Both the position numbers and the translations under genes were made by a program. A stretch of DNA of 64,000 nucleotides from Planctomycetales bacterium 10988 (GTDB lineage Bacteria > Planctomycetota > Planctomycetia > Pirellulales > Pb10988): positions 4,368,709 through 4,432,708 of the forward strand of contig CP043547.1 in NCBI GenBank assembly GCA_009664345.1, given 5' to 3'. The notes below the pieces were generated by a model. It was not told the origin of the DNA. It did no database searches and worked only from the letters and a program-made list of their open reading frames with translations. This document shows, one piece after another, positions 1 to 64,000 of this stretch. The first letter of the stretch is position 1. Every line of letters starts with the position of its first letter.

Positions 1-93
1 TGGAACATCAACAAGATGCTTGGGCAGTCATTGAATGCCCCGGCAGCGCGATTTAATCAAGCTTTCGTGTATCAAGACCGATTGAGATTCTAA
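1..93 (+). CDS. 3' end of an unidentified protein (partial)
   Basis: Frame 1 is open from the window edge to a TAA at 91-93, giving 30 residues that end in the alternating pattern AFVYQDRLRF with a terminal phenylalanine. That pattern resembles the last beta strand of a Gram-negative outer-membrane barrel protein, but 30 residues are too few to name a family. No U-run terminator follows. The open frame could be chance. Confidence 0.35.
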   Translation, partial: WNINKMLGQSLNAPAARFNQAFVYQDRLRF

Positions 94-215
94 GTAAGCC
101 GATTTATTTCGATACAAAAATAAGTACGCCTCCTACCATTGCAGTGGCAAGCTTTGCCGATTAAGGTAACAAGAAGTCTGGAAGGCCATTCTTGACTTCG
201 AATCGGTCATTCCTT

Positions 216-245
216 GGGGAAAATGTGATTTTCGCGATTTTCCCC
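216..245. other. inverted repeat upstream of cysK
   Basis: GGGGAAAA at 216-223 pairs perfectly with TTTTCCCC at 238-245 across a 14-base loop. No U-run follows on either strand, so it is more likely a leader hairpin or protein site than a standard terminator. Apart from this hairpin, the 94-426 gap holds nothing I recognise. Confidence 0.4.
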
Positions 246-426
246 GCTTCCATACAGAGGATTCTTGCGAACTGTCTTCGGATGCTTTACAACCGGAACA
301 AGTTACGCGATTTCCGTATTTTCTGTTGTTTTTGATGCTTGCCCCGTTTTTTCGCGAGGCCCCTTTGCTGAACCGCCAAGCAAAGCGAGCCGCGTTTTCT
401 CATTGTCCCTGGCCCCTGGTACTCCC

Positions 427-1368
427 ATGTCACACGGAAAAACCTTCGATGTCATTACGGAAACAATTGGCAATACACCGATGGTTCGACTGAATCGGCT
501 GGTCCCTTCGGAACATGCGGAAGTTTTCGCGAAGTGCGAGTTCTTTCAACCGCTCAACAGCGTGAAGGACCGGATCGGCGTGGCAATGATCGAAGCGGCC
601 GAACGTGACGGAATCATCACCCCAGACACCCACATCGTCGAGCCAACCAGCGGAAACACCGGAATTGCCTTGGCGTTTGTCTGTGCCGCCAAAGGTTATC
701 AATTGACGCTCTCAATGCCGGAATCCATGTCGCTGGAACGCCGCACTCTCTTGCGGGCGATGGGTGCGAACCTCGTCCTGACGCCGGCCGGCGATGGCAT
801 GACCGGAGCGATCGATGCGGCCCAGATGCTCGTTCAGCAAGAAGACAATGCTTGGATGCCGCAACAATTTGAAAACCCCGCTAACCCCGCCATCCATGAA
901 AAAACAACCGGCCCAGAAATTTGGGAAGATACTGAGGGACAAATCGATGCCATCGTCGCCGGTGTCGGCACCGGAGGAACCATCACCGGAGTCGCCCGCT
1001 ATCTCAAGTCAATGAATCCCGACTTCAAAGCCTTTGCCGTAGAGCCGGCCAACAGCCCGGTCATCAGCGGAGGCAGCCCTGGCCGCCACACCATTCAAGG
1101 AATCGGGGCCGGCTTTGTGCCGAAGAACCTCGATACTTCTCTGATCGACGACGTGATCAAAGTCAGCGATGACGACGCCTTTCAATGGGCACGCCGCTTG
1201 GCAAAAGAAGAAGGCATCATGGCCGGCATCAGCAGCGGAGCCAATGCCTGGGCAGCCGCTCAACTCGCCGCCCGACCTGAATTCAAAGGAAAACGCATCG
1301 TTACCGTGATGTGCAGCCTCGGCGAACGCTACCTCTCCACGCCATTGTTTGAAGGGCTAACGGGGTAA
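427..1368 (+). CDS. cysK: cysteine synthase (O-acetylserine sulfhydrylase)
   Basis: This is a 313-residue PLP enzyme of the CysK/CysM family, which makes L-cysteine from O-acetylserine and sulfide in the cytoplasm. The motif NSVKDR near residue 44 carries the Schiff-base lysine (K47). PTSGNTG is the substrate-binding loop and [10 protein letters not shown] is the phosphate-binding loop. The frame stays open upstream to 265, but those 54 residues look unlike any CysK N-terminus, while the ATG at 427 gives the usual start and family length. The last segment ([12 protein letters not shown]) is typical of CysK. It stands alone on the plus strand and a repeat element begins about 30 bases after the stop. 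CysK versus CysM or a cystathionine beta-synthase-like paralog cannot be settled by eye, but CysK fits best. Confidence 0.93.
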
Positions 1369-1396
1369 TAACACTGCCTGAAGAATTTCCTCAACA

Positions 1397-1623
1397 CCAG
1401 GGGAATGAACGGTGTTCGGTGTTCGGTGTTCGGTGTTCGGTAGGAAGTCTATTCTAAAAAGTGATTTTTGCTTTTATGAAGAAGTCATCATCGCTCTGTT
1501 GCTTTGAATAATGCAAAAAGTAGTTTTTATATTGTGATCGAATATTGATTTTCACCTGCTGGCAACGGTTCACTCCAAGTACCGAACACTGAAAACCGAA
1601 CACCGAACACGACTCACTTCCCC
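1397..1623. repeat. MITE-like repeat element, copy E1
   Basis: The element opens with CCAGGGGAATGAAC, followed by four tandem copies of the 7-mer GGTGTTC (about 1411-1441). Two palindromic motifs follow, AAAAAGTGATTTTTG at 1456-1470 and AAAAAGTAGTTTTT at 1515-1528. A conserved stretch beginning TTGATTTTCACCTGCT comes next, then inverted 7-mers (CCGAACACCGAACACG) and a right end resembling TTCCCC. The same order and sequence recur at 25137-25354 and 26492-26717 in the same orientation. It contains no plausible coding sequence. It fills the gap between cysK and the methyltransferase gene. Confidence 0.8.
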
Positions 1624-1651
1624 GTCTCCCACGAAGCTCCGCCTCGGAACA

Positions 1652-2452
1652 TTACCCCGGAACCCAAACCTTCGCTCGTTGTTCAACTTTCTTGCCAATG
1701 CGGCGGGCTTTCATTCTTAAATACGGTGGAACATAAAGAGAGCGATGGCGAAAACTCCCCGGCGAAGCCTTCGCGTCGGCATGGGGCGGCTCGCTGAATT
1801 CTTCAATCACAAAGCCACTACGGCAAAGTTCGCCAAGAATCTCATCCAATCGATGCAAATATTCAAGCGTTCCCGGTTCGCGGTGAAGGCTATTTTCAAC
1901 CGCCGGCAACGGCCCTTCGCGAAAATACGGCTCGCTCAAAGTGTAACCGCCTTGCGGAGAAGGATCGACTTCCGCCTGCATGCTAACAGGTTGTTTATGC
2001 TGAGAAATATAGATGCCACCCACCTCTAAAACTCGGGCCACTTCACGATAGACCGGGGCAATCTTCGGCACATAGCAGGTGCTGACCGGATGGATCACGA
2101 CCTCGAAACTTGCCTCGGCGAATATCGAAAGATCATCCATCGAAGCCTCGACGGTGCGAACATTCAACTGCCGTTCCGCCGCCACTTCGCGATCCCGCGC
2201 TAACATCACCGGGCTAATGTCCACGACGGTCACGATCGCCCCGGCCGCCGCATAGAGGGCACTTTGTGAACCCCCGCCCGCCGCCAAACAAAGCAACCGC
2301 TTCCCGGCAACACTCCCCTCCAGCCAACCGCGTCCATCGACATGTTGCAAAGGATTCCGAAAGGCCTCGTCCGCTGCCGCCCTGGTATGGGGAGCATTCC
2401 GATTCGCCAACCGGTCCCATGCCCGACGATTATGATCATGCGAAGATTGCAT
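1652..2452 (-). CDS. class I SAM-dependent methyltransferase
   Basis: About 266 residues with a Rossmann-type SAM domain. Motif I is LCLAAGGGSQSALYAAAGA (near residue 54), followed by the acidic strand end VTVVDISP. The later segment FEVVIHPVSTCYVP corresponds to motif IV. The C-terminal third carries a YLHRLDEILGEL helix and an acidic patch typical of small-molecule methyltransferases of the UbiE/Tam type. The substrate cannot be inferred. A GTG at 2455 precedes the ATG at 2452 by one codon, and the ATG is preferred because GAG lies about 6 bases upstream. It is transcribed divergently from the riboswitch/btuB unit and is monocistronic. Confidence 0.8.
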   Translation of the reverse strand: MQSSHDHNRRAWDRLANRNAPHTRAAADEAFRNPLQHVDGRGWLEGSVAGKRLLCLAAGGGSQSALYAAAGAIVTVVDISPVMLARDREVAAERQLNVRTVEASMDDLSIFAEASFEVVIHPVSTCYVPKIAPVYREVARVLEVGGIYISQHKQPVSMQAEVDPSPQGGYTLSEPYFREGPLPAVENSLHREPGTLEYLHRLDEILGELCRSGFVIEEFSEPPHADAKASPGSFRHRSLYVPPYLRMKARRIGKKVEQRAKVWVPG

Positions 2453-2696
2453 CACATCTCATGATAAAAGAGGAAAAGAAGAGGACTATTCGCACTTCCC
2501 ACGGCTTCAAAATTTTTCCGACGGAAGCGCAATTCCTCAAAATCCATACATTCTAGCATTCCAGCGACAATATTTTAACGAACATCCAAAAGAAACCAGC
2601 TTGCCCTGTTTTTAATAGATAAGTTCTGACGATTTCAATAGCTGCAAGGATCGGATGAATTGCCGACCCTCTGCAAATCAACTTTAATATTTCTAC

Positions 2697-2866
2697 TTTA
2701 AAGATTGACGGGAAGAGGAGTGCAAAGCTCCCGCCGCCCCGCGACTGTAAGGGGGACGAAGACCAACGCCCACTGGCCAGCAGAGGAGTATTCAGATAGC
2801 TGAACTCCAAGCAGGCTGGGAAGGGGGTCCGAGAACGAACCCGAGCCAGGAGACCGAATCTTTAAA
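2697..2866 (+). promoter_or_regulatory. cobalamin (AdoCbl) riboswitch
   Basis: The RNA shows class hallmarks in order. A closing stem P1 is formed by TTTAAAGATT (2697-2706) and AATCTTTAAA (2857-2866). The core GCCCCGCGACTGTAA lies near 2733-2747, a CCACTGG element follows, and the B12 box GAGCCAGGAGACC lies near 2843-2855. It sits 39 bases upstream of a BtuB-like receptor gene. Between the aptamer and the ATG, CTTTCC and GGAAAG can pair and would mask the Shine-Dalgarno sequence, which fits translational control. In this family cobalamin binding lowers expression of the uptake gene. Confidence 0.93.
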
Positions 2867-2904
2867 GAGGTCCCACTTTCCCCGAGGGAAGGAAAGAGGC
2901 AACG

Positions 2905-4824
2905 ATGCGTATGCACGGATGGAAAGGGCTCACACTCGGAGTCCTCATGGGGACGGTCTGTCTCGGCCAAACCCCGCCCGGTTTTATCAACGAGACCCCG
3001 CCACAGATGCTGGAGCCCACCGAAGTCCTCGGCCAGCAGCAAACGCGGCAGTCGACAACCACCTCGCAAGACGATCCTCCCCCCTTCCCGCAAACGGGAC
3101 TGGACGACCAAACCGTCGTCACGCCGACGCGGAATGAAGAGAACTATGGCCAAGTTGCCAGCTCGGTCACGGTGATTACCCGGGAGCAAATCGAACGCAG
3201 CCGGCAAACGAGCCTAGCAGAAGTTCTCCGCGGGGTGCCCGGTGTCGATGTCGTCCGCACCGGCGGCGAAGGTCGTTCAACTTCGGTTTTCATGCGAGGA
3301 GCGGAATCCGATCAAGTCCGCGTCCTGCTCGATGGCGTGCCTATTAATAATGCCCTCGATGGCCGTTTCGATTTCGATGTCTTCACCACAGACAATATCG
3401 AACGGGTGGAAGTTCTCCGCGGCCCGCAAAGTACGCTCTATGGATCGAGTGCCATCGGCGGCGTCATCAACGTCATCACGCGACGTGGCGAAGGACCGGC
3501 AACCGGAAAAGTACTTTTTGAAGCTGGCTCGTTCGGCACGGTTCGCGAAGCCGCCGGCATCCAAGGCGGAACGGACCTTTATTATTATTCAATGACCGCA
3601 TCGTTCTTCGACCAGGACGGTTTTTCCGCCGCCAGCAACAATGATGAGCGGGATGCGTATCAAAATCACACCTACTCCGGCCGCATGGGCGTGACGCCTA
3701 CGGAAGACTTCGACCTTGATTTTTCCTTCCGTTATACCGATGCCGGTGCCGAGTTCGATCCCTTCGGCAGCGTGGAAGGGGTAAACCTCATCGACCGCAC
3801 CTACCTGCGGACGCAAGCCCGGTGGGAACCGCTGGAAAACGTTGAAACACTCGTCACCTTTGCCTATAACGATAACTATGTGCTCGATCCTTCCGCCTTC
3901 GGACCGTCCGAGTTTGCCGGTGAAGAAGTCCGCTTCGAGTGGCAAAACAACATCCGCCCCATCGACGGCCACACGATCACCTTCGGGGTAGATGTCTTTG
4001 AAGAGCGGGCTGGCAGCACCTTTCAGGAGCGAACGCAACGCGATACCACCGGCTGGTATGTGCAAGATCAAATCGAGTACGGCCGTTTCTTCGCGACCAT
4101 CGGCGGCCGTTGGGACGACATCTCCGGCGTTGATTTGGCAAGCACTTATCGCGGAGCGGCAGGCGTTCGCATCGAAGAAACCGGAACAACGTTTCGCGGG
4201 AGTATCGGGACCGGCTTCCGTGCCCCGTCCTTCGTCGATCTTTTCTTTCCTGGTTTCGGCAATCCCGATCTCCTGCCGGAGACGAGCAAAGGTTGGGACT
4301 ACGGAGTGGAGCAAAGGCTCTGTGATGGGCAACTTGTCCTGGGAGCGACTTACTTCCGGAACGATTTTCAAAACCTGATCGTTTCCGGATTTCCCACCTT
4401 CATCCCGTTTAATGTCGGTCGAGCTCTGGCAACCGGGGTAGAAACGAGTGCCTTGATTCTGCTCGATTCAAAGACCCGGCTGCGAGTCTTTTATACCCAT
4501 ACCGACACCCGCGATCGTGACACGATGGCCCCGCTGGTCCGCCGACCTCGCGACAAGGTTAGTATCTTCCTTACGCGATCAATGCTGAATAATCGGGCCG
4601 ATGCCAACATCGGAGTTCGCTTTGTTGGCAATCGCGAAGATGTCGGTCGCGTCGCCCTTGCCCCTTATACGGTCGTCGATTTCTCCGGTACGTATGAGAT
4701 CAATGATTACTGGCGAGTCTTCGTGCGGGTCGATAATGTCTTCGATGAAAAGTATGAAGAGGCCGACGGATTCAACACTCCGCGTGCCTCCGCCTACGGC
4801 GGGGTAATCCTCGGCGGCTGGTAA
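2905..4824 (+). CDS. btuB: TonB-dependent outer-membrane receptor, vitamin B12 (BtuB-like)
   Basis: 639 residues. A signal peptide (hydrophobic stretch to about residue 22, ending at VCLGQ) is followed by a linker, a TonB-box-like segment (TVVTPTRNEE), and a plug domain with SSVTVITREQIE, LAEVLRGVPGV and VEVLRGPQSTLYGSSAIGG. A 22-strand-type barrel follows with the conserved late motif GTGFRAPSF. The closing segment RVDNVFDEKYEEADGF matches BtuB-like barrel ends. Such receptors bring cobalamins across the outer membrane using TonB energy. The upstream cobalamin riboswitch is the strongest evidence for the substrate. The Shine-Dalgarno GGAAAGAGG lies 5-6 bases before the ATG. No btuCDF genes lie in the window. 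Confidence 0.9.
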   Translation: MRMHGWKGLTLGVLMGTVCLGQTPPGFINETPPQMLEPTEVLGQQQTRQSTTTSQDDPPPFPQTGLDDQTVVTPTRNEENYGQVASSVTVITREQIERSRQTSLAEVLRGVPGVDVVRTGGEGRSTSVFMRGAESDQVRVLLDGVPINNALDGRFDFDVFTTDNIERVEVLRGPQSTLYGSSAIGGVINVITRRGEGPATGKVLFEAGSFGTVREAAGIQGGTDLYYYSMTASFFDQDGFSAASNNDERDAYQNHTYSGRMGVTPTEDFDLDFSFRYTDAGAEFDPFGSVEGVNLIDRTYLRTQARWEPLENVETLVTFAYNDNYVLDPSAFGPSEFAGEEVRFEWQNNIRPIDGHTITFGVDVFEERAGSTFQERTQRDTTGWYVQDQIEYGRFFATIGGRWDDISGVDLASTYRGAAGVRIEETGTTFRGSIGTGFRAPSFVDLFFPGFGNPDLLPETSKGWDYGVEQRLCDGQLVLGATYFRNDFQNLIVSGFPTFIPFNVGRALATGVETSALILLDSKTRLRVFYTHTDTRDRDTMAPLVRRPRDKVSIFLTRSMLNNRADANIGVRFVGNREDVGRVALAPYTVVDFSGTYEINDYWRVFVRVDNVFDEKYEEADGFNTPRASAYGGVILGGW

Positions 4825-4885
4825 AAAATTGTTAAATAATTTCTACATCCTTTAGATTAGAATTATAAAAAATTCTACAATCAAC

Positions 4886-4936
4886 AGCACACTATAAATA
4901 TTTGCAAAAACAAGTGTTTATAGTGTGCTTCTTTTA
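4886..4936 (+). terminator. Rho-independent terminator after btuB
   Basis: AGCACACTATAAATA (4886-4900) pairs with TGTTTATAGTGTGCT (4915-4929) with one mismatch and a 14-base loop. TCTTTTAT follows. It lies about 60 bases after the btuB stop. Confidence 0.75.
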
Positions 4937-5321
4937 TAGAGGTACCAATCTTTCTAGCTTATCTCTTCCAATTCTAACAGATGAACATTTACTAAATAAA
5001 CAGAGAATGCTTGAATAAACACAACAAAATCTACTGCGATAAATTATCATGCAATGACCACTTTTTACCTAAAAACACGGGTGAAAACGCCATCGCGTCG
5101 TGTGGATCGTTGAGCTTGGCTTCCTAATAAACTGTATAAAAAAGAGAAGTTTATTGATGAAACAAGCAAGATATTGAAGAAACCATAAAACATTGTTTAA
5201 AAGCAAAACAAGTGACTTGTCAAATTCCTTATAACCCGATTCAATGCAAGCGTCACCGACGAGCAAACATTCGAACCCGTGAGTTGCGGAGTAGAATGAA
5301 TGCACCTTTTGAGGAGAGACG
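4937..5321. other. intergenic region without recognised features
   Basis: AT-rich spacer between the btuB terminator and the PepSY-like gene. It presumably holds the promoter for the latter. GAGGAG at about 5311 is its ribosome-binding site. I see no gene or convincing promoter hexamers. Confidence 0.4.
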
Positions 5322-6344
5322 ATGATGAATTGGAATCGCATGTTAGGGGTCGCTGTGTTAGGTCTTTGCACCGCTTCGCTCAGCGCTGGGGAAGAGCAAC
5401 AAGTTCAAATGTCACAAGTCCCAACCGCTGCCTGGGACGCCGCTTCCAAAGCCGCCGAAGGCGTTCGCTTCACCCAAGCCGCCATGGAAATGGAACAAGG
5501 AAAAAAAGTCTACGAACTGTCCGGCAAAAACTTTGAAGGTTGCCAATACGAAGTCGATGTCACCGCCGATGGCAAAGTTCTCGAAGTCGAACAACAGATC
5601 ACCATAGATGAAGTTCCCGCGACTGTCCGTCGTGCCATCGAACGTCGTGCCCAACAATTCCAAGCGAAGAAAATTGAAAAAAGCATTCGTCCTTACCAAG
5701 GCGTTTGGTATGAGTTCGAAGGTCAAAACGGCCAAGGCGAACACATCGATCTAGAAATTTCCTCCTGTGGCACCATGTGCAAAATCGAACTTGAAGACGA
5801 TACCGATCAATTGGCCCAAGCTCACAGCGAAGAAAGCGAAATGCCGCTTCAAGAAGTTCCTCAAGAAATTCGTTCGGCTGCTTCGCAAAAAGTCCGCAAT
5901 GTCGAGTGGACCAAAGCCTTTACCGAACATGAAGACGGCCAACTTGTCTACGAACTTCAAGGTCGCGATCAAGATGGTCGTCAAATCGAAGTCGATATCA
6001 CCGCCGATGCCCAAATTTTGGAAGTCGAACGTGAAATCGAATTGGAAGATGCCCCACAACAAGTTCAACAAGCCCTCGCCCGGCAAGCCGAAGGCTTCAC
6101 CGTAGAATTCGCCGAACGTAGCGAACGCCCTGAAAGTGTTTGGTACGAATTCGAAGGCCGCAACGCCAAAGGTCAACAGTGCGACATTGAAATTCACGAA
6201 GACGGCCGCCAACTGGCCTTCGAAGAAGAAGATGATCATGATCAGCACTTGCAAGCCAGCAGCCAAGATCGTCGTCAACCCCGTCAACGGGCTACTCAAA
6301 CCCAACGCACTCGCCAAACGCGTACCAGCGCTCAAGGCCAATAG
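5322..6344 (+). CDS. secreted PepSY-like repeat protein
   Basis: 340 residues with a cleavable signal peptide (to about residue 22, SLSAGEE). The mature part is an internal duplication. Each half has a segment of the form EVPxxIRxAAxxxVxxxxWTKA, then YELQGRDxDGRQIEVDITADxxILEVE, then a second YEFEGRNxxGxxxDIEI unit. That gives four PepSY-like (putative beta-lactamase-inhibitor-like) alpha/beta units. The family is periplasmic or secreted with no catalytic residues known. The C-terminal 40 residues are low-complexity Q/R/T (QPRQRATQTQRTRQTRTS), possibly a cell-surface or nucleic-acid-binding tail. A good Shine-Dalgarno (GAGGAGAGACG) precedes the first of two ATGs. It is monocistronic with a clear terminator. 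Confidence 0.75.
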   Translation: MMNWNRMLGVAVLGLCTASLSAGEEQQVQMSQVPTAAWDAASKAAEGVRFTQAAMEMEQGKKVYELSGKNFEGCQYEVDVTADGKVLEVEQQITIDEVPATVRRAIERRAQQFQAKKIEKSIRPYQGVWYEFEGQNGQGEHIDLEISSCGTMCKIELEDDTDQLAQAHSEESEMPLQEVPQEIRSAASQKVRNVEWTKAFTEHEDGQLVYELQGRDQDGRQIEVDITADAQILEVEREIELEDAPQQVQQALARQAEGFTVEFAERSERPESVWYEFEGRNAKGQQCDIEIHEDGRQLAFEEEDDHDQHLQASSQDRRQPRQRATQTQRTRQTRTSAQGQ

Positions 6345-6383
6345 GCTTTTGCGTTCACTTGCGAGATCATGCTCAAACTGATG

Positions 6384-6418
6384 GCAGACCCGGACTCCGC
6401 GTTCGGGTCTGCTTTTTT
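6384..6418 (+). terminator. Rho-independent terminator
   Basis: GCAGACCCG (6384-6392) pairs with CGGGTCTGC (6404-6412) and is followed directly by TTTTTT. It ends the PepSY-like gene and lies just before the degenerate repeat element at 6419. Confidence 0.9.
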
Positions 6419-6535
6419 GTTAGGTTTCAGGTTTCAACCAAAATATATTCCTAAAAGTGTTTTTTTGAATTATTATCAAAAAGTACTTTTATCTTATTTC
6501 TCTCGCCCCTCATCCCTTGCCCTTCGCCCCTCTCT
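6419..6535. repeat. degenerate MITE-like element, copy E6
   Basis: Starts with two copies of the 7-mer of copy E4 (GGTTTCAGGTTTCA). It then has AAAAGTGTTTTTTTG at 6453-6467 and AAAAAGTACTTTT at 6478-6490, the two-palindrome arrangement of the other copies. The right side is a different iterated sequence (CGCCCCTCATCCCTTGCCC). It overlaps the 3' end of the portal gene, whose last residues (GREGRRARDEGREK) are encoded by this repetitive stretch. Confidence 0.55.
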
Positions 6536-7936
6536 CCCCATATTCCTCGCTTCTTGCTCAGGATCGAGGCCAGCCTGAAGCTGCCACGTGCTCCGAGAAA
6601 GCACACCATGCTCGGCTTTGATGGCATTCGCTCGGGCCTCTTCAAACTGATCGCGAACGATGAGCGATGGCGGCTCGATTTGAAAGTGCAACCGCTGCCA
6701 AGTATCGTGCGGCAAGCGACCGGCCTCCGCCGCACGTTGCAATAGCCTCAAGAAAACCGAACGATCATCGCGAATCAACGTTTGCTGCAAACGCTGAAAC
6801 ATCTTCACGGCCGGGCCTTCCGCGACCAAGGTGCTGGCATAATTGGAATTGGAAGCATCCGCGGTGAGCATGAACTCCGGCATGACCAAACGGCTGGCGA
6901 CCGCTCGAAGTTCCGCTTGCAGAATCGCAATCAACCGACTTGCATCGAGGCCCAGTGTCGGGAACTGATAGTCAATCCCAGCCGGGGCATCCAAGATCGT
7001 GCCGGGTTCCAAATGCCGATAACGACGGCTGAAATCCGCCGCACTGCTGGGAGTTTTGAGATTCGCTTGCCGATCGGCGAACTGGCGAATCGCCTGGGCT
7101 GAACTTTGCTCATGCTTGCGAATGACCGCAATCGCTGCCTGCGTTTGAGCCAAGACCGACATATTTCGCATCAACTTTTCAATGCGACGCAAGTTGGAAA
7201 GGACCGGATAAAAGGTCGGTAAGCCCCGTTTGGTATTGCGATCGACATTCGCTTTTCGATGCTGAATCGAATTGGCGGCGACGAATTCCTCATCAATATA
7301 ATAGCCTTGCACCTGCTCGACATCGTTCGGTTCCGTCACGATACCCCAAGTGGAAGCCGCATCTTGAGATCGATCGGTCGGTTGCCGAATCAATTCCGGT
7401 TCCACGAATCGAACGGCGAGAAACCCCTCTGCCTCCGAAACCGGGAAAAACCGCAAAAACACCTCGCCATCGCGGTCCATCCGCCGGACGATTTCCTGCT
7501 GCCGTTGATTCCACTGCTGATGATGCAAAAAATCTTCCACGACTTGCTCGGCGGCTCGGGCAAGCTCCACTTCCTCAGCATCGCGTGGACTAAAACCATA
7601 GCGATGCCCGGAACCGACCAAGTAATTGATCCGGTTTTCTTGCCCGCTCAAGGCGAATTCATTGTGCATCAAAAGCTCGCGACAGGCCGATCGCACGAGG
7701 TCCAACTCGGCCTCGCTTCGCAGACATGCACCATGGCGATGATCTCCAGAGACCGTCAACCAAGGCATTCCGTCGTCATCCCAAGCGGCCTCTCTAGGAT
7801 CAACGGCCTGTTCGGAGAGCGACTGATGACTTTCCAGAAGCTGTTGTCTTATTTGCACTTCCGCTAATTCCAGGCGAACCTGCTCCTCCGCCAGCCGCTC
7901 GCGAAGTTCTTCTAAAGAATCCGTCGTACAGCTCAT
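6494..7936 (-). CDS. phage portal protein (lambda-type)
   Basis: 480 residues related to lambda-family portal proteins, which form the dodecameric ring at the capsid vertex through which DNA is pumped. Supporting segments are the N-terminal coiled-coil-like helix, CRELLMHNEFALSGQENRIN, the clip/stem region VEQVQGYYIDEEFVAANSIQ, and the crown-type segment KRGLPTFYPVLSNLRRIEKL followed by AQTQAAIAVIRKH. The start ATG overlaps the stop of the upstream small gene (ATGA), so the two are translationally coupled. The final 14 residues are low complexity and lie inside a repeat element, so the C-terminus may be altered. No capsid, protease or terminase gene lies next to it, and the terminase genes are about 48 kb away on the same strand. 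Confidence 0.82.
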   Translation of the reverse strand: MSCTTDSLEELRERLAEEQVRLELAEVQIRQQLLESHQSLSEQAVDPREAAWDDDGMPWLTVSGDHRHGACLRSEAELDLVRSACRELLMHNEFALSGQENRINYLVGSGHRYGFSPRDAEEVELARAAEQVVEDFLHHQQWNQRQQEIVRRMDRDGEVFLRFFPVSEAEGFLAVRFVEPELIRQPTDRSQDAASTWGIVTEPNDVEQVQGYYIDEEFVAANSIQHRKANVDRNTKRGLPTFYPVLSNLRRIEKLMRNMSVLAQTQAAIAVIRKHEQSSAQAIRQFADRQANLKTPSSAADFSRRYRHLEPGTILDAPAGIDYQFPTLGLDASRLIAILQAELRAVASRLVMPEFMLTADASNSNYASTLVAEGPAVKMFQRLQQTLIRDDRSVFLRLLQRAAEAGRLPHDTWQRLHFQIEPPSLIVRDQFEEARANAIKAEHGVLSRSTWQLQAGLDPEQEARNMGREGRRARDEGREK

Positions 7937-8151
7937 GATTGATGCCTCTTTCGCATGGTGGTCTCAAAATATTGAATGGTTCCCTCACGGAGGGTGATTT
8001 CCAACGTCAGTACGCCATGAAAGTCTCGCTGACCAAGGGAAGCACGCTGCCAATCTTCCAGCGACTCAATCACTTGTTGCCAACGCCGGCGATTGGTTGG
8101 AGAAAGGTCCACCTCTGCCGCTGACTCTCCCGATTTTCGAAACGTACTCAT
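7933..8151 (-). CDS. small protein coupled to the portal gene
   Basis: 72 residues, charged and probably one alpha/beta domain (RRRWQQVIESLEDWQRASLG, then LTLEITLREGTIQYFETT). Its TGA overlaps the portal ATG by four bases. Small genes between TerL and portal in tailed phages are often head-tail connector or unknown proteins, but I do not recognise this family. The upstream 270 bases up to the Pmp3 terminator presumably hold the promoter of the two-gene unit. Confidence 0.7.
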   Translation of the reverse strand: MSTFRKSGESAAEVDLSPTNRRRWQQVIESLEDWQRASLGQRDFHGVLTLEITLREGTIQYFETTMRKRHQS

Positions 8152-8429
8152 CTCAATGCCCTCGATAGCTAACTCTGAATTCGCTCAATTCGAAATCATA
8201 ACGTGTACATAATAACACTATTTGAATTGCTGGCAAGAGTGCTAGCAAATTTTTCTCCCGGTGGACACCTAAGCGAATAAGGACGACGGTTTCCGAAGTC
8301 AGAGACGACTTCTATTCTTTTGATGCGAAATGTTTATTACCAAAAAAATAGAAAACAACCGATAGGTAGCATGTTGAAAGGGTGTCAGAATACCTTCAAA
8401 AATGTTTCGTTTTTTCGTCAGCGCGCAAC

Positions 8430-8475
8430 AAAAAAAGCGGCCCGAAAAGAATAAACTTTCAGGCCGCTTTTTTAT
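8430..8475 (-). terminator. terminator after the Pmp3-family gene
   Basis: AAAAAAGCGGCC(C)GAAA pairs with TTTC(A)GGCCGCTTTTTT, with A- and T-runs on both sides, so it can act in both directions. It lies about 50 bases downstream of the minus-strand small gene. Confidence 0.85.
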
Positions 8476-8523
8476 TTATTTGTCCAATGAACAAGTCATT
8501 GAATCTGACACTCATTGTTCGGT

Positions 8524-8682
8524 TTAGTATTTTCCGATCACGTAGATGGCGTGAATCAAACCAGGGAAGTATCCCAAAAGGGTCAGCAAGATGTTTAACC
8601 AAAAATGGCCAGTCAATCCTACTTGAGCAAACACACCAACGGGCGGAATAATAACTGACAGAATCAAGCGTATAAGGTCCAT
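8524..8682 (-). CDS. Pmp3/YqaE-family small membrane protein
   Basis: A 52-residue protein with two transmembrane helices and the family core IIPPVGVFAQVGLTGHFW, followed by LNILLTLLGYFPGLIHAIYV. This is the UPF0057/PMP3/YqaE family of tiny inner-membrane proteins linked to membrane potential and to salt or cold stress in other organisms. The full family length is present. AAAGGA lies 8 bases before the ATG, and a strong terminator follows. Its position next to another small membrane stress protein (DUF1328, 340 bases upstream, same strand) suggests a shared envelope-stress role; this is inference. Confidence 0.93.
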   Translation of the reverse strand: MDLIRLILSVIIPPVGVFAQVGLTGHFWLNILLTLLGYFPGLIHAIYVIGKY

Positions 8683-8780
8683 AATAAAAATCCTTTACTA
8701 AATCTATGTTGATCGTGCCACAGCACGGTTGTTTCGTTCAGGCAACTATCTTCCAAACAAGTTTTTCCTGATTGGAAAGC

Positions 8781-8876
8781 GAGAAAAAAAGACTCTGCCA
8801 TCATCTTACCGAGCGTCGAAAGCTTACTCATCAGTCGAAGACGATAAAAAGCCAGGTCGATGGGGACAGAGTCTTT
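8781..8876 (-). terminator. long-loop hairpin with U-run on the minus strand
   Basis: AAAGACTCTGCCATC (8788-8802) pairs with GATGG (8859-8863) and CAGAGTCTTT (8867-8876), with a three-base bulge and a 56-base loop. Read on the minus strand the stem is followed by TTTTTTTCTCG. It could terminate the DUF1328 transcript or be a processed small RNA. Confidence 0.55.
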
Positions 8877-8885
8877 CGTGTCTCT

Positions 8886-8944
8886 GTTAGCTAGTGGAGT
8901 TGTGTAAAAATTAATCTACACTTTTAACTCCATCACTAGCTAAC
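8886..8944. repeat. 59-bp near-perfect hairpin
   Basis: GTTAGCTAGTG(GAGTT)GTGTA pairs with TACAC(TTTT)AACTC(CAT)CACTAGCTAAC. It lies between the DUF1328 stop and the long-loop hairpin. No U-run is present, so it may stabilise mRNA ends or be a tiny mobile repeat. Confidence 0.6.
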
Positions 8945-9018
8945 TTGTAAATCGTTTCGTGTTTAAAAAGTAAACACTTTATCGTTGTCGTTTCTCAATT
9001 CTTCTATCCGAGCGAAGG

Positions 9019-9189
9019 CTAAACCATCGGGCGTCGGACGGCACCAGCGATCAAGCTGACAATAAACAGAACCAAGAAGACAAAGAACAGAACTTGAGCG
9101 ATTGTCGCGGCGCCGGAGGCGATTCCACCAAAACCGAAAAGAGCAGCAACAAGTGCGACCAAGAAGAAAATCAGTGCCCAATATAACAT
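9019..9189 (-). CDS. DUF1328 (YtjA-like) small membrane protein
   Basis: 56 residues starting [20 protein letters not shown]. This is the exact hallmark start of the DUF1328/YtjA family of two-helix inner-membrane proteins, followed by [20 protein letters not shown] and a short basic tail. Family length is complete. The frame is open 7 codons upstream, but GGAG lies 8 bases before this ATG. Function is unknown in the family, which is often induced by envelope or osmotic stress. Confidence 0.92.
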
Positions 9190-9210
9190 TGTGAAGTCTC
9201 CATTACACAA

Positions 9211-9747
9211 GTGTGTTTATTTAGAGGAGGCTTTCTATAAAACGGAGCAAACAACGTTGCTCGCCTGTCTTTAGAAAGTAAAGTCTTTTAAAATTTAAAA
9301 CTTTACCCGTCTATTGAAAAAGTTAGAAAGCCGAAGTAAGGAGCAACCTTTGCTCCGTTCTATTGGCAATTGCTTGCCTTTCGGAAGACTTATAATGCAG
9401 GGTTTATGCCAAAGGTTCTGGGAAAAGCAAAAATTTGGCAAGTTATTTATTGTTTGTAGCAAAGACTCTTTGGGGTTTCCATTAGTCATCCATACGGAAA
9501 TTATTCCGTAAGTCCAATGCAAAAAAAGACTTACAGCACACAAGCGTCTCTAAAGCCACAGAATATTATTAGGCTTCGATTCGTATAGAATTCCCTGAAA
9601 ATAATCTCGATATGCGGTTTTGAAGGGGATATCGGACTTAAGCCGAGCAGCGGTTGAATGGTAAACAACCGCGCGATCCGTTTAGAATACGGCCAAACTG
9701 CAAGGAAACCGGCTCTTTTGCGAGCGATCCCCCCCTCAAACGAACCA
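9211..9747. other. 540-bp gap with small hairpins, no gene seen
   Basis: Contains short hairpins sharing a sequence (GAGCAAacaacgTTGCTC near 9243 and GGAGCAAcctTTGCTCC near 9341) and GCGGTTG...CAACCGC near 9652-9674, which may end the ABC importer operon. Small open frames here have no ribosome-binding sites or protein-like composition. I see nothing else. Confidence 0.4.
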
Positions 9748-10830
9748 CTATTGATCAGCCGGCGACTTCGAGGGAGCCTCGGAATCCGCCTTGCCGAGGT
9801 CAACAGAGGGAATGTCTTCTAGAAAGTTGGTGGTGAAACAGTGGTCAGTTTCAACAACGCCAGGCTTGAGGAGTTCTAATTGCTCTAATTGGGCGATCAA
9901 CGTTTCCCAGCGTTCCTTGCTCATCGTGCCGACTTCTTTCAAACCGACAGGTTCCGGCATGCAAAGGGGTTTGAGGCTTTTGACCCCATATTCCAAGATT
10001 TCTTGGTCCATCTCCGGATTGAGTTTTTCGATCAGGGCGTTCGTCTTTTCCGGGGCTTGCAGGTAATGTTGCCACCCCCGCACCGAGGCCCTGGTGACCT
10101 TTTCCACTAAGTCAGGGCGTTTGGCGATCATATCGCTATGCGTAATCAACACGCTGGCATACGGATTGAAGCCGAGATCGGAGACCATGAGGTTCGTCGT
10201 TTCCGCCCCTTCTTCCTTGGCAATGAAGGGTTCGCTAAAGACATAGGCTTGCTGAGCGTACTTTTTTTGAGAAAGAAAAGGAGCCACGCTGCCGGAATAG
10301 GGGACGATCTTCACGTTTTCGAGATCGCAGTTTTGCTGAATAAACTGGGCGAAGGCCGGGCCGGTCTCCATGGAAAGAGTGAGATCACGAATCTGCTCGA
10401 AGGAGGTAATCCCACTCTCTTTATGCAACATAATACAGCGGGGACTCATCTGAATCGGCACCATCAAGGCGACTAAATCGGCTTGCTGCCCGCGTGCCAG
10501 GAGAATCCGGTCAGCGTTCGCCAGGCCAAACGCCAGCTCTCGATTGGCGACTCGTTGCAACACCGGGGCATTCGGTCCGCCGGGGAGAATCTCAACTTGC
10601 AGGCCTTCTTCTTCGAAATATCCATGCACCTGAGCTGCATAAAAGCCGCCATGTTCGGCCTCCGGGAACCAATTGAGGGCAAGTTGCACGGCTTCCAACG
10701 TCTTGCCATCGTCGGTGGTGATCTTTTCGGCAATCGGCTTGGAACCGGTACAGCCTAGCACCATGCAAAGCAGAGCGAAAAAAGGGAGCGATCCGAGAAC
10801 ACGGGGGATAGTCACAAAGAAGCTCTGCAT
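9748..10830 (-). CDS. ABC importer substrate-binding lipoprotein, NMT1/THI5 type
   Basis: 360 residues from the ATG at 10830. A lipoprotein signal peptide ends in the lipobox VLGC (C27). The core LNWFPEAEHGGFYAAQVHGY is characteristic of NMT1/THI5-like binding proteins (ThiY/SsuA fold), which bind thiamine precursors, sulfonates, nitrate or similar small anions and pyrimidines. An upstream ATG at 10896 overlaps the permease stop (TAATG) and would add 22 residues ahead of a normal signal peptide. The inner start has AAAGGA 9 bases before it and is preferred. Last gene of a permease/ATPase/binding-protein operon. No TPP riboswitch is seen, so the substrate remains open. Confidence 0.85.
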   Translation of the reverse strand: MQSFFVTIPRVLGSLPFFALLCMVLGCTGSKPIAEKITTDDGKTLEAVQLALNWFPEAEHGGFYAAQVHGYFEEEGLQVEILPGGPNAPVLQRVANRELAFGLANADRILLARGQQADLVALMVPIQMSPRCIMLHKESGITSFEQIRDLTLSMETGPAFAQFIQQNCDLENVKIVPYSGSVAPFLSQKKYAQQAYVFSEPFIAKEEGAETTNLMVSDLGFNPYASVLITHSDMIAKRPDLVEKVTRASVRGWQHYLQAPEKTNALIEKLNPEMDQEILEYGVKSLKPLCMPEPVGLKEVGTMSKERWETLIAQLEQLELLKPGVVETDHCFTTNFLEDIPSVDLGKADSEAPSKSPADQ

Positions 10831-10895
10831 GGAAGTCGTTCCTTTCCATTGAATCCTGACTTGCTCCAGACGAGGCAAAGTCCATTCACATTTCA

Positions 10896-11696
10896 TTAAA
10901 AGAGGGGGTCATTCGCATCATATTGTTGCCAACGTTTGAGCAGGGTTCCACCGAGGGCATTCACCAGGCCGAAGATCGCCACCCCGAGAGAAGCCGAGGC
11001 AATCACCGAGGCAAAGAGCAAATCAGTCTTCATTTGATTCATTGTTTGCAAAATCAGGTTACCCAAACCGGCCTGTCCGCTACCATACCCGACGAAAAAC
11101 TCTCCGACAATTGCTCCGACCACCGCCAAACCCGCCGAAGTCTTTGCCCCGGTAACGAGATGGGGGATCGAATTCGGAAAGCGGAGCTTGAACAAAGTCT
11201 GCCACCGGGTTGCTCGATTGATGCGAAACAGATCGATCAGGCCAGGGTCCACCGCCATCAGTCCCGCAGTCGCATTGGTGATGATCGGAAAGAGACTGAT
11301 AATAAAAGAGACGAGCAACACCGAAAAAAAACCGGTTCCGAACCAAGTCACCACCAGCGGAGCGATGGCCACAATCGGGACGGTTTGCAGAAAAATCGCA
11401 TACGGATAGCAGCTTTGGCGAATGATTCGCGATTGCGAAAAGATTAATCCCAAAGTGATTCCCACCGCCAGGCTTAGCCCAAATCCGCCGAGTGCCCCTT
11501 GTCCGGTGACCAGCGTCGCCCACACCAGGCGGGAATCCTCTTCATGAAACGTGCCGAGAATCTGCATCGGCCGAGGCAGCAAAAAAGGAGGAATCGCGAA
11601 CCACCACACCGCGACATCCCAGGCAATCAGGACCAAACCGAAGAGGGCCACCGGGGGAAACAAGTCTCGAAAAATCCAAGCAATCCAGGCTTTCAT
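10896..11696 (-). CDS. ABC importer permease (SsuC/TauC/ThiX type)
   Basis: 266 residues with about six membrane helices of the BPD-transport family. The EAA-loop region is INRATRWQTLFKLRFPNSIPHLVTG, followed by GAIVGEFF. LVVTWFGTGFF precedes it. The ATG at 11696 overlaps the stop of the ATPase gene (ATGA), which fits tight coupling, so the longer open frame up to 11771 is not used. It forms the inner-membrane channel for the binding protein encoded next. Confidence 0.88.
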   Translation of the reverse strand: MKAWIAWIFRDLFPPVALFGLVLIAWDVAVWWFAIPPFLLPRPMQILGTFHEEDSRLVWATLVTGQGALGGFGLSLAVGITLGLIFSQSRIIRQSCYPYAIFLQTVPIVAIAPLVVTWFGTGFFSVLLVSFIISLFPIITNATAGLMAVDPGLIDLFRINRATRWQTLFKLRFPNSIPHLVTGAKTSAGLAVVGAIVGEFFVGYGSGQAGLGNLILQTMNQMKTDLLFASVIASASLGVAIFGLVNALGGTLLKRWQQYDANDPLF

Positions 11697-12463
11697 GAGG
11701 CATTCTCGCGTAAGACATTGCCCACCGTTCCGGTGAGTTCGGCGAATTCCTGGGTCGAGCGGAGTTCCCACTTGCGGGGATAGCGAAAGGGAATCTCAAT
11801 CGATTCCACAATGGTCCCTGGCCCGGGACTCATCACCAAAACGCGTTGGCTAAGGAAAACGGCCTCCGGCACATGGTGCGTGACAAAGAGCGTCGTGAGT
11901 TCCTTTTCTTTCCAAATCCGTAAAACTTCTTCGTTGAGTTGCTGGCGAATCACATCATCCAAGGCGGCGAATGGCTCATCCATCAGCAGCACTTGCGGCC
12001 GCGTCACCAAGGCTCGAGCCAAAGAAACCCGCATTCGCATTCCTCCCGACAACATGCGAGGGAATTTATCGCCATCCGCCGGAGAAAGCTCGATCAGGTC
12101 TAAGACTTGATCGACTTCGGCCTGCTGCTCTTCGTAGGAAACTCCTTGTAACTCCAATGGAAGTCGGATGTTATCGCGAACAGTTCGCCAAGGAAGAAGG
12201 TGGGGTTCTTGAAAGACATAGCCGATGCGCAGGCTCGCATTGCGGGCACCGGGGGATTTTCCGTCGAGTTGCAAATGCCCAGCGGTCGGACGTTCGAGGC
12301 CGGCAATCATTCGCAGAAGCGTGGACTTTCCACAACCGGAAGGCCCTACTAAAGAGAGGATTTCGCCCGATTCAATGGCGAGATTGAGGTCTCGAACGGC
12401 GGGCTTTCCCGGCTCAAATGCCAGTTCAACCTCTTGAAATGAAAGAAACGCATCCGCATGCAT
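11693..12463 (-). CDS. ABC importer ATP-binding protein (SsuB/TauB type)
   Basis: 256 residues. Walker A GPSGCGKST (about 40-48), Q-loop FQEPHLLPW, signature LSGGMRMRVSLARAL, Walker B VLLMDEPFAALD, and H-loop FVTHHVPEA are all intact. It belongs to the nitrate/sulfonate/taurine importer ATPases and drives the permease encoded immediately downstream with a 4-base overlap. It is the first gene of the operon. The 268-base region upstream carries the promoter and, at 12649-12683, the terminator of the neighbouring gene. Confidence 0.9.
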   Translation of the reverse strand: MHADAFLSFQEVELAFEPGKPAVRDLNLAIESGEILSLVGPSGCGKSTLLRMIAGLERPTAGHLQLDGKSPGARNASLRIGYVFQEPHLLPWRTVRDNIRLPLELQGVSYEEQQAEVDQVLDLIELSPADGDKFPRMLSGGMRMRVSLARALVTRPQVLLMDEPFAALDDVIRQQLNEEVLRIWKEKELTTLFVTHHVPEAVFLSQRVLVMSPGPGTIVESIEIPFRYPRKWELRSTQEFAELTGTVGNVLRENAS

Positions 12464-12648
12464 AGAGTTCGACGCCGGTTATCTCGATTTCGAGTAAGCA
12501 AGGAAAGGGTTGTTCCTCTTGTTCTTAGTTCAGACTTGGGGGAGTCGACCTTGCTGGGAAAAGGTTGTTTGCAGTGTAAACAGGAAAAAAGCGTTTGAAC
12601 ATCCCTTCATCATCAAACTTCTTTGGCTAAAGTTTCCCTCCCAAAAAG

Positions 12649-12683
12649 AAAAACGCCCAAGCTCAAAGAACCTGGGCGTTTTT
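12649..12683 (-). terminator. Rho-independent terminator
   Basis: AAAAACGCCCA (12649-12659) pairs with TGGGCGTTTTT (12673-12683). Symmetrical A/T runs make it usable in both directions. It lies about 50 bases after the stop of the 12732-13298 gene. Confidence 0.88.
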
Positions 12684-12731
12684 GGTATCAATCACGTTTC
12701 TAGGAAACGCTTCCTATTGAAGTTGCGAGGA

Positions 12732-13298
12732 CTAGGCGTTTTCGCCTTCTTCAGTAGTCGATTCTTCCGAAGCTTCCTCGGGCTGCGATTCGTTTTGCTC
12801 TTGATCCTCTCGCAAAAGCATCACTTTATCAGCGGTTCGAGAGTCGCCTTCGGTTTCGCTTGTCACGACCGAAACGCGGTCTCCGGTATGAATTTTCTCT
12901 AAGTCGATCGCGTCATCGCCTTGCATCAACTTCGAATCGTCATTCACCAAAATGGTGATTTCACCTTCTTCGGCAGATTGAATCTTTAATTGATTTTCAG
13001 CCGGCAAGGCAGCAAGGACTTCTCCTTCAAGATGGCTTTCGTCCTTCACTTCCTCGACCGTTTCTTCGACAGCTTCGCCTAATTTTTCAGATACCTTTTC
13101 AGTAGCCTCACCAAGCTTATTGAAATCTTCTTTGATCTCATCGCGGTTCAACTTTAAGTTAATCGCCACTTCATCTTGGGAATTCTCCGAATCGGTGTCC
13201 GCGGACATCGAGAACCAGCCGGCATAAAACCCTAGCCCGATCAGCACTGCAATCATGACCAAGGTAATAAAAAAATTACCGCTACCTTTATTATTCAT
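12732..13298 (-). CDS. membrane-anchored acidic protein of unknown function
   Basis: 188 residues. One N-terminal membrane helix (about 10-28) is followed by an acidic helical stretch with heptad-like EKVSEKLGEAVEETVEEVKDE. A small beta-rich segment follows (LKIQSAEEGEITILVNDDSK, then IHTGDRVSVVTSE) that could be an OB-like fold. The tail is very acidic and disordered (EEASEESTTEEGE). The ribosome-binding site GGGGAGG is excellent. It is neighboured by a helical lipoprotein on the same strand with a similar A/E/K-rich style, so both are probably envelope-stress or periplasmic structural proteins. No family recognised. Confidence 0.7.
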   Translation of the reverse strand: MNNKGSGNFFITLVMIAVLIGLGFYAGWFSMSADTDSENSQDEVAINLKLNRDEIKEDFNKLGEATEKVSEKLGEAVEETVEEVKDESHLEGEVLAALPAENQLKIQSAEEGEITILVNDDSKLMQGDDAIDLEKIHTGDRVSVVTSETEGDSRTADKVMLLREDQEQNESQPEEASEESTTEEGENA

Positions 13299-13445
13299 TT
13301 TAAACCTCCCCGAGGGAGTTTGTTGTTAAAGAGCGAAAATCAAAGTCCGATCGTTTCAACGAAGATTCGACAGAACCAAGAGTTTCCATTGGAATTTCTC
13401 TCCATCAAAAGCATGGAAAGAAGGAAGAAACGCAACGGGCATTTC

Positions 13446-13492
13446 AAAAAAACCGAATCAAGGAAGGGAACCTCAATCGGCTCCCTCCCTGA
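13446..13492 (-). terminator. terminator of the lipoprotein gene
   Basis: On the minus strand CAGGGAGGGAGCC pairs with GGTTCCCTTCCTTG (one mismatch, G-U pairs) and is followed by ATTCGGTTTTTTTG. It begins about 20 bases after the stop at 13510. Confidence 0.75.
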
Positions 13493-13509
13493 CTCAGAAA
13501 CAGTGACAC

Positions 13510-13878
13510 CTAGCTATTATCGTCGGTTGCGTCCTCAACAGCGTCTCCAGCGTCTTCGGCTGTATCCGCTGCTTCATCGGAGGCATCATCTAAAGCTTCA
13601 TTGACATTTTTAGAAGCTTCGCCGGCGGCATCATTAATCTGCTTGCCGGCTTCTTCCGCGGTTTCCGAGATCGCTTCGCCGGCGTCTTCCGCGGCATCCA
13701 TGACCTTTTCACCAGCGTCTTCTAAAGCTTCTCCGGTATCTTCAGCTACTTGCCCGGCGGCTTCCCCGGCGGAATCCATCGTTTCACTCAGGTCCTTTTG
13801 GGCTTGTTCGGTACAACCCAACATGAAGACCATTCCGAGCGACAGCATCGTAGCACCCATCAACATGCGAATAGACAT
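13510..13878 (-). CDS. small helical lipoprotein, A/D/E repeat
   Basis: 122 residues starting at MSIRMLMGATM. The signal peptide ends in the lipobox FMLGC (C21). The rest is an iterated amphipathic helix with 11-residue-like periodicity (EDTGEALEDAGEKVMDAAED, then similar units), resembling LEA or apolipoprotein-like proteins. It is probably a periplasmic coiled or disordered lipoprotein. The open frame continues 27 codons upstream, but that extension would bury the signal peptide. Repetitive composition makes homology searches unreliable. Confidence 0.72.
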   Translation of the reverse strand: MSIRMLMGATMLSLGMVFMLGCTEQAQKDLSETMDSAGEAAGQVAEDTGEALEDAGEKVMDAAEDAGEAISETAEEAGKQINDAAGEASKNVNEALDDASDEAADTAEDAGDAVEDATDDNS

Positions 13879-14249
13879 GGTATTAAACCTGCTTTCTAAT
13901 TGGTAAAAGCTCAACTGTTGTTCCCGTTCGTTCGTCTCTAAGTTATTGAGTAGAAACAACTAATAGTGAAATAACCACCTCCAGCTGAGCTGCTGGATTC
14001 AAAAATTGAACGTAGGGATATAAAGCAGGTTCTGTGCCAAACTTCGGATTCACTCTTGCAAAAACAAGGGATCATCCACAAAAAACCACCTAAACTTATG
14101 AAATGAATTGATTTAGAGAAAGTTAACAGAATGTGAAGATAAACAGGGCTTAGGAAAATCACTCAACAGTCGGTCGTCAAACGACCGCAAAATCGGGCAT
14201 CTTCAAGGCAGGAATCAACGGGTGCCTGCAAAGTTTTTACCTGGTTTCT
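13879..14249. other. gap with one weak hairpin
   Basis: AT-rich upstream region of the lipoprotein gene. CGGTCGT (14171-14177) pairs with ACGACCG (14181-14187) and may end the 14250-16517 transcript, but it lacks a U-run. Nothing else recognised. Confidence 0.35.
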
Positions 14250-16517
14250 CTATTCTTCCGACTCTGGATAGAACTGAGGAGCTTCCTCTGACCAAAAAAC
14301 CTTCTTTTCCGGCAAGACATAACGGTCAAAAATGCCTTGAGAGATGAAATAGGGCCACTGAGCCTGGCGAATCCAATCCAGGGCCGATTGTCGGGCTGCC
14401 ACTGACCAGGCCTCTTGCCACCCTGCTGGAGACCGGTCTTCCGGGGGAGTCGAAAGAATGATCCGCGAAGGCATCCGAAATCGCAATTGCCAAATCGTTT
14501 GGTCCAGCACATTGCTGTGAATGGAAAGCTTCATTTCAATCGAAAACCGCTTTAGCGGCGTTTCCAACGATTCCACCAGGATTCGAGGGGAATCCGCTTC
14601 CCGATAGGCAACTTCTTTGAGCGGGGAAGATTCGTTTTCCTGATATTCCAGAAGCAAGACATTCTTGGCCGAACCGACCGTCATGCCATTGAGGACGAAC
14701 CGTTCCTGCATCGCCGTCAGCAACGGAGCGGACATCGCCGAGGCATCTTTGTCGGCGTCGAGGGGGATTTCAACTTGTAATCCAATCGGCTCCAAAGGAT
14801 GCAATTGCGGCAAAGGGCGACGTTGCAGATAACTGAACAAGTTCGCGGTCAGCTTTTCATTCAAGATCGGCGAGACCCGCGTTTTGCCATCCGGTCGGGC
14901 GGTCCAAAGCTCCCGATTTTGAAACGGAGCCAAAACCAACGGGGGCTGCGTCACCGAGCAAATCAGCCGCCCATCGCCTGCGTTGAAGAGGGCCTTGTTG
15001 CCCAGATAAAAGAGTTCCTCACGGCCCGCTTCGGCAAACTGCAACAAACCGCGTAGCCGGGCGTAGGGAACTTCCCCCGCTCGCGTAAGGACGCCATCTT
15101 CGCTCCGCCGCTGGCCACTGTTGAGATCAATCCATTCGATTTCATAACGATCTCGCTGCGGAACGGACGAAAGCAACCGGACCAGAAATTCCCCATCCAG
15201 AGTGAAGCCTTGGCCTAGTAGTTCGCGGTTTTCCTCGATCGGAACCCGTCCTAGGGGAACCCCACGCTCTACCGAATAGAACCGCGTTTCGTTCCGCTCC
15301 TGATGAAAGAGGGCCAAGTACGAACCGCCCGAGGTGATCGCTAGGCCGCGTTCGGGCATCGCTCCGGCCAGGAACTCCCTCGGCAACACGGTATATAAAG
15401 GAGAACCCGTCAGCGGATGGACCGCCTGAATCCCGTAAGCTTTCCCCCAGACCAAGAGCAAGTCTTTCTTTGGCAAGGCAATCGCCAAGACCGCTTCGTT
15501 CTGCATCTCCCAGGTCCGGACTCGCTCCCGCTTGGTCAAATCCCAGCAAGCGATCAGATTCTCTTCGGAAGCCCCAACCGCCCAAGTTCCGGTGGGATCG
15601 ACGGCAAAGTGATGAATTGGAAACCCGGCTTCGACAAAATTCAACTCTCTGGGCAAGTCAAACGTAAAGCCTTCGCGGCGGACCAGCCAACCGGTCAACG
15701 TGTCGATCTCATAGTTCTCCGCCCGAGTCGGTCCAGGGAATCGCCCCGATGTTGGGCGGAGTTCGGGGGCAGAAACCTCCGGCTTTTCCATCGGCGAAGG
15801 ATCGGGGGTTCGGTTGATTTCTTCTGAAGAAGGTTCATCCTTTCTAGAAGAACTCGGCGAGGGCGGAGTTTCCGCCAATTCGAGGTCCTGTTCTGCCTCG
15901 GGATCAAGCAACGGCAGCGATGGCGATTTCTCGGCGACTTCCGCATCCCAACGAATTTTCCCTCCAGTGAGATAATAGAGCGTCCCCCCAAAACCCAAGA
16001 GCAGAACCAACACGCCGACCAACATCGCCGGGAACCGCCAAGCAGGAGGCTTTTCTTTCGGAACAAAAAGAGCCGGTTTCTTTGCCGCTTCCTCCGCTTT
16101 CTTTTTTTCCAGGTCTGTTTCAATGTGCGGAAAAACCGAAGTGGCCACTTCCTGGCGAGGAGGGGAAGGACGAGGAGGTTCCGGCGGCGGGGCCTTCACG
16201 GGAGTTTGCGGAGTTGGCCGCGGAGGCGTTTGTTCCTTTTGTGCCAACCGGTGCAATTGGGCATCATATTGAGCTTTCTTTTGCGGGTTGAGCAGACACT
16301 TCTCGATATCCGCCAACCGATGCATCATTCGCTTGGCCTTTTCCGCCTGCGACCCCGCCAGATGCGGCTCAACTAAATCCCGCCGCTCCTGCAAGGCCCA
16401 CCGAATCGCCTCCACCCCATCTTCAAAAGGCTCTAGCCCCAAAATGACATAGTACGTCAACGGTCGGCGATCGGGGGGAATCCCGAGCCATACTTGATAG
16501 GCATCGAATTTAGACAT
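14250..16517 (-). CDS. J-domain-like / WD40-like membrane protein
   Basis: 755 residues. Residues 1-95 form a helical J-like domain (DPxTYYVILGLEPFEDG-type opening, LLNPQKKAQYDAQL closing), but the catalytic HPD loop of DnaJ is not visible. A proline-rich linker (98-125) leads to one membrane helix (about 162-183), then a disordered acidic linker. The remaining about 480 residues contain WD40-like blades (WAVGASEENLIACWDLTKRE, then AIALPKKDLLLVWG) and a mixed alpha/beta end. Such J-like plus TM plus sensor architectures are common in Planctomycetota. It is probably an envelope scaffold. It is single-gene, and the ATG at 16517 gives the full J-like start. Confidence 0.65.
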   Translation of the reverse strand: MSKFDAYQVWLGIPPDRRPLTYYVILGLEPFEDGVEAIRWALQERRDLVEPHLAGSQAEKAKRMMHRLADIEKCLLNPQKKAQYDAQLHRLAQKEQTPPRPTPQTPVKAPPPEPPRPSPPRQEVATSVFPHIETDLEKKKAEEAAKKPALFVPKEKPPAWRFPAMLVGVLVLLLGFGGTLYYLTGGKIRWDAEVAEKSPSLPLLDPEAEQDLELAETPPSPSSSRKDEPSSEEINRTPDPSPMEKPEVSAPELRPTSGRFPGPTRAENYEIDTLTGWLVRREGFTFDLPRELNFVEAGFPIHHFAVDPTGTWAVGASEENLIACWDLTKRERVRTWEMQNEAVLAIALPKKDLLLVWGKAYGIQAVHPLTGSPLYTVLPREFLAGAMPERGLAITSGGSYLALFHQERNETRFYSVERGVPLGRVPIEENRELLGQGFTLDGEFLVRLLSSVPQRDRYEIEWIDLNSGQRRSEDGVLTRAGEVPYARLRGLLQFAEAGREELFYLGNKALFNAGDGRLICSVTQPPLVLAPFQNRELWTARPDGKTRVSPILNEKLTANLFSYLQRRPLPQLHPLEPIGLQVEIPLDADKDASAMSAPLLTAMQERFVLNGMTVGSAKNVLLLEYQENESSPLKEVAYREADSPRILVESLETPLKRFSIEMKLSIHSNVLDQTIWQLRFRMPSRIILSTPPEDRSPAGWQEAWSVAARQSALDWIRQAQWPYFISQGIFDRYVLPEKKVFWSEEAPQFYPESEE

Positions 16518-16965
16518 AAGGGGGAGTAGGGCTCGGGGTTCAGGTTTCGGGAAGACGACGTTGAGAGCATCCTCCTATTCCAACAAATAATGGGCTTCCC
16601 GAAAAGAGAAGGTCTTCATTTTCACCACCGACGGCAGATTCATTCCCATTATTAAAATTTCATAAATTTACAATTACGCAAAAAGGGAAAGACAGGGAAG
16701 CTTAGCACATTGCAACAATTAAACCGCCATTCATATCACTTCTGATCTATTAGGACAAGGAGGTCGATAATCACTTGCTGGAAAATACGTTGTGCCAATA
16801 AGACTAATTTTATCGGCAAAAACCACCCAACTTTTTCCATCCCTCCTAATCTTCGCTCAGGAGTGTTTTCCTTTTTGAAAGGTGCCAAGAGGGCCCAGCC
16901 AAAGCCGCTCCCCATCCGTGGGTGGCAGGCAAAGGAAAAACGCTCAAGATGAAAGGATTCTCTCA
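16518..16965 (+). promoter_or_regulatory. 448-bp leader of the second TonB receptor
   Basis: Near 16542 TTTCGGGAAG is matched by CTTCCCGAAA about 40 bases on. Just upstream of the receptor ATG, GGTGCCA (near 16881) could pair with TGGCAGG (near 16923) around an internal CCCA-TCCG-TGGG hairpin. This region is structured and GC-rich compared with the upstream AT-rich part. It lacks the B12 box and core of the cobalamin riboswitch, and no known class is recognised. AAAGGA lies 8 bases before the ATG. Confidence 0.35.
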
Positions 16966-19203
16966 ATGAAGCGAACATCATGGGGAATGACCTCTCTGTT
17001 ATTCGGATGTATGGTCATTCCAGTTTTCGGTCAACAAACGCCGCCAGGGCAAGGGGACGACACCCTCGATCCAACCATCGTGGAAGGCCAACCAGAGGGC
17101 GAAGTGACGGAAGAGCCGTTCCTCCCTCCTCCGACTCCGCCTGCTCCCCCGAGCCCGATTCCTTATCCGAATTATTCTTTTTCAGAACTGAATGCCGCTC
17201 GCTACCCCAGCTTGTCGGACCAAATGTTTGATGGCTTGGCCGGCGTCACGCGGCAAGGCGGTTCGGTGTTCGATTCGCCTCGATCTGTCTCGATCATTAC
17301 CCAACAAGAACTGATCGAGCGTGCCCCCATCGATATGTATCAGGCGTTAGAACAAGAAACCGGCATCTTGATGCAACGAACCGCTCGGGGCCAGTCCTCG
17401 CCGTTTGTCCGCGGGGTGACGGGCAATCAAGTGCTGATCTTGGTCGATGGCATTCGCATGAACAATTCGACCTTCCGCTCCGGTCCGAATCAATATTTCA
17501 ACACCATCGATCCCGGCCAGATTGAGCAAATCGAGATCCTACGCGGTCCTGGCTCGGTCGCTTACGGCTCCGATGCGATCGGTGGCGTGATTAATATTGT
17601 CACCAAAAGTCCTTCGAAATTCCGTGGCGATTATGTCGGCACGAGCTTCCGCGAAACCCTCAGCACCGCCGATTGGGGTTCCTATAGCCGCCTGAGTGTC
17701 GAAGGCTGGGTCGGTTCGATGGGTGCCTATTCCGGGGCCAGTTATTTGAACATCAATGATGTCGATACCGGAGGCATTCTCGGACGTCAGCCCGCGACGA
17801 ACTACGATCAGCACGCCGCGGACCTCAAGTTGCAATTTCAACCAGCTTGCGATCAATTGCTGACCGTCGCTTTCCAGCATTTTGTCCAAGAAGATGTTCC
17901 GCGAAGTGATCGCTTTGCCCCGTTCATCGATCCCGGTTCGATTCGCCCGACGTTCTTCGATCCGCAACAACGCGACCTGGCCTATCTCCGCTGGGAAGCC
18001 CGCCCGGAAGTCGGCTTGATGGACAGCCTGATGTTCACCGCTTCTTATGCTCGTCAAAAAGAAGGCTCCATTGAAATCCGTCCGACCAACAATCGCCGCA
18101 CGATTGGGGACTTGGATGTAAATACCATCGGCCTCAATCTCGTCGGGACGACCGATCTCGAATTCGCCGGGATTTTGTCCTATGGAGTTGATTACTATCA
18201 CGATGATGTCGATGCCGTGCGGGTTCGTTATCGCGACGATACCGGGGCCTTCGATCGCTTTGACACTCCGCAATTTCCGGATGACGCCTTTTACGAACGC
18301 TTCGGCATCTTCGTGAATTGGAATGTCGATCTGACGGATCGTTGGCGATTTGATGGCGGCGTTCGTTATGAAAATATCGATCTCGGAGCCACGCCGATCT
18401 TGGATATTAATGGAAGCCCCACGCCGGTTTCGACCGATCCCGCCTTCCAAGGTTGGATCGGAAGCGGAGCGTTGACCTATGTGATGACCGACGATCTGCA
18501 CTTGGTCGGCTCGGTTTCCGAAGGTTTCCGTGCCCCGAACCTCGATGATCTCGTGGCGACGAATCCTTTTGTGCAACAAGCCGGAACGGATACGCCGAGC
18601 TTGAACCTGGTTTCGGAAAATTCTCTCACCTATGAAATCGGGATTAAGTCGAACGCCGATCGTTTGCACTCGCAGTTCTTTGTCTTCTGGACAGACCTCG
18701 ATAACAACATCTTGCGGAATCCCCCTGGTGGTGGAAATCTCCTCTTTTCCCGCTCCAATCGCGATTCCTACATCCAAGGGGTCGAATGGTCCGGCGAATA
18801 CGTGATGGATGATGGTTGGAGCCTGTACGGAAACTTCGCCTATATTTATGGGCAAGATGAAGTCCTGGACATGCCGCTCAGCCGGATTCCTCCGACGCAA
18901 GGAATCGCTGGTCTCCGCTGGCGAGCACGCGACCTCAGCAAGTGGTTCGATGTCTATACGTGGATGGTTCGTCGCCAAGATCGCTTGAATTTCCAAGACC
19001 TTTCCGATGCCCGGATTCCTGAAGGGGGAACACCTGGCTTTGCGACGCTCAACATGCGAATGGGGACGCGACTCGGCCGTTGCAACAACCACCGCATCAG
19101 CCTGAACCTGGATAATATCACCGATAAGGCCTATCGCGTGCATGGTTCCGGGGTCGATGGCGTCGGCTTCAATGCGATTGCCACCTACGAATGGATTCGC
19201 TAA
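16966..19203 (+). CDS. TonB-dependent outer-membrane receptor
   Basis: 745 residues. A signal peptide (to about residue 24, VFGQQ) is followed by a proline-rich linker (PPPTPPAPPSP) and a plug with SPRSVSIITQQEL, YQALEQETGILMQ, VLILVDGIRMNN and IEILRGPGSVAYGSDAIGG. A large barrel includes VSEGFRAPNLDDLVATNPF and ends with LNLDNITDKAYRVHGSGVDG. It resembles the FepA/CirA/haem-receptor branch. NPNL and FRAP motifs are those of haem/siderophore receptors, but no haem-ligand His can be assigned by eye. No partner transporter genes are adjacent. The ATG at 16966 begins the only credible signal peptide. Confidence 0.87.
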   Translation: MKRTSWGMTSLLFGCMVIPVFGQQTPPGQGDDTLDPTIVEGQPEGEVTEEPFLPPPTPPAPPSPIPYPNYSFSELNAARYPSLSDQMFDGLAGVTRQGGSVFDSPRSVSIITQQELIERAPIDMYQALEQETGILMQRTARGQSSPFVRGVTGNQVLILVDGIRMNNSTFRSGPNQYFNTIDPGQIEQIEILRGPGSVAYGSDAIGGVINIVTKSPSKFRGDYVGTSFRETLSTADWGSYSRLSVEGWVGSMGAYSGASYLNINDVDTGGILGRQPATNYDQHAADLKLQFQPACDQLLTVAFQHFVQEDVPRSDRFAPFIDPGSIRPTFFDPQQRDLAYLRWEARPEVGLMDSLMFTASYARQKEGSIEIRPTNNRRTIGDLDVNTIGLNLVGTTDLEFAGILSYGVDYYHDDVDAVRVRYRDDTGAFDRFDTPQFPDDAFYERFGIFVNWNVDLTDRWRFDGGVRYENIDLGATPILDINGSPTPVSTDPAFQGWIGSGALTYVMTDDLHLVGSVSEGFRAPNLDDLVATNPFVQQAGTDTPSLNLVSENSLTYEIGIKSNADRLHSQFFVFWTDLDNNILRNPPGGGNLLFSRSNRDSYIQGVEWSGEYVMDDGWSLYGNFAYIYGQDEVLDMPLSRIPPTQGIAGLRWRARDLSKWFDVYTWMVRRQDRLNFQDLSDARIPEGGTPGFATLNMRMGTRLGRCNNHRISLNLDNITDKAYRVHGSGVDGVGFNAIATYEWIR

Positions 19204-19302
19204 CCGCTACGTTTTTGTAAACTGACGACAATCGGTTCTCTCTTTCCTCGGATACCCAGCAATGTCGGCGGTTTCCGGTGAGCAAGGCAGTCGAACACGA
19301 AA

Positions 19303-19378
19303 TTTCTCGAATCGTACCAGGTCATATTCGAGAAAAGGCCATCGCTTGGTATCTTAGAAGGCAACGGATACCAAGCGA
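19303..19378 (+). promoter_or_regulatory. two tandem leader hairpins before the ABC-F gene
   Basis: Hairpin 1 is TTTCTCGAAT (19303-19312) with ATTCGAGAAA (19326-19335). Hairpin 2 is TCGCTTGGTATC (19342-19353) with GATACCAAGCGA (19367-19378). Both stems are perfect and both loops are 13 bases. They end 32 bases before the ABC-F ATG. A GTG-initiated frame at 19278 runs through both, so a leader-peptide attenuator is possible. They could also simply terminate the receptor transcript, although no U-run follows on the plus strand. Confidence 0.55.
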
Positions 19379-19410
19379 AAAATCGTGTTCGACCGAGGAA
19401 GAAAGAACTC

Positions 19411-21327
19411 ATGATCCTGCTGACCGCGGAGCAAATTCGCAAACAATATGGCCCGGAACCGGTCCTCGAAGAAGTTACCTTCGATCTTCGTGCCGGGGAG
19501 CGCGTCGGCCTCATTGGACCCAACGGAGCCGGGAAGACGACCCTCTTCAACATCGTCGCCGGTCTCGATGAGCCCGATGCAGGCACACTTCAAACGGCAA
19601 CGCAGGCAAAAATCGCCCTGCTTGAGCAACATCCGCACTTCGATCCAGAAGTCACCGTCTGGGATGTCGCCAAATCCGCCCTGCAAGAACTGATCGATCT
19701 GCAAAACGAAGCAGAAGCCATCACCCATCAAATGGCGGCCGCCAAGGAATCCCAAGAACGCAAGCGGCTCGCCGATCGCTTCGATTTTCTCCAGCATCAA
19801 TTGCAGCAAAAAGACGCCTACGCCCTCGATCATAAAGTCGAGCGGATTCTCAGCGGGCTGGGCTTTCCGGAATCGCAATATCAACAGAAAGCGGTTCTCC
19901 TCAGCGGCGGTCAACAAAACCGACTGCTGCTTGCCAAGCTTTTGTTAACAAGCCCCGACTTGATGCTTTTGGATGAACCCTCAAACCACCTTGATCTTGA
20001 AGCAACGCAATGGCTGGAAAATTATTTAGTCGATTCGCAACAAGCCGTCTTTGTAGTCAGTCACGATCGTTACTTTTTAGATAAAGTCTGTCAACGAACA
20101 TTAGAACTTTATCACGGCACAGTCGATGACTTTAAAGGAAACTATACCGCCTATAAAAAACAAAAGGCGGAACGTTTGTTAGTACAACAACGAACGTATG
20201 AAAAACAACAAGAGTTTATTGCCAAAACAGAAGACTTTATTCGCCGTAACAATTATGGTCAAAAACATGCACAAGCCGAAGACCGCAAGAAAAAATTAGA
20301 ACGACTAGAACGCGTGGAACTTCCGCGAGAAATTCAAGCCCCGCCGATGGGTTTAACGTCTACCGGACGCCCTGGCGATATTGTGTTAAGAGTGGAAAAC
20401 TTAACCAAGTCTTTTGATCATCCCCTCTTTGAAAATTTAACCTTTGAAATTGAACGCGGCCAACGCTGGGGAATTTTAGGCCCCAACGGTTGTGGAAAAT
20501 CAACCCTGTTAAAATGCATTGTCGGCAACTTACAACAAGATGAAGGAACCATCCGTTTAGGGGCGAATGTCGAACTCGGTTACTTCGATCAACAGCTTTC
20601 CATTTTAAAGGATGATCTTCCCGTCGTGGAAGCGATTCGTCCGCCGGGAAAACCGTTTACCGAACCGCAACGTCGGGAGATGCTCGCCAAGTTCGGAATC
20701 ACCGGGGAGATGGTTTTTCAGCCGGTTTCCAGCTTAAGTGGAGGTGAACGCGGGCGTTCCGCACTGGCCCGCTTGGCGGCCTCGGACATCAACTTTTTGG
20801 TCCTTGATGAACCAACGAACCACCTCGATTTGTGGGCACGCGGGGCTTTGGAAAAGTCGTTGACTTCTTATGAAGGAACAGTTCTCTTTGTCAGTCACGA
20901 TCGTTACTTTTTAAATGAAGTCGCTACCCATTTACTCATTGTAGAACCCGGTCGCTTCCGCGTAATTGAAGGCAATTATGAAACCTATCAACACTTTATT
21001 AAACAAGGTTTAGCCCAAGAAGCCATCCGCGGGAATTCAAAAACTTCCACCAAAGAAAAAGATTCTTCATCCAAGAAAAGTAAACAAGAGAAGAACGAAA
21101 AGATTACCAAACGAAAACGGCAATTTCCTTATCGAAAAGTGGAAGATATTGAAAAGGAAATCTTTGAAGTCGAAAGTAAACTTGGCGATTTACAAGCCGA
21201 GTTCGGCAATGAAGAGCTTTATCAAGATGGCGACAAAGTCAAAGACCTGCAAGATGAAGTAGACGACTTGCAAGATCATCTCAGTCAACTTTATGAACAC
21301 TGGGAAGAAGCAAACGAATTAAATTAA
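19411..21327 (+). CDS. ABC-F family ATPase (Uup/EttA-like)
   Basis: 638 residues with two ABC domains and no membrane segment. First domain: GPNGAGKTT, LSGGQQNRLLLAKLL, LMLLDEPSNHLDLEA. Inter-domain P-site linker of charged helices (about 230-300). Second domain: GPNGCGKST, LSGGERGRSALARLA, NFLVLDEPTNHLDLWA. A lysine-rich linker and C-terminal coiled coil (VEDIEKEIFEVESKLGDLQAEF) match Uup-type proteins. The family acts on the ribosome E-site or resists antibiotics. GAGGAAGAAAG precedes the ATG. Codon use switches sharply: GC-rich to about 20030, TTA-rich to about 20610, GC-rich to about 20880, TTA-rich to the end. Confidence 0.93.
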   Translation: MILLTAEQIRKQYGPEPVLEEVTFDLRAGERVGLIGPNGAGKTTLFNIVAGLDEPDAGTLQTATQAKIALLEQHPHFDPEVTVWDVAKSALQELIDLQNEAEAITHQMAAAKESQERKRLADRFDFLQHQLQQKDAYALDHKVERILSGLGFPESQYQQKAVLLSGGQQNRLLLAKLLLTSPDLMLLDEPSNHLDLEATQWLENYLVDSQQAVFVVSHDRYFLDKVCQRTLELYHGTVDDFKGNYTAYKKQKAERLLVQQRTYEKQQEFIAKTEDFIRRNNYGQKHAQAEDRKKKLERLERVELPREIQAPPMGLTSTGRPGDIVLRVENLTKSFDHPLFENLTFEIERGQRWGILGPNGCGKSTLLKCIVGNLQQDEGTIRLGANVELGYFDQQLSILKDDLPVVEAIRPPGKPFTEPQRREMLAKFGITGEMVFQPVSSLSGGERGRSALARLAASDINFLVLDEPTNHLDLWARGALEKSLTSYEGTVLFVSHDRYFLNEVATHLLIVEPGRFRVIEGNYETYQHFIKQGLAQEAIRGNSKTSTKEKDSSSKKSKQEKNEKITKRKRQFPYRKVEDIEKEIFEVESKLGDLQAEFGNEELYQDGDKVKDLQDEVDDLQDHLSQLYEHWEEANELN

Positions 21328-21410
21328 ACTCTTATACCTATTAAATATAATACATCTCTTAATATTTTATAGAGATAGAAAACAACAAACACCACACATC
21401 AGAGGGCGGA

Positions 21411-21977
21411 ATGATGCAATCTTTTTCTTCAGAGATTCCTTGGTTAGAAGTGATTCTTTTGGGGCTGGGAGGATTGAGCGCCTTTGCTGCTCTAGGCGGA
21501 ACAACCTGGGATGAAAAAACCCGGCGAATGACTTTTCGCGGTTGGACGGCCCTCATGTGTATTCTCGCCACTTTCGCACTTGGGGCGTTCAAGGAAACGG
21601 AAGACTGGCAGGAACAACAAGAAAAAGATGAAATGATCGCCTCGCTGTATGATGATTCGGAAGAAACCAGCAAGCTTCTTTCGCAGGCGATTGCCCTGTT
21701 GGAAAACTTGCAGGAAGAGCGGAACGAACTGGCCGAAGCCGTCACCGAAGGAGGCAGGAGCAATCAAGTCGCCGCTCGGGTTTCCACCGAAGTGAAGCGT
21801 TCTCCTAAAGAAGGCCCGACTTCGAATCAATCGATTAGCCAATTCAAAAAGCTCTATTCGAAATCGTACAACGACCGGTTTCAAGCAAGATATCCCGGCT
21901 ATCAACGGGGAAGAGCCGAAGTTCAAGATTCTCAAGCCGACGACCGAGGGAAGGACAAGGAAGAAGAATCCGAATAG
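21411..21977 (+). CDS. hypothetical membrane protein with coiled coil
   Basis: 188 residues. Two membrane helices (about 11-30 and 43-62) enclose a short loop (GGTTWDEKTRRMTFRGW). A coiled coil follows (LLSQAIALLENLQEERNELAEAV), then a charged disordered tail. GAGGGCGGA precedes the paired ATGs. No family recognised. It sits between the ABC-F gene and the phosphatase gene, same strand, but spacings near 80-130 bases suggest separate units. Confidence 0.65.
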   Translation: MMQSFSSEIPWLEVILLGLGGLSAFAALGGTTWDEKTRRMTFRGWTALMCILATFALGAFKETEDWQEQQEKDEMIASLYDDSEETSKLLSQAIALLENLQEERNELAEAVTEGGRSNQVAARVSTEVKRSPKEGPTSNQSISQFKKLYSKSYNDRFQARYPGYQRGRAEVQDSQADDRGKDKEEESE

Positions 21978-22104
21978 CTCTCGTTCGTTTCTCCTTGGAA
22001 CGAAATTTGCACAACTAATTTTCTTTCAAACACTTGCGATGACTTGCAATAAGTAAAGTAATAAAATGTGCAGACGATTCCTTCGCCGGAATCGAGGAGA
22101 TGGA

Positions 22105-22836
22105 ATGATGCGATTGGGGATTAGTTTTTCGCTATTGGGCTGTATTTGGTTGATTGTCGCCTGGCAACTCGGTTGGTGGGGCTTACCACTTGTTTGGGTG
22201 GGAATCAGTTTTTTGCTGGTCGGCCTGGGTTATTTGGGGCTCGGCCCGGTGATGTTTGCCAAGGGAAAAACGGGAAAATTGCCCAAGTGGTCGATGGTGC
22301 TGATGCTGCCGTTTTTGGGCTTCACCTGGATTTGTTGGTGGGCACTCGTCCGCTGGCATCATGAAGAAGCCTATCACGAGATCGCCGAGGGCATTTTTCT
22401 TGGCAGGCGGGCTTTTCCCTGGGAAATCCCTGCCGAAGTGCAAACCATTGTCGATCTCACCACCGAATTTCCTTCTTCTTCTGGCGTGAATGAAGGCCGG
22501 GCTTATCTCACGTTGCCCACTCTCGATGGTTCGATTCCCAAGGTCGAGCCTTATCGAAAATTGGTCAAGGAACTCGCGGAAGGGACGGATTGCCTCTATA
22601 TCCATTGTGCTCAAGGCCATGGCCGCAGTGCCGCTGTCGCCGCCGGGGTGTTGATCGCTCGCGGGCTAGCTTCCAATGCCGCCGAAGCGGAAAAGATGAT
22701 GAAAGCAATTCGCGCCGGGGTCTCTTTAAATAAACAGCAACGAAGATTCGTCGAAAGGGCAATGGCCCCGGAAATCGAAGCGTTCGCCCGGGCGAAACGA
22801 GCGGAAGAGGCCGAACCGCAACCCGCCACTGCTTAA
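22105..22836 (+). CDS. membrane dual-specificity phosphatase-like protein
   Basis: 243 residues from the ATG that follows GAGGAGATGGA. Three membrane helices lie in the first 85 residues (about 5-22, 27-48, 62-82). The cytosolic part has the P-loop IHCAQGHGRSAAVAAGVL with C168 and R174 in the HCx5R signature of cysteine phosphatases, and a candidate general acid D141 in LPTLDGS. The substrate could be phosphotyrosine, phosphoinositide or phospholipid head groups (PGP phosphatase-like enzymes share the fold). The frame is open to 22066, but the earlier ATG lacks a ribosome-binding site. Confidence 0.82.
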   Translation: MMRLGISFSLLGCIWLIVAWQLGWWGLPLVWVGISFLLVGLGYLGLGPVMFAKGKTGKLPKWSMVLMLPFLGFTWICWWALVRWHHEEAYHEIAEGIFLGRRAFPWEIPAEVQTIVDLTTEFPSSSGVNEGRAYLTLPTLDGSIPKVEPYRKLVKELAEGTDCLYIHCAQGHGRSAAVAAGVLIARGLASNAAEAEKMMKAIRAGVSLNKQQRRFVERAMAPEIEAFARAKRAEEAEPQPATA

Positions 22837-23000
22837 CGAAGATGCTTGCCGACTCTGGTAAATGGAAAAACCTCACCGAATCGGCTATAATACCTCTTTC
22901 CCCTGTTGGCTTCGGTGAGCGGGGTTCCTTGAAACATCAGGTTTTGCCAAACGCTTGAAACCTCATCTTACTAAACCACTCGGAAGGAGTTTCCGGACCG

Positions 23001-24203
23001 ATGCAAGAATCTTCCACTTCTCCCCCTGCCGCACTCGACCCGGCGATCTTTGCCGAGTTGCAAACAACGATGGAGAAGGACGGGCCTCAAGCGGTTTTCT
23101 CCACCCTGAAAGAACGTTTAAGCAGTCAAAAGAAATATCATGAACTGTTTGACGTTTACCTCATGGAGACTCGGCATCAATTGAACCTTCCTTTAATCAT
23201 GACGCAATCGCTCGACGAAATGGATGAAGCGATCGTCGGTAAAGTGGAAGAGGCTTATCTGGAAGCATGCCGCGTTGTCGGGGACTTGCTGCTGCAAGAA
23301 AACAAACTTCGCGAGGCGTGGATGTATTTGCGACCGGCCGCCGCCAAGCAAAAAGTTGCCGATTATCTGCAACAAAACGAACCGGACGAAGAAGATTTGG
23401 AAGATTGGATTCAGATCGCGGTTCGTGAAGGGGTCGATCCCGAACGTGGCTTCGCGCTGGCTTTGGAACATCTGGGTACCTGCAATTGCGTCACGATGTT
23501 CGATAGTGAAACGTATCACCTTCCGGCAGAACAGCGGGAGGCGATCGCCGCCATGCTCGCCCGGCATCTGCATGAAGAACTGAAATCAACCCTCTTTGCG
23601 GAAATCGCTCGGGAGGAAGGAAGCGAACCGCCGGAGCAACCTTGGAAGGTCTTGCTGGAGGAACGCGATTGGCTCTTCATGGACGATGCCTATCATATTG
23701 ATATCTCTCATCTCGGCATGGTCGTGAAGTTTGGCCGCCTGGTGAAAGCGAAGGAACCGTTGCTCATCTTGCAAGATTTAGCCGAATACGGACGCCGGCT
23801 CAGTTCGCAATATCAATATGGAAGCGAAGCCCCGTTCGACGATCTGTATGCCGACCACGCCCGTTTTTTCGAAGCCCAGCTTGGGGAAAACGTCGAGGAA
23901 AATCTGGCCTTCTTCGCCAAGCAAGCCGCCGAACGCGAACCGCATCAAGAAGGTTGGCTCGTGGTCGAAGCGTATATCGCCTTGCTTTGCCGTTTGGGTC
24001 GTTATGAAAAAGCCTTCGAAGAACACCGCGACCGCATCCCTAGCGGCGTCCGCCTTTCGGGCCTTGCTCCCACGCTGATGGAATTGGCTCAACTGTCGGG
24101 CCGCTACGATCAATTGCGGGAAGTCTGCAAAGACCGCCGCGACCTGGTCGGCTTTACGGCTGGGCTGCTGCAAGAAAAATTAACTAAGAACGAAGCGGGC
24201 TAA
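23001..24203 (+). CDS. conserved hypothetical, alpha-helical repeat protein
   Basis: 400 residues, cytosolic, almost entirely helical, with TPR-like pairs (for example YLEACRVVGDLLLQENKLRE, then RYEKAFEEHRDRIPSGVRLS). A conserved central CNCVTMFDSETYHLP segment could bind metal. No catalytic motif. AAGGAG lies before the ATG. It probably forms a scaffold. The closest resemblance I can give is to lineage-specific TPR-type proteins of Planctomycetota, which is inference. The next gene starts 49 bases later on the same strand, so they may form an operon. Confidence 0.7.
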   Translation: MQESSTSPPAALDPAIFAELQTTMEKDGPQAVFSTLKERLSSQKKYHELFDVYLMETRHQLNLPLIMTQSLDEMDEAIVGKVEEAYLEACRVVGDLLLQENKLREAWMYLRPAAAKQKVADYLQQNEPDEEDLEDWIQIAVREGVDPERGFALALEHLGTCNCVTMFDSETYHLPAEQREAIAAMLARHLHEELKSTLFAEIAREEGSEPPEQPWKVLLEERDWLFMDDAYHIDISHLGMVVKFGRLVKAKEPLLILQDLAEYGRRLSSQYQYGSEAPFDDLYADHARFFEAQLGENVEENLAFFAKQAAEREPHQEGWLVVEAYIALLCRLGRYEKAFEEHRDRIPSGVRLSGLAPTLMELAQLSGRYDQLREVCKDRRDLVGFTAGLLQEKLTKNEAG

Positions 24204-24252
24204 ACCTTCTGTTCGACATCCCTCAACCGAGACGACACAGCGAAGGACGACG

Positions 24253-25110
24253 ATGAAAGTAGCGTTATTTGGGTTTCTTCTATGTGCGTTTCTCTTCCTG
24301 CTACTCAATTTGGCATGGCAGCAGGCCCCGGCCGACGTTCCCGAAGAGGCCCCACAGGCGGAAGCGGACGCCGGCACTTTAGAGGCGAAACCCCTCGAAC
24401 AGATCGAGTTCACGCTGCCGGAAATCCCCGATCTCGGCCCGACGCACTTCTATTGGTTTTCGATTGCCGCCGGCGGGATCGTCTTCCTGTTCTTCCTCAG
24501 TTGGCTCCTTGGTCGATGGAATAAACGCCGGAAAAGCAGTGCCCTTCGCCGGGGAAATATCAAAGTTCCATGGAAAAAAATGTCCCAAGGCGGCCCCGCC
24601 AAAACCGCTCCGTATTTAGAATGCTACCAAATTCCCGTTCGTTTGGCCTATGTCGTGCTTGCTCCGATCGGACGGCAAAGCGTTCTGCCCAGTGGCGGAC
24701 TGAAGAAAATTCTCGACCAAATCACGATGGGCCTCGGCAGGGTGATGGAAACGCATGATCCGGAAATTCAACTTGCTCCGCCGCAATTGAGCATGACCGG
24801 CTTTAAGATTTCGTTCTTCGGAGCGGCCGCGTTGCCGGGTCGTCGCGGTAAGGGAACGCCCTGGTGTGCCGCAGCCGGGCCTTGTGAAATCAGCGATCAA
24901 CAACTTGTAATCGGCATGATCTTCTGCGCGGCGGAAGAGAACAACCTCGGCCAAATCGACATCCTACAAGAATACGACTGGCGGGAGGTTCTCCGTTACT
25001 GTCCTGCTCAAGAAGAACTCAAACCCCCGCCACTTCCGAAGAAATCTCAAGAAGAAACGCCTCCAACCATCCCCTTACAACCGCCACCGATACCAGAACG
25101 TGGGGAATAA
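24253..25110 (+). CDS. conserved hypothetical membrane protein
   Basis: 285 residues. N-terminal signal-like helix (3-22), an acidic A/E/P linker, a second helix (about 77-93), and a basic stop-transfer patch (WNKRRKSSALRRG). A cytosolic domain of about 150 residues follows, with LECYQIPVRLAYVVLAPIGR and LPGRRGKGTPWCAAAGPCEI, then a proline-rich tail (PPPLPKKSQEE). AAGGA precedes the ATG. Probably co-transcribed with the preceding helical-repeat gene. Function unknown. A MITE-like element begins about 27 bases after its stop. Confidence 0.68.
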   Translation: MKVALFGFLLCAFLFLLLNLAWQQAPADVPEEAPQAEADAGTLEAKPLEQIEFTLPEIPDLGPTHFYWFSIAAGGIVFLFFLSWLLGRWNKRRKSSALRRGNIKVPWKKMSQGGPAKTAPYLECYQIPVRLAYVVLAPIGRQSVLPSGGLKKILDQITMGLGRVMETHDPEIQLAPPQLSMTGFKISFFGAAALPGRRGKGTPWCAAAGPCEISDQQLVIGMIFCAAEENNLGQIDILQEYDWREVLRYCPAQEELKPPPLPKKSQEETPPTIPLQPPPIPERGE

Positions 25111-25136
25111 ACCTTTTGAAGAGATGACACGAAAGA

Positions 25137-25354
25137 CAGGGAAACGGATGGTGTTCGGTGTTCGGTGTTCGGTGTTCGACTGGTAGCTTATGCTAAAAAG
25201 TGTTTTTTGCTTTGTAGAGAAGTCCACATCGCCCAATGTTTTGAAGAATACAAAAAGCAATTTTACATTGTCATTTGGTATTGATTTTCACCTGCTATCC
25301 ACGGTTCACCTCGGTCTTCCGAACACTGAACACCGAACACGATTCGTAACCCTG
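25137..25354. repeat. MITE-like repeat element, copy E2
   Basis: Opens with CAGGGAAACGGATGGTGTTC, has four GGTGTTC units, AAAAAGTGTTTTTTG (25195-25209), a degenerate second palindrome AAAAAGCAATTTT (about 25253-25265), the conserved TTGATTTTCACCTGCT, and inverted 7-mers ending CACCGAACACGATTCG and CCCTGG. The right flank (to about 25404) is similar, in reverse complement, to the left flank of E3, so the true ends may be longer. Same orientation as E1 and E3. Confidence 0.8.
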
Positions 25355-25592
25355 GTAGCCATGTAAACCCGCGAGGCCGGGTTTCCCCGCCCTCACCTTG
25401 ACATCCCGCAACGAATCGAACAGGCTAGACATCGATGAAGTCGCGAATAAATCGTCGGCGATGGGTCGAAGAGCCAATGGTCTATTTTTGTCAGAATCCG
25501 GGAGACTCCTGGTAAAGGCGACTCTCGATTTACTTTTGGCCACAAACTCAAGAACTTGATTGACGTTCCCCTTATTTGAAATACTTAAATCT

Positions 25593-26453
25593 ATGGGCGG
25601 GTTACAGTTTAGTTGTCCTCATTGTGAAGGATTCATTGAGGTCGATGAAATTTATGCAGGTCAGGTGGTGCTTTGTCCTTACTGTTCGAACGAAGTCATG
25701 ATCCCTGCATTGGAAGGGCCTGCCGCAGGGCAATCCTTCGGAGGCGAGGCTCCTCCCCCTTTCATGCAACAAGAAGCACCTCCGGTGACGGACAATCCGT
25801 TCGGTGCCTCGGGTCCGCCCCCGATGAGTCCGCCCGCTTACGATGATCCCCCGATGCCGGGACCGCCTTCGGCTCCAAGTCCATCGCCACCGGGTCCGCC
25901 TCCGAAGCCGAGCCCCCCTCCATCTTCCCCGGCAAAAGAGGAAGCGAAACGTTCGCCGAAGCCGCCAAGCTCTCCGGCCCCGCCAAGTCCCCCGAAGAGT
26001 TCGCCATCGAAAAGTGCTCCGACCAAATCGGCACCGAAGCAAGAGGCCCCCGCTCAGCCAAAGCCCCCTGCTTCTACGTCCACTCCCTCCGCGCCTGCCC
26101 CTCCGGGTGCCTTCAAAAGTAAGAAAAAAGAAGCCCCGACCGAGCAAACCGGCCCCAAACCTCCAGGCTCCTTTGGCCCGAAACCTTCCAGCCCTGCCGG
26201 CAGCCCGAAGCCCCCTGGTGCGGCTTCCTTGCCGGCGTCGCCCCAGGCAATGAAGCAAAAGGCCGAGCAAGAACGCGAGGCCCAACTCACCTTCAAGGAA
26301 CCTACGAAAGTCCTGCGAAAAGGGACGGAGACTATCGAACTTCGCAAATTGACTCCAGAAGAAAAGGCCTTTCGCAAACGCATCGCCAACCTCATCCTAG
26401 GCGGCATCGGCCTCCTCATCTTGGCCCTTGCGGCTTGGATCTTGAATGGGTGA
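25593..26453 (+). CDS. zinc-ribbon, proline-rich, C-terminally anchored protein
   Basis: 286 residues from ATG 25593 (the frame also opens at a TTG 11 codons earlier). The N-terminus FSCPHCEGFIEVDEIYAG followed by LCPYCSNEV gives four cysteines in a CxxC...CxxC zinc ribbon. About 190 residues of P/S/A/K-rich disorder follow. The end has a helix-rich segment (KLTPEEKAFRKRI) and a membrane anchor (LILGGIGLLILALAAWIL). Zinc-ribbon plus Pro-rich plus TM proteins are common in Planctomycetota and may sense or bind membrane partners. Flanked by repeat elements E2 and E3 in the same orientation. Confidence 0.7.
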   Translation: MGGLQFSCPHCEGFIEVDEIYAGQVVLCPYCSNEVMIPALEGPAAGQSFGGEAPPPFMQQEAPPVTDNPFGASGPPPMSPPAYDDPPMPGPPSAPSPSPPGPPPKPSPPPSSPAKEEAKRSPKPPSSPAPPSPPKSSPSKSAPTKSAPKQEAPAQPKPPASTSTPSAPAPPGAFKSKKKEAPTEQTGPKPPGSFGPKPSSPAGSPKPPGAASLPASPQAMKQKAEQEREAQLTFKEPTKVLRKGTETIELRKLTPEEKAFRKRIANLILGGIGLLILALAAWILNG

Positions 26454-26491
26454 GGGCAGGAAAACCTGCCTTGACAGGGCTTCGCGAGAGA

Positions 26492-26717
26492 CAGGGAACG
26501 GATGGTGTTCGGTGTTCGGTGTTCGGTGTTCGACGGGCAGCTTATGCTAAAAAGTGCTTTTTGCTTAATGAAGTAGTCAACATACCCACCTATTTTCAAA
26601 CAATGCAAAAAGTAGTTTTTATATTATAATCGGACATTGATTTTCACCCGCTACCAACGGTTCACCACCAGTTCCGAACACTGAAAACCGAACACCGAAC
26701 ACGATTCATTTCCCTGG
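26492..26717. repeat. MITE-like repeat element, copy E3
   Basis: Opens with CAGGGAACGGATGGTGTTCG, four GGTGTTC units, AAAAAGTGCTTTTTG at 26549-26563, AAAAAGTAGTTTTT at 26607-26620, conserved TTGATTTTCACCCGCT, inverted 7-mers, and a right end CACGATTCATTTCCCTGG. The right end overlaps the last codons and stop of the convergent comEC gene: APGK-stop is encoded inside the terminal repeat. Most similar to E1 in the right arm. Confidence 0.82.
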
Positions 26718-29309
26718 TGCTTGTGCTATCCCGCCAAAGCGGAATTCCTCCCACCGATCTCCCGCCCAATAAAATCGTTCCACCTTCTCTCTTTGCAGGC
26801 AAATGCGAATGGCGCCTGAGATTTGAGTGGAGAACACTTCGGCCCCTTTGGCTTCATACGCGGAAATCGTGCGGTCGATGCCAAGAGAATCGCCACGGCT
26901 GATGACAACGGTCTTCGGTCGAACGGCTTCGGCCATCGCCCAAGGATCGCTCCGCCAACTGCCATGATGCGGGGCAAGCAGCACATCGCACGGCCCCGGC
27001 GAGCGGTCGCGATATAGCCAATGATAGATCCCCGGCGGTTCCAAATCTCCCGGCAACAGCAACATTCGCCCCGCCCATTCGACCTGCAAGACCAAGCTAT
27101 TTGCATTGTCGGATGCCGTTGCTTCGTACTCGATCGGATGCAATACGTTGAGCGCAACGGTCTCCGCTCCATCATTGGCAAAGGAACATTTCGCCCCGGC
27201 ACGGATCGTCCGCAGAGGAATGCCCGCCTGTTTCAATCGCTGAATCAAACCGGAGGTCAACCGCTCGCGAGTGGCCGCGAACCCCGGCGGTACAAAGACC
27301 TGACGTATCGGTATCTTCTCGATTAAATGCGGGATGGCATTAAGGTGATCGGTATCGGCATGCGACAGAAAAACGGCATCGAGCTGCGTGATCCCTTCGT
27401 GAAAGAAATAGTTTTCCAGAATTTCCGCTCCACGTCGCGACTGCCCGAGCCGGCCGGCATCATACAATAACGTCTTGCCATCAGGGGTTTGAATGACAAT
27501 CGCATTCCCATGGCCGACCGCCAAAAACGTGCAGGTGAGCGCTCGCGAATTCTCAGGAACCTCCTTTCCGCTGAAGCCAAACCCCCACGCGATCCACCCA
27601 ATCATCAACGTCCAGCCCCACCGCCTTGGCATCCACTGCCGTCCTACCGTCACCACGCCGCCAAGCGTGACAAGATAAAAGCCGCTCAGCCACCAACTCG
27701 GCGGACTCTCAACCCAGAGAAAACTTCCAGGAATTTCCGCAAAGAATTGAACGGCTTGCTCCATGATCCACAGGCCACCGCTGCTCACTCCCGCGCAAAT
27801 CCAAGCCAGCGGCGGACACCACCAGCCGGTTGCCAAAACCCCCAAGCCTCCGATAAGTGCCAAGCTCAATGGCAACATCAAAAGCGGTGTCAGCACGATC
27901 GTCGCCGGAGCCAGCAAATGAAAATGGGCCATCATCAAGGGTCCGGTCATCAGCGTAATCACGCCACTTAACCCCAGGCATTGCCAAACCGATTGCCGTA
28001 GTTTGTGCCCAAGCCAAGCAACCCCGGAACGGGAGGCCTCTTCGAATTTTTCCAAGGCATCCAATGGTTTTTGAGGGAAAAAGATGGGATAGACCAGCAA
28101 GATCGTCGCCACGGCCAGGAAAGAAAGCTGTGCCCCGATGCGAAAAAGATCGACGGGATTGAACAATAGTATCAGCCACGCCGTCGCGGCCAAAGCATGC
28201 AGCGCTTGGTTCCGCCGCCGTAACATTCCCGCCCCACAGGCGATCGCCACCAAAATCGTCGCCCTCACGATCGGTGCCCGCGTCTCACAAAGCAACGCAT
28301 AACAGCCGACAATCGCGACGATGCCGAGCAACAGAGGAATCCGCGGCAACCACCCTAGCCGCAATAGAAGAAAGAGCAAACCGGCCACAATGCCCACATG
28401 GAGACCGGAAATCGCCAGTACGTGCATCATCCCAGTGACGCGAAAAGCCTCTTTTGTTTCGATTGAAAGCCCCCGGCGATCTCCCAAAAGCAGGGCCTTC
28501 GCCATCCCGATTTGCTGCTTCGGCAGATGTATTTCTAAAAGTTCAATGCATTCTGCTCGGGCGATTTCAACAATCTGAATCCAACCGCGATACGGGGAAC
28601 GGTCGAGCAACGTCATGCAATCCGGATGTTCAGTCTGAAGCCAAACTTGAATCCCTTCGCGGCGTGTTTGCATGGCTCGATCGGTTTGCCCAGGATTTTG
28701 CGGCGGTCGATAACGTCCAAGCGTTCCGAAGATCGCCACCCGGTCGCCAGCATGGAACGTTAAAAGCTTGCCGGATACCAACAGCTGCCCTTCTCCGCTC
28801 GCCGCCTGCCACTCGCGTCCATTGCGAATTTCCAAGAAGCGAACCCGACACCGGCTTTGTCGATCAGGAGTAAACGGCGTGAAGGGATCAAAAGGCGGTG
28901 GCGAATCGAAGCGGGGAGATTCCAACAACTGCACCCGCACCGCTGCGGGAATCGGTTCATACTGAGTCGCGGTAAGAATCGAATCTTTGGGATAAATGGA
29001 AAAGCAGAAGTGATGCCAACCGCCGCCGGTTGCCGCGACCGCCACGAGCAGCATTCCAACTGAAACCCATGGGGCGAAGCCAAGCCGTCTCTTCCAAAAA
29101 TAAAAAACAGCCCACCCTACAAAGGCTATCAAGGCCAAAAACCACCAAAGAAATAACGAGCCACCGACTAGCCCATCCAGCGCAATTCCCCCGGCAAAGG
29201 CCACCGCCACCGGCAAAAGCGGCCCCACTTGCCGGAGTCGCCGCCCGGCGGAAAAGGCAAAATCTGCCGAAGTGCCCTCCATCGTGATGGGCAAGGAATC
29301 GCGTAGCAT
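26706..29309 (-). CDS. comEC: ComEC/Rec2-type DNA internalisation protein
   Basis: 867 residues. N-terminal membrane helices, an OB-like soluble segment (VLLTATQYEPIPAAVRVQLL, reading roughly residues 110-230), and the competence membrane domain (KALLLGDRRGLSIETKEAFR, VTGMMHVLAISGLHVGIVAG). A C-terminal metallo-beta-lactamase domain has FLAVGHGNAIVIQTPDGK and the metal motif HADTDH. The full ComEC layout is present. ComEC forms the inner-membrane channel for single-stranded DNA in natural transformation. No other competence genes are in the window. The ATG at 29309 has AAAGAG just upstream; a TTG lies 9 codons earlier. The stop codon lies inside repeat E3. Confidence 0.92.
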   Translation of the reverse strand: MLRDSLPITMEGTSADFAFSAGRRLRQVGPLLPVAVAFAGGIALDGLVGGSLFLWWFLALIAFVGWAVFYFWKRRLGFAPWVSVGMLLVAVAATGGGWHHFCFSIYPKDSILTATQYEPIPAAVRVQLLESPRFDSPPPFDPFTPFTPDRQSRCRVRFLEIRNGREWQAASGEGQLLVSGKLLTFHAGDRVAIFGTLGRYRPPQNPGQTDRAMQTRREGIQVWLQTEHPDCMTLLDRSPYRGWIQIVEIARAECIELLEIHLPKQQIGMAKALLLGDRRGLSIETKEAFRVTGMMHVLAISGLHVGIVAGLLFLLLRLGWLPRIPLLLGIVAIVGCYALLCETRAPIVRATILVAIACGAGMLRRRNQALHALAATAWLILLFNPVDLFRIGAQLSFLAVATILLVYPIFFPQKPLDALEKFEEASRSGVAWLGHKLRQSVWQCLGLSGVITLMTGPLMMAHFHLLAPATIVLTPLLMLPLSLALIGGLGVLATGWWCPPLAWICAGVSSGGLWIMEQAVQFFAEIPGSFLWVESPPSWWLSGFYLVTLGGVVTVGRQWMPRRWGWTLMIGWIAWGFGFSGKEVPENSRALTCTFLAVGHGNAIVIQTPDGKTLLYDAGRLGQSRRGAEILENYFFHEGITQLDAVFLSHADTDHLNAIPHLIEKIPIRQVFVPPGFAATRERLTSGLIQRLKQAGIPLRTIRAGAKCSFANDGAETVALNVLHPIEYEATASDNANSLVLQVEWAGRMLLLPGDLEPPGIYHWLYRDRSPGPCDVLLAPHHGSWRSDPWAMAEAVRPKTVVISRGDSLGIDRTISAYEAKGAEVFSTQISGAIRICLQREKVERFYWAGDRWEEFRFGGIAQAPGK

Positions 29310-29435
29310 GAACTCTTTCCCAGGGGTCTGTTTCAAAGCGGCTCAGGAACGATAGAATAAAAGCACCGATTCATCGTAAACCTTCGACCACTCGATTCGC
29401 TAGTTGACATCTGACAACGGTTTAGAAGCAATTCC

Positions 29436-30494
29436 ATGCTAGAACTCACGCTTGATAATGTTGAGTCGTACCTCCGCGATCAAGGGAAACTCCCCGATGG
29501 CAAGCCGGTCGAAATCAGTCGGCTCCCCGGTGGCGTTTCCAACGAGGTTTTTCTCTTCCATTTTCCAGAGCAAACCGAAAAAAATTTCGTCCTCAAGCAA
29601 GCCCGCGAGCAACTCCGCACCCCGACGCCTTGGTTCGCGGACCTTGACCGGATTTGGCAAGAAGTCGAAGTCCTGCACATCTGTCATGAACTTTTGACTC
29701 CGCAAAGCGAAGACGACCCCGTGCGCGTCGCCCATACCCCAGCGGTTCTCTTTGAAGATCGCGAGCAATATGCCTTCGCCATGGAAGCCGCCCCGCCAGG
29801 GCATACGGTGTGGAAGAGTGATCTGCTGGCCGGAAAGATTTCAACGGAGAACGCCGAGTATTGCGGTTCGTTGATGGGTCGGCTGCACGCAAAAAGTTGG
29901 CATCAAACCGAACTCGCCGACCGATTGGGAAAATATGCACACTTTGAAGATTTGCGGCTCGATCCTTATTACAGAACTTTGGGAGAAAACGTCCCCAGTT
30001 TAAAAGCCGCTTGTGAAGATTTAATCGAAGAAAATCTGACAGAAAAACATTGTTTTGTTCATGCGGACTTTAGTCCCAAAAATATTCTCTGTCATGAAAA
30101 GTGTTTAATTTTAATTGATTTTGAAACGGGCCACCACGGAGACCCCGCGTTTGATTTAGGATTCTTTTTAACACATTTAATGTTAAAAGCTTTCTATCAC
30201 GCCCCGGATTCAAGACAGATGTTATTACTGACACTTTATTTTTGGGAACATTATTTAGAAGAAGTCCAACAGGCACTAACCGAAGAAGAAATCGATCAAT
30301 TAATGGTGCGGGCGATTAAAAACTTTGCTGGTTGTTTTCTTTCTCGAATGGATGCGAAAAGCCGCATTGATTATTTAACACGCCCTGAAATGCGTCACGC
30401 TGTCCGCGGCCTTGGACATTCTCTATTATTAAATCCCGTCAACGATTGGACCGACGTGATTTATCAAACCGACGAATGGCTAAACATCGTTTAA
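29436..30494 (+). CDS. aminoglycoside/choline kinase-like phosphotransferase (APH fold)
   Basis: 352 residues. The nucleotide-binding lobe has SRLPGGVSNEVFLFHF and NFVLKQAREQLR (Lys). The catalytic loop is HADFSPKNIL (Brenner HxDxxxxN) and the metal-binding motif is LIDFETGHHGDPAFDLG. This is the APH/choline kinase superfamily, which phosphorylates small alcohols. The substrate is unknown, and sugar kinases such as methylthioribose kinase also share the fold. It ends about 210 bases upstream of enolase. Codon use changes near 29935, from GC-rich to strongly TTA-rich, within one gene. Confidence 0.82.
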   Translation: MLELTLDNVESYLRDQGKLPDGKPVEISRLPGGVSNEVFLFHFPEQTEKNFVLKQAREQLRTPTPWFADLDRIWQEVEVLHICHELLTPQSEDDPVRVAHTPAVLFEDREQYAFAMEAAPPGHTVWKSDLLAGKISTENAEYCGSLMGRLHAKSWHQTELADRLGKYAHFEDLRLDPYYRTLGENVPSLKAACEDLIEENLTEKHCFVHADFSPKNILCHEKCLILIDFETGHHGDPAFDLGFFLTHLMLKAFYHAPDSRQMLLLTLYFWEHYLEEVQQALTEEEIDQLMVRAIKNFAGCFLSRMDAKSRIDYLTRPEMRHAVRGLGHSLLLNPVNDWTDVIYQTDEWLNIV

Positions 30495-30706
30495 TAATAG
30501 AAATAATTTTATTTAAAACAATAAAACAATAAGCTGAAACATCAATAATTTTTTCTATACATTTTTAAATACAATCGACCTTCAATGAAGAAGCTATAAA
30601 AAAAGTAGTGGCAACCCTAGGCAATGATGGTGGTTTCACTTTACAATAATCGCTGCTTGGAAATCGCCCTGTTGTGGAAACTTGCGAATGCTGAAAGGAA
30701 CGAGCT

Positions 30707-32053
30707 TTGGCTACTATCTCTACGATTCGCGCCCGGGAGGTGCTCGACAGTCGAGGGCGTCCCACCGTGGAAGTCGAAGTCACTTGCGAAGGGAAAGGGT
30801 TTGGCCGGGCGATCGTTCCTTCCGGGGCGAGCACCGGACAGGCGGAGGCCTTCGAGCTGCGGGATGACGAATCCGCCCGCTATGATGGCTACGGCGTGTT
30901 GCAAGCGGTGGACAATGTCAACAAGACGATTGCTCCGGAGTTGATCGGCTTCGACTGTACCGACCAAATCGAACTCGACAAGAAGCTTGATTCCCTTGAC
31001 ACAACTCGGCGAAAGCTTGATCTCGGGGCCAATGCGGTTCTCGGTGTTTCGCTGGCCGCCGCGCATGCCGCCGCAGATGCGATGGAAATGCCCCTTTATC
31101 GGCACTTGCATTCGCTGGTGGAAAAGGTCACCAAGCTCGCTTCCGCCGATCAACGAACGCTGAATGCCTCGGCGGTCCTCAACCCTGGTGCCAAGCGATT
31201 CATTCCGCAAGAGATCGTCCCCCGCATGCCGCTGCCGATGACAAATATGATTTCCGGCGGCCTCCATGCAGGGCGAAAGATCGACTTTCAAGACTTTTTA
31301 ATCATGCCGATCGGGGCGAAAACCTACCGTGACGGCCTCGAATGGATCGTCCGCGTTTATAACCGCTTGGGCGAAATCCTGACCGAAGCTGGCTACGAAG
31401 CGGCCCTCGTCGGAGATGAAGGCGGGTACGGCCCAGCCCTTCCTTCCGCGGAAAAAGCCCTTGAATATACGGTGCAAGCGATCGAAAAGGCGAAGCTTCA
31501 CCCTGGCGATGATGTTGTCTTCGCCCTCGATGTCGCCGCGAGTCACTTCTTCAAAGACGATCAATATCACGTTCGCCGCAATGAGCAAAAGTCCGCCCTC
31601 AGCCGCGAAGAGATGACCGCTTATCTGCAAGAACTCGTCGAAAAATTCCCGATCCTCAGCATCGAAGATGGCATGGCCGAAGAGGATTGGAAAGGCTGGC
31701 GGGAGATGACGCAGGCCCTCGGTCGCAAGGTTTGGCTGGTGGGCGATGACCTTTTTTGCACGAATTCCGAACGGATTTATCGCGGAGTGCAGATCGGCGC
31801 GGCCAATAGTGTTTTGATCAAAGTCAATCAAATCGGCACGCTGACCGCTGCCATGAATGCGATGGCGACCGCGTGGCTGGCCGGTTATGCCACCGTGGTT
31901 TCAGCTCGTAGCGGCGAAACGGAAGACACCACCATCGCCGACTTGGCCGTGGCCAGCTCGTGCGGGCAAATCAAAATCGGTTCGATCACCCGCAGCGAGC
32001 GGCTGGCAAAATACAATCGGCTGCTGCGAATCGCCGAGGATTTAGAAGGGTAA
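30707..32053 (+). CDS. eno: enolase (variant)
   Basis: 448 residues starting with TTG (MATISTIRAREVLDSRGRPT). AAAGGAA lies 7 bases upstream, and no ATG gives the canonical start. Enolase converts 2-phosphoglycerate to PEP. Conserved features: PSGASTG loop, GDEGGYGP, D275 in FALDVA, E320 in SIED, D348 region GDDLFCTN, K372 in IKVNQIG, SGETEDT and RSERLAKYNRLLRI. Differences: the usual SHRSGE reads SARSGE (A400 for a phosphate-contacting His), and the usual QEF of the H159 loop reads QDF (D196 for Glu). It is about 20 residues longer than typical, with an insert around 145-172. It may be a divergent or second enolase. Confidence 0.9.
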   Translation: MATISTIRAREVLDSRGRPTVEVEVTCEGKGFGRAIVPSGASTGQAEAFELRDDESARYDGYGVLQAVDNVNKTIAPELIGFDCTDQIELDKKLDSLDTTRRKLDLGANAVLGVSLAAAHAAADAMEMPLYRHLHSLVEKVTKLASADQRTLNASAVLNPGAKRFIPQEIVPRMPLPMTNMISGGLHAGRKIDFQDFLIMPIGAKTYRDGLEWIVRVYNRLGEILTEAGYEAALVGDEGGYGPALPSAEKALEYTVQAIEKAKLHPGDDVVFALDVAASHFFKDDQYHVRRNEQKSALSREEMTAYLQELVEKFPILSIEDGMAEEDWKGWREMTQALGRKVWLVGDDLFCTNSERIYRGVQIGAANSVLIKVNQIGTLTAAMNAMATAWLAGYATVVSARSGETEDTTIADLAVASSCGQIKIGSITRSERLAKYNRLLRIAEDLEG

Positions 32054-32083
32054 AGAGAACCTCTCCTTCTAAGCAAACTCGAC

Positions 32084-33121
32084 CTAAACAGACTCGACGG
32101 CGGCTTCGGCAATTTCACGATCGACGGCCTTAGCGACCGCACGGCAGCGAACCATCAAATCTTCGAATTGGGCGAAGTCGAGCGACTGATACCCATCGCT
32201 GACGGCCGTTTCGGGATCGGGGTGGACTTCGACGATCAGCCCATCGGCTCCGGCAGCGACCGAAGCGGCAGCCATCGGCGTCACGAGCGAAGCAATGCCG
32301 GTCCCGTGGCTCGGATCGACGACGACCGGAAGATGCGTTCTTTCGTGCAAGTAACCAACGGTCGCCAGCGGCAAGGTGAAGCGGGTGTGCGTTTCGAAGG
32401 TGCGAATGCCCCGCTCGCAGAGCATCACATCGGGGTTGCCGGCATCGAGAATATATTCGGCAGCGAGGAGAAATTCGTCGATCGTTCCGCTCGGGCTACG
32501 TTTGAGCAGGACGGGTTTGCCGCACTTGCCGACGGCTTCGAGAAGGGCATAGTTCTGCATATTGCGGGCACCGATCTGCAACACATCGGCGTATTTCGCG
32601 ACAAGTTCGACTTGCTCGGTCGCCATCACTTCGGTCACGACGGAAAGACCGGTCTCCTCGCGAGCGAGGGCCAACAGCTTCAAGCCCTCCTCTTTCATCC
32701 CTTGGAAACTATAGGGACTCGTTCGCGGTTTGAAGGCCCCGCCTCGCAGTGCGGTTGCCCCGGCGGCCTGAATCGCCTTGGCGGAAGAAAGGATCTGCTC
32801 CTCACTTTCGACCGAACACGGCCCGGCGATGACCGCGATATTTTGCCCGCCAACTTCGAGACTCCCGGTGCGAACGACCGAGGTTTCTTCCTTCACTTCG
32901 CGGCTGGCAATTTTGTAAGAAGCAAGAATCGGCACGACTTTGTCCACGCCGTCGCCGCGGGCGAGCGACTCCTTGGTCTCTTCGCGTTTCTCACCGATGG
33001 CGGCCAGCACGGTCCGCTCGGTCCCTTCAATCACATGCACCCGCAACCCGAAACTCTCGATCCGCTCCGCCATATGCTGGATCTGCTGCGGGGTGGCATT
33101 CGACTTCATCACGACAATCAT
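32084..33121 (-). CDS. aroF: DAHP synthase (3-deoxy-7-phosphoheptulonate synthase)
   Basis: 345 residues of the type I-beta family that opens the shikimate pathway (PEP plus erythrose 4-phosphate). A 70-residue N-terminal ferredoxin-like domain ([14 protein letters not shown]) precedes the barrel. Motifs: [49 protein letters not shown] and VVDPSHGTG with metal-binding His and Asp/Glu. The Shine-Dalgarno AAGGAG lies 6 bases before the ATG. Converges with eno (30-base gap). PEP supply by enolase and use by this enzyme is a possible but unproven functional link. Confidence 0.93.
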
Positions 33122-33220
33122 GGGGTTCTCCTTACGTTAACTAAAGACATATTTCAATGATTTCTCTTTCGAACTCGGAGGAAAGAGCCGCCGCTTGCAA
33201 CCAACCGCCTGCAAAAAAAG

Positions 33221-33256
33221 AAAACCCCGGTGAACCTCAAAGGCTCCCGGGGTTTT
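33221..33256 (-). terminator. Rho-independent terminator
   Basis: AAAACCCCGG (33221-33230) pairs with CCGGGGTTTT (33247-33256). On the minus strand a TTTTCTTTTTTT run follows. It lies about 25 bases after the stop of the 27-codon frame and 165 bases after the 33421 gene. Confidence 0.88.
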
Positions 33257-33281
33257 GTTGGCTTCAAGTTGTCTGGAAAGA

Positions 33282-33365
33282 CTACGTACGCCGAGCGACC
33301 CCGCGAACCATCATGGGATAAAAGTAAAACCAGAAGAAATACGGAGTCAAATAAATTCTTTCCAT
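33282..33365 (-). CDS. candidate 27-residue aromatic small protein
   Basis: ATG to TAG on the minus strand encodes 27 residues that begin MERIYLTPYFFWFYFYP and end VRGVARRT: an aromatic hydrophobic core with a basic end, like a single-helix small membrane protein. Support is its composition and the perfectly placed terminator 26 bases after the stop. Against it, no clear Shine-Dalgarno sits at the right distance (AAAGGG is only one base before the ATG). It has no recognised family. Confidence 0.42.
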   Translation of the reverse strand: MERIYLTPYFFWFYFYPMMVRGVARRT

Positions 33366-33420
33366 CCCTTTAGTCTGGCAAACGCCTCCCCCTTTTGCAA
33401 GAGGGTTTTTTGATAGACTT

Positions 33421-34056
33421 TTACTTCTCGGTGAGGACGACAGGAAAGGGAAAGGCTTCGAAGATACGATATCCCTTCCCTTTTAGGGTCAATTCTGCCG
33501 TCTTTCCTTCCTCTAACTTCTCTAAATTCTGCTCATCACTTTGGATCGAACAGACCTCAAGCTCTAAACATTGGGCTAAGGTCTCCGACTGAAAACTTTC
33601 GATTCTTTGAAACACTTTCCCTGGCCGAATCTCTCCACTCCGATTCGCACCAACAACGATGACCTCATCATTCGAAAGCACTTGCACATCCGTTTCGAAT
33701 CGTATTTTCTTTTCAGCTACTTTCCATTCTTTCTCTTCATAATAGAGATCGTACCGGTTCACTTCCCCATGAAGTTGAATCGTCGCCATCGCTGCCGCTG
33801 CAAAGACAGATTTTTCAGTGGTATCACATTCGGTTCCCAAAATTAAGGTAACGGCGATCCTTTCGTCAGATTTTAGCAATCGAAGACCGTGCAAAACTCC
33901 CCGTTGAGCGGCAGCATACCATAACTGACAATAGAATTTTTCGTGTGAAAACTCATCTGCGTTTGGGTGATCTTGCTTCCAGCCAACACTGACCTTCGCG
34001 AATTGACAATATCCACCCACACATCGCGCTAACCTGAAAGTTGTATCCTTCGCCAT
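33421..34056 (-). CDS. hypothetical protein
   Basis: 211 residues, no signal peptide or membrane helix, mixed alpha/beta. Features are CVGGYCQFAKVSVGWKQD with two cysteines near the N-terminus, GTECDTTEKSVFAAAAMATI, and EVNRYDLYYEEKEWKVAEKK. The gene is more AT-rich than its neighbours. A weak AGGTAG precedes the ATG. I recognise no family. The following region holds a 27-codon frame and a terminator that may end its transcript. Confidence 0.62.
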   Translation of the reverse strand: MAKDTTFRLARCVGGYCQFAKVSVGWKQDHPNADEFSHEKFYCQLWYAAAQRGVLHGLRLLKSDERIAVTLILGTECDTTEKSVFAAAAMATIQLHGEVNRYDLYYEEKEWKVAEKKIRFETDVQVLSNDEVIVVGANRSGEIRPGKVFQRIESFQSETLAQCLELEVCSIQSDEQNLEKLEEGKTAELTLKGKGYRIFEAFPFPVVLTEK

Positions 34057-34111
34057 GATCTACCTACCGGAGAGCGAACCAAATGTAAAAAAACTACCTC
34101 CTAAGTAAGAG

Positions 34112-34321
34112 CTATTCTCCCTTGAAATAGTTCACGACTATCCAGAAAAGGGTAAACTCAAGAGCAGTTAGAAGAAAGCAAGGCGGCCAAAGAGCGAGGT
34201 AACGCACAATAAAGAGCAAGAATCCAGGACTGCCGAGTAATCGATCCATCCACATGTCTAACAAACTTGCTTGAAGAGATGTAAAACAGAATACTAACAA
34301 CATCTCTTTGTGAGGAATCAT
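34112..34321 (-). CDS. small hypothetical membrane protein
   Basis: 69 residues, two probable membrane segments (LLVFCFTSLQASLLDM and FIVRYLALWPPCFLLTALEF) and a third (FWIVVNYF). It lies 55 bases upstream of the 33421 gene on the same strand. No good Shine-Dalgarno, no family recognised, so the call rests on composition and position. Confidence 0.45.
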   Translation of the reverse strand: MIPHKEMLLVFCFTSLQASLLDMWMDRLLGSPGFLLFIVRYLALWPPCFLLTALEFTLFWIVVNYFKGE

Positions 34322-34453
34322 TCAAACAGTCTCAACGAATTGATGGAGAAATATTGAGCTACATTTTATATCCATAGTAATGGCTTGTATTTAAAATAAA
34401 TTTCTTGAAGAAATACGATACGATAAACAATCTATGTGAAAAATTCCAATAAA

Positions 34454-34492
34454 AAAAGCAAAGACTTTCAGGGGATGAAAATCTTTGCTTTT
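34454..34492 (-). terminator. terminator downstream of gap
   Basis: AAAAGCAAAGA(C)TTTCA (34454-34470) pairs with TGAAA(A)TCTTTGCTTTT (34476-34492). On the minus strand the stem is followed by TTTTTTTATT. A second, closer stem (TGACACTTT near 34533 with AAAGTGTCA near 34554) may also contribute. Confidence 0.82.
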
Positions 34493-34569
34493 GAATTTTA
34501 AATCTGTTTAATTTCTAAACGCTTTCAAAGTTTGACACTTTGATAACACTCTAAAAAGTGTCAGATGGT

Positions 34570-35968
<1,399 letters not shown>

Positions 35969-36781
35969 TTGACTACTCCGGATTCGAACAAAGATTCTGC
36001 CCCGCGACGGATTCCTGATTGGCGATTGCCCTCCGGTGTGACGAGGGCACTTTGGGAATATGCTCAAAGTTCCTATATCGCCAGGGATTACGACAATTTT
36101 TTCTCGTATAATGAACTCTTTCATCTCGATCAGAAAGTTCTGCTGGAACAGTTTCAGACTCCGGGCCGTTTGATCGATTTGGGATGTGGAACGGGCAGGT
36201 TGTTGCTTCCCTTCGCTCAACGCTATTTTGAAACCGTGGCGGTTGATTTATCCTTGGAAATGCTGGAAGTCGTTGCGGAGAAAGCAGATGCGCTCGGCAT
36301 CCCCGTGACGAGGGTGCAAGCGAATTTGGTGGAATTGGACGATTTTCGCTCAGGAATTGCGGACTATGTTCTCTGTATGTTCAGCACGTTGGGAATGATT
36401 CAAAGTCATGAGGCCCGGCGGAAGGTCGTTCGCCATGCGTTTCGGATGCTGAAACCGGGCGGCCAGTTTGCTTTACACGTGCATAATTATTGGCAACTTC
36501 TCTCCATTCCTGGAGGGAGACAGTTCATTTTGCAGAATACTTGGCAGATGATGTGCGGAGTCGAGGAGCGAGGCGACACAATTGCCCCTTATCGCGGGAT
36601 TCCGCAGATGTATCTGCATTTTTTTACAAAGCGTGAACTGATACAACTTCTTACTTCAGAGGGATTTACAATTAAAATCTGGCTACCGCTCTCACCATCG
36701 CGGAAGTGCGAGCTTTCCTATGCTTGGTTCTTGGGGACACTTCGGGCTTACGGCTGGATCGTGATTGCGGAGAAAAAATGA
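35969..36781 (+). CDS. class I SAM-dependent methyltransferase
   Basis: 270 residues, starting at TTG with AGAAAGAG upstream. Motif I is LIDLGCGTGRLLLPFAQ, followed by VAVDLSLEMLEVV, then DYVLCMFSTLGMI and RMLKPGGQFALHVHNYW, a standard Rossmann methyltransferase. The C-terminal segment (FFTKRELIQLLTSEGF) is typical of the UbiE/Cfa-like group. The substrate cannot be inferred. Divergent from gap. Confidence 0.85.
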   Translation: MTTPDSNKDSAPRRIPDWRLPSGVTRALWEYAQSSYIARDYDNFFSYNELFHLDQKVLLEQFQTPGRLIDLGCGTGRLLLPFAQRYFETVAVDLSLEMLEVVAEKADALGIPVTRVQANLVELDDFRSGIADYVLCMFSTLGMIQSHEARRKVVRHAFRMLKPGGQFALHVHNYWQLLSIPGGRQFILQNTWQMMCGVEERGDTIAPYRGIPQMYLHFFTKRELIQLLTSEGFTIKIWLPLSPSRKCELSYAWFLGTLRAYGWIVIAEKK

Positions 36782-37091
36782 CCTTCCGCGGCCGAGGTTG
36801 ACTATTAAATAAGAGAGAGTTCTCTTTTTGAGAGGCTTTCGCTGGCGAACCCTTCCGCTGTTTTTACTCTCTAGACCTTTGCCTCTCCTTTGAATTGCCC
36901 ATACCTCCTAACGTTAAATCTTCCCCATCGACTTTCATCAAAAATTCTTACCGGGTTTCCCCAGATTGCTCTTGGACTCTCGGGCGGTTCTCCATTAGAA
37001 TATTTATTCAATTAGAATTATTGTTCAAAAAATATACCAATTGTACCAATCTCGGTCTGTTCTTCGTGCCAGTGGTTTAAAAGGTTCTCCT
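36782..37091. other. intergenic region
   Basis: AT-rich 310-base region. AGAGAGAGTTCTCTTTTT near 36812 looks like a weak terminator of the methyltransferase gene. The rest presumably carries the promoter of the RND adaptor gene. No gene seen. Confidence 0.35.
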
Positions 37092-38243
37092 ATGCATTCG
37101 CGAATTGTCTTAGCCATCCTTCTTAGCTTTCTAAGTATTACGAATAGCGAATTGCTGGCCCAGGGCCCTTCTCCGGTGCGGACCGAACCCGTGCAGCGTG
37201 AAGAAGTGCAAGAATTTTATCGGGTGATTGGAAGTTTAAAGGCGATCTCGCGAGGGGATGTGGCCGCTTTGGAAGATGGTCGCGTGCTGGAAGTCACGGT
37301 CCGTGAAGGAGCCGCGGTTAAGGAAAAGGATGTCTTGGCACGGATCGACGACCGCCGGTTGCAGGCTCAATTCCGAGAAACCGAAGCCAGCCGCACGATG
37401 GTCGAATCGATGATCATTCAACGCAAAGCCGAACTCAAACGGGCCGAACAAGACCTCGAACGGGCGAAGCGTCTGTATGATCGCAATGTCTCGACCGAGC
37501 AAAATCTTCAACATGCCGAGGCGGAACTTGATATTACCAAGTCGCAACTCAAAGCCGCCGAGCAACAACTCAATCAGATCGACCGCCAATTGGAACTCCT
37601 GCAAGTTCGGCTGGACGATACAACCATCAAAGCCCCCTATAACGGTCGTGTTGTCGCTCGCCATACCGAACCGGGAGAGTGGATTCGCCCCGGCGATCCG
37701 ATTGTGACCCTGGTTTCCACCGGGGCGATTGAAGCTTGGCTGGAAGTCCCCGAACGGTATAGCAATGCTTTGGAAATGGCCTCGGAACCGATCGTCGTCG
37801 AGATCACCGCTTCCGGCGAGCGGCTGAAAGCCACCGACTCCAAACGCATTCCACAAGTCGATCCCCGCAGCCGGTTGATGAGCATGGTCCTCGATCTGCC
37901 GAACAAAGAGGATCGCCTTTCGCCGGGGATGTCGATTTGTGCCTGGCTGCCCGTGCGAAGCAAAACCAACGAGCTGGTCGTCTCGAAAGATGCCGTCTTG
38001 CAAACCTTGCAAGAATCTTATGTTTATCAAGCGGTGAAAGATATCGAGTCGAAGCAGCACAAAGCCCAAAAAGTTCCGGTCCGGATTCTCTTCGAAATGT
38101 CGGACCATTTAGTCATCGATTCGCCGGACCTCTCCGAAGGCGATCTGGTGATTGTCGAAGGAAATGAACGCCTGATGCCGGAAACTATCGTCGCCATCAC
38201 CCCTCGCGAACCGACCAAAATTGCGAAGGTGAAAAGCGAGTAG
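37092..38243 (+). CDS. RND efflux periplasmic adaptor (HlyD/MFP family)
   Basis: 383 residues from the ATG at 37092, which begins a signal peptide (to about residue 24, LLAQGPS). Biotinyl-lipoyl halves flank a helical hairpin: ISRGDVAALEDGRVLEVTVR before, and LDDTTIKAPYNGRVVARHTE after. The hairpin coiled coil is 110-165 (AELKRAEQDLERAKRLYDRN). A beta-barrel domain follows. It links an inner-membrane RND pump to an outer-membrane channel. The pump gene follows at 38621, but repeat element E4 (290 bp) lies between them. No TolC-like gene in the window. Confidence 0.9.
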   Translation: MHSRIVLAILLSFLSITNSELLAQGPSPVRTEPVQREEVQEFYRVIGSLKAISRGDVAALEDGRVLEVTVREGAAVKEKDVLARIDDRRLQAQFRETEASRTMVESMIIQRKAELKRAEQDLERAKRLYDRNVSTEQNLQHAEAELDITKSQLKAAEQQLNQIDRQLELLQVRLDDTTIKAPYNGRVVARHTEPGEWIRPGDPIVTLVSTGAIEAWLEVPERYSNALEMASEPIVVEITASGERLKATDSKRIPQVDPRSRLMSMVLDLPNKEDRLSPGMSICAWLPVRSKTNELVVSKDAVLQTLQESYVYQAVKDIESKQHKAQKVPVRILFEMSDHLVIDSPDLSEGDLVIVEGNERLMPETIVAITPREPTKIAKVKSE

Positions 38244-38270
38244 ACGTTCCTTGCCGAGATAAAACGGGAG

Positions 38271-38559
38271 ACAGCGGGACGAGTCGGTTTCAGGTTTCAG
38301 GTTTCAGGTTTCAGGTTTCAGGTTTCAGGTTTCAGGTTTCAGGTTTCAGGTTTCAGGTTTCAGGTTTCAGGTTTCAGGTTTCAGGTTTCAGGTTTCAGGT
38401 TTCAGGCAAGGATAACTTGAAAAGTGCTTTTTGATTTAATCATAGAAACCCCGACAAAAGAAAAAGTGTTTTTTGGGTTACCCTTTCGGTTAGTCGTTCC
38501 AACCTGCCCCTGAAACCTGAAACCTGAAACCCGAATCCTGAACCCTACCCGCTTCCCTG
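38271..38559. repeat. MITE-like repeat element, copy E4, with a 17-copy heptamer array
   Basis: 17 tandem copies of GGTTTCA (38287-38406) are followed by AAAAGTGCTTTTTGA (38420-38434), AAAAAGTGTTTTTTG (38461-38475) and an inverted array (CCTGAAACCTGAAAC, about 38513-38540). Flanks GGGAGACAGCGGGAC and CGCTTCCCTG are like the ends of the other copies. It differs from E1-E3 in its 7-mer. It sits inside the adaptor-pump pair. Array length makes strand-slippage polymorphism likely. Confidence 0.85.
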
Positions 38560-38620
38560 TTATCAACGTTACGCCGCCAGCCCCCGTTACTCCCCATTCA
38601 ACCTAGAAAGCCCTCTATTC

Positions 38621-41600
38621 ATGTCTTGGATTAAGCTTGCCGTTCAACAGCCAATCACGGTTTCCGTGGGTGTATTGCTGTCGTTGTTGGCCGGGCTGTT
38701 GGCGTTTACCCGCGTGCCCATTCAGATGACTCCACAAGTGGAGTCGGTCGTCATTTCCGTTTCGACTTCGTGGGAGAATGCCTCGCCGCGCGAGATCGAA
38801 AGCGACGTCATCGAGGAACAAGAACAACGCCTGGGCAACCTTTCCGGCTTGGTGGCGATGACCAGCATGAGCATGGCCGGCACGGGACAGATTCGCTTGG
38901 AGTTTCTCACCGGAACCGATATCGAAGAGGCGATGGCCGAAGTCGATCAAAAGCTGAGCGAAGTCCCCAGCTATCCCGATGGCGTCAATGAGCCGCAGGT
39001 GAAAGATGTCGATCCCGAGTCGGTGGACTATATCGCCTGGATTGGGCTAGCCTCGACAGACCCGAGCTTCGATGCGACGACTCTTTATGACTTTATGGAA
39101 CGCCGCCTGCGTCCACGACTGGAGCGAATCCCCGGCGTTTCCGAAGTCGGTATGGCCGGCGCTCGGGAAAAAGAAGTACAGATCATCGTCGATCCTACCG
39201 CGATGGCCCTGCGAGGAATCACTTACGATCAACTCATGCAAGCGATTCGGCTGAGCAATGACAACTTCTCCGGTGGTCGTGTGCCGGATGGAAAAAGCGA
39301 TATTCGGATTCGCTCGGTGGGGCGGTTCAAGGATGCCGATTATGTCCGCAACCTCGTGATTCGACGCGATGAAAGCGGCCCGATCTACCTCCGAGACATT
39401 GCCACCATTGAAGAATCGCACAAAGAACTAAACGACTGGGTGCGGGCGAGAGGGCACATGATGCCCTTTTTCAACTTCCAACTTTCCTACGGTTCGAACC
39501 TGCTGGATACGATGGATGCCATCAAGGCGGAAGTGCGAAAGCTGAATGCCCCCGGCGGTCTGTTGGAACAACACGCTCGCGAATTGGGGATCAATGGCAC
39601 GTTCGAACTGGTTCAGTCATGGGACTCCTCGACCTATGTAGATGAGTCGATTGCCTTGGTTCAAAGCAATATTCTCGTCGGGGGGCTGTTGGCAACCTTG
39701 ACGCTGTTGCTCTTCCTGCGGTCGTTGCGGACGATCGGAATTATCGCCATCGCCATTCCGATTTCGGTGATTGCCTCGGTCGTGGTGCTGATCGCCTTAG
39801 GTCGCTCGATCAATATCATTTCGCTGGCGGGGATGGCCTTCGCGGTGGGAATGGTCGTCGATAATGCCATCGTGGTAATTGAAAATATCTTCCGGCATCT
39901 AGAGATGGGCAAGTCGGTCAAGAAGGCCGCGCTCGAAGGAACGCAAGAAGTCGCCGGAGCAGTTTTGGCTTCGACCTTGACCACACTGATCGTCTTTTTC
40001 CCCATTTTGTTGATTCAAGAATCGGCGGGGCAACTCTTCCGCGATATCGCCTTGGCGATCATGGCCGCGGTCGGGATTAGTCTGGTCGTCTCGATGACCG
40101 TGATTCCGTCGGCAGCGGCACTCTTCCTTTCTCGCAAAAAAACGGAAGAGAGCGAAACGCAAAACAACCGCACTGCCGAACCGAAGTCTTTGGCCGGAAA
40201 AGCTTGGCAGCGGGTCCGTTCATTCTCCGCGATGCTGGGGCGTTTTCCCGAAGCGATCGGCGGCTTCATCTATTGGATGATTGGAAGTTGGGCAGTGCGG
40301 CTGATCGTGATTGCTCTCTTCGGCGTCGGCACGATCCTCGGGATTTGGGTTTTGGTTCCACCGTTGGATTACTTGCCGACCGGGAACCGGAACGTGGTCT
40401 TAGGCATGTTGATCCCACCACCGGGCTATAACAATGAGCAACTTTTCGAGTTGGGCAATCGCCTGGAAGATCGTGTCCGTCCCTCTTGGGAAGCCGCCGG
40501 TGAGAAATTCGGGGTAGAAAGCTTCCTGCGAGGCGACAATCCACTGCCCGAAGATCAACGGAAGAAAATTGTCGTCGATCCGATGACCGGCCTCGAAGCA
40601 ATGGCCCCGATTGTCGATCATTACTTTTTGGTTTCTTTCGGAGGGCGGATGTTCCAAGTCGCTATTCCGAAGGAAGCCAGTCGCACCGTCGATGCCGTGG
40701 GCCTCTTGAGCCAAGCCGCCAATGAAGGAGCCGCGCCGGATGTGATTAGCTTTGCCTTTCAAATGCCGCTCTTCCGCACCGGCGGGACGACGGGTTCGGC
40801 AATCAACATCGATCTGGTTGGCGAAGACCTGGACCGCGTTAGCCAATCCGCCGCCGCTTTGATGGGCAAAATGATTGGCAACTTCGGACCGTATAGCACG
40901 ACGCCGGAACCTTCGAACTTTTTGCTGGGAACGCAGGAACTCCGCATCACCCCGGATGACGAACGCTTGCAAGATGTCGGCATGACCCGCCGCGATATCG
41001 GCTTGGCCGTGCAGGCGAGTGCCGATGGAATCATCATGGTGCGAGAGTTTGAGGTTGGCAGCGAGTTGAAAGATTTGAAGATCATCACGCCGGAGGCTCT
41101 CGGCGATCGTCCGATCGAATCGCTGATGCAAACGCCTCTTTCGACGCCAAGCGGGGAGATTGTCGATTTTCAGAGTTTGGCCGAAGTCAATCGCATTCGC
41201 TCGCCCAGTCAAATTAAACACGTGGACCGTCAACGAGCGGTGACCTTGCAAGTCACGCCGCCGACGGGGATTCCTTTGGAAGCCGCGATTGCTTCGATCA
41301 ATGCGGATATCGAAACCCTGCGGAACACCGGGGCGATCTTGCCGGATGTCGAAATCAAACTCGCCGGAACCGCCGGAAAGCTGAACGAAATCCGCTCCGC
41401 CCTGCTCGGCAACGGCGACATTCTCAGCACGCTGACGAGTTCGCTCTTCTTGGCGATCTTCGTTGTCTATCTCTTAATGGTGGTTCTCTTCCAAAGCTGG
41501 ACCTATCCGCTGGTGATCATGGTCACGGTGCCGCTGGCAACCTTCGGCGGCTTCCTCGGTCTGGCGATTGTCCACCATTGGAGCGTCGCTGATCGCTATG

Positions 41601-42154
41601 TGCCGATTCAAAACTTGGATATTTTAACGATCCTCGGCTTTGTGATTCTCGCCGGGGTGGTGGTCAACAATGCCATTTTGATTGTGCATCAAGCGTTGAA
41701 TTTCCTGCTTTATCCCGAAGAGGGTTCCGATCCGCTTTCGCCACGCGATGCGATTAGCGAATCGGTGAAAAGCCGCGTGCGACCGATCTTGATGAGTACG
41801 CTGACGAGCGTCGGCGGGATGTTGCCGCTGGTCTTGATGCCTGGTTCGGGAAGTGAACTTTATCGAGGATTGGGAGCAGTCGTGACCGGAGGACTGGTCG
41901 TTTCGACGGTCTTCACGATTTTCTTGGTGCCCGTCATTTTGAGCGTTGTCTTCGATCTCTTCGGGGTACGTCGTTCGGAAGACGACGAGGAGGAAACGCC
42001 GAACGAATCAGAAGGCTATCTCGTCCCGCATCCGTTGGCTTATGAAGAGAAAGAAGAAAAAGCCGCGACCGCTCGGATGCATGCTTCCTCCAAATCACAG
42101 CAGAAGAAGGAAGCCTATGCCTCGTCGTCTTCCTCTAGGAAGCGATCTTCGTAA
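38621..42154 (+). CDS. RND efflux transporter, inner-membrane pump
   Basis: 1177 residues of the AcrB/hydrophobe-RND family, driven by protons. TM4 carries GMAFAVGMVVDNAIVVIENI with the conserved Asp. The duplicated second half has the equivalent VVNNAILIVHQALNFL, where Asp-Asn is replaced by Asn-Asn, as often seen. Two large periplasmic loops follow TM1 and TM7. Usual length is about 1020-1050; here the C-terminal tail is longer (from about 1125: SEGYLVPHPLAYEEKEEKAA, then K/S-rich). Substrate unknown (drugs or metals). Starts with ATG 38621. Its 3' end overlaps the convergent zinc-protein gene by 20 bases. Confidence 0.93.
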   Translation: MSWIKLAVQQPITVSVGVLLSLLAGLLAFTRVPIQMTPQVESVVISVSTSWENASPREIESDVIEEQEQRLGNLSGLVAMTSMSMAGTGQIRLEFLTGTDIEEAMAEVDQKLSEVPSYPDGVNEPQVKDVDPESVDYIAWIGLASTDPSFDATTLYDFMERRLRPRLERIPGVSEVGMAGAREKEVQIIVDPTAMALRGITYDQLMQAIRLSNDNFSGGRVPDGKSDIRIRSVGRFKDADYVRNLVIRRDESGPIYLRDIATIEESHKELNDWVRARGHMMPFFNFQLSYGSNLLDTMDAIKAEVRKLNAPGGLLEQHARELGINGTFELVQSWDSSTYVDESIALVQSNILVGGLLATLTLLLFLRSLRTIGIIAIAIPISVIASVVVLIALGRSINIISLAGMAFAVGMVVDNAIVVIENIFRHLEMGKSVKKAALEGTQEVAGAVLASTLTTLIVFFPILLIQESAGQLFRDIALAIMAAVGISLVVSMTVIPSAAALFLSRKKTEESETQNNRTAEPKSLAGKAWQRVRSFSAMLGRFPEAIGGFIYWMIGSWAVRLIVIALFGVGTILGIWVLVPPLDYLPTGNRNVVLGMLIPPPGYNNEQLFELGNRLEDRVRPSWEAAGEKFGVESFLRGDNPLPEDQRKKIVVDPMTGLEAMAPIVDHYFLVSFGGRMFQVAIPKEASRTVDAVGLLSQAANEGAAPDVISFAFQMPLFRTGGTTGSAINIDLVGEDLDRVSQSAAALMGKMIGNFGPYSTTPEPSNFLLGTQELRITPDDERLQDVGMTRRDIGLAVQASADGIIMVREFEVGSELKDLKIITPEALGDRPIESLMQTPLSTPSGEIVDFQSLAEVNRIRSPSQIKHVDRQRAVTLQVTPPTGIPLEAAIASINADIETLRNTGAILPDVEIKLAGTAGKLNEIRSALLGNGDILSTLTSSLFLAIFVVYLLMVVLFQSWTYPLVIMVTVPLATFGGFLGLAIVHHWSVADRYVPIQNLDILTILGFVILAGVVVNNAILIVHQALNFLLYPEEGSDPLSPRDAISESVKSRVRPILMSTLTSVGGMLPLVLMPGSGSELYRGLGAVVTGGLVVSTVFTIFLVPVILSVVFDLFGVRRSEDDEEETPNESEGYLVPHPLAYEEKEEKAATARMHASSKSQQKKEAYASSSSSRKRSS

Positions 42155-42431
42155 CCGGAATCGCAACGCGAATCAAATGCGAACGGATTTCCCGAATCGC
42201 CTCTTGGTCACATGAAGCCGAGTCCTCAAAGGATTCGGCTTCTTCTATTTCCAGGTCCATAATTTCATGGCAACAGTAACATTCATATTCTCCTCGAATT
42301 TCCGCCTCTTTGCGAAGGAGGAGATGGGAATCCAACAGAGTAGGCGTTCCGCAGGTCGGGCAAAAACGTGGCAATAAAGGCAATTGGTTCTTCATTGAAC
42401 AACTCGTGGGTGTGGGTTGAAAGGGCATCAT
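42135..42431 (-). CDS. small zinc-binding protein, hypothetical
   Basis: About 98 residues from ATG 42431 (frame open from TTG 42482; a later ATG at 42395 is also possible). Two cysteine pairs, FCPTCGTPTLL and ECYCCHEIM, form a likely zinc ribbon. The rest is acidic helix (LEIEEAESFEDSASCDQEAI). No family recognised. Overlap with the RND gene end and lack of a clear Shine-Dalgarno make the start uncertain. Confidence 0.55.
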   Translation of the reverse strand: MMPFQPTPTSCSMKNQLPLLPRFCPTCGTPTLLDSHLLLRKEAEIRGEYECYCCHEIMDLEIEEAESFEDSASCDQEAIREIRSHLIRVAIPVTKIAS

Positions 42432-42626
42432 AGAAGAAGCCCGTGTCGAGAAATGATTCGGGAAATCTTGCAATTCAACCAAACGAGGAGAGGAGGATTG
42501 ATTGGTTAATCTGCTGTTATTTTATGGCTAATGTATCGATCGTCAATCAATTTTTGGATCGAATTACCCCTGAATAGGTATAGGGGACTTCCCGTCATGA
42601 ATCTTTGAGGAGGAACCCGGAAGCAA

Positions 42627-42671
42627 GAAAAACCACTGCCCTACAGCATCGAAGCTGCAAAGCAGTGGTTT
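42627..42671 (-). terminator. terminator of lpd
   Basis: AAACCACTGC (42630-42639) pairs with GCAGTGGTTT (42662-42671), with an internal short AGC-GCT stem in the loop. On the minus strand TTTTTC follows. About 35 bases after the lpd stop. Confidence 0.82.
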
Positions 42672-42705
42672 CAAGATGTTGCTTATTGCTGTAAAAAGCC
42701 TTTCG

Positions 42706-44130
42706 TTACTTCTTCTTCGCAGGCTTTTTAATCTCGGTTGCCGTTCCCAAGAAGACTTCACTCGCCCAAGCAACCGTCTCGCTCAGCGTCGGGTGAGGAT
42801 GAATCGATTCGGCCAAGTCTCGTACGGTCGCTCCCATTTCAATCGCCAAGACCGCTTCGGCAATCAGCTCTCCAGCCCCGGAACCGACGATGCCCGCTCC
42901 CAATAATTGCTCGCTTTTCGGGTCAATAATCCATTTTGTCATCCCGCTGGTGGCATCCACCGCTTGAGCGCGACCGCTGGCCACCCAAGGGAATTTCGAA
43001 ACCTCGACTTCGCGGTTTTTCTCTTTGGCTTCTCGTTCGGTCAAGCCGGCCCAGGCGATTTCCGGATCGGTAAAGACAACCGCCGGAATGGCTCGCGGGG
43101 CGAAGATCGCCGGATCGCCGTGAATCACCTCGACCGCCACTTTCCCTTCATGCGAAGCTTTATGGGCCAGCATCGGCTCGCCGGCCACATCTCCGATCGC
43201 GAACAGGTTCGGGTCATCGGTCCGCTGTTGTTGATCGACTTCGATAAAGCCCTTGTCACTGACCACGACCTTCGTATTTTCCAGGCCAAGATTCTTCGAA
43301 TTCGGTCGGCGTCCAACCGAGACGAGCACATAATCAAACGACTGAACTTTCTCGTCCAGGTCCCCTTCGAAAGTCACTTCGATCGAGGAACCTTTATCTT
43401 CCATCCCCACAACTTTCGTGTTGAGATAGATGTTTTTCATTTGTTTGGAAAGCTTTTTTTCCAGCGGCTTGACCAAATCGCGATCGGCTCCCGGCAAGAG
43501 GCCATCAGTCAATTCGACCACCGAAACATCCGTTCCCAAAGCCGAATAGACGGTTCCCATTTCCAAACCGATATAGCCACCGCCGACGACCAGCAAACTG
43601 CCGGGAATCTCGGGCAACTCTAAGGCTCCGGTCGAATCCATCACCCTCGGCGTCGGCAAATCAAAAGCGGGAATCTTTGTCGGACTACTTCCCGAAGCGA
43701 TAATGCCATATTCAAACGTCAGCGTATCGTCTTCGAGTTCCGGGCCACCTTCGACTTGCGAAAGTTTCAACGTGGTCGAATTTTCGAACGTCCCGCGAGC
43801 TTGAATCACCGTGACATTACGTTGTTTGGCCAGTTGTTTCAGACCGCCTTTGAGATTCCCGATGACCTTGTTTTTTTTGTCCCGCACGCCATCGAGGTCG
43901 ATCTTGGGAGGTTCGAAAGAAAGCCCCCATTGATCCAGGTCTTGCGATTCATGAATCAACTTGGCAACGTGCAACAGGGCCTTCGACGGGATGCAACCAC
44001 GCAAAAGACACACGCCTCCGAGGCTCGGCTCGGCCTCCACGATGGTCACTTTCATCCCTAAATCGGCCGCCAAAAAGGCCGCTGCATAGCCACCGGGGCC
44101 ACCGCCCAACACGGCAATCTCTGTCTGCAT
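42706..44130 (-). CDS. lpdA: dihydrolipoyl dehydrogenase (E3)
   Basis: 474 residues. FAD-binding [13 protein letters not shown], redox disulfide [13 protein letters not shown] (C41, C46), NAD-binding [13 protein letters not shown], and the C-terminal HPHPTLSE with the catalytic His-Glu pair. It reoxidises dihydrolipoyl in pyruvate or 2-oxoglutarate dehydrogenase complexes and the glycine cleavage system. GGVCLLRGC departs from the usual GGTCLNVGC, a variant seen in some E3 enzymes. AAGGA precedes the ATG. The C-terminus is Lys-rich (KKPAKKK). Other complex subunits are not in the window. Confidence 0.94.
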
Positions 44131-44722
44131 AACGGGTTCCTTCAGTCAATTCCGCACAAATTTCAATGTTCTGTTGCCCAACGAGGGAGGATTCCAACAC
44201 GTTGGCGTTTTTTAGAGTTTGTGGTCAAAAGTAAATTGGGAGCCGCCATTTCCAGGCGTTTGCCCGCTTCTAACTGGTTTTAACCACTGGCTCTTAGTGT
44301 ATGGACAAAACTTACAAGCAAAGCTCTTCTATCGAGATTTACCGGGATTCATCAAGTTTTGACCATTGGCTCTAAGCTCACAATCCGCTCACTCTTTTTG
44401 CAATCCACCTTTGGCAATGTAGAATTTGCCCGGCTTCCCATCAAGGCCCCCTCGCAATATCCACGAGGCCCCACCCCGTTTTTTTGTGAAACTCCGGACA
44501 ATTGCCCCCTAATTGGTTTCGCCAAGACTCATCTCAGTTGGACGAATCACCCTCAGTCTTTGTACCCTTATGTTATTGGCCTGCTTCCACCTGATACCAA
44601 GAACGATGCAAAGCTCTGGCGAATCTCCCAATAAAAAACCAGACATCCTTCAAAATAAAACTAACACGCAAAATCCACAGGGTACTCTCATGAAAGGATC
44701 ATTTCAAAGAGAGGAGTATTTT
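44131..44722. other. 592-bp gap upstream of the paralog array
   Basis: Two related direct repeats of the form TTTTRACCAYTGGCTCTWAG lie near 44277 and 44355. A frame open from 44513 extends into the first paralog, but it has no ribosome-binding site or signal peptide of its own. Probably holds the promoter for the four-gene array. No other gene seen. Confidence 0.4.
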
Positions 44723-45484
44723 ATGACATATCTCTACCGACTTCTATGTGTAGGTGTCTTCGTAGTAACACTTTTTCTCAACAACCGTGCTTCCGCGAAT
44801 AACAATTTTTTTCTTCCCGGCGACGCCTATTTCCCCACAGTTCTAACAGAAGAAACGATAAGACAGCTGAGTATCTCTCAAATGATCAAGTATCAGCCTA
44901 TGGGATATGACTTTGCCTTTTGTGGCTATGCCGGATATAGCAAGTGTCATATAGCTGGCCTAGACGAAATCTTAATAGAAAATCTAAGGCAGGCATATAA
45001 GCTCCTTAATGAAGGAGAGAGACAACTCTATACAAGAGACCCTGATAGTCAAGAAATAATTAGCTTAGATAATCTATTTCCGATGTTAATATATCCCGAT
45101 GATTTCGATGCTACGAAGTTTAAGCTCGCGCTCCGCTATAATGAAACCTGGATGGCTGAGACAGAGAAATTTGGTCACAAAAATGGAGGAAGGCTTTGTT
45201 GTTTAATAGATGACAAAGACGCGGTGATGGAGTCGTGGAGGGATGCAGCTCGAGTCCCACCGTTGGAAGCAACTCTTCCCAAAACCGATCCAGAATTAGG
45301 AAAGCTTATTAATGAGCCAATTAGGATCACAGGTCCAGTTCAGTTTATAATTGTCCATCGTTCGCTCGAAAACTACTTTCGACCGTCAATGAAAAATTTG
45401 TCCTTTATAATAGTGAATACCAAAGAAATCATTAAGTATACTTACAAAGAAGAAAAGTGGATTGTGACTCAAAAAATTAAATAG
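44723..45484 (+). CDS. secreted hypothetical protein, tandem paralog 1 of 4
   Basis: 253 residues from ATG 44723, chosen because GAGAGGAG lies 6 bases upstream and a signal peptide starts there (to about residue 24, ending RASA). The mature start NNNFFLPGDAYFPTVL is shared by all four neighbours. Further shared blocks are GYAGY, LRYNETWMAETEKFGH, RLCCLIDDKDAVMESWRDAA, PPLEATLPK, a GPVQFIIV strand and a C-terminal YKEEKW. The gene is AT-rich. I recognise no family. Likely periplasmic or extracellular; an array grown by duplication. Confidence 0.75.
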   Translation: MTYLYRLLCVGVFVVTLFLNNRASANNNFFLPGDAYFPTVLTEETIRQLSISQMIKYQPMGYDFAFCGYAGYSKCHIAGLDEILIENLRQAYKLLNEGERQLYTRDPDSQEIISLDNLFPMLIYPDDFDATKFKLALRYNETWMAETEKFGHKNGGRLCCLIDDKDAVMESWRDAARVPPLEATLPKTDPELGKLINEPIRITGPVQFIIVHRSLENYFRPSMKNLSFIIVNTKEIIKYTYKEEKWIVTQKIK

Positions 45485-45559
45485 TAAAAAGCTTTAGACC
45501 GGTGTCTGAAGAATGTTCTTGATCGAACTTACTCCGTCAACATTACAAAGGAGTGAAAA

Positions 45560-46363
45560 TTGAACCAGCATCCCTGTTTCTTCTATCTTTTTCTACTTTC
45601 GATGCTTCTTTGCAAAGCTGGAATTGCAGCAGACACACTCTTTTTACCTGGTGATGCCTATTTCCCAACATGGCTAACGAAAGATGATCTCGTTCGTCTG
45701 AAGACTACCCAAACAATCAAGTATTCCCATCCAGAAGGTAACGATGCAATCGCTCCTAAAACAGCCGGTTATACGCACGCGAAACTTGAAGGGCTAAATC
45801 ACAGCTTTCTTACAAACTTGATAGAAGCGTTTAATGAATATCGCTCGACTGGCACTTACAATATTATTGAAGACCTTGAAAGTGGTAAAATGATGTTTAT
45901 GCAACCAGGAGAAGGTCTTCATATTCTCTTTTACTCGAAGACCTTTAATTTTCGGAAATATAGATTAGGTCTTCGGTACAACGAAAATTGGATAGCTGAA
46001 ACAGCAAAATTTAATTCTGATGCAGAGAAGATTAAACTAACCGAGTTAGTAGATAATGGTATGGCAGTGATGGAATCTTGGCGAGACGCGACTCGTGTTC
46101 CAGCACTTCCAGTTAAAATTCCTGAAATTACGAATAGGACACAAAATCCTGTTGATTTCCCAGTTTTAATCACAGGCCCACTTCAAGCCATCATTCTTCA
46201 AGACTCCTTGATAGATTATTATGACTTGAAAGAAGAAAACTATTTATCCTTAGTCATTGTTGATGCAACAGAAGTCAAAGAGTTCTCCTACGAGGAGTAC
46301 CAATGGAAAGTGTCTTCTTCGGACTCTGAAGAGGGCCTAAGACGCTTGGTAGAAGATATCTGA
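45560..46363 (+). CDS. secreted hypothetical protein, tandem paralog 2 of 4
   Basis: 267 residues starting at TTG, with AAAGGAG 7 bases upstream. A signal peptide to about residue 23 (GIAA) is followed by DTLFLPGDAYFPTWL. Same block order as its neighbours (LRYNENWIAETAKF, MAVMESWRDATRVPAL, GPLQAIIL, YEEYQW). It lacks the CC pair: CCLIDDKDAV of the others reads TELVDNGMAV. That makes it the most divergent copy. The tail is longer and acidic (SDSEEGLRRLVEDI). Confidence 0.74.
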   Translation: MNQHPCFFYLFLLSMLLCKAGIAADTLFLPGDAYFPTWLTKDDLVRLKTTQTIKYSHPEGNDAIAPKTAGYTHAKLEGLNHSFLTNLIEAFNEYRSTGTYNIIEDLESGKMMFMQPGEGLHILFYSKTFNFRKYRLGLRYNENWIAETAKFNSDAEKIKLTELVDNGMAVMESWRDATRVPALPVKIPEITNRTQNPVDFPVLITGPLQAIILQDSLIDYYDLKEENYLSLVIVDATEVKEFSYEEYQWKVSSSDSEEGLRRLVEDI

Positions 46364-46430
46364 TTTATCTACAAGTATCCTCAAGCAACTCACGCTGTAG
46401 ATAGGTTTTCGTTTCACCGCCTTATGAAGA

Positions 46431-47225
46431 TTGAACATTATGAATCAACTTTTAATTATTCTATCATTAAGTACAGTTGCGTTTAGTATTCTATTGTATG
46501 AAAAGACGTATGCGGCGGATAATTTTTTTCTACCGGGGGATGCTTTCTTTCCCACTCGGTTAACCTTGGAAAGTCTCGATCAACTAGCGAAAACGAAAAC
46601 CATTCAGTACGCCTCTCCCATTGGTTCTGAATATGGAAAAAGTGGCGACGCCGGATATGCCTATGCCTACCTTCCTGATCTTGATGAAGAATTTGTTCTA
46701 AACATGAAAGGGTACTTTAAATGGCATGTATCAACTGGTTGGAAAGACTTTATTGAAGACCCCAAAAGTGGAAAGAAAGTACCACTAGAAACAGATGGTG
46801 CAAGCGTACTCGTTTATCCGAGCGATTTCGATCCTTTAAAGTTTTGGCCCGGGCTTCGCTACAATGAACATTGGAGGACGGAAACGGTAAAATTCGGGCA
46901 TGACCACAATCAAATCAACCCTTGTTGTTCTATCAACCACAAAGATGCCTTGATGGAATCTTGGCGTGATGCCACCAAGGTTCCCCCTCTTCAAGTAATC
47001 TTGCCAAAGACACAACCTAAACCCAAGCAAGTTATTGAAGAACCTATTGTCATTAAAGGTCCGTATCAAATCTTGATCATTCAACAACCAATGATCGAAC
47101 TCTTTCTCGCAGAAGAAGATATCATAAGTTATGCGGGCTTTTGGTCAGACATCACTAGAGACTACCATTTCTCAAACAACGAATGGGACTTTTTCGAACA
47201 CGAAGCAAGCTATCATCGTGACTAA
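46431..47225 (+). CDS. secreted hypothetical protein, tandem paralog 3 of 4
   Basis: 264 residues from TTG 46431, or 261 from ATG 46440. The TTG aligns with that of paralog 2. A signal peptide (ending TYAA) is followed by DNFFLPGDAFFPTRL. It shares GYAYAYL, LRYNEHWRTETVKFGH, INPCCSINHKDALMESWRDA, PPLQVILPK and GPYQILII. Ends with a short basic/acid tail. Spacing to neighbours is 45-70 bases, so one transcript is likely. Confidence 0.74.
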   Translation: MNIMNQLLIILSLSTVAFSILLYEKTYAADNFFLPGDAFFPTRLTLESLDQLAKTKTIQYASPIGSEYGKSGDAGYAYAYLPDLDEEFVLNMKGYFKWHVSTGWKDFIEDPKSGKKVPLETDGASVLVYPSDFDPLKFWPGLRYNEHWRTETVKFGHDHNQINPCCSINHKDALMESWRDATKVPPLQVILPKTQPKPKQVIEEPIVIKGPYQILIIQQPMIELFLAEEDIISYAGFWSDITRDYHFSNNEWDFFEHEASYHRD

Positions 47226-47268
47226 CTTGCTGTATAAATAAAAGCAAGAATATGAAAGGCCAGATGAA

Positions 47269-48042
47269 GTGAAAATCTTTTTCTATCAAGTGTCAGCATT
47301 TGTAGTATCATTAATACTCTTTAACCCTCCTACTTTTGCGGCGGATAATTTTTTTCTGCCGGGGGATGCCTATTTTCCTACAGAGTTGACCGAGGGGGAT
47401 TTTGAAGCGTTGGGCGATTCCAAACTGATTACCTACTCATCTTTAGGTGGTTACAAGCCTTCCTTTAATGGGTATGCCGGGTATGGAATGGCGAAACTTG
47501 AAAGTCTCGATGATGATTTTCTTACAAATCTTAAAAGAGCTTATCAACACTATCGATCGATTGGCCCCAGGGAAGCGATTCAACGACACATGAATGGAAA
47601 GCTGACACTTGTTCCTTCGGATTCGTTGCGTGTTCTCATCTATCCTAAAGGTTTTATTGAAACTACACCTAGCCTTGGAATTCGCTACAACGAACGGTGG
47701 ATGACCGAGGTGATGAAGTTTGGGCATCCCCCTGAAAATGTTCGGCTTTGTTGTTTGATTGATGACAAAGATGCGGTGATCGACTCGTGGCGAAATGCGG
47801 AGAGAATTCCCCCGCTTCCGGCAACCCTGCCGAAGGGAAAGCTTGAACCGCAAACGATGTTGAAGGAACCAATCCTTATCCAAGGCCCGATCGTTGCGAT
47901 TGTCCTTCACCCTTTCCCATCCTTGGAAGATTTTTTTTATCCTATCAAAGACAATTTAAACATTATCATCGTTGATTCAGAAAGTGCCAAAGAGTTTCAA
48001 TTCGATTTCTACAAACTTAAGTTGGTTCAAGAGTTGGAATAA
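47269..48042 (+). CDS. secreted hypothetical protein, tandem paralog 4 of 4
   Basis: 257 residues starting at GTG, with AAAGG upstream. A signal peptide (to about residue 24, TFAA) is followed by DNFFLPGDAYFPTEL. It has the GYAGY, LRYNERWMTEVMKFGH-like block (here IRYNERWMTEVMKFGH), RLCCLIDDKDAVIDSWRNAE and PPLPATLPK blocks. Its second half is more GC-rich than that of the others. It ends about 117 bases before the IS5-type insertion. Confidence 0.75.
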   Translation: MKIFFYQVSAFVVSLILFNPPTFAADNFFLPGDAYFPTELTEGDFEALGDSKLITYSSLGGYKPSFNGYAGYGMAKLESLDDDFLTNLKRAYQHYRSIGPREAIQRHMNGKLTLVPSDSLRVLIYPKGFIETTPSLGIRYNERWMTEVMKFGHPPENVRLCCLIDDKDAVIDSWRNAERIPPLPATLPKGKLEPQTMLKEPILIQGPIVAIVLHPFPSLEDFFYPIKDNLNIIIVDSESAKEFQFDFYKLKLVQELE

Positions 48043-48159
48043 ATCGTTCCTTCAGCCTTTTCTCTTTCCGCAAACATCGAATTACAACCATTCCTAAGAC
48101 GGCAGCTTAATCCATTCAAGAAATCTTTTTGCAAATGGAGTTAATGGCAATTCCGATAA

Positions 48160-49067
48160 GAGCGTGTTTGCGAATTCCCAAAGTTTCCCTTTTTTAAGGA
48201 CACAGACGTTTGAGCATTAAGTGAATCATGCTGATTTGTATCATCGCTTCACTGGTGGAAGGTTCCCGTTCATCATCCTTGCTCAACCGGCGGCTGCGAC
48301 CCAGCCAACCGAAGGTTCGCTCGACGATCCACCGCTTCGGCAACACCTCAAAACCGCCTCGGCCTGACACGCGTTTGACGATTTCCAGTGTCCAGTGGAA
48401 GGTATTTCTCACCCACGCCGGCAGCCCGCTGCGAGCGTAGGCACCGTCCGCGAAAATCACCCGAAGCCGAGGAACGTCTCGCTTCGCTTTTTGCAACACT
48501 AAGCGGGATCCCTCCTGATCCTGAAGGTCCGCCGAATGCACCACGATCGCCAGGACCAAACCCAGCGTATCGACGAGTAAATGTCGTTTTCTCTCGTTGA
48601 TTTTCTTGCCGGCGTCGTACCCACGAGGCCCGCCCGCCTCGGTGGTTTTGACCGATTGACTGTCGAGAATCGCCGCCGAGGGCTTCGCGGATCGCTTCTC
48701 TTTTGTTCGTATTTTCGCTCGAAGTTTACGGTGAATTTTCTCCCACCCGCCGAGATTTCGCCACGCCCAAAACAGGTGGTAAACCGAATTCCAGTTGGGA
48801 AAATCATGCGGCAACAACCGCCACGGACAACCCGCTCGCAGGACGTAGAAAATCGCGTTGACCACTTCGAGGGAATCGAGCTGCCGCTTCGCTCCGACCT
48901 TCGCCGGTGGCGGCAGCAGGGGACGAATCAAACGCCATTGACGATCGCTGAGGTCGGTGTAATCGTGAGGTCGTGACATCGGTGCGGCTCCTTGGTTATG
49001 GTTTTGTGGTGAATTCACAAGGGGTCGTACCGATTTTTTTGTCAAATGTCAATTCGCAAACACGCTC
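48160..49067. mobile_element. IS5-family insertion sequence
   Basis: 908 bp. The terminal inverted repeats are GAGCGTGTTTGCGAATT (48160-48176) and its exact complement AATTCGCAAACACGCTC (49051-49067). The target duplication TAA is found at 48157-48159 and 49068-49070, as expected of TNA-duplicating IS5 groups. It carries one transposase gene on the minus strand. Removing it rejoins a small open reading frame, so it is a recent insertion. Confidence 0.93.
48194..48979 (-). CDS. IS5-family transposase
   Basis: 261 residues from ATG 48979 (MSRPHDYTDLSDRQWRLI). DDE catalytic residues: D106 in ILDSQSVKTTE, D178 in VIFADGAYARSG, E220 in WIVERTFGWLGRSRRL. GPRGYDAGKKINERKRHLLV is the family signature. 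Full length and intact, so the element is probably active. The frame is open 22 codons upstream, but those lie near the left-end region and are not typical. Confidence 0.95.
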   Translation of the reverse strand: MSRPHDYTDLSDRQWRLIRPLLPPPAKVGAKRQLDSLEVVNAIFYVLRAGCPWRLLPHDFPNWNSVYHLFWAWRNLGGWEKIHRKLRAKIRTKEKRSAKPSAAILDSQSVKTTEAGGPRGYDAGKKINERKRHLLVDTLGLVLAIVVHSADLQDQEGSRLVLQKAKRDVPRLRVIFADGAYARSGLPAWVRNTFHWTLEIVKRVSGRGGFEVLPKRWIVERTFGWLGRSRRLSKDDEREPSTSEAMIQISMIHLMLKRLCP

Positions 49068-49319
49068 TAAGTACAACCTTAGAAAGAGATTGGCGCGAAC
49101 ATCAGAATGAGGAAGATTCTATTATTTTGATATCAAAAAAATTAGACTTCCTCTATCATTGTGGGATATCAATACAATCACCTCCTACAATACGTAAAGA
49201 TGTGATCGCTTGTTCACTTGCGAAAGAATTGTTTTTCGAAAGTCACGGCGATAAAATAGCGAGTTTTCGGTTGTATTGTTTCGCCGAAAAGTTTGATGAC
49301 TCTTTTGGATCGATAAAGA

Positions 49320-50855
49320 ATGATGCTGGATCGAAATTTTAGAAAATCGTTGGCTTTTCTGACAACGGTTTTACTCTTTACTTTTAGTGGTTCGAGCTTT
49401 AGTCATGCGGCGGAGGAAACAAGCTCCGAGCAGCCCAATATTCTTTGGCTCTATCTGGAAGATGTAAGCGGCTGGTTCGGTTGCTATGGGGATGAGTTGG
49501 CACAAACTCCGGCGATGGATCGATTGGCAGAAAGTGGAATAAAATTTAATCGTTTTTATACACCTGCTGGCGTTTGTTCTGCTACACGTTCCGCAGTCAT
49601 TACCGGAGTCATGCAAACAACGATTGGTGCCCATAATCACCGTAGCTCACGAAGTGAATTTCGTGGGTTGGATTTAAAAGAGTATGATGCCATTTATTTA
49701 CCCGAAGGCATGAAGCCGATTCCACAAATCTTTAAAGAAGCAGGATACTATACCTTTAATGAAGGTGGAGTGAAGGACGACTTTAATTTTGTTTGGAAAC
49801 ATAAAGACCTTTATGATCACTGGGAAAAAAGTTTAAATTTTAAAGGTGCCAAAGATGGAACTGAATGGACAGGGAAAGCGGAAGGGCAACCTTTCTTTGG
49901 ACAAATTCAGATCCAAGGTGGAAAGTTTAAATTAAATAATTGGAAACATCAACGGATTGATCGTAGCATCGTACCGATTCCCCCTTATTATCCTGATATT
50001 CCTTTGGTTCGGGAAGAAATTGGACATCATTACGATTGTTTATATGAAACCGATCTCCAAGTGAAAGCGATTTTAGAAGCTTTACAACGAGACGATTTGT
50101 TAGAAAATACTTACATCTTTTTATTTTCCGATCATGGTTATCGAATGCACCGTCATAAACAATTTTTATATGAAGGTGGAATTCAAATGCCTTTTATTTT
50201 AACCGGGCCAACGATTGATGCGGGGAAGGTTCGAGATGATTTAATAAGTGGAATTGACCTTGGTCCTACTTCTTTAAACTTGGCAGGCATTGAAATCCCT
50301 GACTACTGTGAAGGGGTTGATATACTTGCTAAAAATTATGAACCTCGCGAGTTCATCGTTGCGGCTCGTGATCGTTGCGATCATACAATTGAACAGATGC
50401 GAGCGCTAGTTACAAAGCGTTTTAAATATTTACGCAATGGATTACTTGATCGCCCTTATATGCAACCTCAATATCGAGATGGTCTTGCGGTGACAAAACA
50501 AATTCGCAAGATGGCCCGCGATGGAGAATTAAATAAAGTTCAAATGTTGTTTTATGGAGATCATAAACCGGAAGAAGAACTTTATGATTTAGAGGCCGAT
50601 CCACATGAAATAAATAACCTGGCAGGCGACCCTGCTTACGCGGATGAATTAGAAAAACACCGCGAGTTGCTTGATCAATGGATTGAAGAGACAGGCGACA
50701 AAGGGCAAGAGCCCGAATCCGACGCTGGACTGCTGGCGACGATGAAACGTCGAGGTGGCAATGTTTGTGTCAATCCGGAATACGATCGTGTCCGAGATCA
50801 GTACGAAGCTTGGTTGAAAGAAAATCCCAAAGAATTGAAACGCCAAAATCGTTAA
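49320..50855 (+). CDS. sulfatase
   Basis: 511 residues, with a signal peptide (to about residue 30, SFSHA). The catalytic signature C86-S-A-T-R90 (CxAxR, matured to formylglycine by FGE) lies in AGVCSATRSAVITG. The metal-binding start is NILWLYLEDVSGWFG, and SDHGYRMHRHK carries the second metal/His region. GVDIL and ELYDLEADPHEINNLAGDP match the arylsulfatase C-terminus. Such enzymes remove sulfate from sulfated polysaccharides, and many copies are typical of Planctomycetota. The gene is AT-rich to about 50650, then GC-rich. Its maturation enzyme is not in the window. Confidence 0.92.
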   Translation: MMLDRNFRKSLAFLTTVLLFTFSGSSFSHAAEETSSEQPNILWLYLEDVSGWFGCYGDELAQTPAMDRLAESGIKFNRFYTPAGVCSATRSAVITGVMQTTIGAHNHRSSRSEFRGLDLKEYDAIYLPEGMKPIPQIFKEAGYYTFNEGGVKDDFNFVWKHKDLYDHWEKSLNFKGAKDGTEWTGKAEGQPFFGQIQIQGGKFKLNNWKHQRIDRSIVPIPPYYPDIPLVREEIGHHYDCLYETDLQVKAILEALQRDDLLENTYIFLFSDHGYRMHRHKQFLYEGGIQMPFILTGPTIDAGKVRDDLISGIDLGPTSLNLAGIEIPDYCEGVDILAKNYEPREFIVAARDRCDHTIEQMRALVTKRFKYLRNGLLDRPYMQPQYRDGLAVTKQIRKMARDGELNKVQMLFYGDHKPEEELYDLEADPHEINNLAGDPAYADELEKHRELLDQWIEETGDKGQEPESDAGLLATMKRRGGNVCVNPEYDRVRDQYEAWLKENPKELKRQNR

Positions 50856-50882
50856 GCTGCTGAACCATTCCGTTGATGCATG

Positions 50883-50918
50883 AAGCCTGCTTGGGTCTCC
50901 TCCTGAGCAGGCTTTTTC
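50883..50918 (+). terminator. Rho-independent terminator of the sulfatase gene
   Basis: AAGCCTGCT (50883-50891) pairs with AGCAGGCTT (50906-50914), then TTTCC. It lies about 28 bases after the stop. Confidence 0.85.
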
Positions 50919-51036
50919 CTTTCTTCCTATTTTTTTCACAAAAAATTCTCTTTCTGATCCAGCGAAATGCCTATAATTTGAATGCGTACTCAAAAATAAA
51001 TTTCTCACGCATTCCAAAGATCAGAGGGTGAAAACG

Positions 51037-51789
51037 ATGGATTTTACGGACAAAGTTGTGCTGGTAACTGGAGGAACTTCCGGAATCGGCCAAGAGGTCG
51101 CGCTCAAATTTGCCAAAGCCGGAGCCAAGGTTGTTTTGGCTGGCCGTCGCGAAGAGGAAGGTCAAGCGGTTGTCGACGAAATTGCCTCCGCCGGAGGGGA
51201 AGCCAAGTTCATTCAAACGGATATCACTCAAGAAGACCAAGTGAAACAGCTGGTTGACTCGACAGTGAGTAGCTTCGGACGGTTGGATATTGCGGTCAAT
51301 AATGCCGGGGTTGAAGTCAACGGCCCTGTCACGGATTTTACCGAAGCGGACTATCGTAAGGTCTTTGACATCAATGTCTTGGGAGTCCTTCTAAGCTTGA
51401 AGTACGAAATTCCCGCCATGTTGAAATCGGGCGGCGGTTCGATTGTGAACACGTCGAGTGTCGCTGGGAATACGGGGATGGCAGAGATGTCGCTGTATGT
51501 GGCAAGTAAGTTTGCGGTGGAAGGCATTACCAAATCGGTCGCTTTGGAGCTTGCCGAGAAGTCGATTCGCGTCAATGCCGTGGCACCAGCGGCCATTGTT
51601 ACACCGATGTTGAACCGAATCACCGGCGGGGAAGGGACGGAGATGTATCAACAGTTCGTCGAGATGCACCCTGTAAAACGACTTGGCAAATCCAAGGAAG
51701 TCGCGGCGGCAATCCTGTTCTTGGCTTCGGATGCGGCGTCGTTTTCAACAGGAATTACGCTTCCCGTCGATGGAGGAATGCTGGCATAA
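51037..51789 (+). CDS. SDR-family oxidoreductase
   Basis: 250 residues from ATG 51037, with GAGGGTG about 6 bases upstream. The GTG at 51028 is an alternative. TGGTSGIG NAD(P)-binding motif (11-18), NNAG, catalytic tetrad with S140 (VNTSS), Y154 and K158 in YVASK, and the C-terminal GITLPVDGGM. A classical short-chain dehydrogenase/reductase of the FabG/glucose dehydrogenase group. The substrate is not inferable. A strong terminator follows. Confidence 0.9.
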   Translation: MDFTDKVVLVTGGTSGIGQEVALKFAKAGAKVVLAGRREEEGQAVVDEIASAGGEAKFIQTDITQEDQVKQLVDSTVSSFGRLDIAVNNAGVEVNGPVTDFTEADYRKVFDINVLGVLLSLKYEIPAMLKSGGGSIVNTSSVAGNTGMAEMSLYVASKFAVEGITKSVALELAEKSIRVNAVAPAAIVTPMLNRITGGEGTEMYQQFVEMHPVKRLGKSKEVAAAILFLASDAASFSTGITLPVDGGMLA

Positions 51790-51869
51790 AACTCCTTTTT
51801 CCCCTTGCCCTGGCTGGTTTCTTGCAAAGTACAGGGGTATCGAACTAGTTGCGAAGAATCATCAAACTT

Positions 51870-51929
51870 GGTTTACTGCATGAAGGTGAATTTCCGTATG
51901 GAGGTTCACCTTCATGAGGTAAACCTTTT
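51870..51929 (+). terminator. long hairpin terminator
   Basis: GGTTTAC (51870-51876) and TGAAGGTGAA pair with TTCACCTTCA and GTAAACC (51919-51925), with a small internal loop and TTTT after it. About 80 bases after the SDR stop and 80 before hisB. Confidence 0.82.
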
Positions 51930-52008
51930 GTATTTACACTATCTCCAAGCGTCGTTGTTTCCTCTGACAAACTCCGATCCTTGGCTTTGAAGATAAAGAA
52001 AGTTTCGC

Positions 52009-52599
52009 ATGGCCCGCACGGCTCGCATTGAACGAGAGACTGCCGAAACCCAAATCCGGCTGGAGCTTAATCTAGATGGTTCCGGGAAAAGTACGATTAA
52101 CACCGGGGTCGGTTTTTTAGATCATATGCTGACGTTGTTGGCGAAACATGCCTGTTTTGATTTGATGGTCGAAGCCAAGGGGGATTTAGAAGTCGATCAA
52201 CATCATACGGTCGAAGATACCGGGATCGTCCTCGGTCAAGCGATTCGCGAAGCCCTGGGCGATAAAACCGGCATTCGTCGATATGGACACATGACTTTGC
52301 CGATGGAAGAAACCCTGGCCACCGTGGCGATTGATCTCAGTGGTCGTTATGCCTTTGTGTTCAAGGTCGAGATTCCTTCGCAAAAGATCGGAGATTTCGA
52401 TAGCGAACTGATCGAGGATTTTTGGCAATCGGTCGCGATCAATGTTCTCTGCAACCTCCATGTGTTGGTGCATTATGGACGCAATAGCCACCATATCAGC
52501 GAGGCAATTTTCAAAGCGACCGCTAGGGCCTTGCGAATGGCCATCGAGACCGACCCCCGAATGACGGGCGTTCCGAGTACGAAAGGTACGTTGGGATAA
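52009..52599 (+). CDS. hisB: imidazoleglycerol-phosphate dehydratase
   Basis: 196 residues, the full length of stand-alone HisB. It converts imidazoleglycerol phosphate to imidazoleacetol phosphate in histidine synthesis. Motifs: [16 protein letters not shown] with the Mn-binding His residues, [35 protein letters not shown]. All metal-binding HxxxE clusters are present. Start [16 protein letters not shown] after AAAGAAAG. No other his genes lie nearby, so the pathway is dispersed, as is common in this phylum. Confidence 0.96.
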
Positions 52600-52638
52600 T
52601 TCCAAAGGAAAAGAGTTTTTGACAAAGTTGCCTTCTCT

Positions 52639-52830
52639 CCAGGGAAACGATTCGTGCTCGGTGTTCAGTTTTCGGTGTTCGGTACTTGGGATGAAAGTTT
52701 GCTGATTGGTGAATACTGAAGATCGCTTAATATCCTAAAAGTACTTTTTGAAAAAACAAATATGGAATCAATGTCCTGAACTTCTAAAAACCACTTTTTG
52801 AAAATTCTCGAACACCGAACACGATTCAGT
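52639..52830. repeat. MITE-like repeat element, copy E5 (inverted)
   Basis: Opens with CCAGGGAAACGATTCGTG, the reverse complement of the right end of E1-E3. The arm TTCAGTTTTCGGTGTTCGG and GGTACTTGG match the right arm of E1 in reverse. AAAAGTACTTTTTGA is at 52737-52751 and AAAAACCACTTTTTG at 52786-52800. The far end is CGAACACCGAACACGATTCA. It is shorter and lacks the full 7-mer array, so it is a partly deleted, oppositely oriented copy. Confidence 0.68.
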
Positions 52831-52872
52831 TATTTAGGAATGCCACCCTCTTAAGGAAATCCCTCGCTTCGG

Positions 52873-53994
52873 GTGAAAGAGCCTATGTTTACAGCCTTGA
52901 TTCCAAATCGCCTAATGCGTTTTCGCCGTGCTAGAAGAAACATCGTGCCGGGGGAGATGCCCGGAACGCTACGCCCTAGCCCGGAATCGGAACCAACGAA
53001 GCTGAAGATCGTTCAGTACGATGGCAAAACGCTCAACAGTTGGGATTCGATGGAATTCAGCGAACTGCGGTCTTTATATGAAGACAAGCAGAAGGTTCTG
53101 TGGGTGCATGTGACGGGGCTGGCGGACATTCCTCTCTTGCGGCAATTGGGTGAACTTTTTGATTTGCACCGATTGGCACTCGAAGATTTGCTCAGTGACG
53201 AACAACAATCGAAAGTCGAAGAATACGACGAACATCTTTTTCTTGTGGAAAAGATCATCGCTTTTGAACAAGGGCTGGAGGCGGATCAGTTAGGGCTTTT
53301 TCTAGGACACAATTTTGTCCTGACCTTCTGCGAGCGGAGCCGCGATCGCTTGCAACCGCTTCATGATCGACTCCGGCGAAATCACGGCATTTTGCGAAAC
53401 ATGGGTGCGGACTATTTGGCGTATGCGATTTTGGATTCCGTGATCGATCTTTATTTCCCGGTTTTACAGAAATATGGTGAAACCTTGGACCGGCTTGAAG
53501 ATGAAATGTTCAAGGATCCTTCGCACGATCTGTTGATTGAAGCTTATGAAATTCGCCGCCAGCTTCGTCAAATGCGTCGCTGGATTTGGCCCTCTCGGGA
53601 TGCGATCGGGTCGCTGGTTCGCAAGGGAAATGATTTTTTCTCCGACGAAACCCGGCTTTACTTGCGGGATTGTTACGATCACGCCATTCAGATTATTGGA
53701 CAAATTGATACCCAGCGGGACCTCGCGACCGACCTGCGGGAATTTTATCTCTCTATGGCCAGCAACCGCATGAATGAAGTCATGAAGGTGCTGACCATCA
53801 TTGCCACCATCTTTATCCCCCTTAGCTTCATCACCGGACTTTATGGGATGAACTTCAACCCAGAGATTTCCAATTATAATATGCCAGAACTTCAGTGGCG
53901 TTACGGATACCCATTCGCTCTCAGCATGATGGCTTTGTTGGCGGCTTGTTTGATGGGATTCTTCATTAGCCGGGGCTGGCTCCGCCGCGGATAA
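52873..53994 (+). CDS. corA: CorA-family Mg2+/Co2+ transporter
   Basis: 373 residues. N-terminal cytosolic funnel (KIVQYDGKTLNSWD and later), long stalk helix, and two C-terminal membrane helices with the selectivity motif YGMN in TGLYGMNFNPE between them. Ends with a basic tail (SRGWLRRG). It imports Mg2+ down the membrane potential. GTG 52873 or ATG 52885 may start the protein; neither has a strong Shine-Dalgarno. The gene is alone on the plus strand with repeat E5 upstream. Confidence 0.92.
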   Translation: MKEPMFTALIPNRLMRFRRARRNIVPGEMPGTLRPSPESEPTKLKIVQYDGKTLNSWDSMEFSELRSLYEDKQKVLWVHVTGLADIPLLRQLGELFDLHRLALEDLLSDEQQSKVEEYDEHLFLVEKIIAFEQGLEADQLGLFLGHNFVLTFCERSRDRLQPLHDRLRRNHGILRNMGADYLAYAILDSVIDLYFPVLQKYGETLDRLEDEMFKDPSHDLLIEAYEIRRQLRQMRRWIWPSRDAIGSLVRKGNDFFSDETRLYLRDCYDHAIQIIGQIDTQRDLATDLREFYLSMASNRMNEVMKVLTIIATIFIPLSFITGLYGMNFNPEISNYNMPELQWRYGYPFALSMMALLAACLMGFFISRGWLRRG

Positions 53995-54196
53995 GGGAAT
54001 GTGATCCAAAATCGATTTTATTCGTTCTATGGATAGAGAGACGAATTGATCAAAGTCGTTCCCTGCGATTAGTTTCCTGCTTTTCCTGGAAATTTTCGGC
54101 GCTACGCCATTTTGAGAGTTAGACTATAAGCGAATGCTCTTTCGGGCAGGGAGTCCAGCAGTACGTACATCAAGGAGACCTTAGAGGGGTTAGGTC

Positions 54197-55468
54197 ATGG
54201 GGAAAGGAAGTCGAGCCGACGAGATCGTAATCACTGGGATGGGGGCCGTTAGTCCCTTAGGGATTGGTACGTCCGTGGTGCGAGAAGCTCTATTCCGAGG
54301 GGATTGCGGGCTGCATCCGATCCACACCTTTGACACGACTTCGCTTCCTTATCGTTACGCCGGCGAGGTGACGGACTTTGAGCCGAAAAAATATGTCCGA
54401 CCTCGAAAGAGTATCAAGGTCATGTCGCGGGATGCTCAATTCGCGGTCGCGTCTGCTTGTTTCGCGATGGAACAAGCCCAACTCACCGTCGGCTTGGAAC
54501 CTGGCCAAGTTCACCCCGAACGACTGGGCACGGTGGTCGGGGCCGCTCCAATTCGTCTGCCGCTCGAGCGCTTTGGGCGATGCTATGAACTCTCGATGAA
54601 AGACGGCGTCTTCAATGATATCGAGTGGGCAACTCACGCGATGTCGGAAATCTATCCGCTCTCTTTTCTGAACAACACACCGAATATGTTGGCCTCGCAT
54701 GTCACCATCGCCCTTGATGCCCGCGGCCCCAGCAACACGCTTTATACTGGAGATACTTCCTCACTGCTGGCCATGGGGGAAGCCTGTCGCGTGATTCAAC
54801 GGGGACAAGCCGACGTTGTCCTAAGCGGCGCGGCGAGTTGTCGCCTGATCCCTTACGACTGGATTCATGCTCAACTGACGGAAGAACTTGCCGATCCTTC
54901 ACTTGACCCTCAGCAGGCATCGCGTCCTTTTGATGCACGCCGCACAGGAATTGGTCGTTCCGAGGCCGGAGCCATTTTCGTCTTGGAAACTCGCCGCCAT
55001 GCCGAGGAACGAGGGGCAACCATCCTCGCCTCGATTTTGTCGCATAGTTCTTCCTGGGGAACAGAAGGGGCCGGACTGAAGCGGTCGATTCAATCAACAC
55101 TGAACAAGGCGGAACTCACCGCCGGCGACTTGGGCCACATCCATGCCGATGCCGCCGGGGCCCGCGAAGGCGATCAAATCGAAGCGGAAGTACTTCGATC
55201 GCTTGAAGCAGACGTTCCCGTCTGGGCGATGAAAGGGGCCATGGGGCATACTTACGCCGCAGCAGGGGCAATGGCTACGTTGGGAAGTATCATTGCTTTT
55301 CAAGCCGACAGCGTCCCCCCCACTTTGAATTACCGAGAGCCTGATCCGCAGTGCCCGATTCCCGTCATTCACGAAAAACCCGCAACCGGCCTGCGGCAAA
55401 CCGCGTTGATCTCCAGCCGAACATCGCTTGGTCAAGCAAGTACGCTTCTGATTGCCGGCAATCAATAA
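54197..55468 (+). CDS. ketosynthase-like protein lacking the catalytic Cys and one His
   Basis: 423 residues with the FabF fold: VITGMGAVSPLGIGTSVV, ASACFAMEQAQ, KGAMGHTYAAAGAM, TLNYREPDPQCP. The nucleophile position reads TGDTSS instead of TACAT/S, with Asp186 in place of Cys. The first catalytic His (usually AHGTST) reads ADAAGA (D318). K346 and H351 remain. So normal decarboxylative condensation is unlikely. It resembles chain-length-factor-like or decarboxylating KS partners. GAGGGG precedes ATG. No partner KS or ACP gene is in the window. It converges on terminase gene TerL with a 26-base gap. Confidence 0.85.
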   Translation: MGKGSRADEIVITGMGAVSPLGIGTSVVREALFRGDCGLHPIHTFDTTSLPYRYAGEVTDFEPKKYVRPRKSIKVMSRDAQFAVASACFAMEQAQLTVGLEPGQVHPERLGTVVGAAPIRLPLERFGRCYELSMKDGVFNDIEWATHAMSEIYPLSFLNNTPNMLASHVTIALDARGPSNTLYTGDTSSLLAMGEACRVIQRGQADVVLSGAASCRLIPYDWIHAQLTEELADPSLDPQQASRPFDARRTGIGRSEAGAIFVLETRRHAEERGATILASILSHSSSWGTEGAGLKRSIQSTLNKAELTAGDLGHIHADAAGAREGDQIEAEVLRSLEADVPVWAMKGAMGHTYAAAGAMATLGSIIAFQADSVPPTLNYREPDPQCPIPVIHEKPATGLRQTALISSRTSLGQASTLLIAGNQ

Positions 55469-55482
55469 CGCTCCGTCAATTC

Positions 55483-55498
55483 AAAAAGTGCTTTTTAG
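55483..55498. repeat. AAAAAGTGCTTTTT palindrome at the fabF-like/TerL junction
   Basis: AAAAAGTGCTTTTTAG. It overlaps the TerL stop codon and lies 14 bases after the convergent ketosynthase stop. The same motif recurs at most junctions to 63.4 kb and in the repeat elements. Confidence 0.7.
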
Positions 55499-57114
55499 AT
55501 AAGTGGAAGACGTTCGCATCCCTGCAAGGGATCATGAGGCGGTTCCTCCGATCCCAAGAGATGATGTGCCAGTCGCAAGGCCATTTCTAAGGCATCCGGC
55601 CCATCGTCATGGCTCTGAGGATCGGGAAAATCACGGAGTTGGGAAACAAGCAATCGCATGCCTGGCGTCCGTCGAAATCGCAACTTACGCTGTGCAAGCC
55701 ACGGACTGAGCGTGCGAATGCGTACAATCTTTGGACTTCGATTCTCGATCAAATAGGGGACAAGCGGAATTCCCTCCTCGTGAAAAACTCGTTCGAACTC
55801 GTTGCCAAGCAGTTCTTGATAATGATTACTTTCCACCCCGAACGCTTGCGGCTGAAAACTGCGACAAAGAGCAACGCCATCGGCGATCATCTGCTCCGTC
55901 GGACGACGAGCCAAGTCGGCATCCAGATAGCAAAGGCCATCCTTTCCGATCGCGATCGAGGCATAGGCCGAGTAGTCTCCACGGCGAGAATCTCGCCCTT
56001 TGCTCGGATCGAGCGCGATGACTTTGGTGTGTAGCTCACTTGGGTAAGCGTCAAACCAAAGAGAATCCTCGAAGTAATCTTCCGGCCATTCGCAGGCCTC
56101 CACATCGACGGACACCCCTTGCTTTTCCCTCAAAAAAACGCGATGCCCTTCGTTCTCCCGCATCAGCATCAACGTATAGAGGTCCTCTTCCTCCGGCCAG
56201 AGCAACTCCGCTCCCTCGTGCAAAGCTTCGGCATGTCGCTCGTAAAACAGCCGTGCGTCCGCAGCCGAATCCTCCCGCTTGAGGTCCTGGTAAATCTCCG
56301 CCCACCGCTGCCAAAGGTCCATCCTTGCTGGCCACTGTTCGATCGCGGCAAACTTCCGCGAGGTCCAACCGGCATGCTCCAACAGCCGCATGGCGATTGC
56401 TTCCCGATGCAACGCGGTAGCCACATGGATGACGTTGGACCGCTTCGTACCGGCCTTCAGCAGCGACCCATTGAACCAATCCCAATCTTTTTCGCGTAGT
56501 TTGCTCGAGAAGATGACCTGGTCCGATTGAAGATCATCGCAGATCATCAGACTCGGACGATGGGCTCCTTGCCGCCGTCCCCGCAGCTTTTGCCCACTAC
56601 CGTAAGCTTCCAGGACCGCCCCGTTTTTGAGGATCAACCGCCCAGCCCGCCAAACCGTTCCCCGCCCGCAAGCCTGGGGATAAGACCGAGCCAAGGCCCG
56701 ATTTTCGGTCAGCTCATGCCGGATGTTTTCCAGATGATTACAGGCTTGATCACGCGTTTCGGAGAGAATCCAGATTAGCGGCTCCCTGCCTTCGACCGCG
56801 CATCGTAGCGGAAAGGCAAGGCTGCCGATCGTCGACTTCGCTCCGCCTCGTGGAGCGATCACATTCAACTTTTTCCCGCGATTTTCAAGAAGCAGATCAA
56901 GCTGAGTACCGAACCAACGATGCATCTTCGACGGTGCCTGACACACATGCTGCGGAAGATAGGTCCGTGACCATTCGAGCAGCGGAGGCGATTGATTGGC
57001 AGGATTTGACTGCGTGGCGGATTCGAAGACCTCATGCATGAAGTGGGCAAAGGCTCGAATCCATCGACGTTCCTGAGGACCGTCTACCTGAGAAAAAAAG
57101 AAAGGTCGCTTCAT
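55495..57114 (-). CDS. phage terminase large subunit
   Basis: 539 residues. Walker A APRGGAKST (87-95), Walker B SLMICDDLQ (188-196), then a C-terminal RNase H-like nuclease with IALDPSKGRDSRRGDYSAY (D369) and FGVESNHYQELL and SHDDGPDALEMAL (D503/D507). This is the motor that pumps and cuts DNA during capsid filling. The start ATG lies 9 bases after the TerS stop, so both form a packaging pair. Portal, capsid and tail genes are not adjacent. The only portal in the window is at 6494-7936. Confidence 0.93.
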   Translation of the reverse strand: MKRPFFFSQVDGPQERRWIRAFAHFMHEVFESATQSNPANQSPPLLEWSRTYLPQHVCQAPSKMHRWFGTQLDLLLENRGKKLNVIAPRGGAKSTIGSLAFPLRCAVEGREPLIWILSETRDQACNHLENIRHELTENRALARSYPQACGRGTVWRAGRLILKNGAVLEAYGSGQKLRGRRQGAHRPSLMICDDLQSDQVIFSSKLREKDWDWFNGSLLKAGTKRSNVIHVATALHREAIAMRLLEHAGWTSRKFAAIEQWPARMDLWQRWAEIYQDLKREDSAADARLFYERHAEALHEGAELLWPEEEDLYTLMLMRENEGHRVFLREKQGVSVDVEACEWPEDYFEDSLWFDAYPSELHTKVIALDPSKGRDSRRGDYSAYASIAIGKDGLCYLDADLARRPTEQMIADGVALCRSFQPQAFGVESNHYQELLGNEFERVFHEEGIPLVPYLIENRSPKIVRIRTLSPWLAQRKLRFRRTPGMRLLVSQLRDFPDPQSHDDGPDALEMALRLAHHLLGSEEPPHDPLQGCERLPLI

Positions 57115-57122
57115 CGAGAGAA

Positions 57123-57986
57123 CTACTCGCTATCGTAAAAACTACTTTTTAGATCGTCGTTGGCTTGGGAAGAAACTTGAGTTCCTTCCGAAGAAGGGCT
57201 GTTATCAACAAAGGCACTCACAAGCTCCGCAAGTTTTTTACGAATCAGCTCATGATACTCGGAGGGGATTTCGTGAATGAGGAACTCCATCATCTGACGG
57301 ACGACATCATAGACCCGATCGGTCGAAAGCCTCTCCGGCGATCGCCGGGCAAAGGTCCGCCAGTGAAGTCGTTCCAACAGCCAAGCATTCGCCCGCCAAT
57401 CCTTTGCCGAAAGCTCCAAAAGCTGCTGAAGTGGTTGGGCCGCGTCAAGAACCGATTCTGAATCACCGGCATTCGCGAAAAGGCGATCCTCCTCGGTATC
57501 CTCCGTTTTGAAAGAAGGAGCGGCCTCCGTCACCCGAAGCTCTTCGCCCCATAACTGACCTAACGACAAACGGTGCTGTTCCTCAAGCTGGTCCCCAGTG
57601 ATTCGCAGACCGGCACAAAGGTCCGTCCAACGAACGTTTTCTGTATCCAAACTCTGCAGAGCCGCTGCCAACTTTCCCTGCAAAACCAAGAGTAACCGCG
57701 TTTGATTCCGAATGGCCTGCAGCCGTTGTTGATAAAGAGATTGCTGCTCACGGCGGCATTCATCCAACTCCCATAGGGCAACCCGCGCCCTCCACTGCCA
57801 ACGGCTTGCCGCATCCACCCATGACTGCGGAAGCGTCTTCGCGGCTTGCTTCCCGCTCGCGGCTTGTACCTGCTGATAGACAGCCATCACCGAACGTGGC
57901 AAGTCCGCCGCTAAATAAAGCTGAAATCGGTCGTACCACAGACGCGGCTCACCAGAAAGTCGCAGCCAACAGGGGCGATCATCCAT
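57123..57986 (-). CDS. terminase small subunit-like DNA-binding protein
   Basis: 287 residues from ATG 57986 (frame open to TTG 58001). The start, CWLRLSGEPRLWYDRFQLYL, then PRSVMAVYQQVQAASG and WVDAASRWQWRARVALWELDE, follows the phage small-terminase pattern GESxxAYxxFxxYRD...RWxWxxRAxAWD with a helix-turn-helix. The C-terminal 180 residues are helical. TerS recognises the packaging site on DNA. Ends with coding use of the palindrome (GATCTAAAAAGTAGTTTTTA), 14 bases before the stop. Confidence 0.78.
   Translation of the reverse strand: MDDRPCWLRLSGEPRLWYDRFQLYLAADLPRSVMAVYQQVQAASGKQAAKTLPQSWVDAASRWQWRARVALWELDECRREQQSLYQQRLQAIRNQTRLLLVLQGKLAAALQSLDTENVRWTDLCAGLRITGDQLEEQHRLSLGQLWGEELRVTEAAPSFKTEDTEEDRLFANAGDSESVLDAAQPLQQLLELSAKDWRANAWLLERLHWRTFARRSPERLSTDRVYDVVRQMMEFLIHEIPSEYHELIRKKLAELVSAFVDNSPSSEGTQVSSQANDDLKSSFYDSE
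57137..57152. repeat. AAAAAGTnnTTTTT palindrome inside the TerS 3' end
   Basis: AAAAACTACTTTTTAG on the plus strand, which encodes LKSSFY of TerS on the minus strand. The motif is tolerated inside a coding sequence near the stop. Confidence 0.6.
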
Positions 57987-58013
57987 AACATCGTATCTCA
58001 ATCATTGAATAGC

Positions 58014-58028
58014 AAAAAGTAGTTTTTG
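58014..58028. repeat. AAAAAGTAGTTTTT palindrome before TerS
   Basis: AAAAAGTAGTTTTTG in the 42-base gap between the ABC/GNAT stop and TerS. It precedes the TTG/ATG starts of TerS by about 13-28 bases. Confidence 0.68.
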
Positions 58029-58043
58029 AAAGGAAGGCACAGT

Positions 58044-59099
58044 TCAACCAAGGAACTCCGCGCTGACTAATGGCCGCATCGATTGGACAGTCCCTCGTCC
58101 GGAGCGAGGATCATTCCGCCTGCAAGCCTGCACATCGGTAACTAGCCAATGCACTGAATGCTTCAGATGATGAACCATTCCAGGGTGGCTCGTACTCATT
58201 CGGATGCGTAAGCCTTGACAAAGATACCAGCCGGCAATGCTTTGCAGAAAACGCGAACCGATGCCCAGCCCTTGATAAAGGGGATGAACCACCAGACGGC
58301 TGATCCGTTTGAGTCCTCGTTGACCGATCGCGTGGAGGACCGCCGCAAATGCCACCGGACGTCCCTCCCACGAACCGAGCCAGCAAGTCGCATAAGGGCT
58401 GAGAGTACCGCTTAAATAATGATAGTCAGCAAAGGATTTCCAGAAGGCTTGACGGCAGGGACCGACGTCCAAGTGAATGCTCGGTCGCCGAAGCCGCCTC
58501 CGTTGGAGTTGCCCTGAATCAGCCCGATAGACCCAATCGGGCTCCAGCCACGGCAAGACATCCTCATGGCAAGTAACCGCAATAAACTTACGATTCTCCC
58601 GGCGAATCGTCTTGCTTACGGCTGCTGAAAGAAGTTGGGCGGAATGCCGATCAAGGAGACTTGTAAACTCATCAAATACAAAAAGTGATTTTTGTTTTAG
58701 TAAAGCTTGAGCTAATTCACAACGGAACTGCTCTCCGCCACTTAATACTGAATAAGGCTTTAACCAATGCGGGGGGCTACCAAATCCGACAGCGGTCAGC
58801 ATCTGGGTAATCTTTTGAATCGGAAAATCGGGAAACCCATCAATGACCGCACGATCTGTTGGCCAAGCGATCGGGTGATGAAAATATTCCGCATAGGCCC
58901 GACGTGCCAAAGTTGTCTTCCCCGCCCCCGAAGGCCCGACGATCGCCCCGACATTCCATTCCTCCTCAAGAGAAGGCAACTCCGCCGAGACACGGATTTC
59001 GCTGGAAGAAGTGCCCTCAAGCCCGAACATTCCGACGATCTGTTGAACGCGGAAGCTATCGTACAGAGGGCAATTCGTTACAAAGTCAACACGCGGCAT
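58044..59099 (-). CDS. ABC-type ATPase fused to a GNAT acetyltransferase-like domain
   Basis: 351 residues. ABC domain: GPSGAGKTT (about residues 53-61), LSGGEQFRCELAQALL, FVFDEFTS (Walker B), H-loop VTCHEDV. GNAT-like domain in the C-terminal half: WLGSWEGRPVAFAAVL, RISRLVVHPLYQGLGIGSRF. This matches the COG2401 type of ABC ATPase fused to a predicted acetyltransferase, of uncertain function. Its ATG overlaps the ParB gene by 22 bases, with AGGAAGG upstream. A palindrome motif (AAAAAGTGATTTTTG) lies within the coding part at 58680-58694. The GNAT fold resembles the Mom DNA-modification fold, so DNA modification is possible but unproven. Confidence 0.82.
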   Translation of the reverse strand: MPRVDFVTNCPLYDSFRVQQIVGMFGLEGTSSSEIRVSAELPSLEEEWNVGAIVGPSGAGKTTLARRAYAEYFHHPIAWPTDRAVIDGFPDFPIQKITQMLTAVGFGSPPHWLKPYSVLSGGEQFRCELAQALLKQKSLFVFDEFTSLLDRHSAQLLSAAVSKTIRRENRKFIAVTCHEDVLPWLEPDWVYRADSGQLQRRRLRRPSIHLDVGPCRQAFWKSFADYHYLSGTLSPYATCWLGSWEGRPVAFAAVLHAIGQRGLKRISRLVVHPLYQGLGIGSRFLQSIAGWYLCQGLRIRMSTSHPGMVHHLKHSVHWLVTDVQACRRNDPRSGRGTVQSMRPLVSAEFLG

Positions 59100-59635
59100 C
59101 GATAACCTTCCTGCCTCATTCTCTCATAGATTTCCCGCTGAGCCGCCTCGTCTTCGCACTCCACTAAGACTTGATAGACAGCGGGAACGCTCACCTCAGG
59201 ACAAGACATCTCGGGTAACTGCTCGGTCGAAGAATTGTCCGTAATCAGCTTTTCAAAACTCTCCGCAAAGGCCCGATCCTCTTCCGGCAAACTGGCGATC
59301 AACTCGCTGATGAGCGCTGGATCAGATTCGGCAAGGCCCGTGATCGGATCAAAACTAAGCAATAACTTAGCGGCCTCCGTTTCATCGACATCCAGCAAGA
59401 GCACCGGGATTTCCATCTCTCCCAGCAACTCCGTACGTAGATGGCCATCGATCAAATGCACCCGGCCCTCTTCGTCTTTCCGAGCAAGGACCGCGCCGGC
59501 TATCCCTATTTCTTGCAGCACCTGCTGCATCGCCTGCCGCTGCACAGGAGGATGCCCCCGCCAATTATGGGGATGCGGCATGAGTTGGTTCGCGGGCATT
59601 GTTCGCAATTCGCGGATACGATTTTTCCAAGCCAT
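59078..59635 (-). CDS. ParB/Srx-type phage protein
   Basis: 185 residues from ATG 59635, with GAGG upstream. ParB/Srx N-terminal fold: MPANQLMPHPHNWRGHPPVQ, then GIAGAVLARKDE and the phosphoryl/nuclease box LIDGHLRTELLG. The C-terminal YQVLVECEDEAAQREIYERM and GYRCRVLTL are typical of phage ParB-like proteins. In phage it often partners DNA modification or packaging genes. It is transcribed first in a tightly linked set ParB, ABC/GNAT, TerS, TerL. Confidence 0.83.
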   Translation of the reverse strand: MAWKNRIRELRTMPANQLMPHPHNWRGHPPVQRQAMQQVLQEIGIAGAVLARKDEEGRVHLIDGHLRTELLGEMEIPVLLLDVDETEAAKLLLSFDPITGLAESDPALISELIASLPEEDRAFAESFEKLITDNSSTEQLPEMSCPEVSVPAVYQVLVECEDEAAQREIYERMRQEGYRCRVLTL

Positions 59636-59667
59636 CAAGTCCTCACCGTGAGAAGTGATTCTCTATT

Positions 59668-59683
59668 AAAAAGTACTTTTTGA
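59668..59683. repeat. AAAAAGTACTTTTT perfect palindrome
   Basis: AAAAAGTACTTTTTGA, the only perfect 14-base palindrome in the packaging block. It lies between the ParB start and the stop of the small gene at 59684, one base after the stop. Confidence 0.72.
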
Positions 59684-59875
59684 TTAACAGACTTCTTCCG
59701 TCGTTCCGCCGAAGCGTGCCGTCTGGGTACCGGAAGCGTTGCTATAGTAAATTCCTGAGCAGCGAACGCCAAACTCTTCGTCAAGCTTTCGCGATTCAAG
59801 CGCCGTACGATGCGTTCGAAACGGGCCTTGCAACACTCGGCGATCCCGCTCCTCTTGCCAATAAACCCAAGACAT
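59684..59875 (-). CDS. small hypothetical protein
   Basis: 63 residues from ATG 59875, chosen for the strong AGGAG 7 bases upstream. Sequence MSWVYWQEERDRRVLQGPF then EEFGVRCSGIYYSNASG and a C-terminal TARFGGTTEEVC. No family recognised. Same strand and tight spacing as its neighbours in the packaging block. Confidence 0.7.
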   Translation of the reverse strand: MSWVYWQEERDRRVLQGPFRTHRTALESRKLDEEFGVRCSGIYYSNASGTQTARFGGTTEEVC

Positions 59876-59914
59876 AAGGGGTCTCCTAAAGAAATGATTC
59901 GCAATCAAAGGATG

Positions 59915-60304
59915 TTAACTAACGGTTGAATATACTTCGGTACTATCGACTTCGAATAAGAGCCAGCATGCCTCCGCCGCATAGAACTCCAACCGAAACT
60001 CAATCCGAAACGTCGTATTTCCTCCGGGAAAACAGCTTGCAGGCAAAGACGCGAGGAAATTGTACCCCTCGCTGTCAATCTCCCATCTTGCGTCTTGCTG
60101 CAATTCCTCAAAAAGGATATTGGCTGGAACCAAGGTTCCACTCGCCACCGACTCGGTCGTGTCCTCAAGGTCAAAGACTTGATAGCTCAAGACACTGACG
60201 GCCGCGGGGTCAAGCAGTTCTCCATCCCAACCCAAAGCTCGGGCAAGGAAAGAAACACCGGCTTTTGAATGGATATTGCCGGAGATCGGAAGTGGTTTTT
60301 GCAT
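59915..60304 (-). CDS. hypothetical protein (phage-block)
   Basis: 129 residues, beta-rich and acidic, with IHSKAGVSFLARALGW near the start and FRIEFRLEFYAAEACWLLFE near the end. The length and beta content would suit a small head-tail or tail-completion protein, but that is inference. GAGAAGAG-like Shine-Dalgarno lies about 10 bases before the ATG. No family recognised. Confidence 0.6.
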   Translation of the reverse strand: MQKPLPISGNIHSKAGVSFLARALGWDGELLDPAAVSVLSYQVFDLEDTTESVASGTLVPANILFEELQQDARWEIDSEGYNFLASLPASCFPGGNTTFRIEFRLEFYAAEACWLLFEVDSTEVYSTVS

Positions 60305-60342
60305 CGTTGGAACTCTTCTGGTGAATAAAATTGGTTAAATAC

Positions 60343-60357
60343 AAAAAGTGCTTTTAG
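60343..60357. repeat. AAAAAGTGCTTTT palindrome
   Basis: AAAAAGTGCTTTTAG between the stop of the 60365 gene and the start of the 59915 gene. Slightly shortened right arm. Confidence 0.62.
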
Positions 60358-60364
60358 ACTTCTA

Positions 60365-60631
60365 TTAGTTACTTAATTTCATTTGCTGCCCTGACCATTG
60401 TTCAAAGCGACTTTCATGGTGAGCCAAGCGGGCAACGGTCTCCATTTGCATCTCACGAAGTTTTTGCCGATCGTCTTCCGCTGACCGAAGACTCTCGCAG
60501 AGGTCCGTGAGCTTACTGGCAATCACCGCGAGCTTCGCATGAACTTGAAACATCCAGGGGCCAATCGCTAGGGCAATCGCCACCGCAGGTCCGATCACAA
60601 ATTCCCATTGATTTGAAGTTATATTTTCCAT
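60365..60631 (-). CDS. small membrane protein, holin/XhlA-like candidate
   Basis: 88 residues. One N-terminal membrane helix (EFVIGPAVAIALAIGPWMF), then a coiled coil (ASKLTDLCESLRSAEDDRQKL, cut here) and a polar tail. The layout resembles the haemolysin XhlA/phage-holin-accessory type, but sequence identity is not evident. GAGG lies about 14 bases before the ATG. Confidence 0.6.
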   Translation of the reverse strand: MENITSNQWEFVIGPAVAIALAIGPWMFQVHAKLAVIASKLTDLCESLRSAEDDRQKLREMQMETVARLAHHESRFEQWSGQQMKLSN

Positions 60632-60655
60632 TGTTCTCGCAATACCTCTAAAGTT

Positions 60656-60671
60656 AAAAACCGCTTTTTAG
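60656..60671. repeat. AAAAACCGCTTTTT palindrome variant
   Basis: AAAAACCGCTTTTTAG between the stop of the 60687 gene and the start of the 60365 gene. Confidence 0.62.
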
Positions 60672-60686
60672 ATTAGTAAAAGGATG

Positions 60687-60977
60687 TTAGTTGAGATGAG
60701 GTGAAGACTCGGAGCGCAGAGCAATCCGCTCTCCTCGACGATTGTTGTGGCCGACCGGCAAGCAGACCGCCCAATATCCCAGAGGGTTTCGACATTCCTC
60801 CTGATTAAACCCTTGCTGGAAAGCCTTCGCTTTGGATTGGTTCACAGCCTTGGAATGCGCCGGCAAATAAATTTTCCCTTCAGGTGGAGAAAGGGATGGA
60901 TGCAAAGGCGTCCACCCTCGCGGATACCTTACCAACCAAACCAAAAACTGCTTTTCACTAGTAGCTCGTTTCGACAT
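60687..60977 (-). CDS. hypothetical protein (phage-block)
   Basis: 96 residues from ATG 60977 (frame open to GTG 60992). Basic start (MSKRATSEKQFLVWLVRYPR), proline-rich middle (GWTPLHPSLSPPEGK), and NQEECRNPLGYWAVCLPVGH. No family recognised. No good Shine-Dalgarno is visible; the 60943 and 60999 palindromes flank the start. Confidence 0.55.
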   Translation of the reverse strand: MSKRATSEKQFLVWLVRYPRGWTPLHPSLSPPEGKIYLPAHSKAVNQSKAKAFQQGFNQEECRNPLGYWAVCLPVGHNNRRGERIALRSESSPHLN

Positions 60978-60998
60978 CGAATGATTATCCACACTTAT

Positions 60999-61014
60999 AA
61001 AAATTACTTTTTAC
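60999..61014. repeat. AAAAATTACTTTTT palindrome variant
   Basis: AAAAATTACTTTTTAC, downstream of the stop of the 61031 gene. A related degenerate copy (AAAAACTGCTTTTC) is at 60943-60956 inside the 60687 gene. Confidence 0.6.
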
Positions 61015-61030
61015 TTTCAAGCACACATCG

Positions 61031-61834
61031 TTAGGGTCCAGGTGGAGAGACGAAGTTCGAACTAGGATTCGTCCCGTTATTCGTCGAGGTTTCGCCTGCG
61101 GGTAGATTGGTCGGCCAAATCGCGAGATGAGAAGGGTTGAACAAGACGGTGGGAATGCCCCGCTTTAAGAGGACGAGATCATCCTCCGTCGGGATATGCG
61201 GAAATTCCGTAGGGGTATCGATTGCCTCAAAAGTCGTTATTTTTTGCAGGGGATTGTATTGATTCCAAGCCTCCTCGGGGATAATAAAATCTGGCTGTTC
61301 CGCGGATTCTCTCGGTAAATTGAGTAACTCGGTGGCTAGGAGGATGAGGATTCTTTGCAAGAACTCGCCCATACGCCCGGCAAATTCCTCGGTGATCTCG
61401 TGGGCGATTTCGTTGTTCGTATGCTGCATCGCTTCGGATAACAAGAGCAGCGTTAGATAGTCGTACTCTTTGAGCCAAGGATTCTTGACGCAAAAATAAG
61501 GCACAGGGTGGATCGTGAAAGGCTGCGGAGCAGGGGAAGCATGCCCTGCCCGGAAGAGATCGTCATGAAAACGGACGACCCGACCGGACAAAATATCACG
61601 CCCGCGATAACACAACTTGGCCACCGTCATCAGACAGTCCCGTTGCGGTGGCCGCTCCAGCCTAGCATCGGACATCATCATGACGCCTAAAAGATTTTTC
61701 CCGATCACGTCAACCAGCCGGTGAATCGGGCCGTTGAGCGTGGAGGGATTGTTCCCCCAAGCCGGCACGGCGTAGCCCAATTCCCCGAACGTTCCGTTAT
61801 TCCACCACAAGGGTTCATCACTTCCGAAACTCAT
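61031..61834 (-). CDS. hypothetical protein (phage-block)
   Basis: 267 residues from ATG 61834. AGGAG lies 8 bases before it, and a GTG one codon earlier is possible. Mixed alpha/beta: LVDVIGKNLLGVMMMSDARL, CYRGRDILSGRVVRFHDDLF, LKEYDYLTLLLLSEAMQHTN, ITEEFAGRMGEFLQRILI. No family recognised. The start overlaps the stop of the protease gene (TGATG), which indicates coupling. The abundance of helices and position suggests a structural or regulatory phage protein, but that is inference. Confidence 0.65.
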   Translation of the reverse strand: MSFGSDEPLWWNNGTFGELGYAVPAWGNNPSTLNGPIHRLVDVIGKNLLGVMMMSDARLERPPQRDCLMTVAKLCYRGRDILSGRVVRFHDDLFRAGHASPAPQPFTIHPVPYFCVKNPWLKEYDYLTLLLLSEAMQHTNNEIAHEITEEFAGRMGEFLQRILILLATELLNLPRESAEQPDFIIPEEAWNQYNPLQKITTFEAIDTPTEFPHIPTEDDLVLLKRGIPTVLFNPSHLAIWPTNLPAGETSTNNGTNPSSNFVSPPGP

Positions 61835-63294
61835 CACACTTTCTCCTGAAAACTGCCGGCCAAAATTTGTTCTTTATAAGACTCGACCGCCCTGACCCAA
61901 TCCGCACTGCCGGGATAGTGCTGGACAAGGTCTTTTAGGGCTTGTTGATACGCTTTCAATTCGCGGTTTTTGGTTTCGTACCCTACGTACTCGTGTTGTG
62001 TTCGTACGACCTGCGTTTCTTTCAAAGGCACAGGGGATGACGTCGTTACCGTTTCCTCTGCCTTCTCCATCCTCGGAGGAGCACGCGAGGTCCGCGGCCT
62101 TCGCTGTTCTCGCCATCGATGCTGGATACGTTGGCCAACGGTATCGGCAATGCGACCGGTAATTTTCGCTCCGATCCAACGCGTCAATGGTGGTAGAGAG
62201 CTACCAACTCCGATACCGGATAATGCCGTCAAAAGGAGAAATCCCCAGGGAATTTCAAAGTTTGTCGTTGACTCTAGCTCAATTTCAAGCGGTTGCGTGT
62301 CGCTCCCCTTTTCCTTCTCCGTCAGAGCTGGTGGCTGTGCGGGAAGGGCGGGTTCCAAAGGTTGAGGCTCTGGAGGAGAGGGCATCTGGATAGAGGGAGG
62401 CTGCTCAATCGAAGGGGGAAGCTGATGGCGACCCGACCACGGCAGCCAGCGAGGTTGAGATGGCTTCGGCTGGAGAGGATCGCGGGGAGGACAAATTCCT
62501 GGGCACTGTTGAACGGGAACCAAGGGTTGAAGCTCTCCTACGAGATTGACCGTTGGCCGATTAACTTGAAAAAGATCCAAAAAGCACTCTTTATGTTGAC
62601 TTCCTCTAGAGGATGCTTGCAAAAGACCCGGCGGATTTCCTGCGAATGCGGCATGGATTTCGAGCAAGGACAAGGCTCGACCTGACCGCTGATCAGCGGT
62701 TTGCCAGGCAATCAAGCCGATTATTTTTCCCGTGGTCAACTCAAAGAGCGGGGAGCCGCTTCGCCCCTCAGCGGGCGGCGGAAGAAACTCGATCGCTGCT
62801 CGCAGATTTCGTGTAATATGCCCGGTGAACGCAGTCGGCCAACCTCCATGGGGACAGCCGATCGAATGGAACCCCTGGCCGGGAAGAAGTTGCGAGTCGG
62901 GACTTTCTAAGGGAATAACCGCCGGAGGGAAATCTCGACAAGAAGCATCCGCCAAGTCCAAAATGGCGATGTCTCTTGCTGTGCCGGGTGCATAACTCTT
63001 CCACTCAATCACGGCTGAACGGGCAGGAAGCTGGTGCCCTTCGTACCAAAAAACGACCTTGATTTCACTGCTACCCTCGTCTCCTACCACATGGGCATTC
63101 GTCAGAATTTTGTAAGAAGCTCCCTGCTTTGCAATGACGACTCCCGTTCCTAGATTGATTTCACCGGCAGAATTCGAATGAATACGACAGATCGCATGGT
63201 GAAGTCTTAGCAAGTTGACCGGTTGCCAAATTTCCTCTGCCTTGATTGCGAAAGGAACGATCAATATTAAGAAGAAAGAGAAAGTCGGTCGCAT
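61834..63294 (-). CDS. membrane-anchored trypsin-like serine protease
   Basis: 486 residues from ATG 63294, which begins a signal peptide (MRPTFSFFLILIVPFAIKAE). Trypsin-like domain with His (TNAHVV), Asp (RDIAILDL) and Ser (EGRSGSPLFEL): the full triad. A proline-rich linker follows (PPSIQMPSPPEPQPLEPALP), then one membrane helix (IPWGFLLLTALSGIGVG), and a cytosolic basic tail. So the protease faces the periplasm. The longer frame to TTG 63315 lacks a Shine-Dalgarno. Coupled to the next gene by a 1-base overlap. A periplasmic protease in a packaging gene block is unusual. Confidence 0.82.
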   Translation of the reverse strand: MRPTFSFFLILIVPFAIKAEEIWQPVNLLRLHHAICRIHSNSAGEINLGTGVVIAKQGASYKILTNAHVVGDEGSSEIKVVFWYEGHQLPARSAVIEWKSYAPGTARDIAILDLADASCRDFPPAVIPLESPDSQLLPGQGFHSIGCPHGGWPTAFTGHITRNLRAAIEFLPPPAEGRSGSPLFELTTGKIIGLIAWQTADQRSGRALSLLEIHAAFAGNPPGLLQASSRGSQHKECFLDLFQVNRPTVNLVGELQPLVPVQQCPGICPPRDPLQPKPSQPRWLPWSGRHQLPPSIEQPPSIQMPSPPEPQPLEPALPAQPPALTEKEKGSDTQPLEIELESTTNFEIPWGFLLLTALSGIGVGSSLPPLTRWIGAKITGRIADTVGQRIQHRWREQRRPRTSRAPPRMEKAEETVTTSSPVPLKETQVVRTQHEYVGYETKNRELKAYQQALKDLVQHYPGSADWVRAVESYKEQILAGSFQEKV

Positions 63295-63313
63295 CGTGGT
63301 TTCCAAAAAAATC

Positions 63314-63328
63314 AAAAAGCACTATTTA
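63314..63328. repeat. AAAAAGCACTATTT palindrome variant
   Basis: AAAAAGCACTATTTA between the NlpC-like stop and the protease start, 25 bases from a second copy at 63339-63354. Confidence 0.58.
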
Positions 63329-63338
63329 ACAATAAATC

Positions 63339-63354
63339 AAAAAGTGGTTTTTGA
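63339..63354. repeat. AAAAAGTGGTTTTT palindrome
   Basis: AAAAAGTGGTTTTTGA. Two copies lie back to back here (63314 and 63339), as in the repeat elements. Confidence 0.66.
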
Positions 63355-63372
63355 AGAAGTTTAAAGAATGCC

Positions 63373-63990
63373 TTAAGATAGGCGTTGAGGTGGTTGATAA
63401 ATCCCCAGCCGGACTCCTTCCCGAATAAGTTCAGAAGGGTTGATCACACTGGCATTTACCAAAGGAAAACGGCGAATGTGCTTCAAAGCGGCAGCACAAA
63501 GCTCGGAGCAAAAGAGACGGGTGAGGTCTTCCCGAGATGCCCACCACCGCCGTTTCAGGAATCGAGTCCCAGAGAGTAAGGCTCCAGGGGTGTCATATTC
63601 GAAATGCAGAAACCGGAGTAAAAAGGCGGTCAATCGCTCCGATTCGGAAGGGGCTAGCTCTTCGTGTCGCTGAAGCCTACACACCCAAATGCGACTCAAA
63701 CCTCGCTGCAAAACTCGATAGGGATCATGTGCCTGAACCCCGTGAATTCGCTTCCCCGTCAATAAGCAAGGGAAAGGCGAAAGTGTCGTCGATTCAATCA
63801 ACAGCGGACGGCCTTGATGAAAACAGATGATGCCGACATGCGAAAATCTTGAGAGCGTAATCAATCTTATGAAGCGGCCGACCCAACTATTCCCTGAAAA
63901 GGCAACTAAATCCCCAGGTTGAAAAAGAAGCTTGGGTTCTTCATTCGAAAGCTGACCCAGGGATTTTGCCTCCCGCTTTACTTCCATCAT
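63373..63990 (-). CDS. permuted NlpC/P60 (YiiX-like) cysteine hydrolase
   Basis: 205 residues (the true start may be upstream of the window). FQPGDLVAFSGNSWVGRFIR then FSHVGIICFHQGRPLLIES give the His end of the permuted papain-like YiiX/YebB group, and LFCSELCAAALKHI carries the catalytic Cys. These proteins hydrolyse amide bonds in peptidoglycan or lipids. ATG 63990 is used here. It is the last gene of the block that I can see. Confidence 0.78.
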   Translation of the reverse strand: MMEVKREAKSLGQLSNEEPKLLFQPGDLVAFSGNSWVGRFIRLITLSRFSHVGIICFHQGRPLLIESTTLSPFPCLLTGKRIHGVQAHDPYRVLQRGLSRIWVCRLQRHEELAPSESERLTAFLLRFLHFEYDTPGALLSGTRFLKRRWWASREDLTRLFCSELCAAALKHIRRFPLVNASVINPSELIREGVRLGIYQPPQRLS

Positions 63991-64000
63991 GGAAGTAGTA

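What the first reader, a model, noticed from the sequence alone, without database searches (positions are those of the whole stretch)
44723..48042. Four tandem secreted paralogs of an unrecognised family
The proteins of 253, 267, 264 and 257 residues each start with a signal peptide and a near-identical mature N-terminus (FFLPGDAYFPTxLT). They share LRYNExWxxExxKFGH, CCLIDDKDAVMESWRDA and GPxQxII blocks. Paralog 2 has lost the CC pair. The array is AT-rich relative to neighbours and uses TTG/GTG starts. A secreted set of diverged copies with a conserved mature start looks like surface-exposed or antigenic-type diversification, or a family of toxin or matrix proteins.
Basis: seen in the sequence. 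Interest (0 to 1): 0.72.

Follow-up and report, generated by a model that had tools for sequence, protein, structure and literature searches.

The report
Four diverged copies, unnamed exported protein
A planctomycete bacterium carries four side-by-side, long-diverged copies of a small exported protein from an unnamed family that is scattered through its bacterial class; the family is real and its predicted fold matches nothing solved, but nothing supports the idea that the copies are shape-shifting surface antigens or toxins.

Summary
Four tandem + strand genes (44723-48042) encode homologous proteins (35-43% identity, E 1e-47 to 1e-64), each with a signal-peptide-like N-terminus followed by a near-invariant mature start, N[ND]xFLPGDA[YF]F. 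Two corrections: genes 1 and (probably) 3 start with ATG, and the low-GC tract runs on into the downstream sulfatase. The family matches nothing in Pfam, NCBIfam, PHROGs, PADLOC or PDB sequences. It is not strain-specific: matches occur in 22 other genomes of 397 sampled in the order (a few weak), 41 of 397 in the class, and three Verrucomicrobiales, usually one copy, with no conserved neighbour. Two AlphaFold models of distant members (pTM 0.81 each) give the same element order and no PDB match. The four copies form one clade (97/89), so they arose by old tandem duplication; synonymous sites are saturated. Copies 2-4 lost a cysteine kept by 37 of 43 members, and all four lost an E-x-N pair. 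Best reading: a soluble exported ligand-binding or enzymatic protein, amplified and diverged in one lineage, with copy 1 closest to the family norm. Antigenic variation and toxin readings lack support. The biochemical activity remains inferred only.

The parts
44723..45484 (+). Copy 1 (253 aa), ATG start; keeps C67 and 23 of the 26 positions conserved in the rest of the family; first branch in the clade of four
45560..46363 (+). Copy 2 (267 aa), TTG start; no cysteine in the mature protein; 18 of 26 conserved positions kept
46440..47225 (+). Copy 3 (261 aa from ATG 46440; 264 aa from TTG 46431); C67 lost; 21 of 26 kept
47269..48042 (+). Copy 4 (257 aa), GTG start; C67 lost; 18 of 26 kept
48159..49068 (-). 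IS4/IS5-group insertion sequence just downstream of the array: 18-bp inverted-repeat ends, transposase 48194-49045; seven other full-length copies (92-99% identical) in the genome. A neighbour, not part of the family
49320..50855 (+). Sulfatase gene sharing the low-GC tract; not shown to be functionally linked

Best explanation
The array is an old, lineage-specific tandem expansion of an otherwise mostly single-copy family of Sec-exported, soluble (periplasmic or extracellular) proteins, found in my searches only in Planctomycetia and a few Verrucomicrobiales. Each protein is a compact alpha/beta domain whose mature N-terminus is part of the core. The near-invariant set PGDAxF (32-37), Y57, G71 and NExW (140-143), with W172, most likely forms one binding or catalytic site for an envelope or extracellular ligand such as a glycan or other small molecule. 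Copy 1 keeps most family-wide residues; copies 2-4 have lost C67 and further positions and are probably sub- or neofunctionalised. SHOWN: homology, tandem arrangement, single clade, family distribution, conservation pattern, motif losses, consistent confident fold prediction. INFERRED: export (from sequence), solubility, co-transcription (gaps of 43-76 bases), that the invariant residues form one site, and any ligand or enzyme role.
For: Homology and order of copies. No model in Pfam, NCBIfam, PHROGs, PADLOC or PDB sequences. Relatives in the order, class and Verrucomicrobiales, only these four in the own genome. One clade, support 97/89, copy 1 branching first. Across 43 members N140, E141, W143 and G71 are invariant; F30, P32, G33, D34 and F37 are in all but at most one; Y57 in 41; C67 in 37. 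Nearest single-copy relatives keep 23-24 of 26 conserved positions, copies 2-4 keep 18-21. Two AlphaFold models of members only 23-30% identical give mean pLDDT 85-86 and pTM 0.81 with the same order of elements. No lipobox or anchor seen, so a soluble protein is the simplest reading.
Against: No coordinates were at hand to show that the invariant residues lie together, so the shared site is a guess from conservation; they could be structural. No functional neighbour, domain fusion or literature record gives a ligand or reaction. The fold search is empty, so no function can be borrowed. Losing a 37-of-43 cysteine in three copies could also mean decay rather than new function.
Confidence: 0.45

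Rival explanations
1. Structural component of the cell wall, stalk, surface pits or extracellular matrix of planctomycetes, present in several isoforms.
For: Found only in Planctomycetia and some Verrucomicrobia, groups with unusual envelopes; exported; no catalytic family matched.
Against: Only about a tenth of the class genomes sampled have it, so it is no core envelope part; no repeats or low complexity; invariant polar residues (D34, N140, E141) suit a site more than a building block.
Confidence: 0.2
2. Copies 2-4 are decaying duplicates with little function, and only copy 1 does the family's job.
For: Copies 2-4 lost C67 and other conserved positions; copies 2 and 3 have longer branches than copy 1.
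Against: All four reading frames are intact after synonymous saturation, the signal peptide is kept, and PGDA and NExW remain in all four; genes under no constraint would have broken by then.
Confidence: 0.12
3. Surface-exposed, antigenic- or phage-receptor-type diversification: the copies are alternative surface faces kept diverse by selection.
For: Four diverged copies in tandem, exported, in a low-GC tract next to an insertion element.
Against: No anchor or lipobox; nucleotide identity about 50% with saturated synonymous sites and no window of recent exchange; dN (0.58-0.69) below dS where dS can be computed; relatives mostly single copy.
Confidence: 0.06
4. Secreted toxins or effectors used against other cells.
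For: Exported small proteins in diverged copies, unknown fold.
Against: No match to toxin, immunity or defence models in Pfam or PADLOC; no recurring partner gene next to family members outside close relatives.
Confidence: 0.05
5. On origin, compatible with the best explanation: the whole low-GC tract (array plus sulfatase) was acquired horizontally as a unit.
For: GC3 0.33-0.43 against 0.46-0.66 for other window genes, while family members elsewhere differ from their neighbours by only 0.05 on average.
Against: The copies group with other planctomycetes and no donor was seen; composition alone is weak evidence.
Confidence: 0.3

Closest known systems
Unnamed single-copy relatives in Pirellulales and Planctomycetales genomes (e.g. 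loci L030, L005, L028, L032, L029)
   Same: Signal peptide, FLPGDA[FY]F mature start, CG[YF]AG[YF], E-x-N, YNExW, and for L032 the same predicted order of elements
   Different: One copy per genome as a rule (two unlinked in several Gimesia-like genomes), C67 and E-x-N kept, different gene neighbours
Relatives in Verrucomicrobium sp. BvORR034 and BvORR106 and a Verrucomicrobiales MAG (L038-L040)
   Same: Same mature start and FNEDW block, signal peptide
   Different: Long separate branch (100/100), insertion in the C-terminal half, shorter middle
CagD of Helicobacter pylori (PDB 3cwy, 3cwx)
   Same: Appears in the second-look structure lists of both models
   Different: Z 2.4-2.9, rmsd 4.0-5.4 over 85-92 residues, 4-8% identity; far below any level that shows kinship
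Planctomycete-specific surface export signal family (Pfam PF07595, Studholme et al. 2004, as described in PMC8567305)
   Same: Planctomycete exported proteins
   Different: These proteins carry an ordinary Sec-type signal and no PF07595 match

Membership tests
Unnamed 'PGDA-NExW' exported family (defined here from 43 members) | Profile match over the whole domain | tested here: met
   Profile from relatives and copies finds all four at E 1e-77 to 1e-84; a profile of the four finds relatives across the class
Unnamed 'PGDA-NExW' exported family (defined here from 43 members) | Signal peptide with Ala -1 followed by FLPGDA[FY]F, and invariant NExW | tested here: met
   (by sequence; no signal-peptide program at hand)
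Unnamed 'PGDA-NExW' exported family (defined here from 43 members) | Near-universal (not defining) C67 and E115-x-N117 | tested here: not met
   C67 kept only in copy 1; E-x-N lost or changed in all four. Absent in some other members too, so membership rests on the profile match and invariant blocks
Any named protein family | Score above curated cut-off in Pfam or NCBIfam | tested here: not met
   No credible family for any of 28 members; PHROGs and PADLOC also without credible matches
Antigenically variable surface protein families | Surface anchor (lipobox, beta-barrel or sorting signal) | tested here: not met
   No Cys at +1 after the cleavage site and no C-terminal anchor seen in the sequences
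Antigenically variable surface protein families | Recent recombination or gene conversion among copies | tested here: not met
   Nucleotide identity about 0.5, synonymous sites saturated, no long near-identical block
Antigenically variable surface protein families | Varying array content or expression between strains | not testable with these tools
   No second genome of the species, genus or family is held
Secreted polymorphic toxin or toxin-immunity systems | Toxin domain and adjacent immunity gene | tested here: not met
   No toxin domain match; no recurring adjacent gene except within near relatives
CagD fold | Shared fold | tested here: inconclusive
   Z 2.4-2.9 in a second look at Foldseek's own list
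PF07595 planctomycete surface export signal | Match to the PF07595 model at the N-terminus | tested here: not met
   Pfam scan of 28 members lists none

The most novel reading that the evidence does not exclude
The family is a new enzyme or binding-protein superfamily with a fold not represented among solved structures, specific to the planctomycete-verrucomicrobial envelope, and this genome shows a natural series in which one copy keeps the ancestral site while three neighbours have evolved new specificities after losing a near-universal cysteine.
Probability: 0.15. Interest if true: 0.65.

Novelty: new member of a known kind. Interest (0 to 1): 0.36.

Why it matters
Planctomycetes are full of exported proteins without names. 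Here is one family that is clearly real, has a confident model without a solved counterpart, a short list of invariant residues to mutate, and a natural four-copy series with graded loss of conserved positions. It deserves a family model in the databases and one structure. It does not open a long-standing question by itself, since lineage-restricted exported families of unknown function are common in these bacteria.

Tried and rejected
Named families: four libraries and PDB sequences, nothing credible; scattered weak hits (Collar 0.08, Translin 0.012, AbiEi 0.016) each touched one member and were dismissed. Fold: two models against PDB by Foldseek, best E 0.43 and 0.16 with TM about 0.1; second look Z at most 3.4; BFVD best E 0.68. 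This does not prove a new fold: AlphaFold DB was not available. Viral contigs: no relative. Plasmids: none with copy 1. Glycoside hydrolase clan A idea from the 'NE' pair (own knowledge): rejected, since the domain is small and the element order of the model is no TIM barrel. Disulfide C67-C159: not supported as a rule, because C159 occurs in only 20 of 43 while C67 occurs in 37, one member (L070) has C67 as its only mature cysteine, and copies 3 and 4 keep CC without C67. Link with sulfatases: a sulfatase-like cluster is present at 9 of the 38 loci compared; not tested against background, and judged unremarkable because sulfatase genes are abundant in these genomes (own knowledge). Synteny: recurring neighbours occur within related groups only. 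Literature: motif strings found in no paper.

Full report
CHECK. They are homologs beyond doubt: pairwise blastp E 1.5e-47 to 2e-64, 35-43% identity. Gene gaps are 75, 76 (to ATG 46440) and 43 bases, all on the + strand, so one transcript is plausible. A weak terminator-like hairpin lies at 45492-45511, but such sites are no commoner here than in shuffled sequence. Gene 1 begins with ATG behind AGAGAGGAG, gene 2 with TTG behind AAAGGAG, gene 3 probably with ATG at 46440, gene 4 with GTG. The tract has GC 0.39-0.43 in a window of 0.51; the sulfatase downstream is equally AT-rich, and a GC-rich insertion element sits between them.

FAMILY. No Pfam or NCBIfam model credibly scores any of the four or any of 28 relatives; PHROGs, PADLOC and PDB sequences are also empty of credible matches. 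Yet the family is widespread. With the four-copy profile, 23 of 397 genomes sampled from the same order match at E <= 0.1, the weakest few doubtful; with a 28-sequence profile 42 of 398 genomes in the class match at E <= 0.001. Both counts include the window's own genome and are samples, not censuses. The phylum draw gave hits only within this class. The scan of 84,980 species added three Verrucomicrobiales. The own genome holds just these four and is the only genome held for its taxonomic family. Other genomes have one copy as a rule; several related genomes of one other family have two unlinked ones.

EVOLUTION. In a careful maximum-likelihood tree of 35 members the four copies form one clade (bootstrap 97, SH-aLRT 89), copy 1 branching first (99/94 for the other three), inside a seven-member group (100/97) with single-copy planctomycete relatives (a quick tree of 43 members agrees). 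Tandem duplication inside this lineage is therefore the simplest history. It is old: nucleotide identity 0.49-0.53, synonymous distances saturated or above 1.5, nonsynonymous 0.58-0.69. No block suggests recent exchange; the highest local similarity (0.78-0.79) falls on the protein-conserved blocks.

ANATOMY. Ala at position 25 of copy 1, the likely -1 residue of signal peptidase cleavage, is kept in 40 of 43 members. N140, E141, W143 and G71 are invariant; F30, P32, G33, D34 and F37 nearly so; Y57 in 41, C67 in 37, E115 in 37, N117 in 39, W172 in 36, W246 in 39 of 43. Of 26 positions conserved in at least 80% of the other members, copy 1 keeps 23, copy 3 keeps 21, copies 2 and 4 keep 18, whereas the nearest single-copy relatives L030, L005 and L028 keep 23-24. 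Copies 2-4 all lost C67, and the intact E-x-N pair is gone from all four.

FOLD. AlphaFold models of copy 1 (pLDDT 86.3, pTM 0.81) and of the Rubripirellula relative L032 (85.5, 0.81), each with 19 aligned sequences, show the same order of strands and helices. The mature N-terminus is modelled with high confidence (block 31-40 has pLDDT 93 in copy 1), so it seems to belong to the core. PDB searches return nothing, nor does BFVD. That is consistent with a fold lacking a solved example, not proof of it.

CONTEXT. Among the 38 loci compared (counting the window), genes that recur beside the family gene do so only within related groups; the wider recurring clusters are sulfatases and other large paralogous sets. 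Nothing in the neighbourhood names a pathway.

MECHANISM. Committed reading: a soluble exported binding or catalytic protein with its site built around PGDA, Y57 and NExW; four diverged isoforms here. I put this broad role at 0.45 and a structural envelope or matrix part at 0.2. Antigenic variation and toxin readings get about 0.05 each. Which ligand or reaction is unknown.

NOVELTY. The family has no name in the libraries searched, but unnamed lineage-restricted exported families are a familiar kind of thing, so it is filed as a new member of a known kind.

VERDICT. Real, unnamed, lineage-restricted exported family, with an unusual four-copy array; ordinary in kind. Interest 0.36.

Noticed in passing
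window 48159-49068: IS4/IS5-group element with 18-bp inverted-repeat ends; seven further full copies at 92-99% identity plus one copy split in two by about 1.5 kb (G000:C1:1721242-1723695), so it has probably been active recently.
   Followed up: yes
window 48043-49330: The IS appears to interrupt a short open frame of roughly 100 codons (right part STTLERDWREHQNEEDSIILISKKL...); no Pfam match above cut-off. Possibly a small gene broken by the insertion.
   Followed up: partly
window 44513-44722: An open frame runs upstream of and in frame with copy 1 for 70 codons, beginning with a lipoprotein-signal-like stretch (TLMLLACF). Chance or a remnant; the ATG at 44723 is the family start.
   Followed up: partly
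window 2686-2876: Cobalamin riboswitch (Rfam RF00174, 81.5 bits) just upstream of a TonB-dependent receptor gene (2905-4824), presumably a B12 transporter.
   Followed up: partly
window 6494-7936: ORF matching the lambda-type phage portal family (PF05136, E 3e-20); surrounding genes not examined for a prophage remnant.
   Followed up: no
window 55495-57114: 539-aa ORF on the - strand with no Pfam match at E 1e-5.
   Followed up: no
L007 1423-2265: The family member in genome G071 has one in-frame TAA in the middle: an interrupted copy or a sequencing error.
   Followed up: no

Follow-up and report, generated by a model that had tools for sequence, protein, structure and literature searches.

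What does a FabF-like protein do once the sites of its nucleophilic Cys and of its first catalytic His have both become Asp? The question is raised by a gene of Planctomycetales bacterium 10988 (assembly GCA_009664345.1, contig CP043547.1) that lies in a window of 64,000 nt, positions 4,368,709 to 4,432,708, the whole stretch of DNA that was analyzed. We think it probable, though well short of certain, that the protein is a displaced and duplicated KSbeta-like (chain-length-factor-like) noncondensing subunit that partners a KSalpha encoded elsewhere in the same genome. The gene and the positions discussed below are as follows.

54197..55468, plus strand: KSbeta-like FabF paralogue of 423 amino acids (Pfam PF00109 and PF02801, FabF alignment, AlphaFold2 model)
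54752..54754, plus strand: Asp186, codon GAT, at the site of the FabF nucleophile Cys (TGDTSS; sequence and HMMER alignment to FabF)
55148..55150, plus strand: Asp318, codon GAT, at the site of the first catalytic His (HADAAGA; sequence and HMMER alignment to FabF)
55232..55234, plus strand: Lys346, codon AAA, the conserved active-site Lys (sequence and alignment)
55247..55249, plus strand: His351, codon CAT, at the second catalytic His position (sequence and alignment)
55406..55441, plus strand: region of the FabF GFGG gating loop, which reads LISSRTSLGQAS (alignment)

The reading frame starts with ATG and has 0 internal stops over its 423 amino acids. Residues were placed by HMMER alignments to two solved FabF enzymes, those of Thermus (1j3n) and E. 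coli (2gfv), and these bore out the original prediction that Cys had changed to Asp186 and His to Asp318 while Lys346 and His351 were kept. The same alignments ruled out a misplacement of the true Cys and His, since D186 and D318 occupy the catalytic columns. Only Lys346 and His351 are present out of the Cys-His-Lys-His set, and the gate Phe and the GG are missing from the gating-loop region. The fold had also been predicted to be kept, and both halves of the Pfam ketoacyl-synthase pair, the N and the C domain, scored far above their cut-offs. An AlphaFold2 model of the single chain, built from an alignment with 17 family members, reached a mean pLDDT of 89.9, and its best structural matches were FabF enzymes (Z of about 57 over ~390 residues). 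Compared with FabF (KAS II; 1j3n and 2gfv), the protein is alike in its predicted fold and in its 24 to 30% identity across nearly the whole length, but it differs in lacking the Cys, the first His and the gating Phe. No NCBIfam ketosynthase model matched it at cut-off; the best was the fabF model TIGR03150, with 218.4 bits against a cut-off of 493.75. A pseudogene was rejected, in agreement with the earlier reading of an intact gene, because stops and frameshifts are absent and because the protein matches 48 of 51 columns at which 16 other aligned members never vary. This number is within the range of those members, and the gene therefore does not have the appearance of decay. A simple scan of 53900-55600 found no sigma-70-like promoter on the plus strand.

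The genome, a single contig of 6.65 Mb, contains seven ketosynthase homologues. Four of them carry Cys, with ketosynthases of the FabF type (L004 and L005, the latter being the core FabF) among them. In the other three it is replaced, by Asp in the window gene and by Glu in L002 (39% identity) and L003 (36% identity). Homologues were present in all 57 genomes searched within the same order, our own included. A set of 89 matches was reduced to 78 after removal of duplicates. A search of genome contigs with the window protein alone returned only six distant ketosynthases, and those that were read all had Cys. Among 134 ketosynthase rows, counted with L106 and L107 omitted as second copies of loci already included, the nucleophile column held Glu in 62, Cys in 41, Asp in 26, Asn in 3 and Ser in 2. 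Since an acid occupies this column in 88 of the 134 rows, the loss of Cys is a trait of the family that goes beyond chance, and Asp and Glu replaced each other at least 12 times on the tree. The commonest quartets were C-H-K-H (40 rows) and E-H-K-N (36 rows), the latter being the most frequent one without Cys and also lacking the second His; the window protein retains His351, where most Cys-less relatives have Asn. The quartet D-D-K-H was found in the window protein only (1 of 134 rows), and Asp at the first-His column, seen in 2 of the 134 rows with the window protein included, is close to private to this gene. Asp was associated with the second His, and Glu with Asn, at a Fisher P value of 0.0002 over 80 rows, but seven independent pairs on well-supported branches gave no support (2.3 the same way and 1.5 the opposite way). 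Thus, we rejected coevolution and treated the association as shared ancestry.

The change from Cys to an acid was known before this work. Rattray et al. (2009) describe two FabF paralogues of Rhodopirellula baltica without Cys163, NP_865682 (Asp163) and NP_866153 (Glu163) (PMC2649909), which makes the residue change in our protein less surprising. These paralogues resemble it in being planctomycete FabF homologues with an acid at the nucleophile, and the quartet of NP_866153, E-H-K-N, is the commonest Cys-less quartet among our 134 rows. The quartet of the window protein does not appear in Table 2 of that paper (PMC2649909). A different substrate and function were proposed there for the acid-site paralogues, and no KSalpha/KSbeta pair (PMC2649909). 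Cys-less paralogues of this kind have been on record since 2009 with no function assigned to them.

In a tree of 85 rows, the Cys-less sequences formed one clade of 68 rows (support 100/99), which consisted of subfamily B (14 rows) and subfamily A (54 rows). The latter included A1, which is widespread (40 rows), and A2, which is patchy in its distribution (13 rows, 100/99) and in which the window gene is found with L010 and L072 as its nearest rows. The branch of the window protein (1.22) is among the longest in this tree, and because of this branch and the unique quartet the protein may have drifted to another role. A second tree, of 74 rows, placed the KSalpha genes together and most of the paired Cys-less genes next to A and B. 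Three sets branched near the split: the G111 gene with Asp, the genes of family f51 with Asn or Ser, and the upstream-position Cys genes of family f34. This tree carries SH-aLRT support only and a midpoint root that is weak (79%), which leaves the order of events unsettled, and it omits L106, L107, L111 and L113-L116, mostly near-duplicates, of which L107 has Ser at the nucleophile.

Three roles had originally been proposed for the protein: a chain-length-factor (CLF)-like partner, a decarboxylase or a nonenzymatic regulator. The first is favored because, in deeper planctomycete lineages, homologues immediately precede a canonical ketosynthase gene and the complete clusters also include genes for ACP and dehydratases, and because a canonical partner cluster occurs elsewhere in our own genome; a regulatory role is still conceivable. 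When 199 genomes of the phylum were searched, paired ketosynthase genes turned up with tens to hundreds of bases between them. In the nine pairs that were read from deeper planctomycete lineages, a Cys-less gene lay directly upstream of a canonical C-H-K-H ketosynthase, and its nucleophile position held Glu in seven, Asp in G111 and Asn in G087. The four pairs of family f34 had Cys in both genes, and a B-type gene with Glu adjoined the core FabF in two genomes of the window's class. The complete order FabZ-(FabG)-ACP-FabZ-KSbeta-KSalpha was found at three loci (L135, L139 and L146). The canonical ketosynthase that the original prediction suggested looking for in our own genome is indeed present, in a cluster (L045, G000:C1:2794224-2797644) with the order FabZ-ACP-FabZ-KSalpha and no KSbeta in the slot.

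G000:C1:2794227-2795510: KSalpha of the own genome

Pfam runs on members of L045, L139 and L135 confirmed the ACP and the FabA/FabZ-like domains. We measured the gap from the second FabZ to KSalpha, testing 32 loci. It was 1315 to 1442 bp at five deeper loci with KSbeta (L135, L138, L139, L141 and L146) and 1 to 252 bp at 22 of the 23 loci from the order and class to which the window belongs, including 171 bp in our own genome; the FabZ/ACP search gave no match at the 23rd class locus (L176) or at four deeper loci that hold a ketosynthase pair. The extra length at the deeper loci is the size of KSbeta. An orthologue of KSalpha was present in 54 of the 57 genomes of the order, and our own genome combines the empty slot with three scattered acidic paralogues. 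The gap sizes and the empty slot are most simply explained if, in the window's class, KSbeta moved out of the operon and was duplicated.

Two side observations concern these clusters. The ACP of the KSalpha cluster (L045 10989-11378, minus strand) is long, 129 amino acids, with AESIDFLD around the attachment Ser, and it matches solved ACPs only over its first ~80 residues. Family f18 has another KSalpha, a diverged copy (59 to 61% identical) at a distance of 7 to 9 kb from KSbeta (L155 6738-8078 and 16497-17840; L156 10518-12026 and 2087-3433), and the genes in between look, by eye, gyrase-like and UDP-sugar dehydrogenase-like.

The mechanism that we propose would run as follows. The ancestral operon would have been FabZ-(FabG)-ACP-FabZ-KSbeta-KSalpha, which deeper planctomycete lineages still have whole; KSbeta would have departed from it in the window's class and been duplicated into A1, A2 and B, with the window gene as an A2 copy. 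Without the Cys the protein should form no acyl-enzyme, and without the first His the usual decarboxylation of malonyl-ACP is not expected. It would be the noncondensing half of a heteromeric enzyme that elongates acyl-ACP, shaping the pocket and the chain length of a Cys-His-Lys-His KSalpha (or FabF), while the carboxylate of Asp186 would presumably fill the old active site. The two proteins would have to pair physically, and the KSalpha of the emptied cluster is the putative partner; this choice is ambiguous because subfamily B is found near the core FabF instead.

The surroundings of other family members point to lipid synthesis. Subfamily A genes were near a fatty acid desaturase at 17 loci, spread over 10 of the order's 20 families, and had a desaturase neighbor more frequently than any KSalpha neighbor; five A2 loci were near another kind of desaturase. 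A GNAT-type gene recurred at 10 loci, the desaturase and GNAT types having been assigned by a Pfam run on one member each. The GNAT and epimerase neighbors might conceivably hint at a link to bacterial ceramide genes. B genes were near the core FabF, with ACP, FabG and FabD also present at L060. That the product of the window protein and its partner is a lipid we infer from such neighbors. It is a further but doubtful possibility that the acid-site KSbetas are separate swappable subunits (A1, A2 and B), each of which would steer a single KSalpha, or else the core FabF, toward different acyl products, some of them passed on to an adjacent desaturase. The window gene would then be a swappable specificity subunit of a phylum-wide planctomycete lipid synthase, and interchangeable subunits would make this a type II synthase with its specificity half scattered through the genome. 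Such a synthase would be relevant to the making of unusual lipids in planctomycetes, including ladderanes. The three FA_desaturase genes found in our own genome all lie away from the window gene and from L002, and a desaturase link for the window gene itself was thus rejected. Separately, the Cys ketosynthase L007 adjoins a fatty acid desaturase in this genome (G000:C1:5480507-5482294).

Several known systems can be set beside this one. The CLFs of type II polyketide synthases (actinorhodin 1tqy_B and ishigamide 6kxd/6kxf) are likewise ketosynthase homologues without the nucleophile, and the deeper relatives of the window gene likewise adjoin KSalpha and ACP. However, the planctomycete KSbeta lies upstream of KSalpha and is dispersed in the window's order, and CLF structures matched the window protein more weakly than FabF did. 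CLFs of the actinorhodin type have Gln at the former nucleophile; the window protein has Asp186 there, and Gln was absent from this column in all 134 rows. A closer parallel is PDB 9s5h/9s5i, which contains two ketosynthase proteins in eight chains each. One of the two lacks Cys, and its chain C (9s5h) was the second-best phmmer match of the window protein in the PDB. Chain C has the residues of the anammox protein Kuste3606 at six of the positions in Table 2 of Rattray 2009 (PMC2649909), which suggests, with the identity read from residues, that 9s5h/9s5i is a solved KS/KSbeta-like complex from a planctomycete. Kuste3606/chain C shares with the window protein the FabF fold, the missing Cys and a family cluster of FabZ, ACP and FabF genes, but it differs in having Val at the nucleophile and Asn and Glu at the His positions. 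According to a 2016 heterologous-expression study, which lists noncanonical FabF genes in ladderane clusters, the Kuste3606 cluster also holds one gene of the SAM radical type and another that resembles phytoene desaturase (PMC4790861). In the open-access literature, as far as its accessible text goes, we found the 2009 change of Cys to Asp or Glu but neither a proposal of KSalpha/KSbeta pairing for planctomycete acid-site paralogues nor a phylum-wide KSbeta-KSalpha operon with an emptied slot. One paper counts Planctomycetes among the phyla with KS-CLF clusters and, in its accessible part, gives no detail on the planctomycete case, so some overlap is possible (PMC10132072). The gene order recasts a strange FabF as a testable candidate for the displaced KSbeta of a phylum-wide KSalpha/KSbeta system with an unusual ACP.

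Other explanations have to be weighed against a displaced KSbeta. The protein could be a free-standing homodimer with new chemistry, its carboxylate acting as a base or acid on acyl-ACP in hydrolysis, isomerization or presentation of the acyl chain to a desaturase. The strong conservation of the carboxylate, which alternates between Asp and Glu and shows no decay, is in its favor; most subfamily A genes lie away from any KSalpha, and both kinds of desaturase neighbor would suit such an enzyme. We nevertheless consider it unlikely, as the deeper relatives are encoded in pairs with KSalpha and the columns of both His residues vary, unlike those of a conserved new active site. Still less probable is a duplicate specific to the lineage, under relaxed constraint and now of little or no use to the cell. 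The window gene is the third Cys-less copy in its genome, with L002 and L003, and the long branch, the unique quartet and the patchy A2 distribution also favor this reading, but the intact frame, the retained invariant columns and the high-confidence predicted fold speak against it.

Enzymatic roles closer to known ketosynthases fare worse. In favor of a KSQ-type decarboxylase, which makes an acetyl starter from malonyl-ACP, are the replaced Cys and the retained Lys and second His. Both His residues are reported as indispensable for decarboxylation in FabF by Rattray 2009 (PMC2649909), whereas the first is Asp318 here and the second has been replaced in most family members, the commonest Cys-less quartet (E-H-K-N, 36 of 134) being without it. 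For these reasons the decarboxylase of the original prediction is disfavored and seems very improbable to us. Least credible of all is an ordinary condensing FabF with Asp as its nucleophile; the fold, Lys and second His are there, but the thiol, the first His and the gating Phe are not, the fabF score is far under its cut-off, and the genome already has FabF-type Cys ketosynthases (L004 and L005).

CorA, HisB and a phage-like region surround the window gene itself, with no adjoining KSalpha or ACP. Two features of possible mobile DNA lie on the minus strand.

55495-59638, minus strand: phage-like genes, which begin 26 bp past the stop codon of the window gene
48194-49045, minus strand: IS5-type transposase-like open reading frame (by eye), with a related frame in L059

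The phage-like region encodes large and small terminase subunits, an ABC-ATPase/acetyltransferase protein and a ParB-like protein; no integrase was seen among the eight proteins that were scanned, and no tRNA in 50000-64000 of the window. The 3' end of the ketosynthase gene had no long second copy in the genome, its matches being 17 to 31 bp long and nearly all to a dispersed repeat. The idea that the gene is prophage cargo was set aside, also because its clade is present across the order. The closest relative, L010 (G044; L099 7358-8425, minus strand), adjoins an apparent mobile element, with an integrase-like open reading frame and plasmid- or phage-like genes beside it (by eye).

A short repeat was also observed at the end of the window gene.

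55483-55496 (plus strand) and 26549-26562: 14-mer AAAAAGTGCTTTTT

This 14-mer has 89 copies in the genome (48 forward and 41 reverse), compared with 0 for a backward control, and within the window it gave 14 matches at no more than one mismatch, against 0.07 expected. Copies are located just past the stop codon of the window gene and about 90 bp past L002, and the repeat is possibly a terminator or a binding site.
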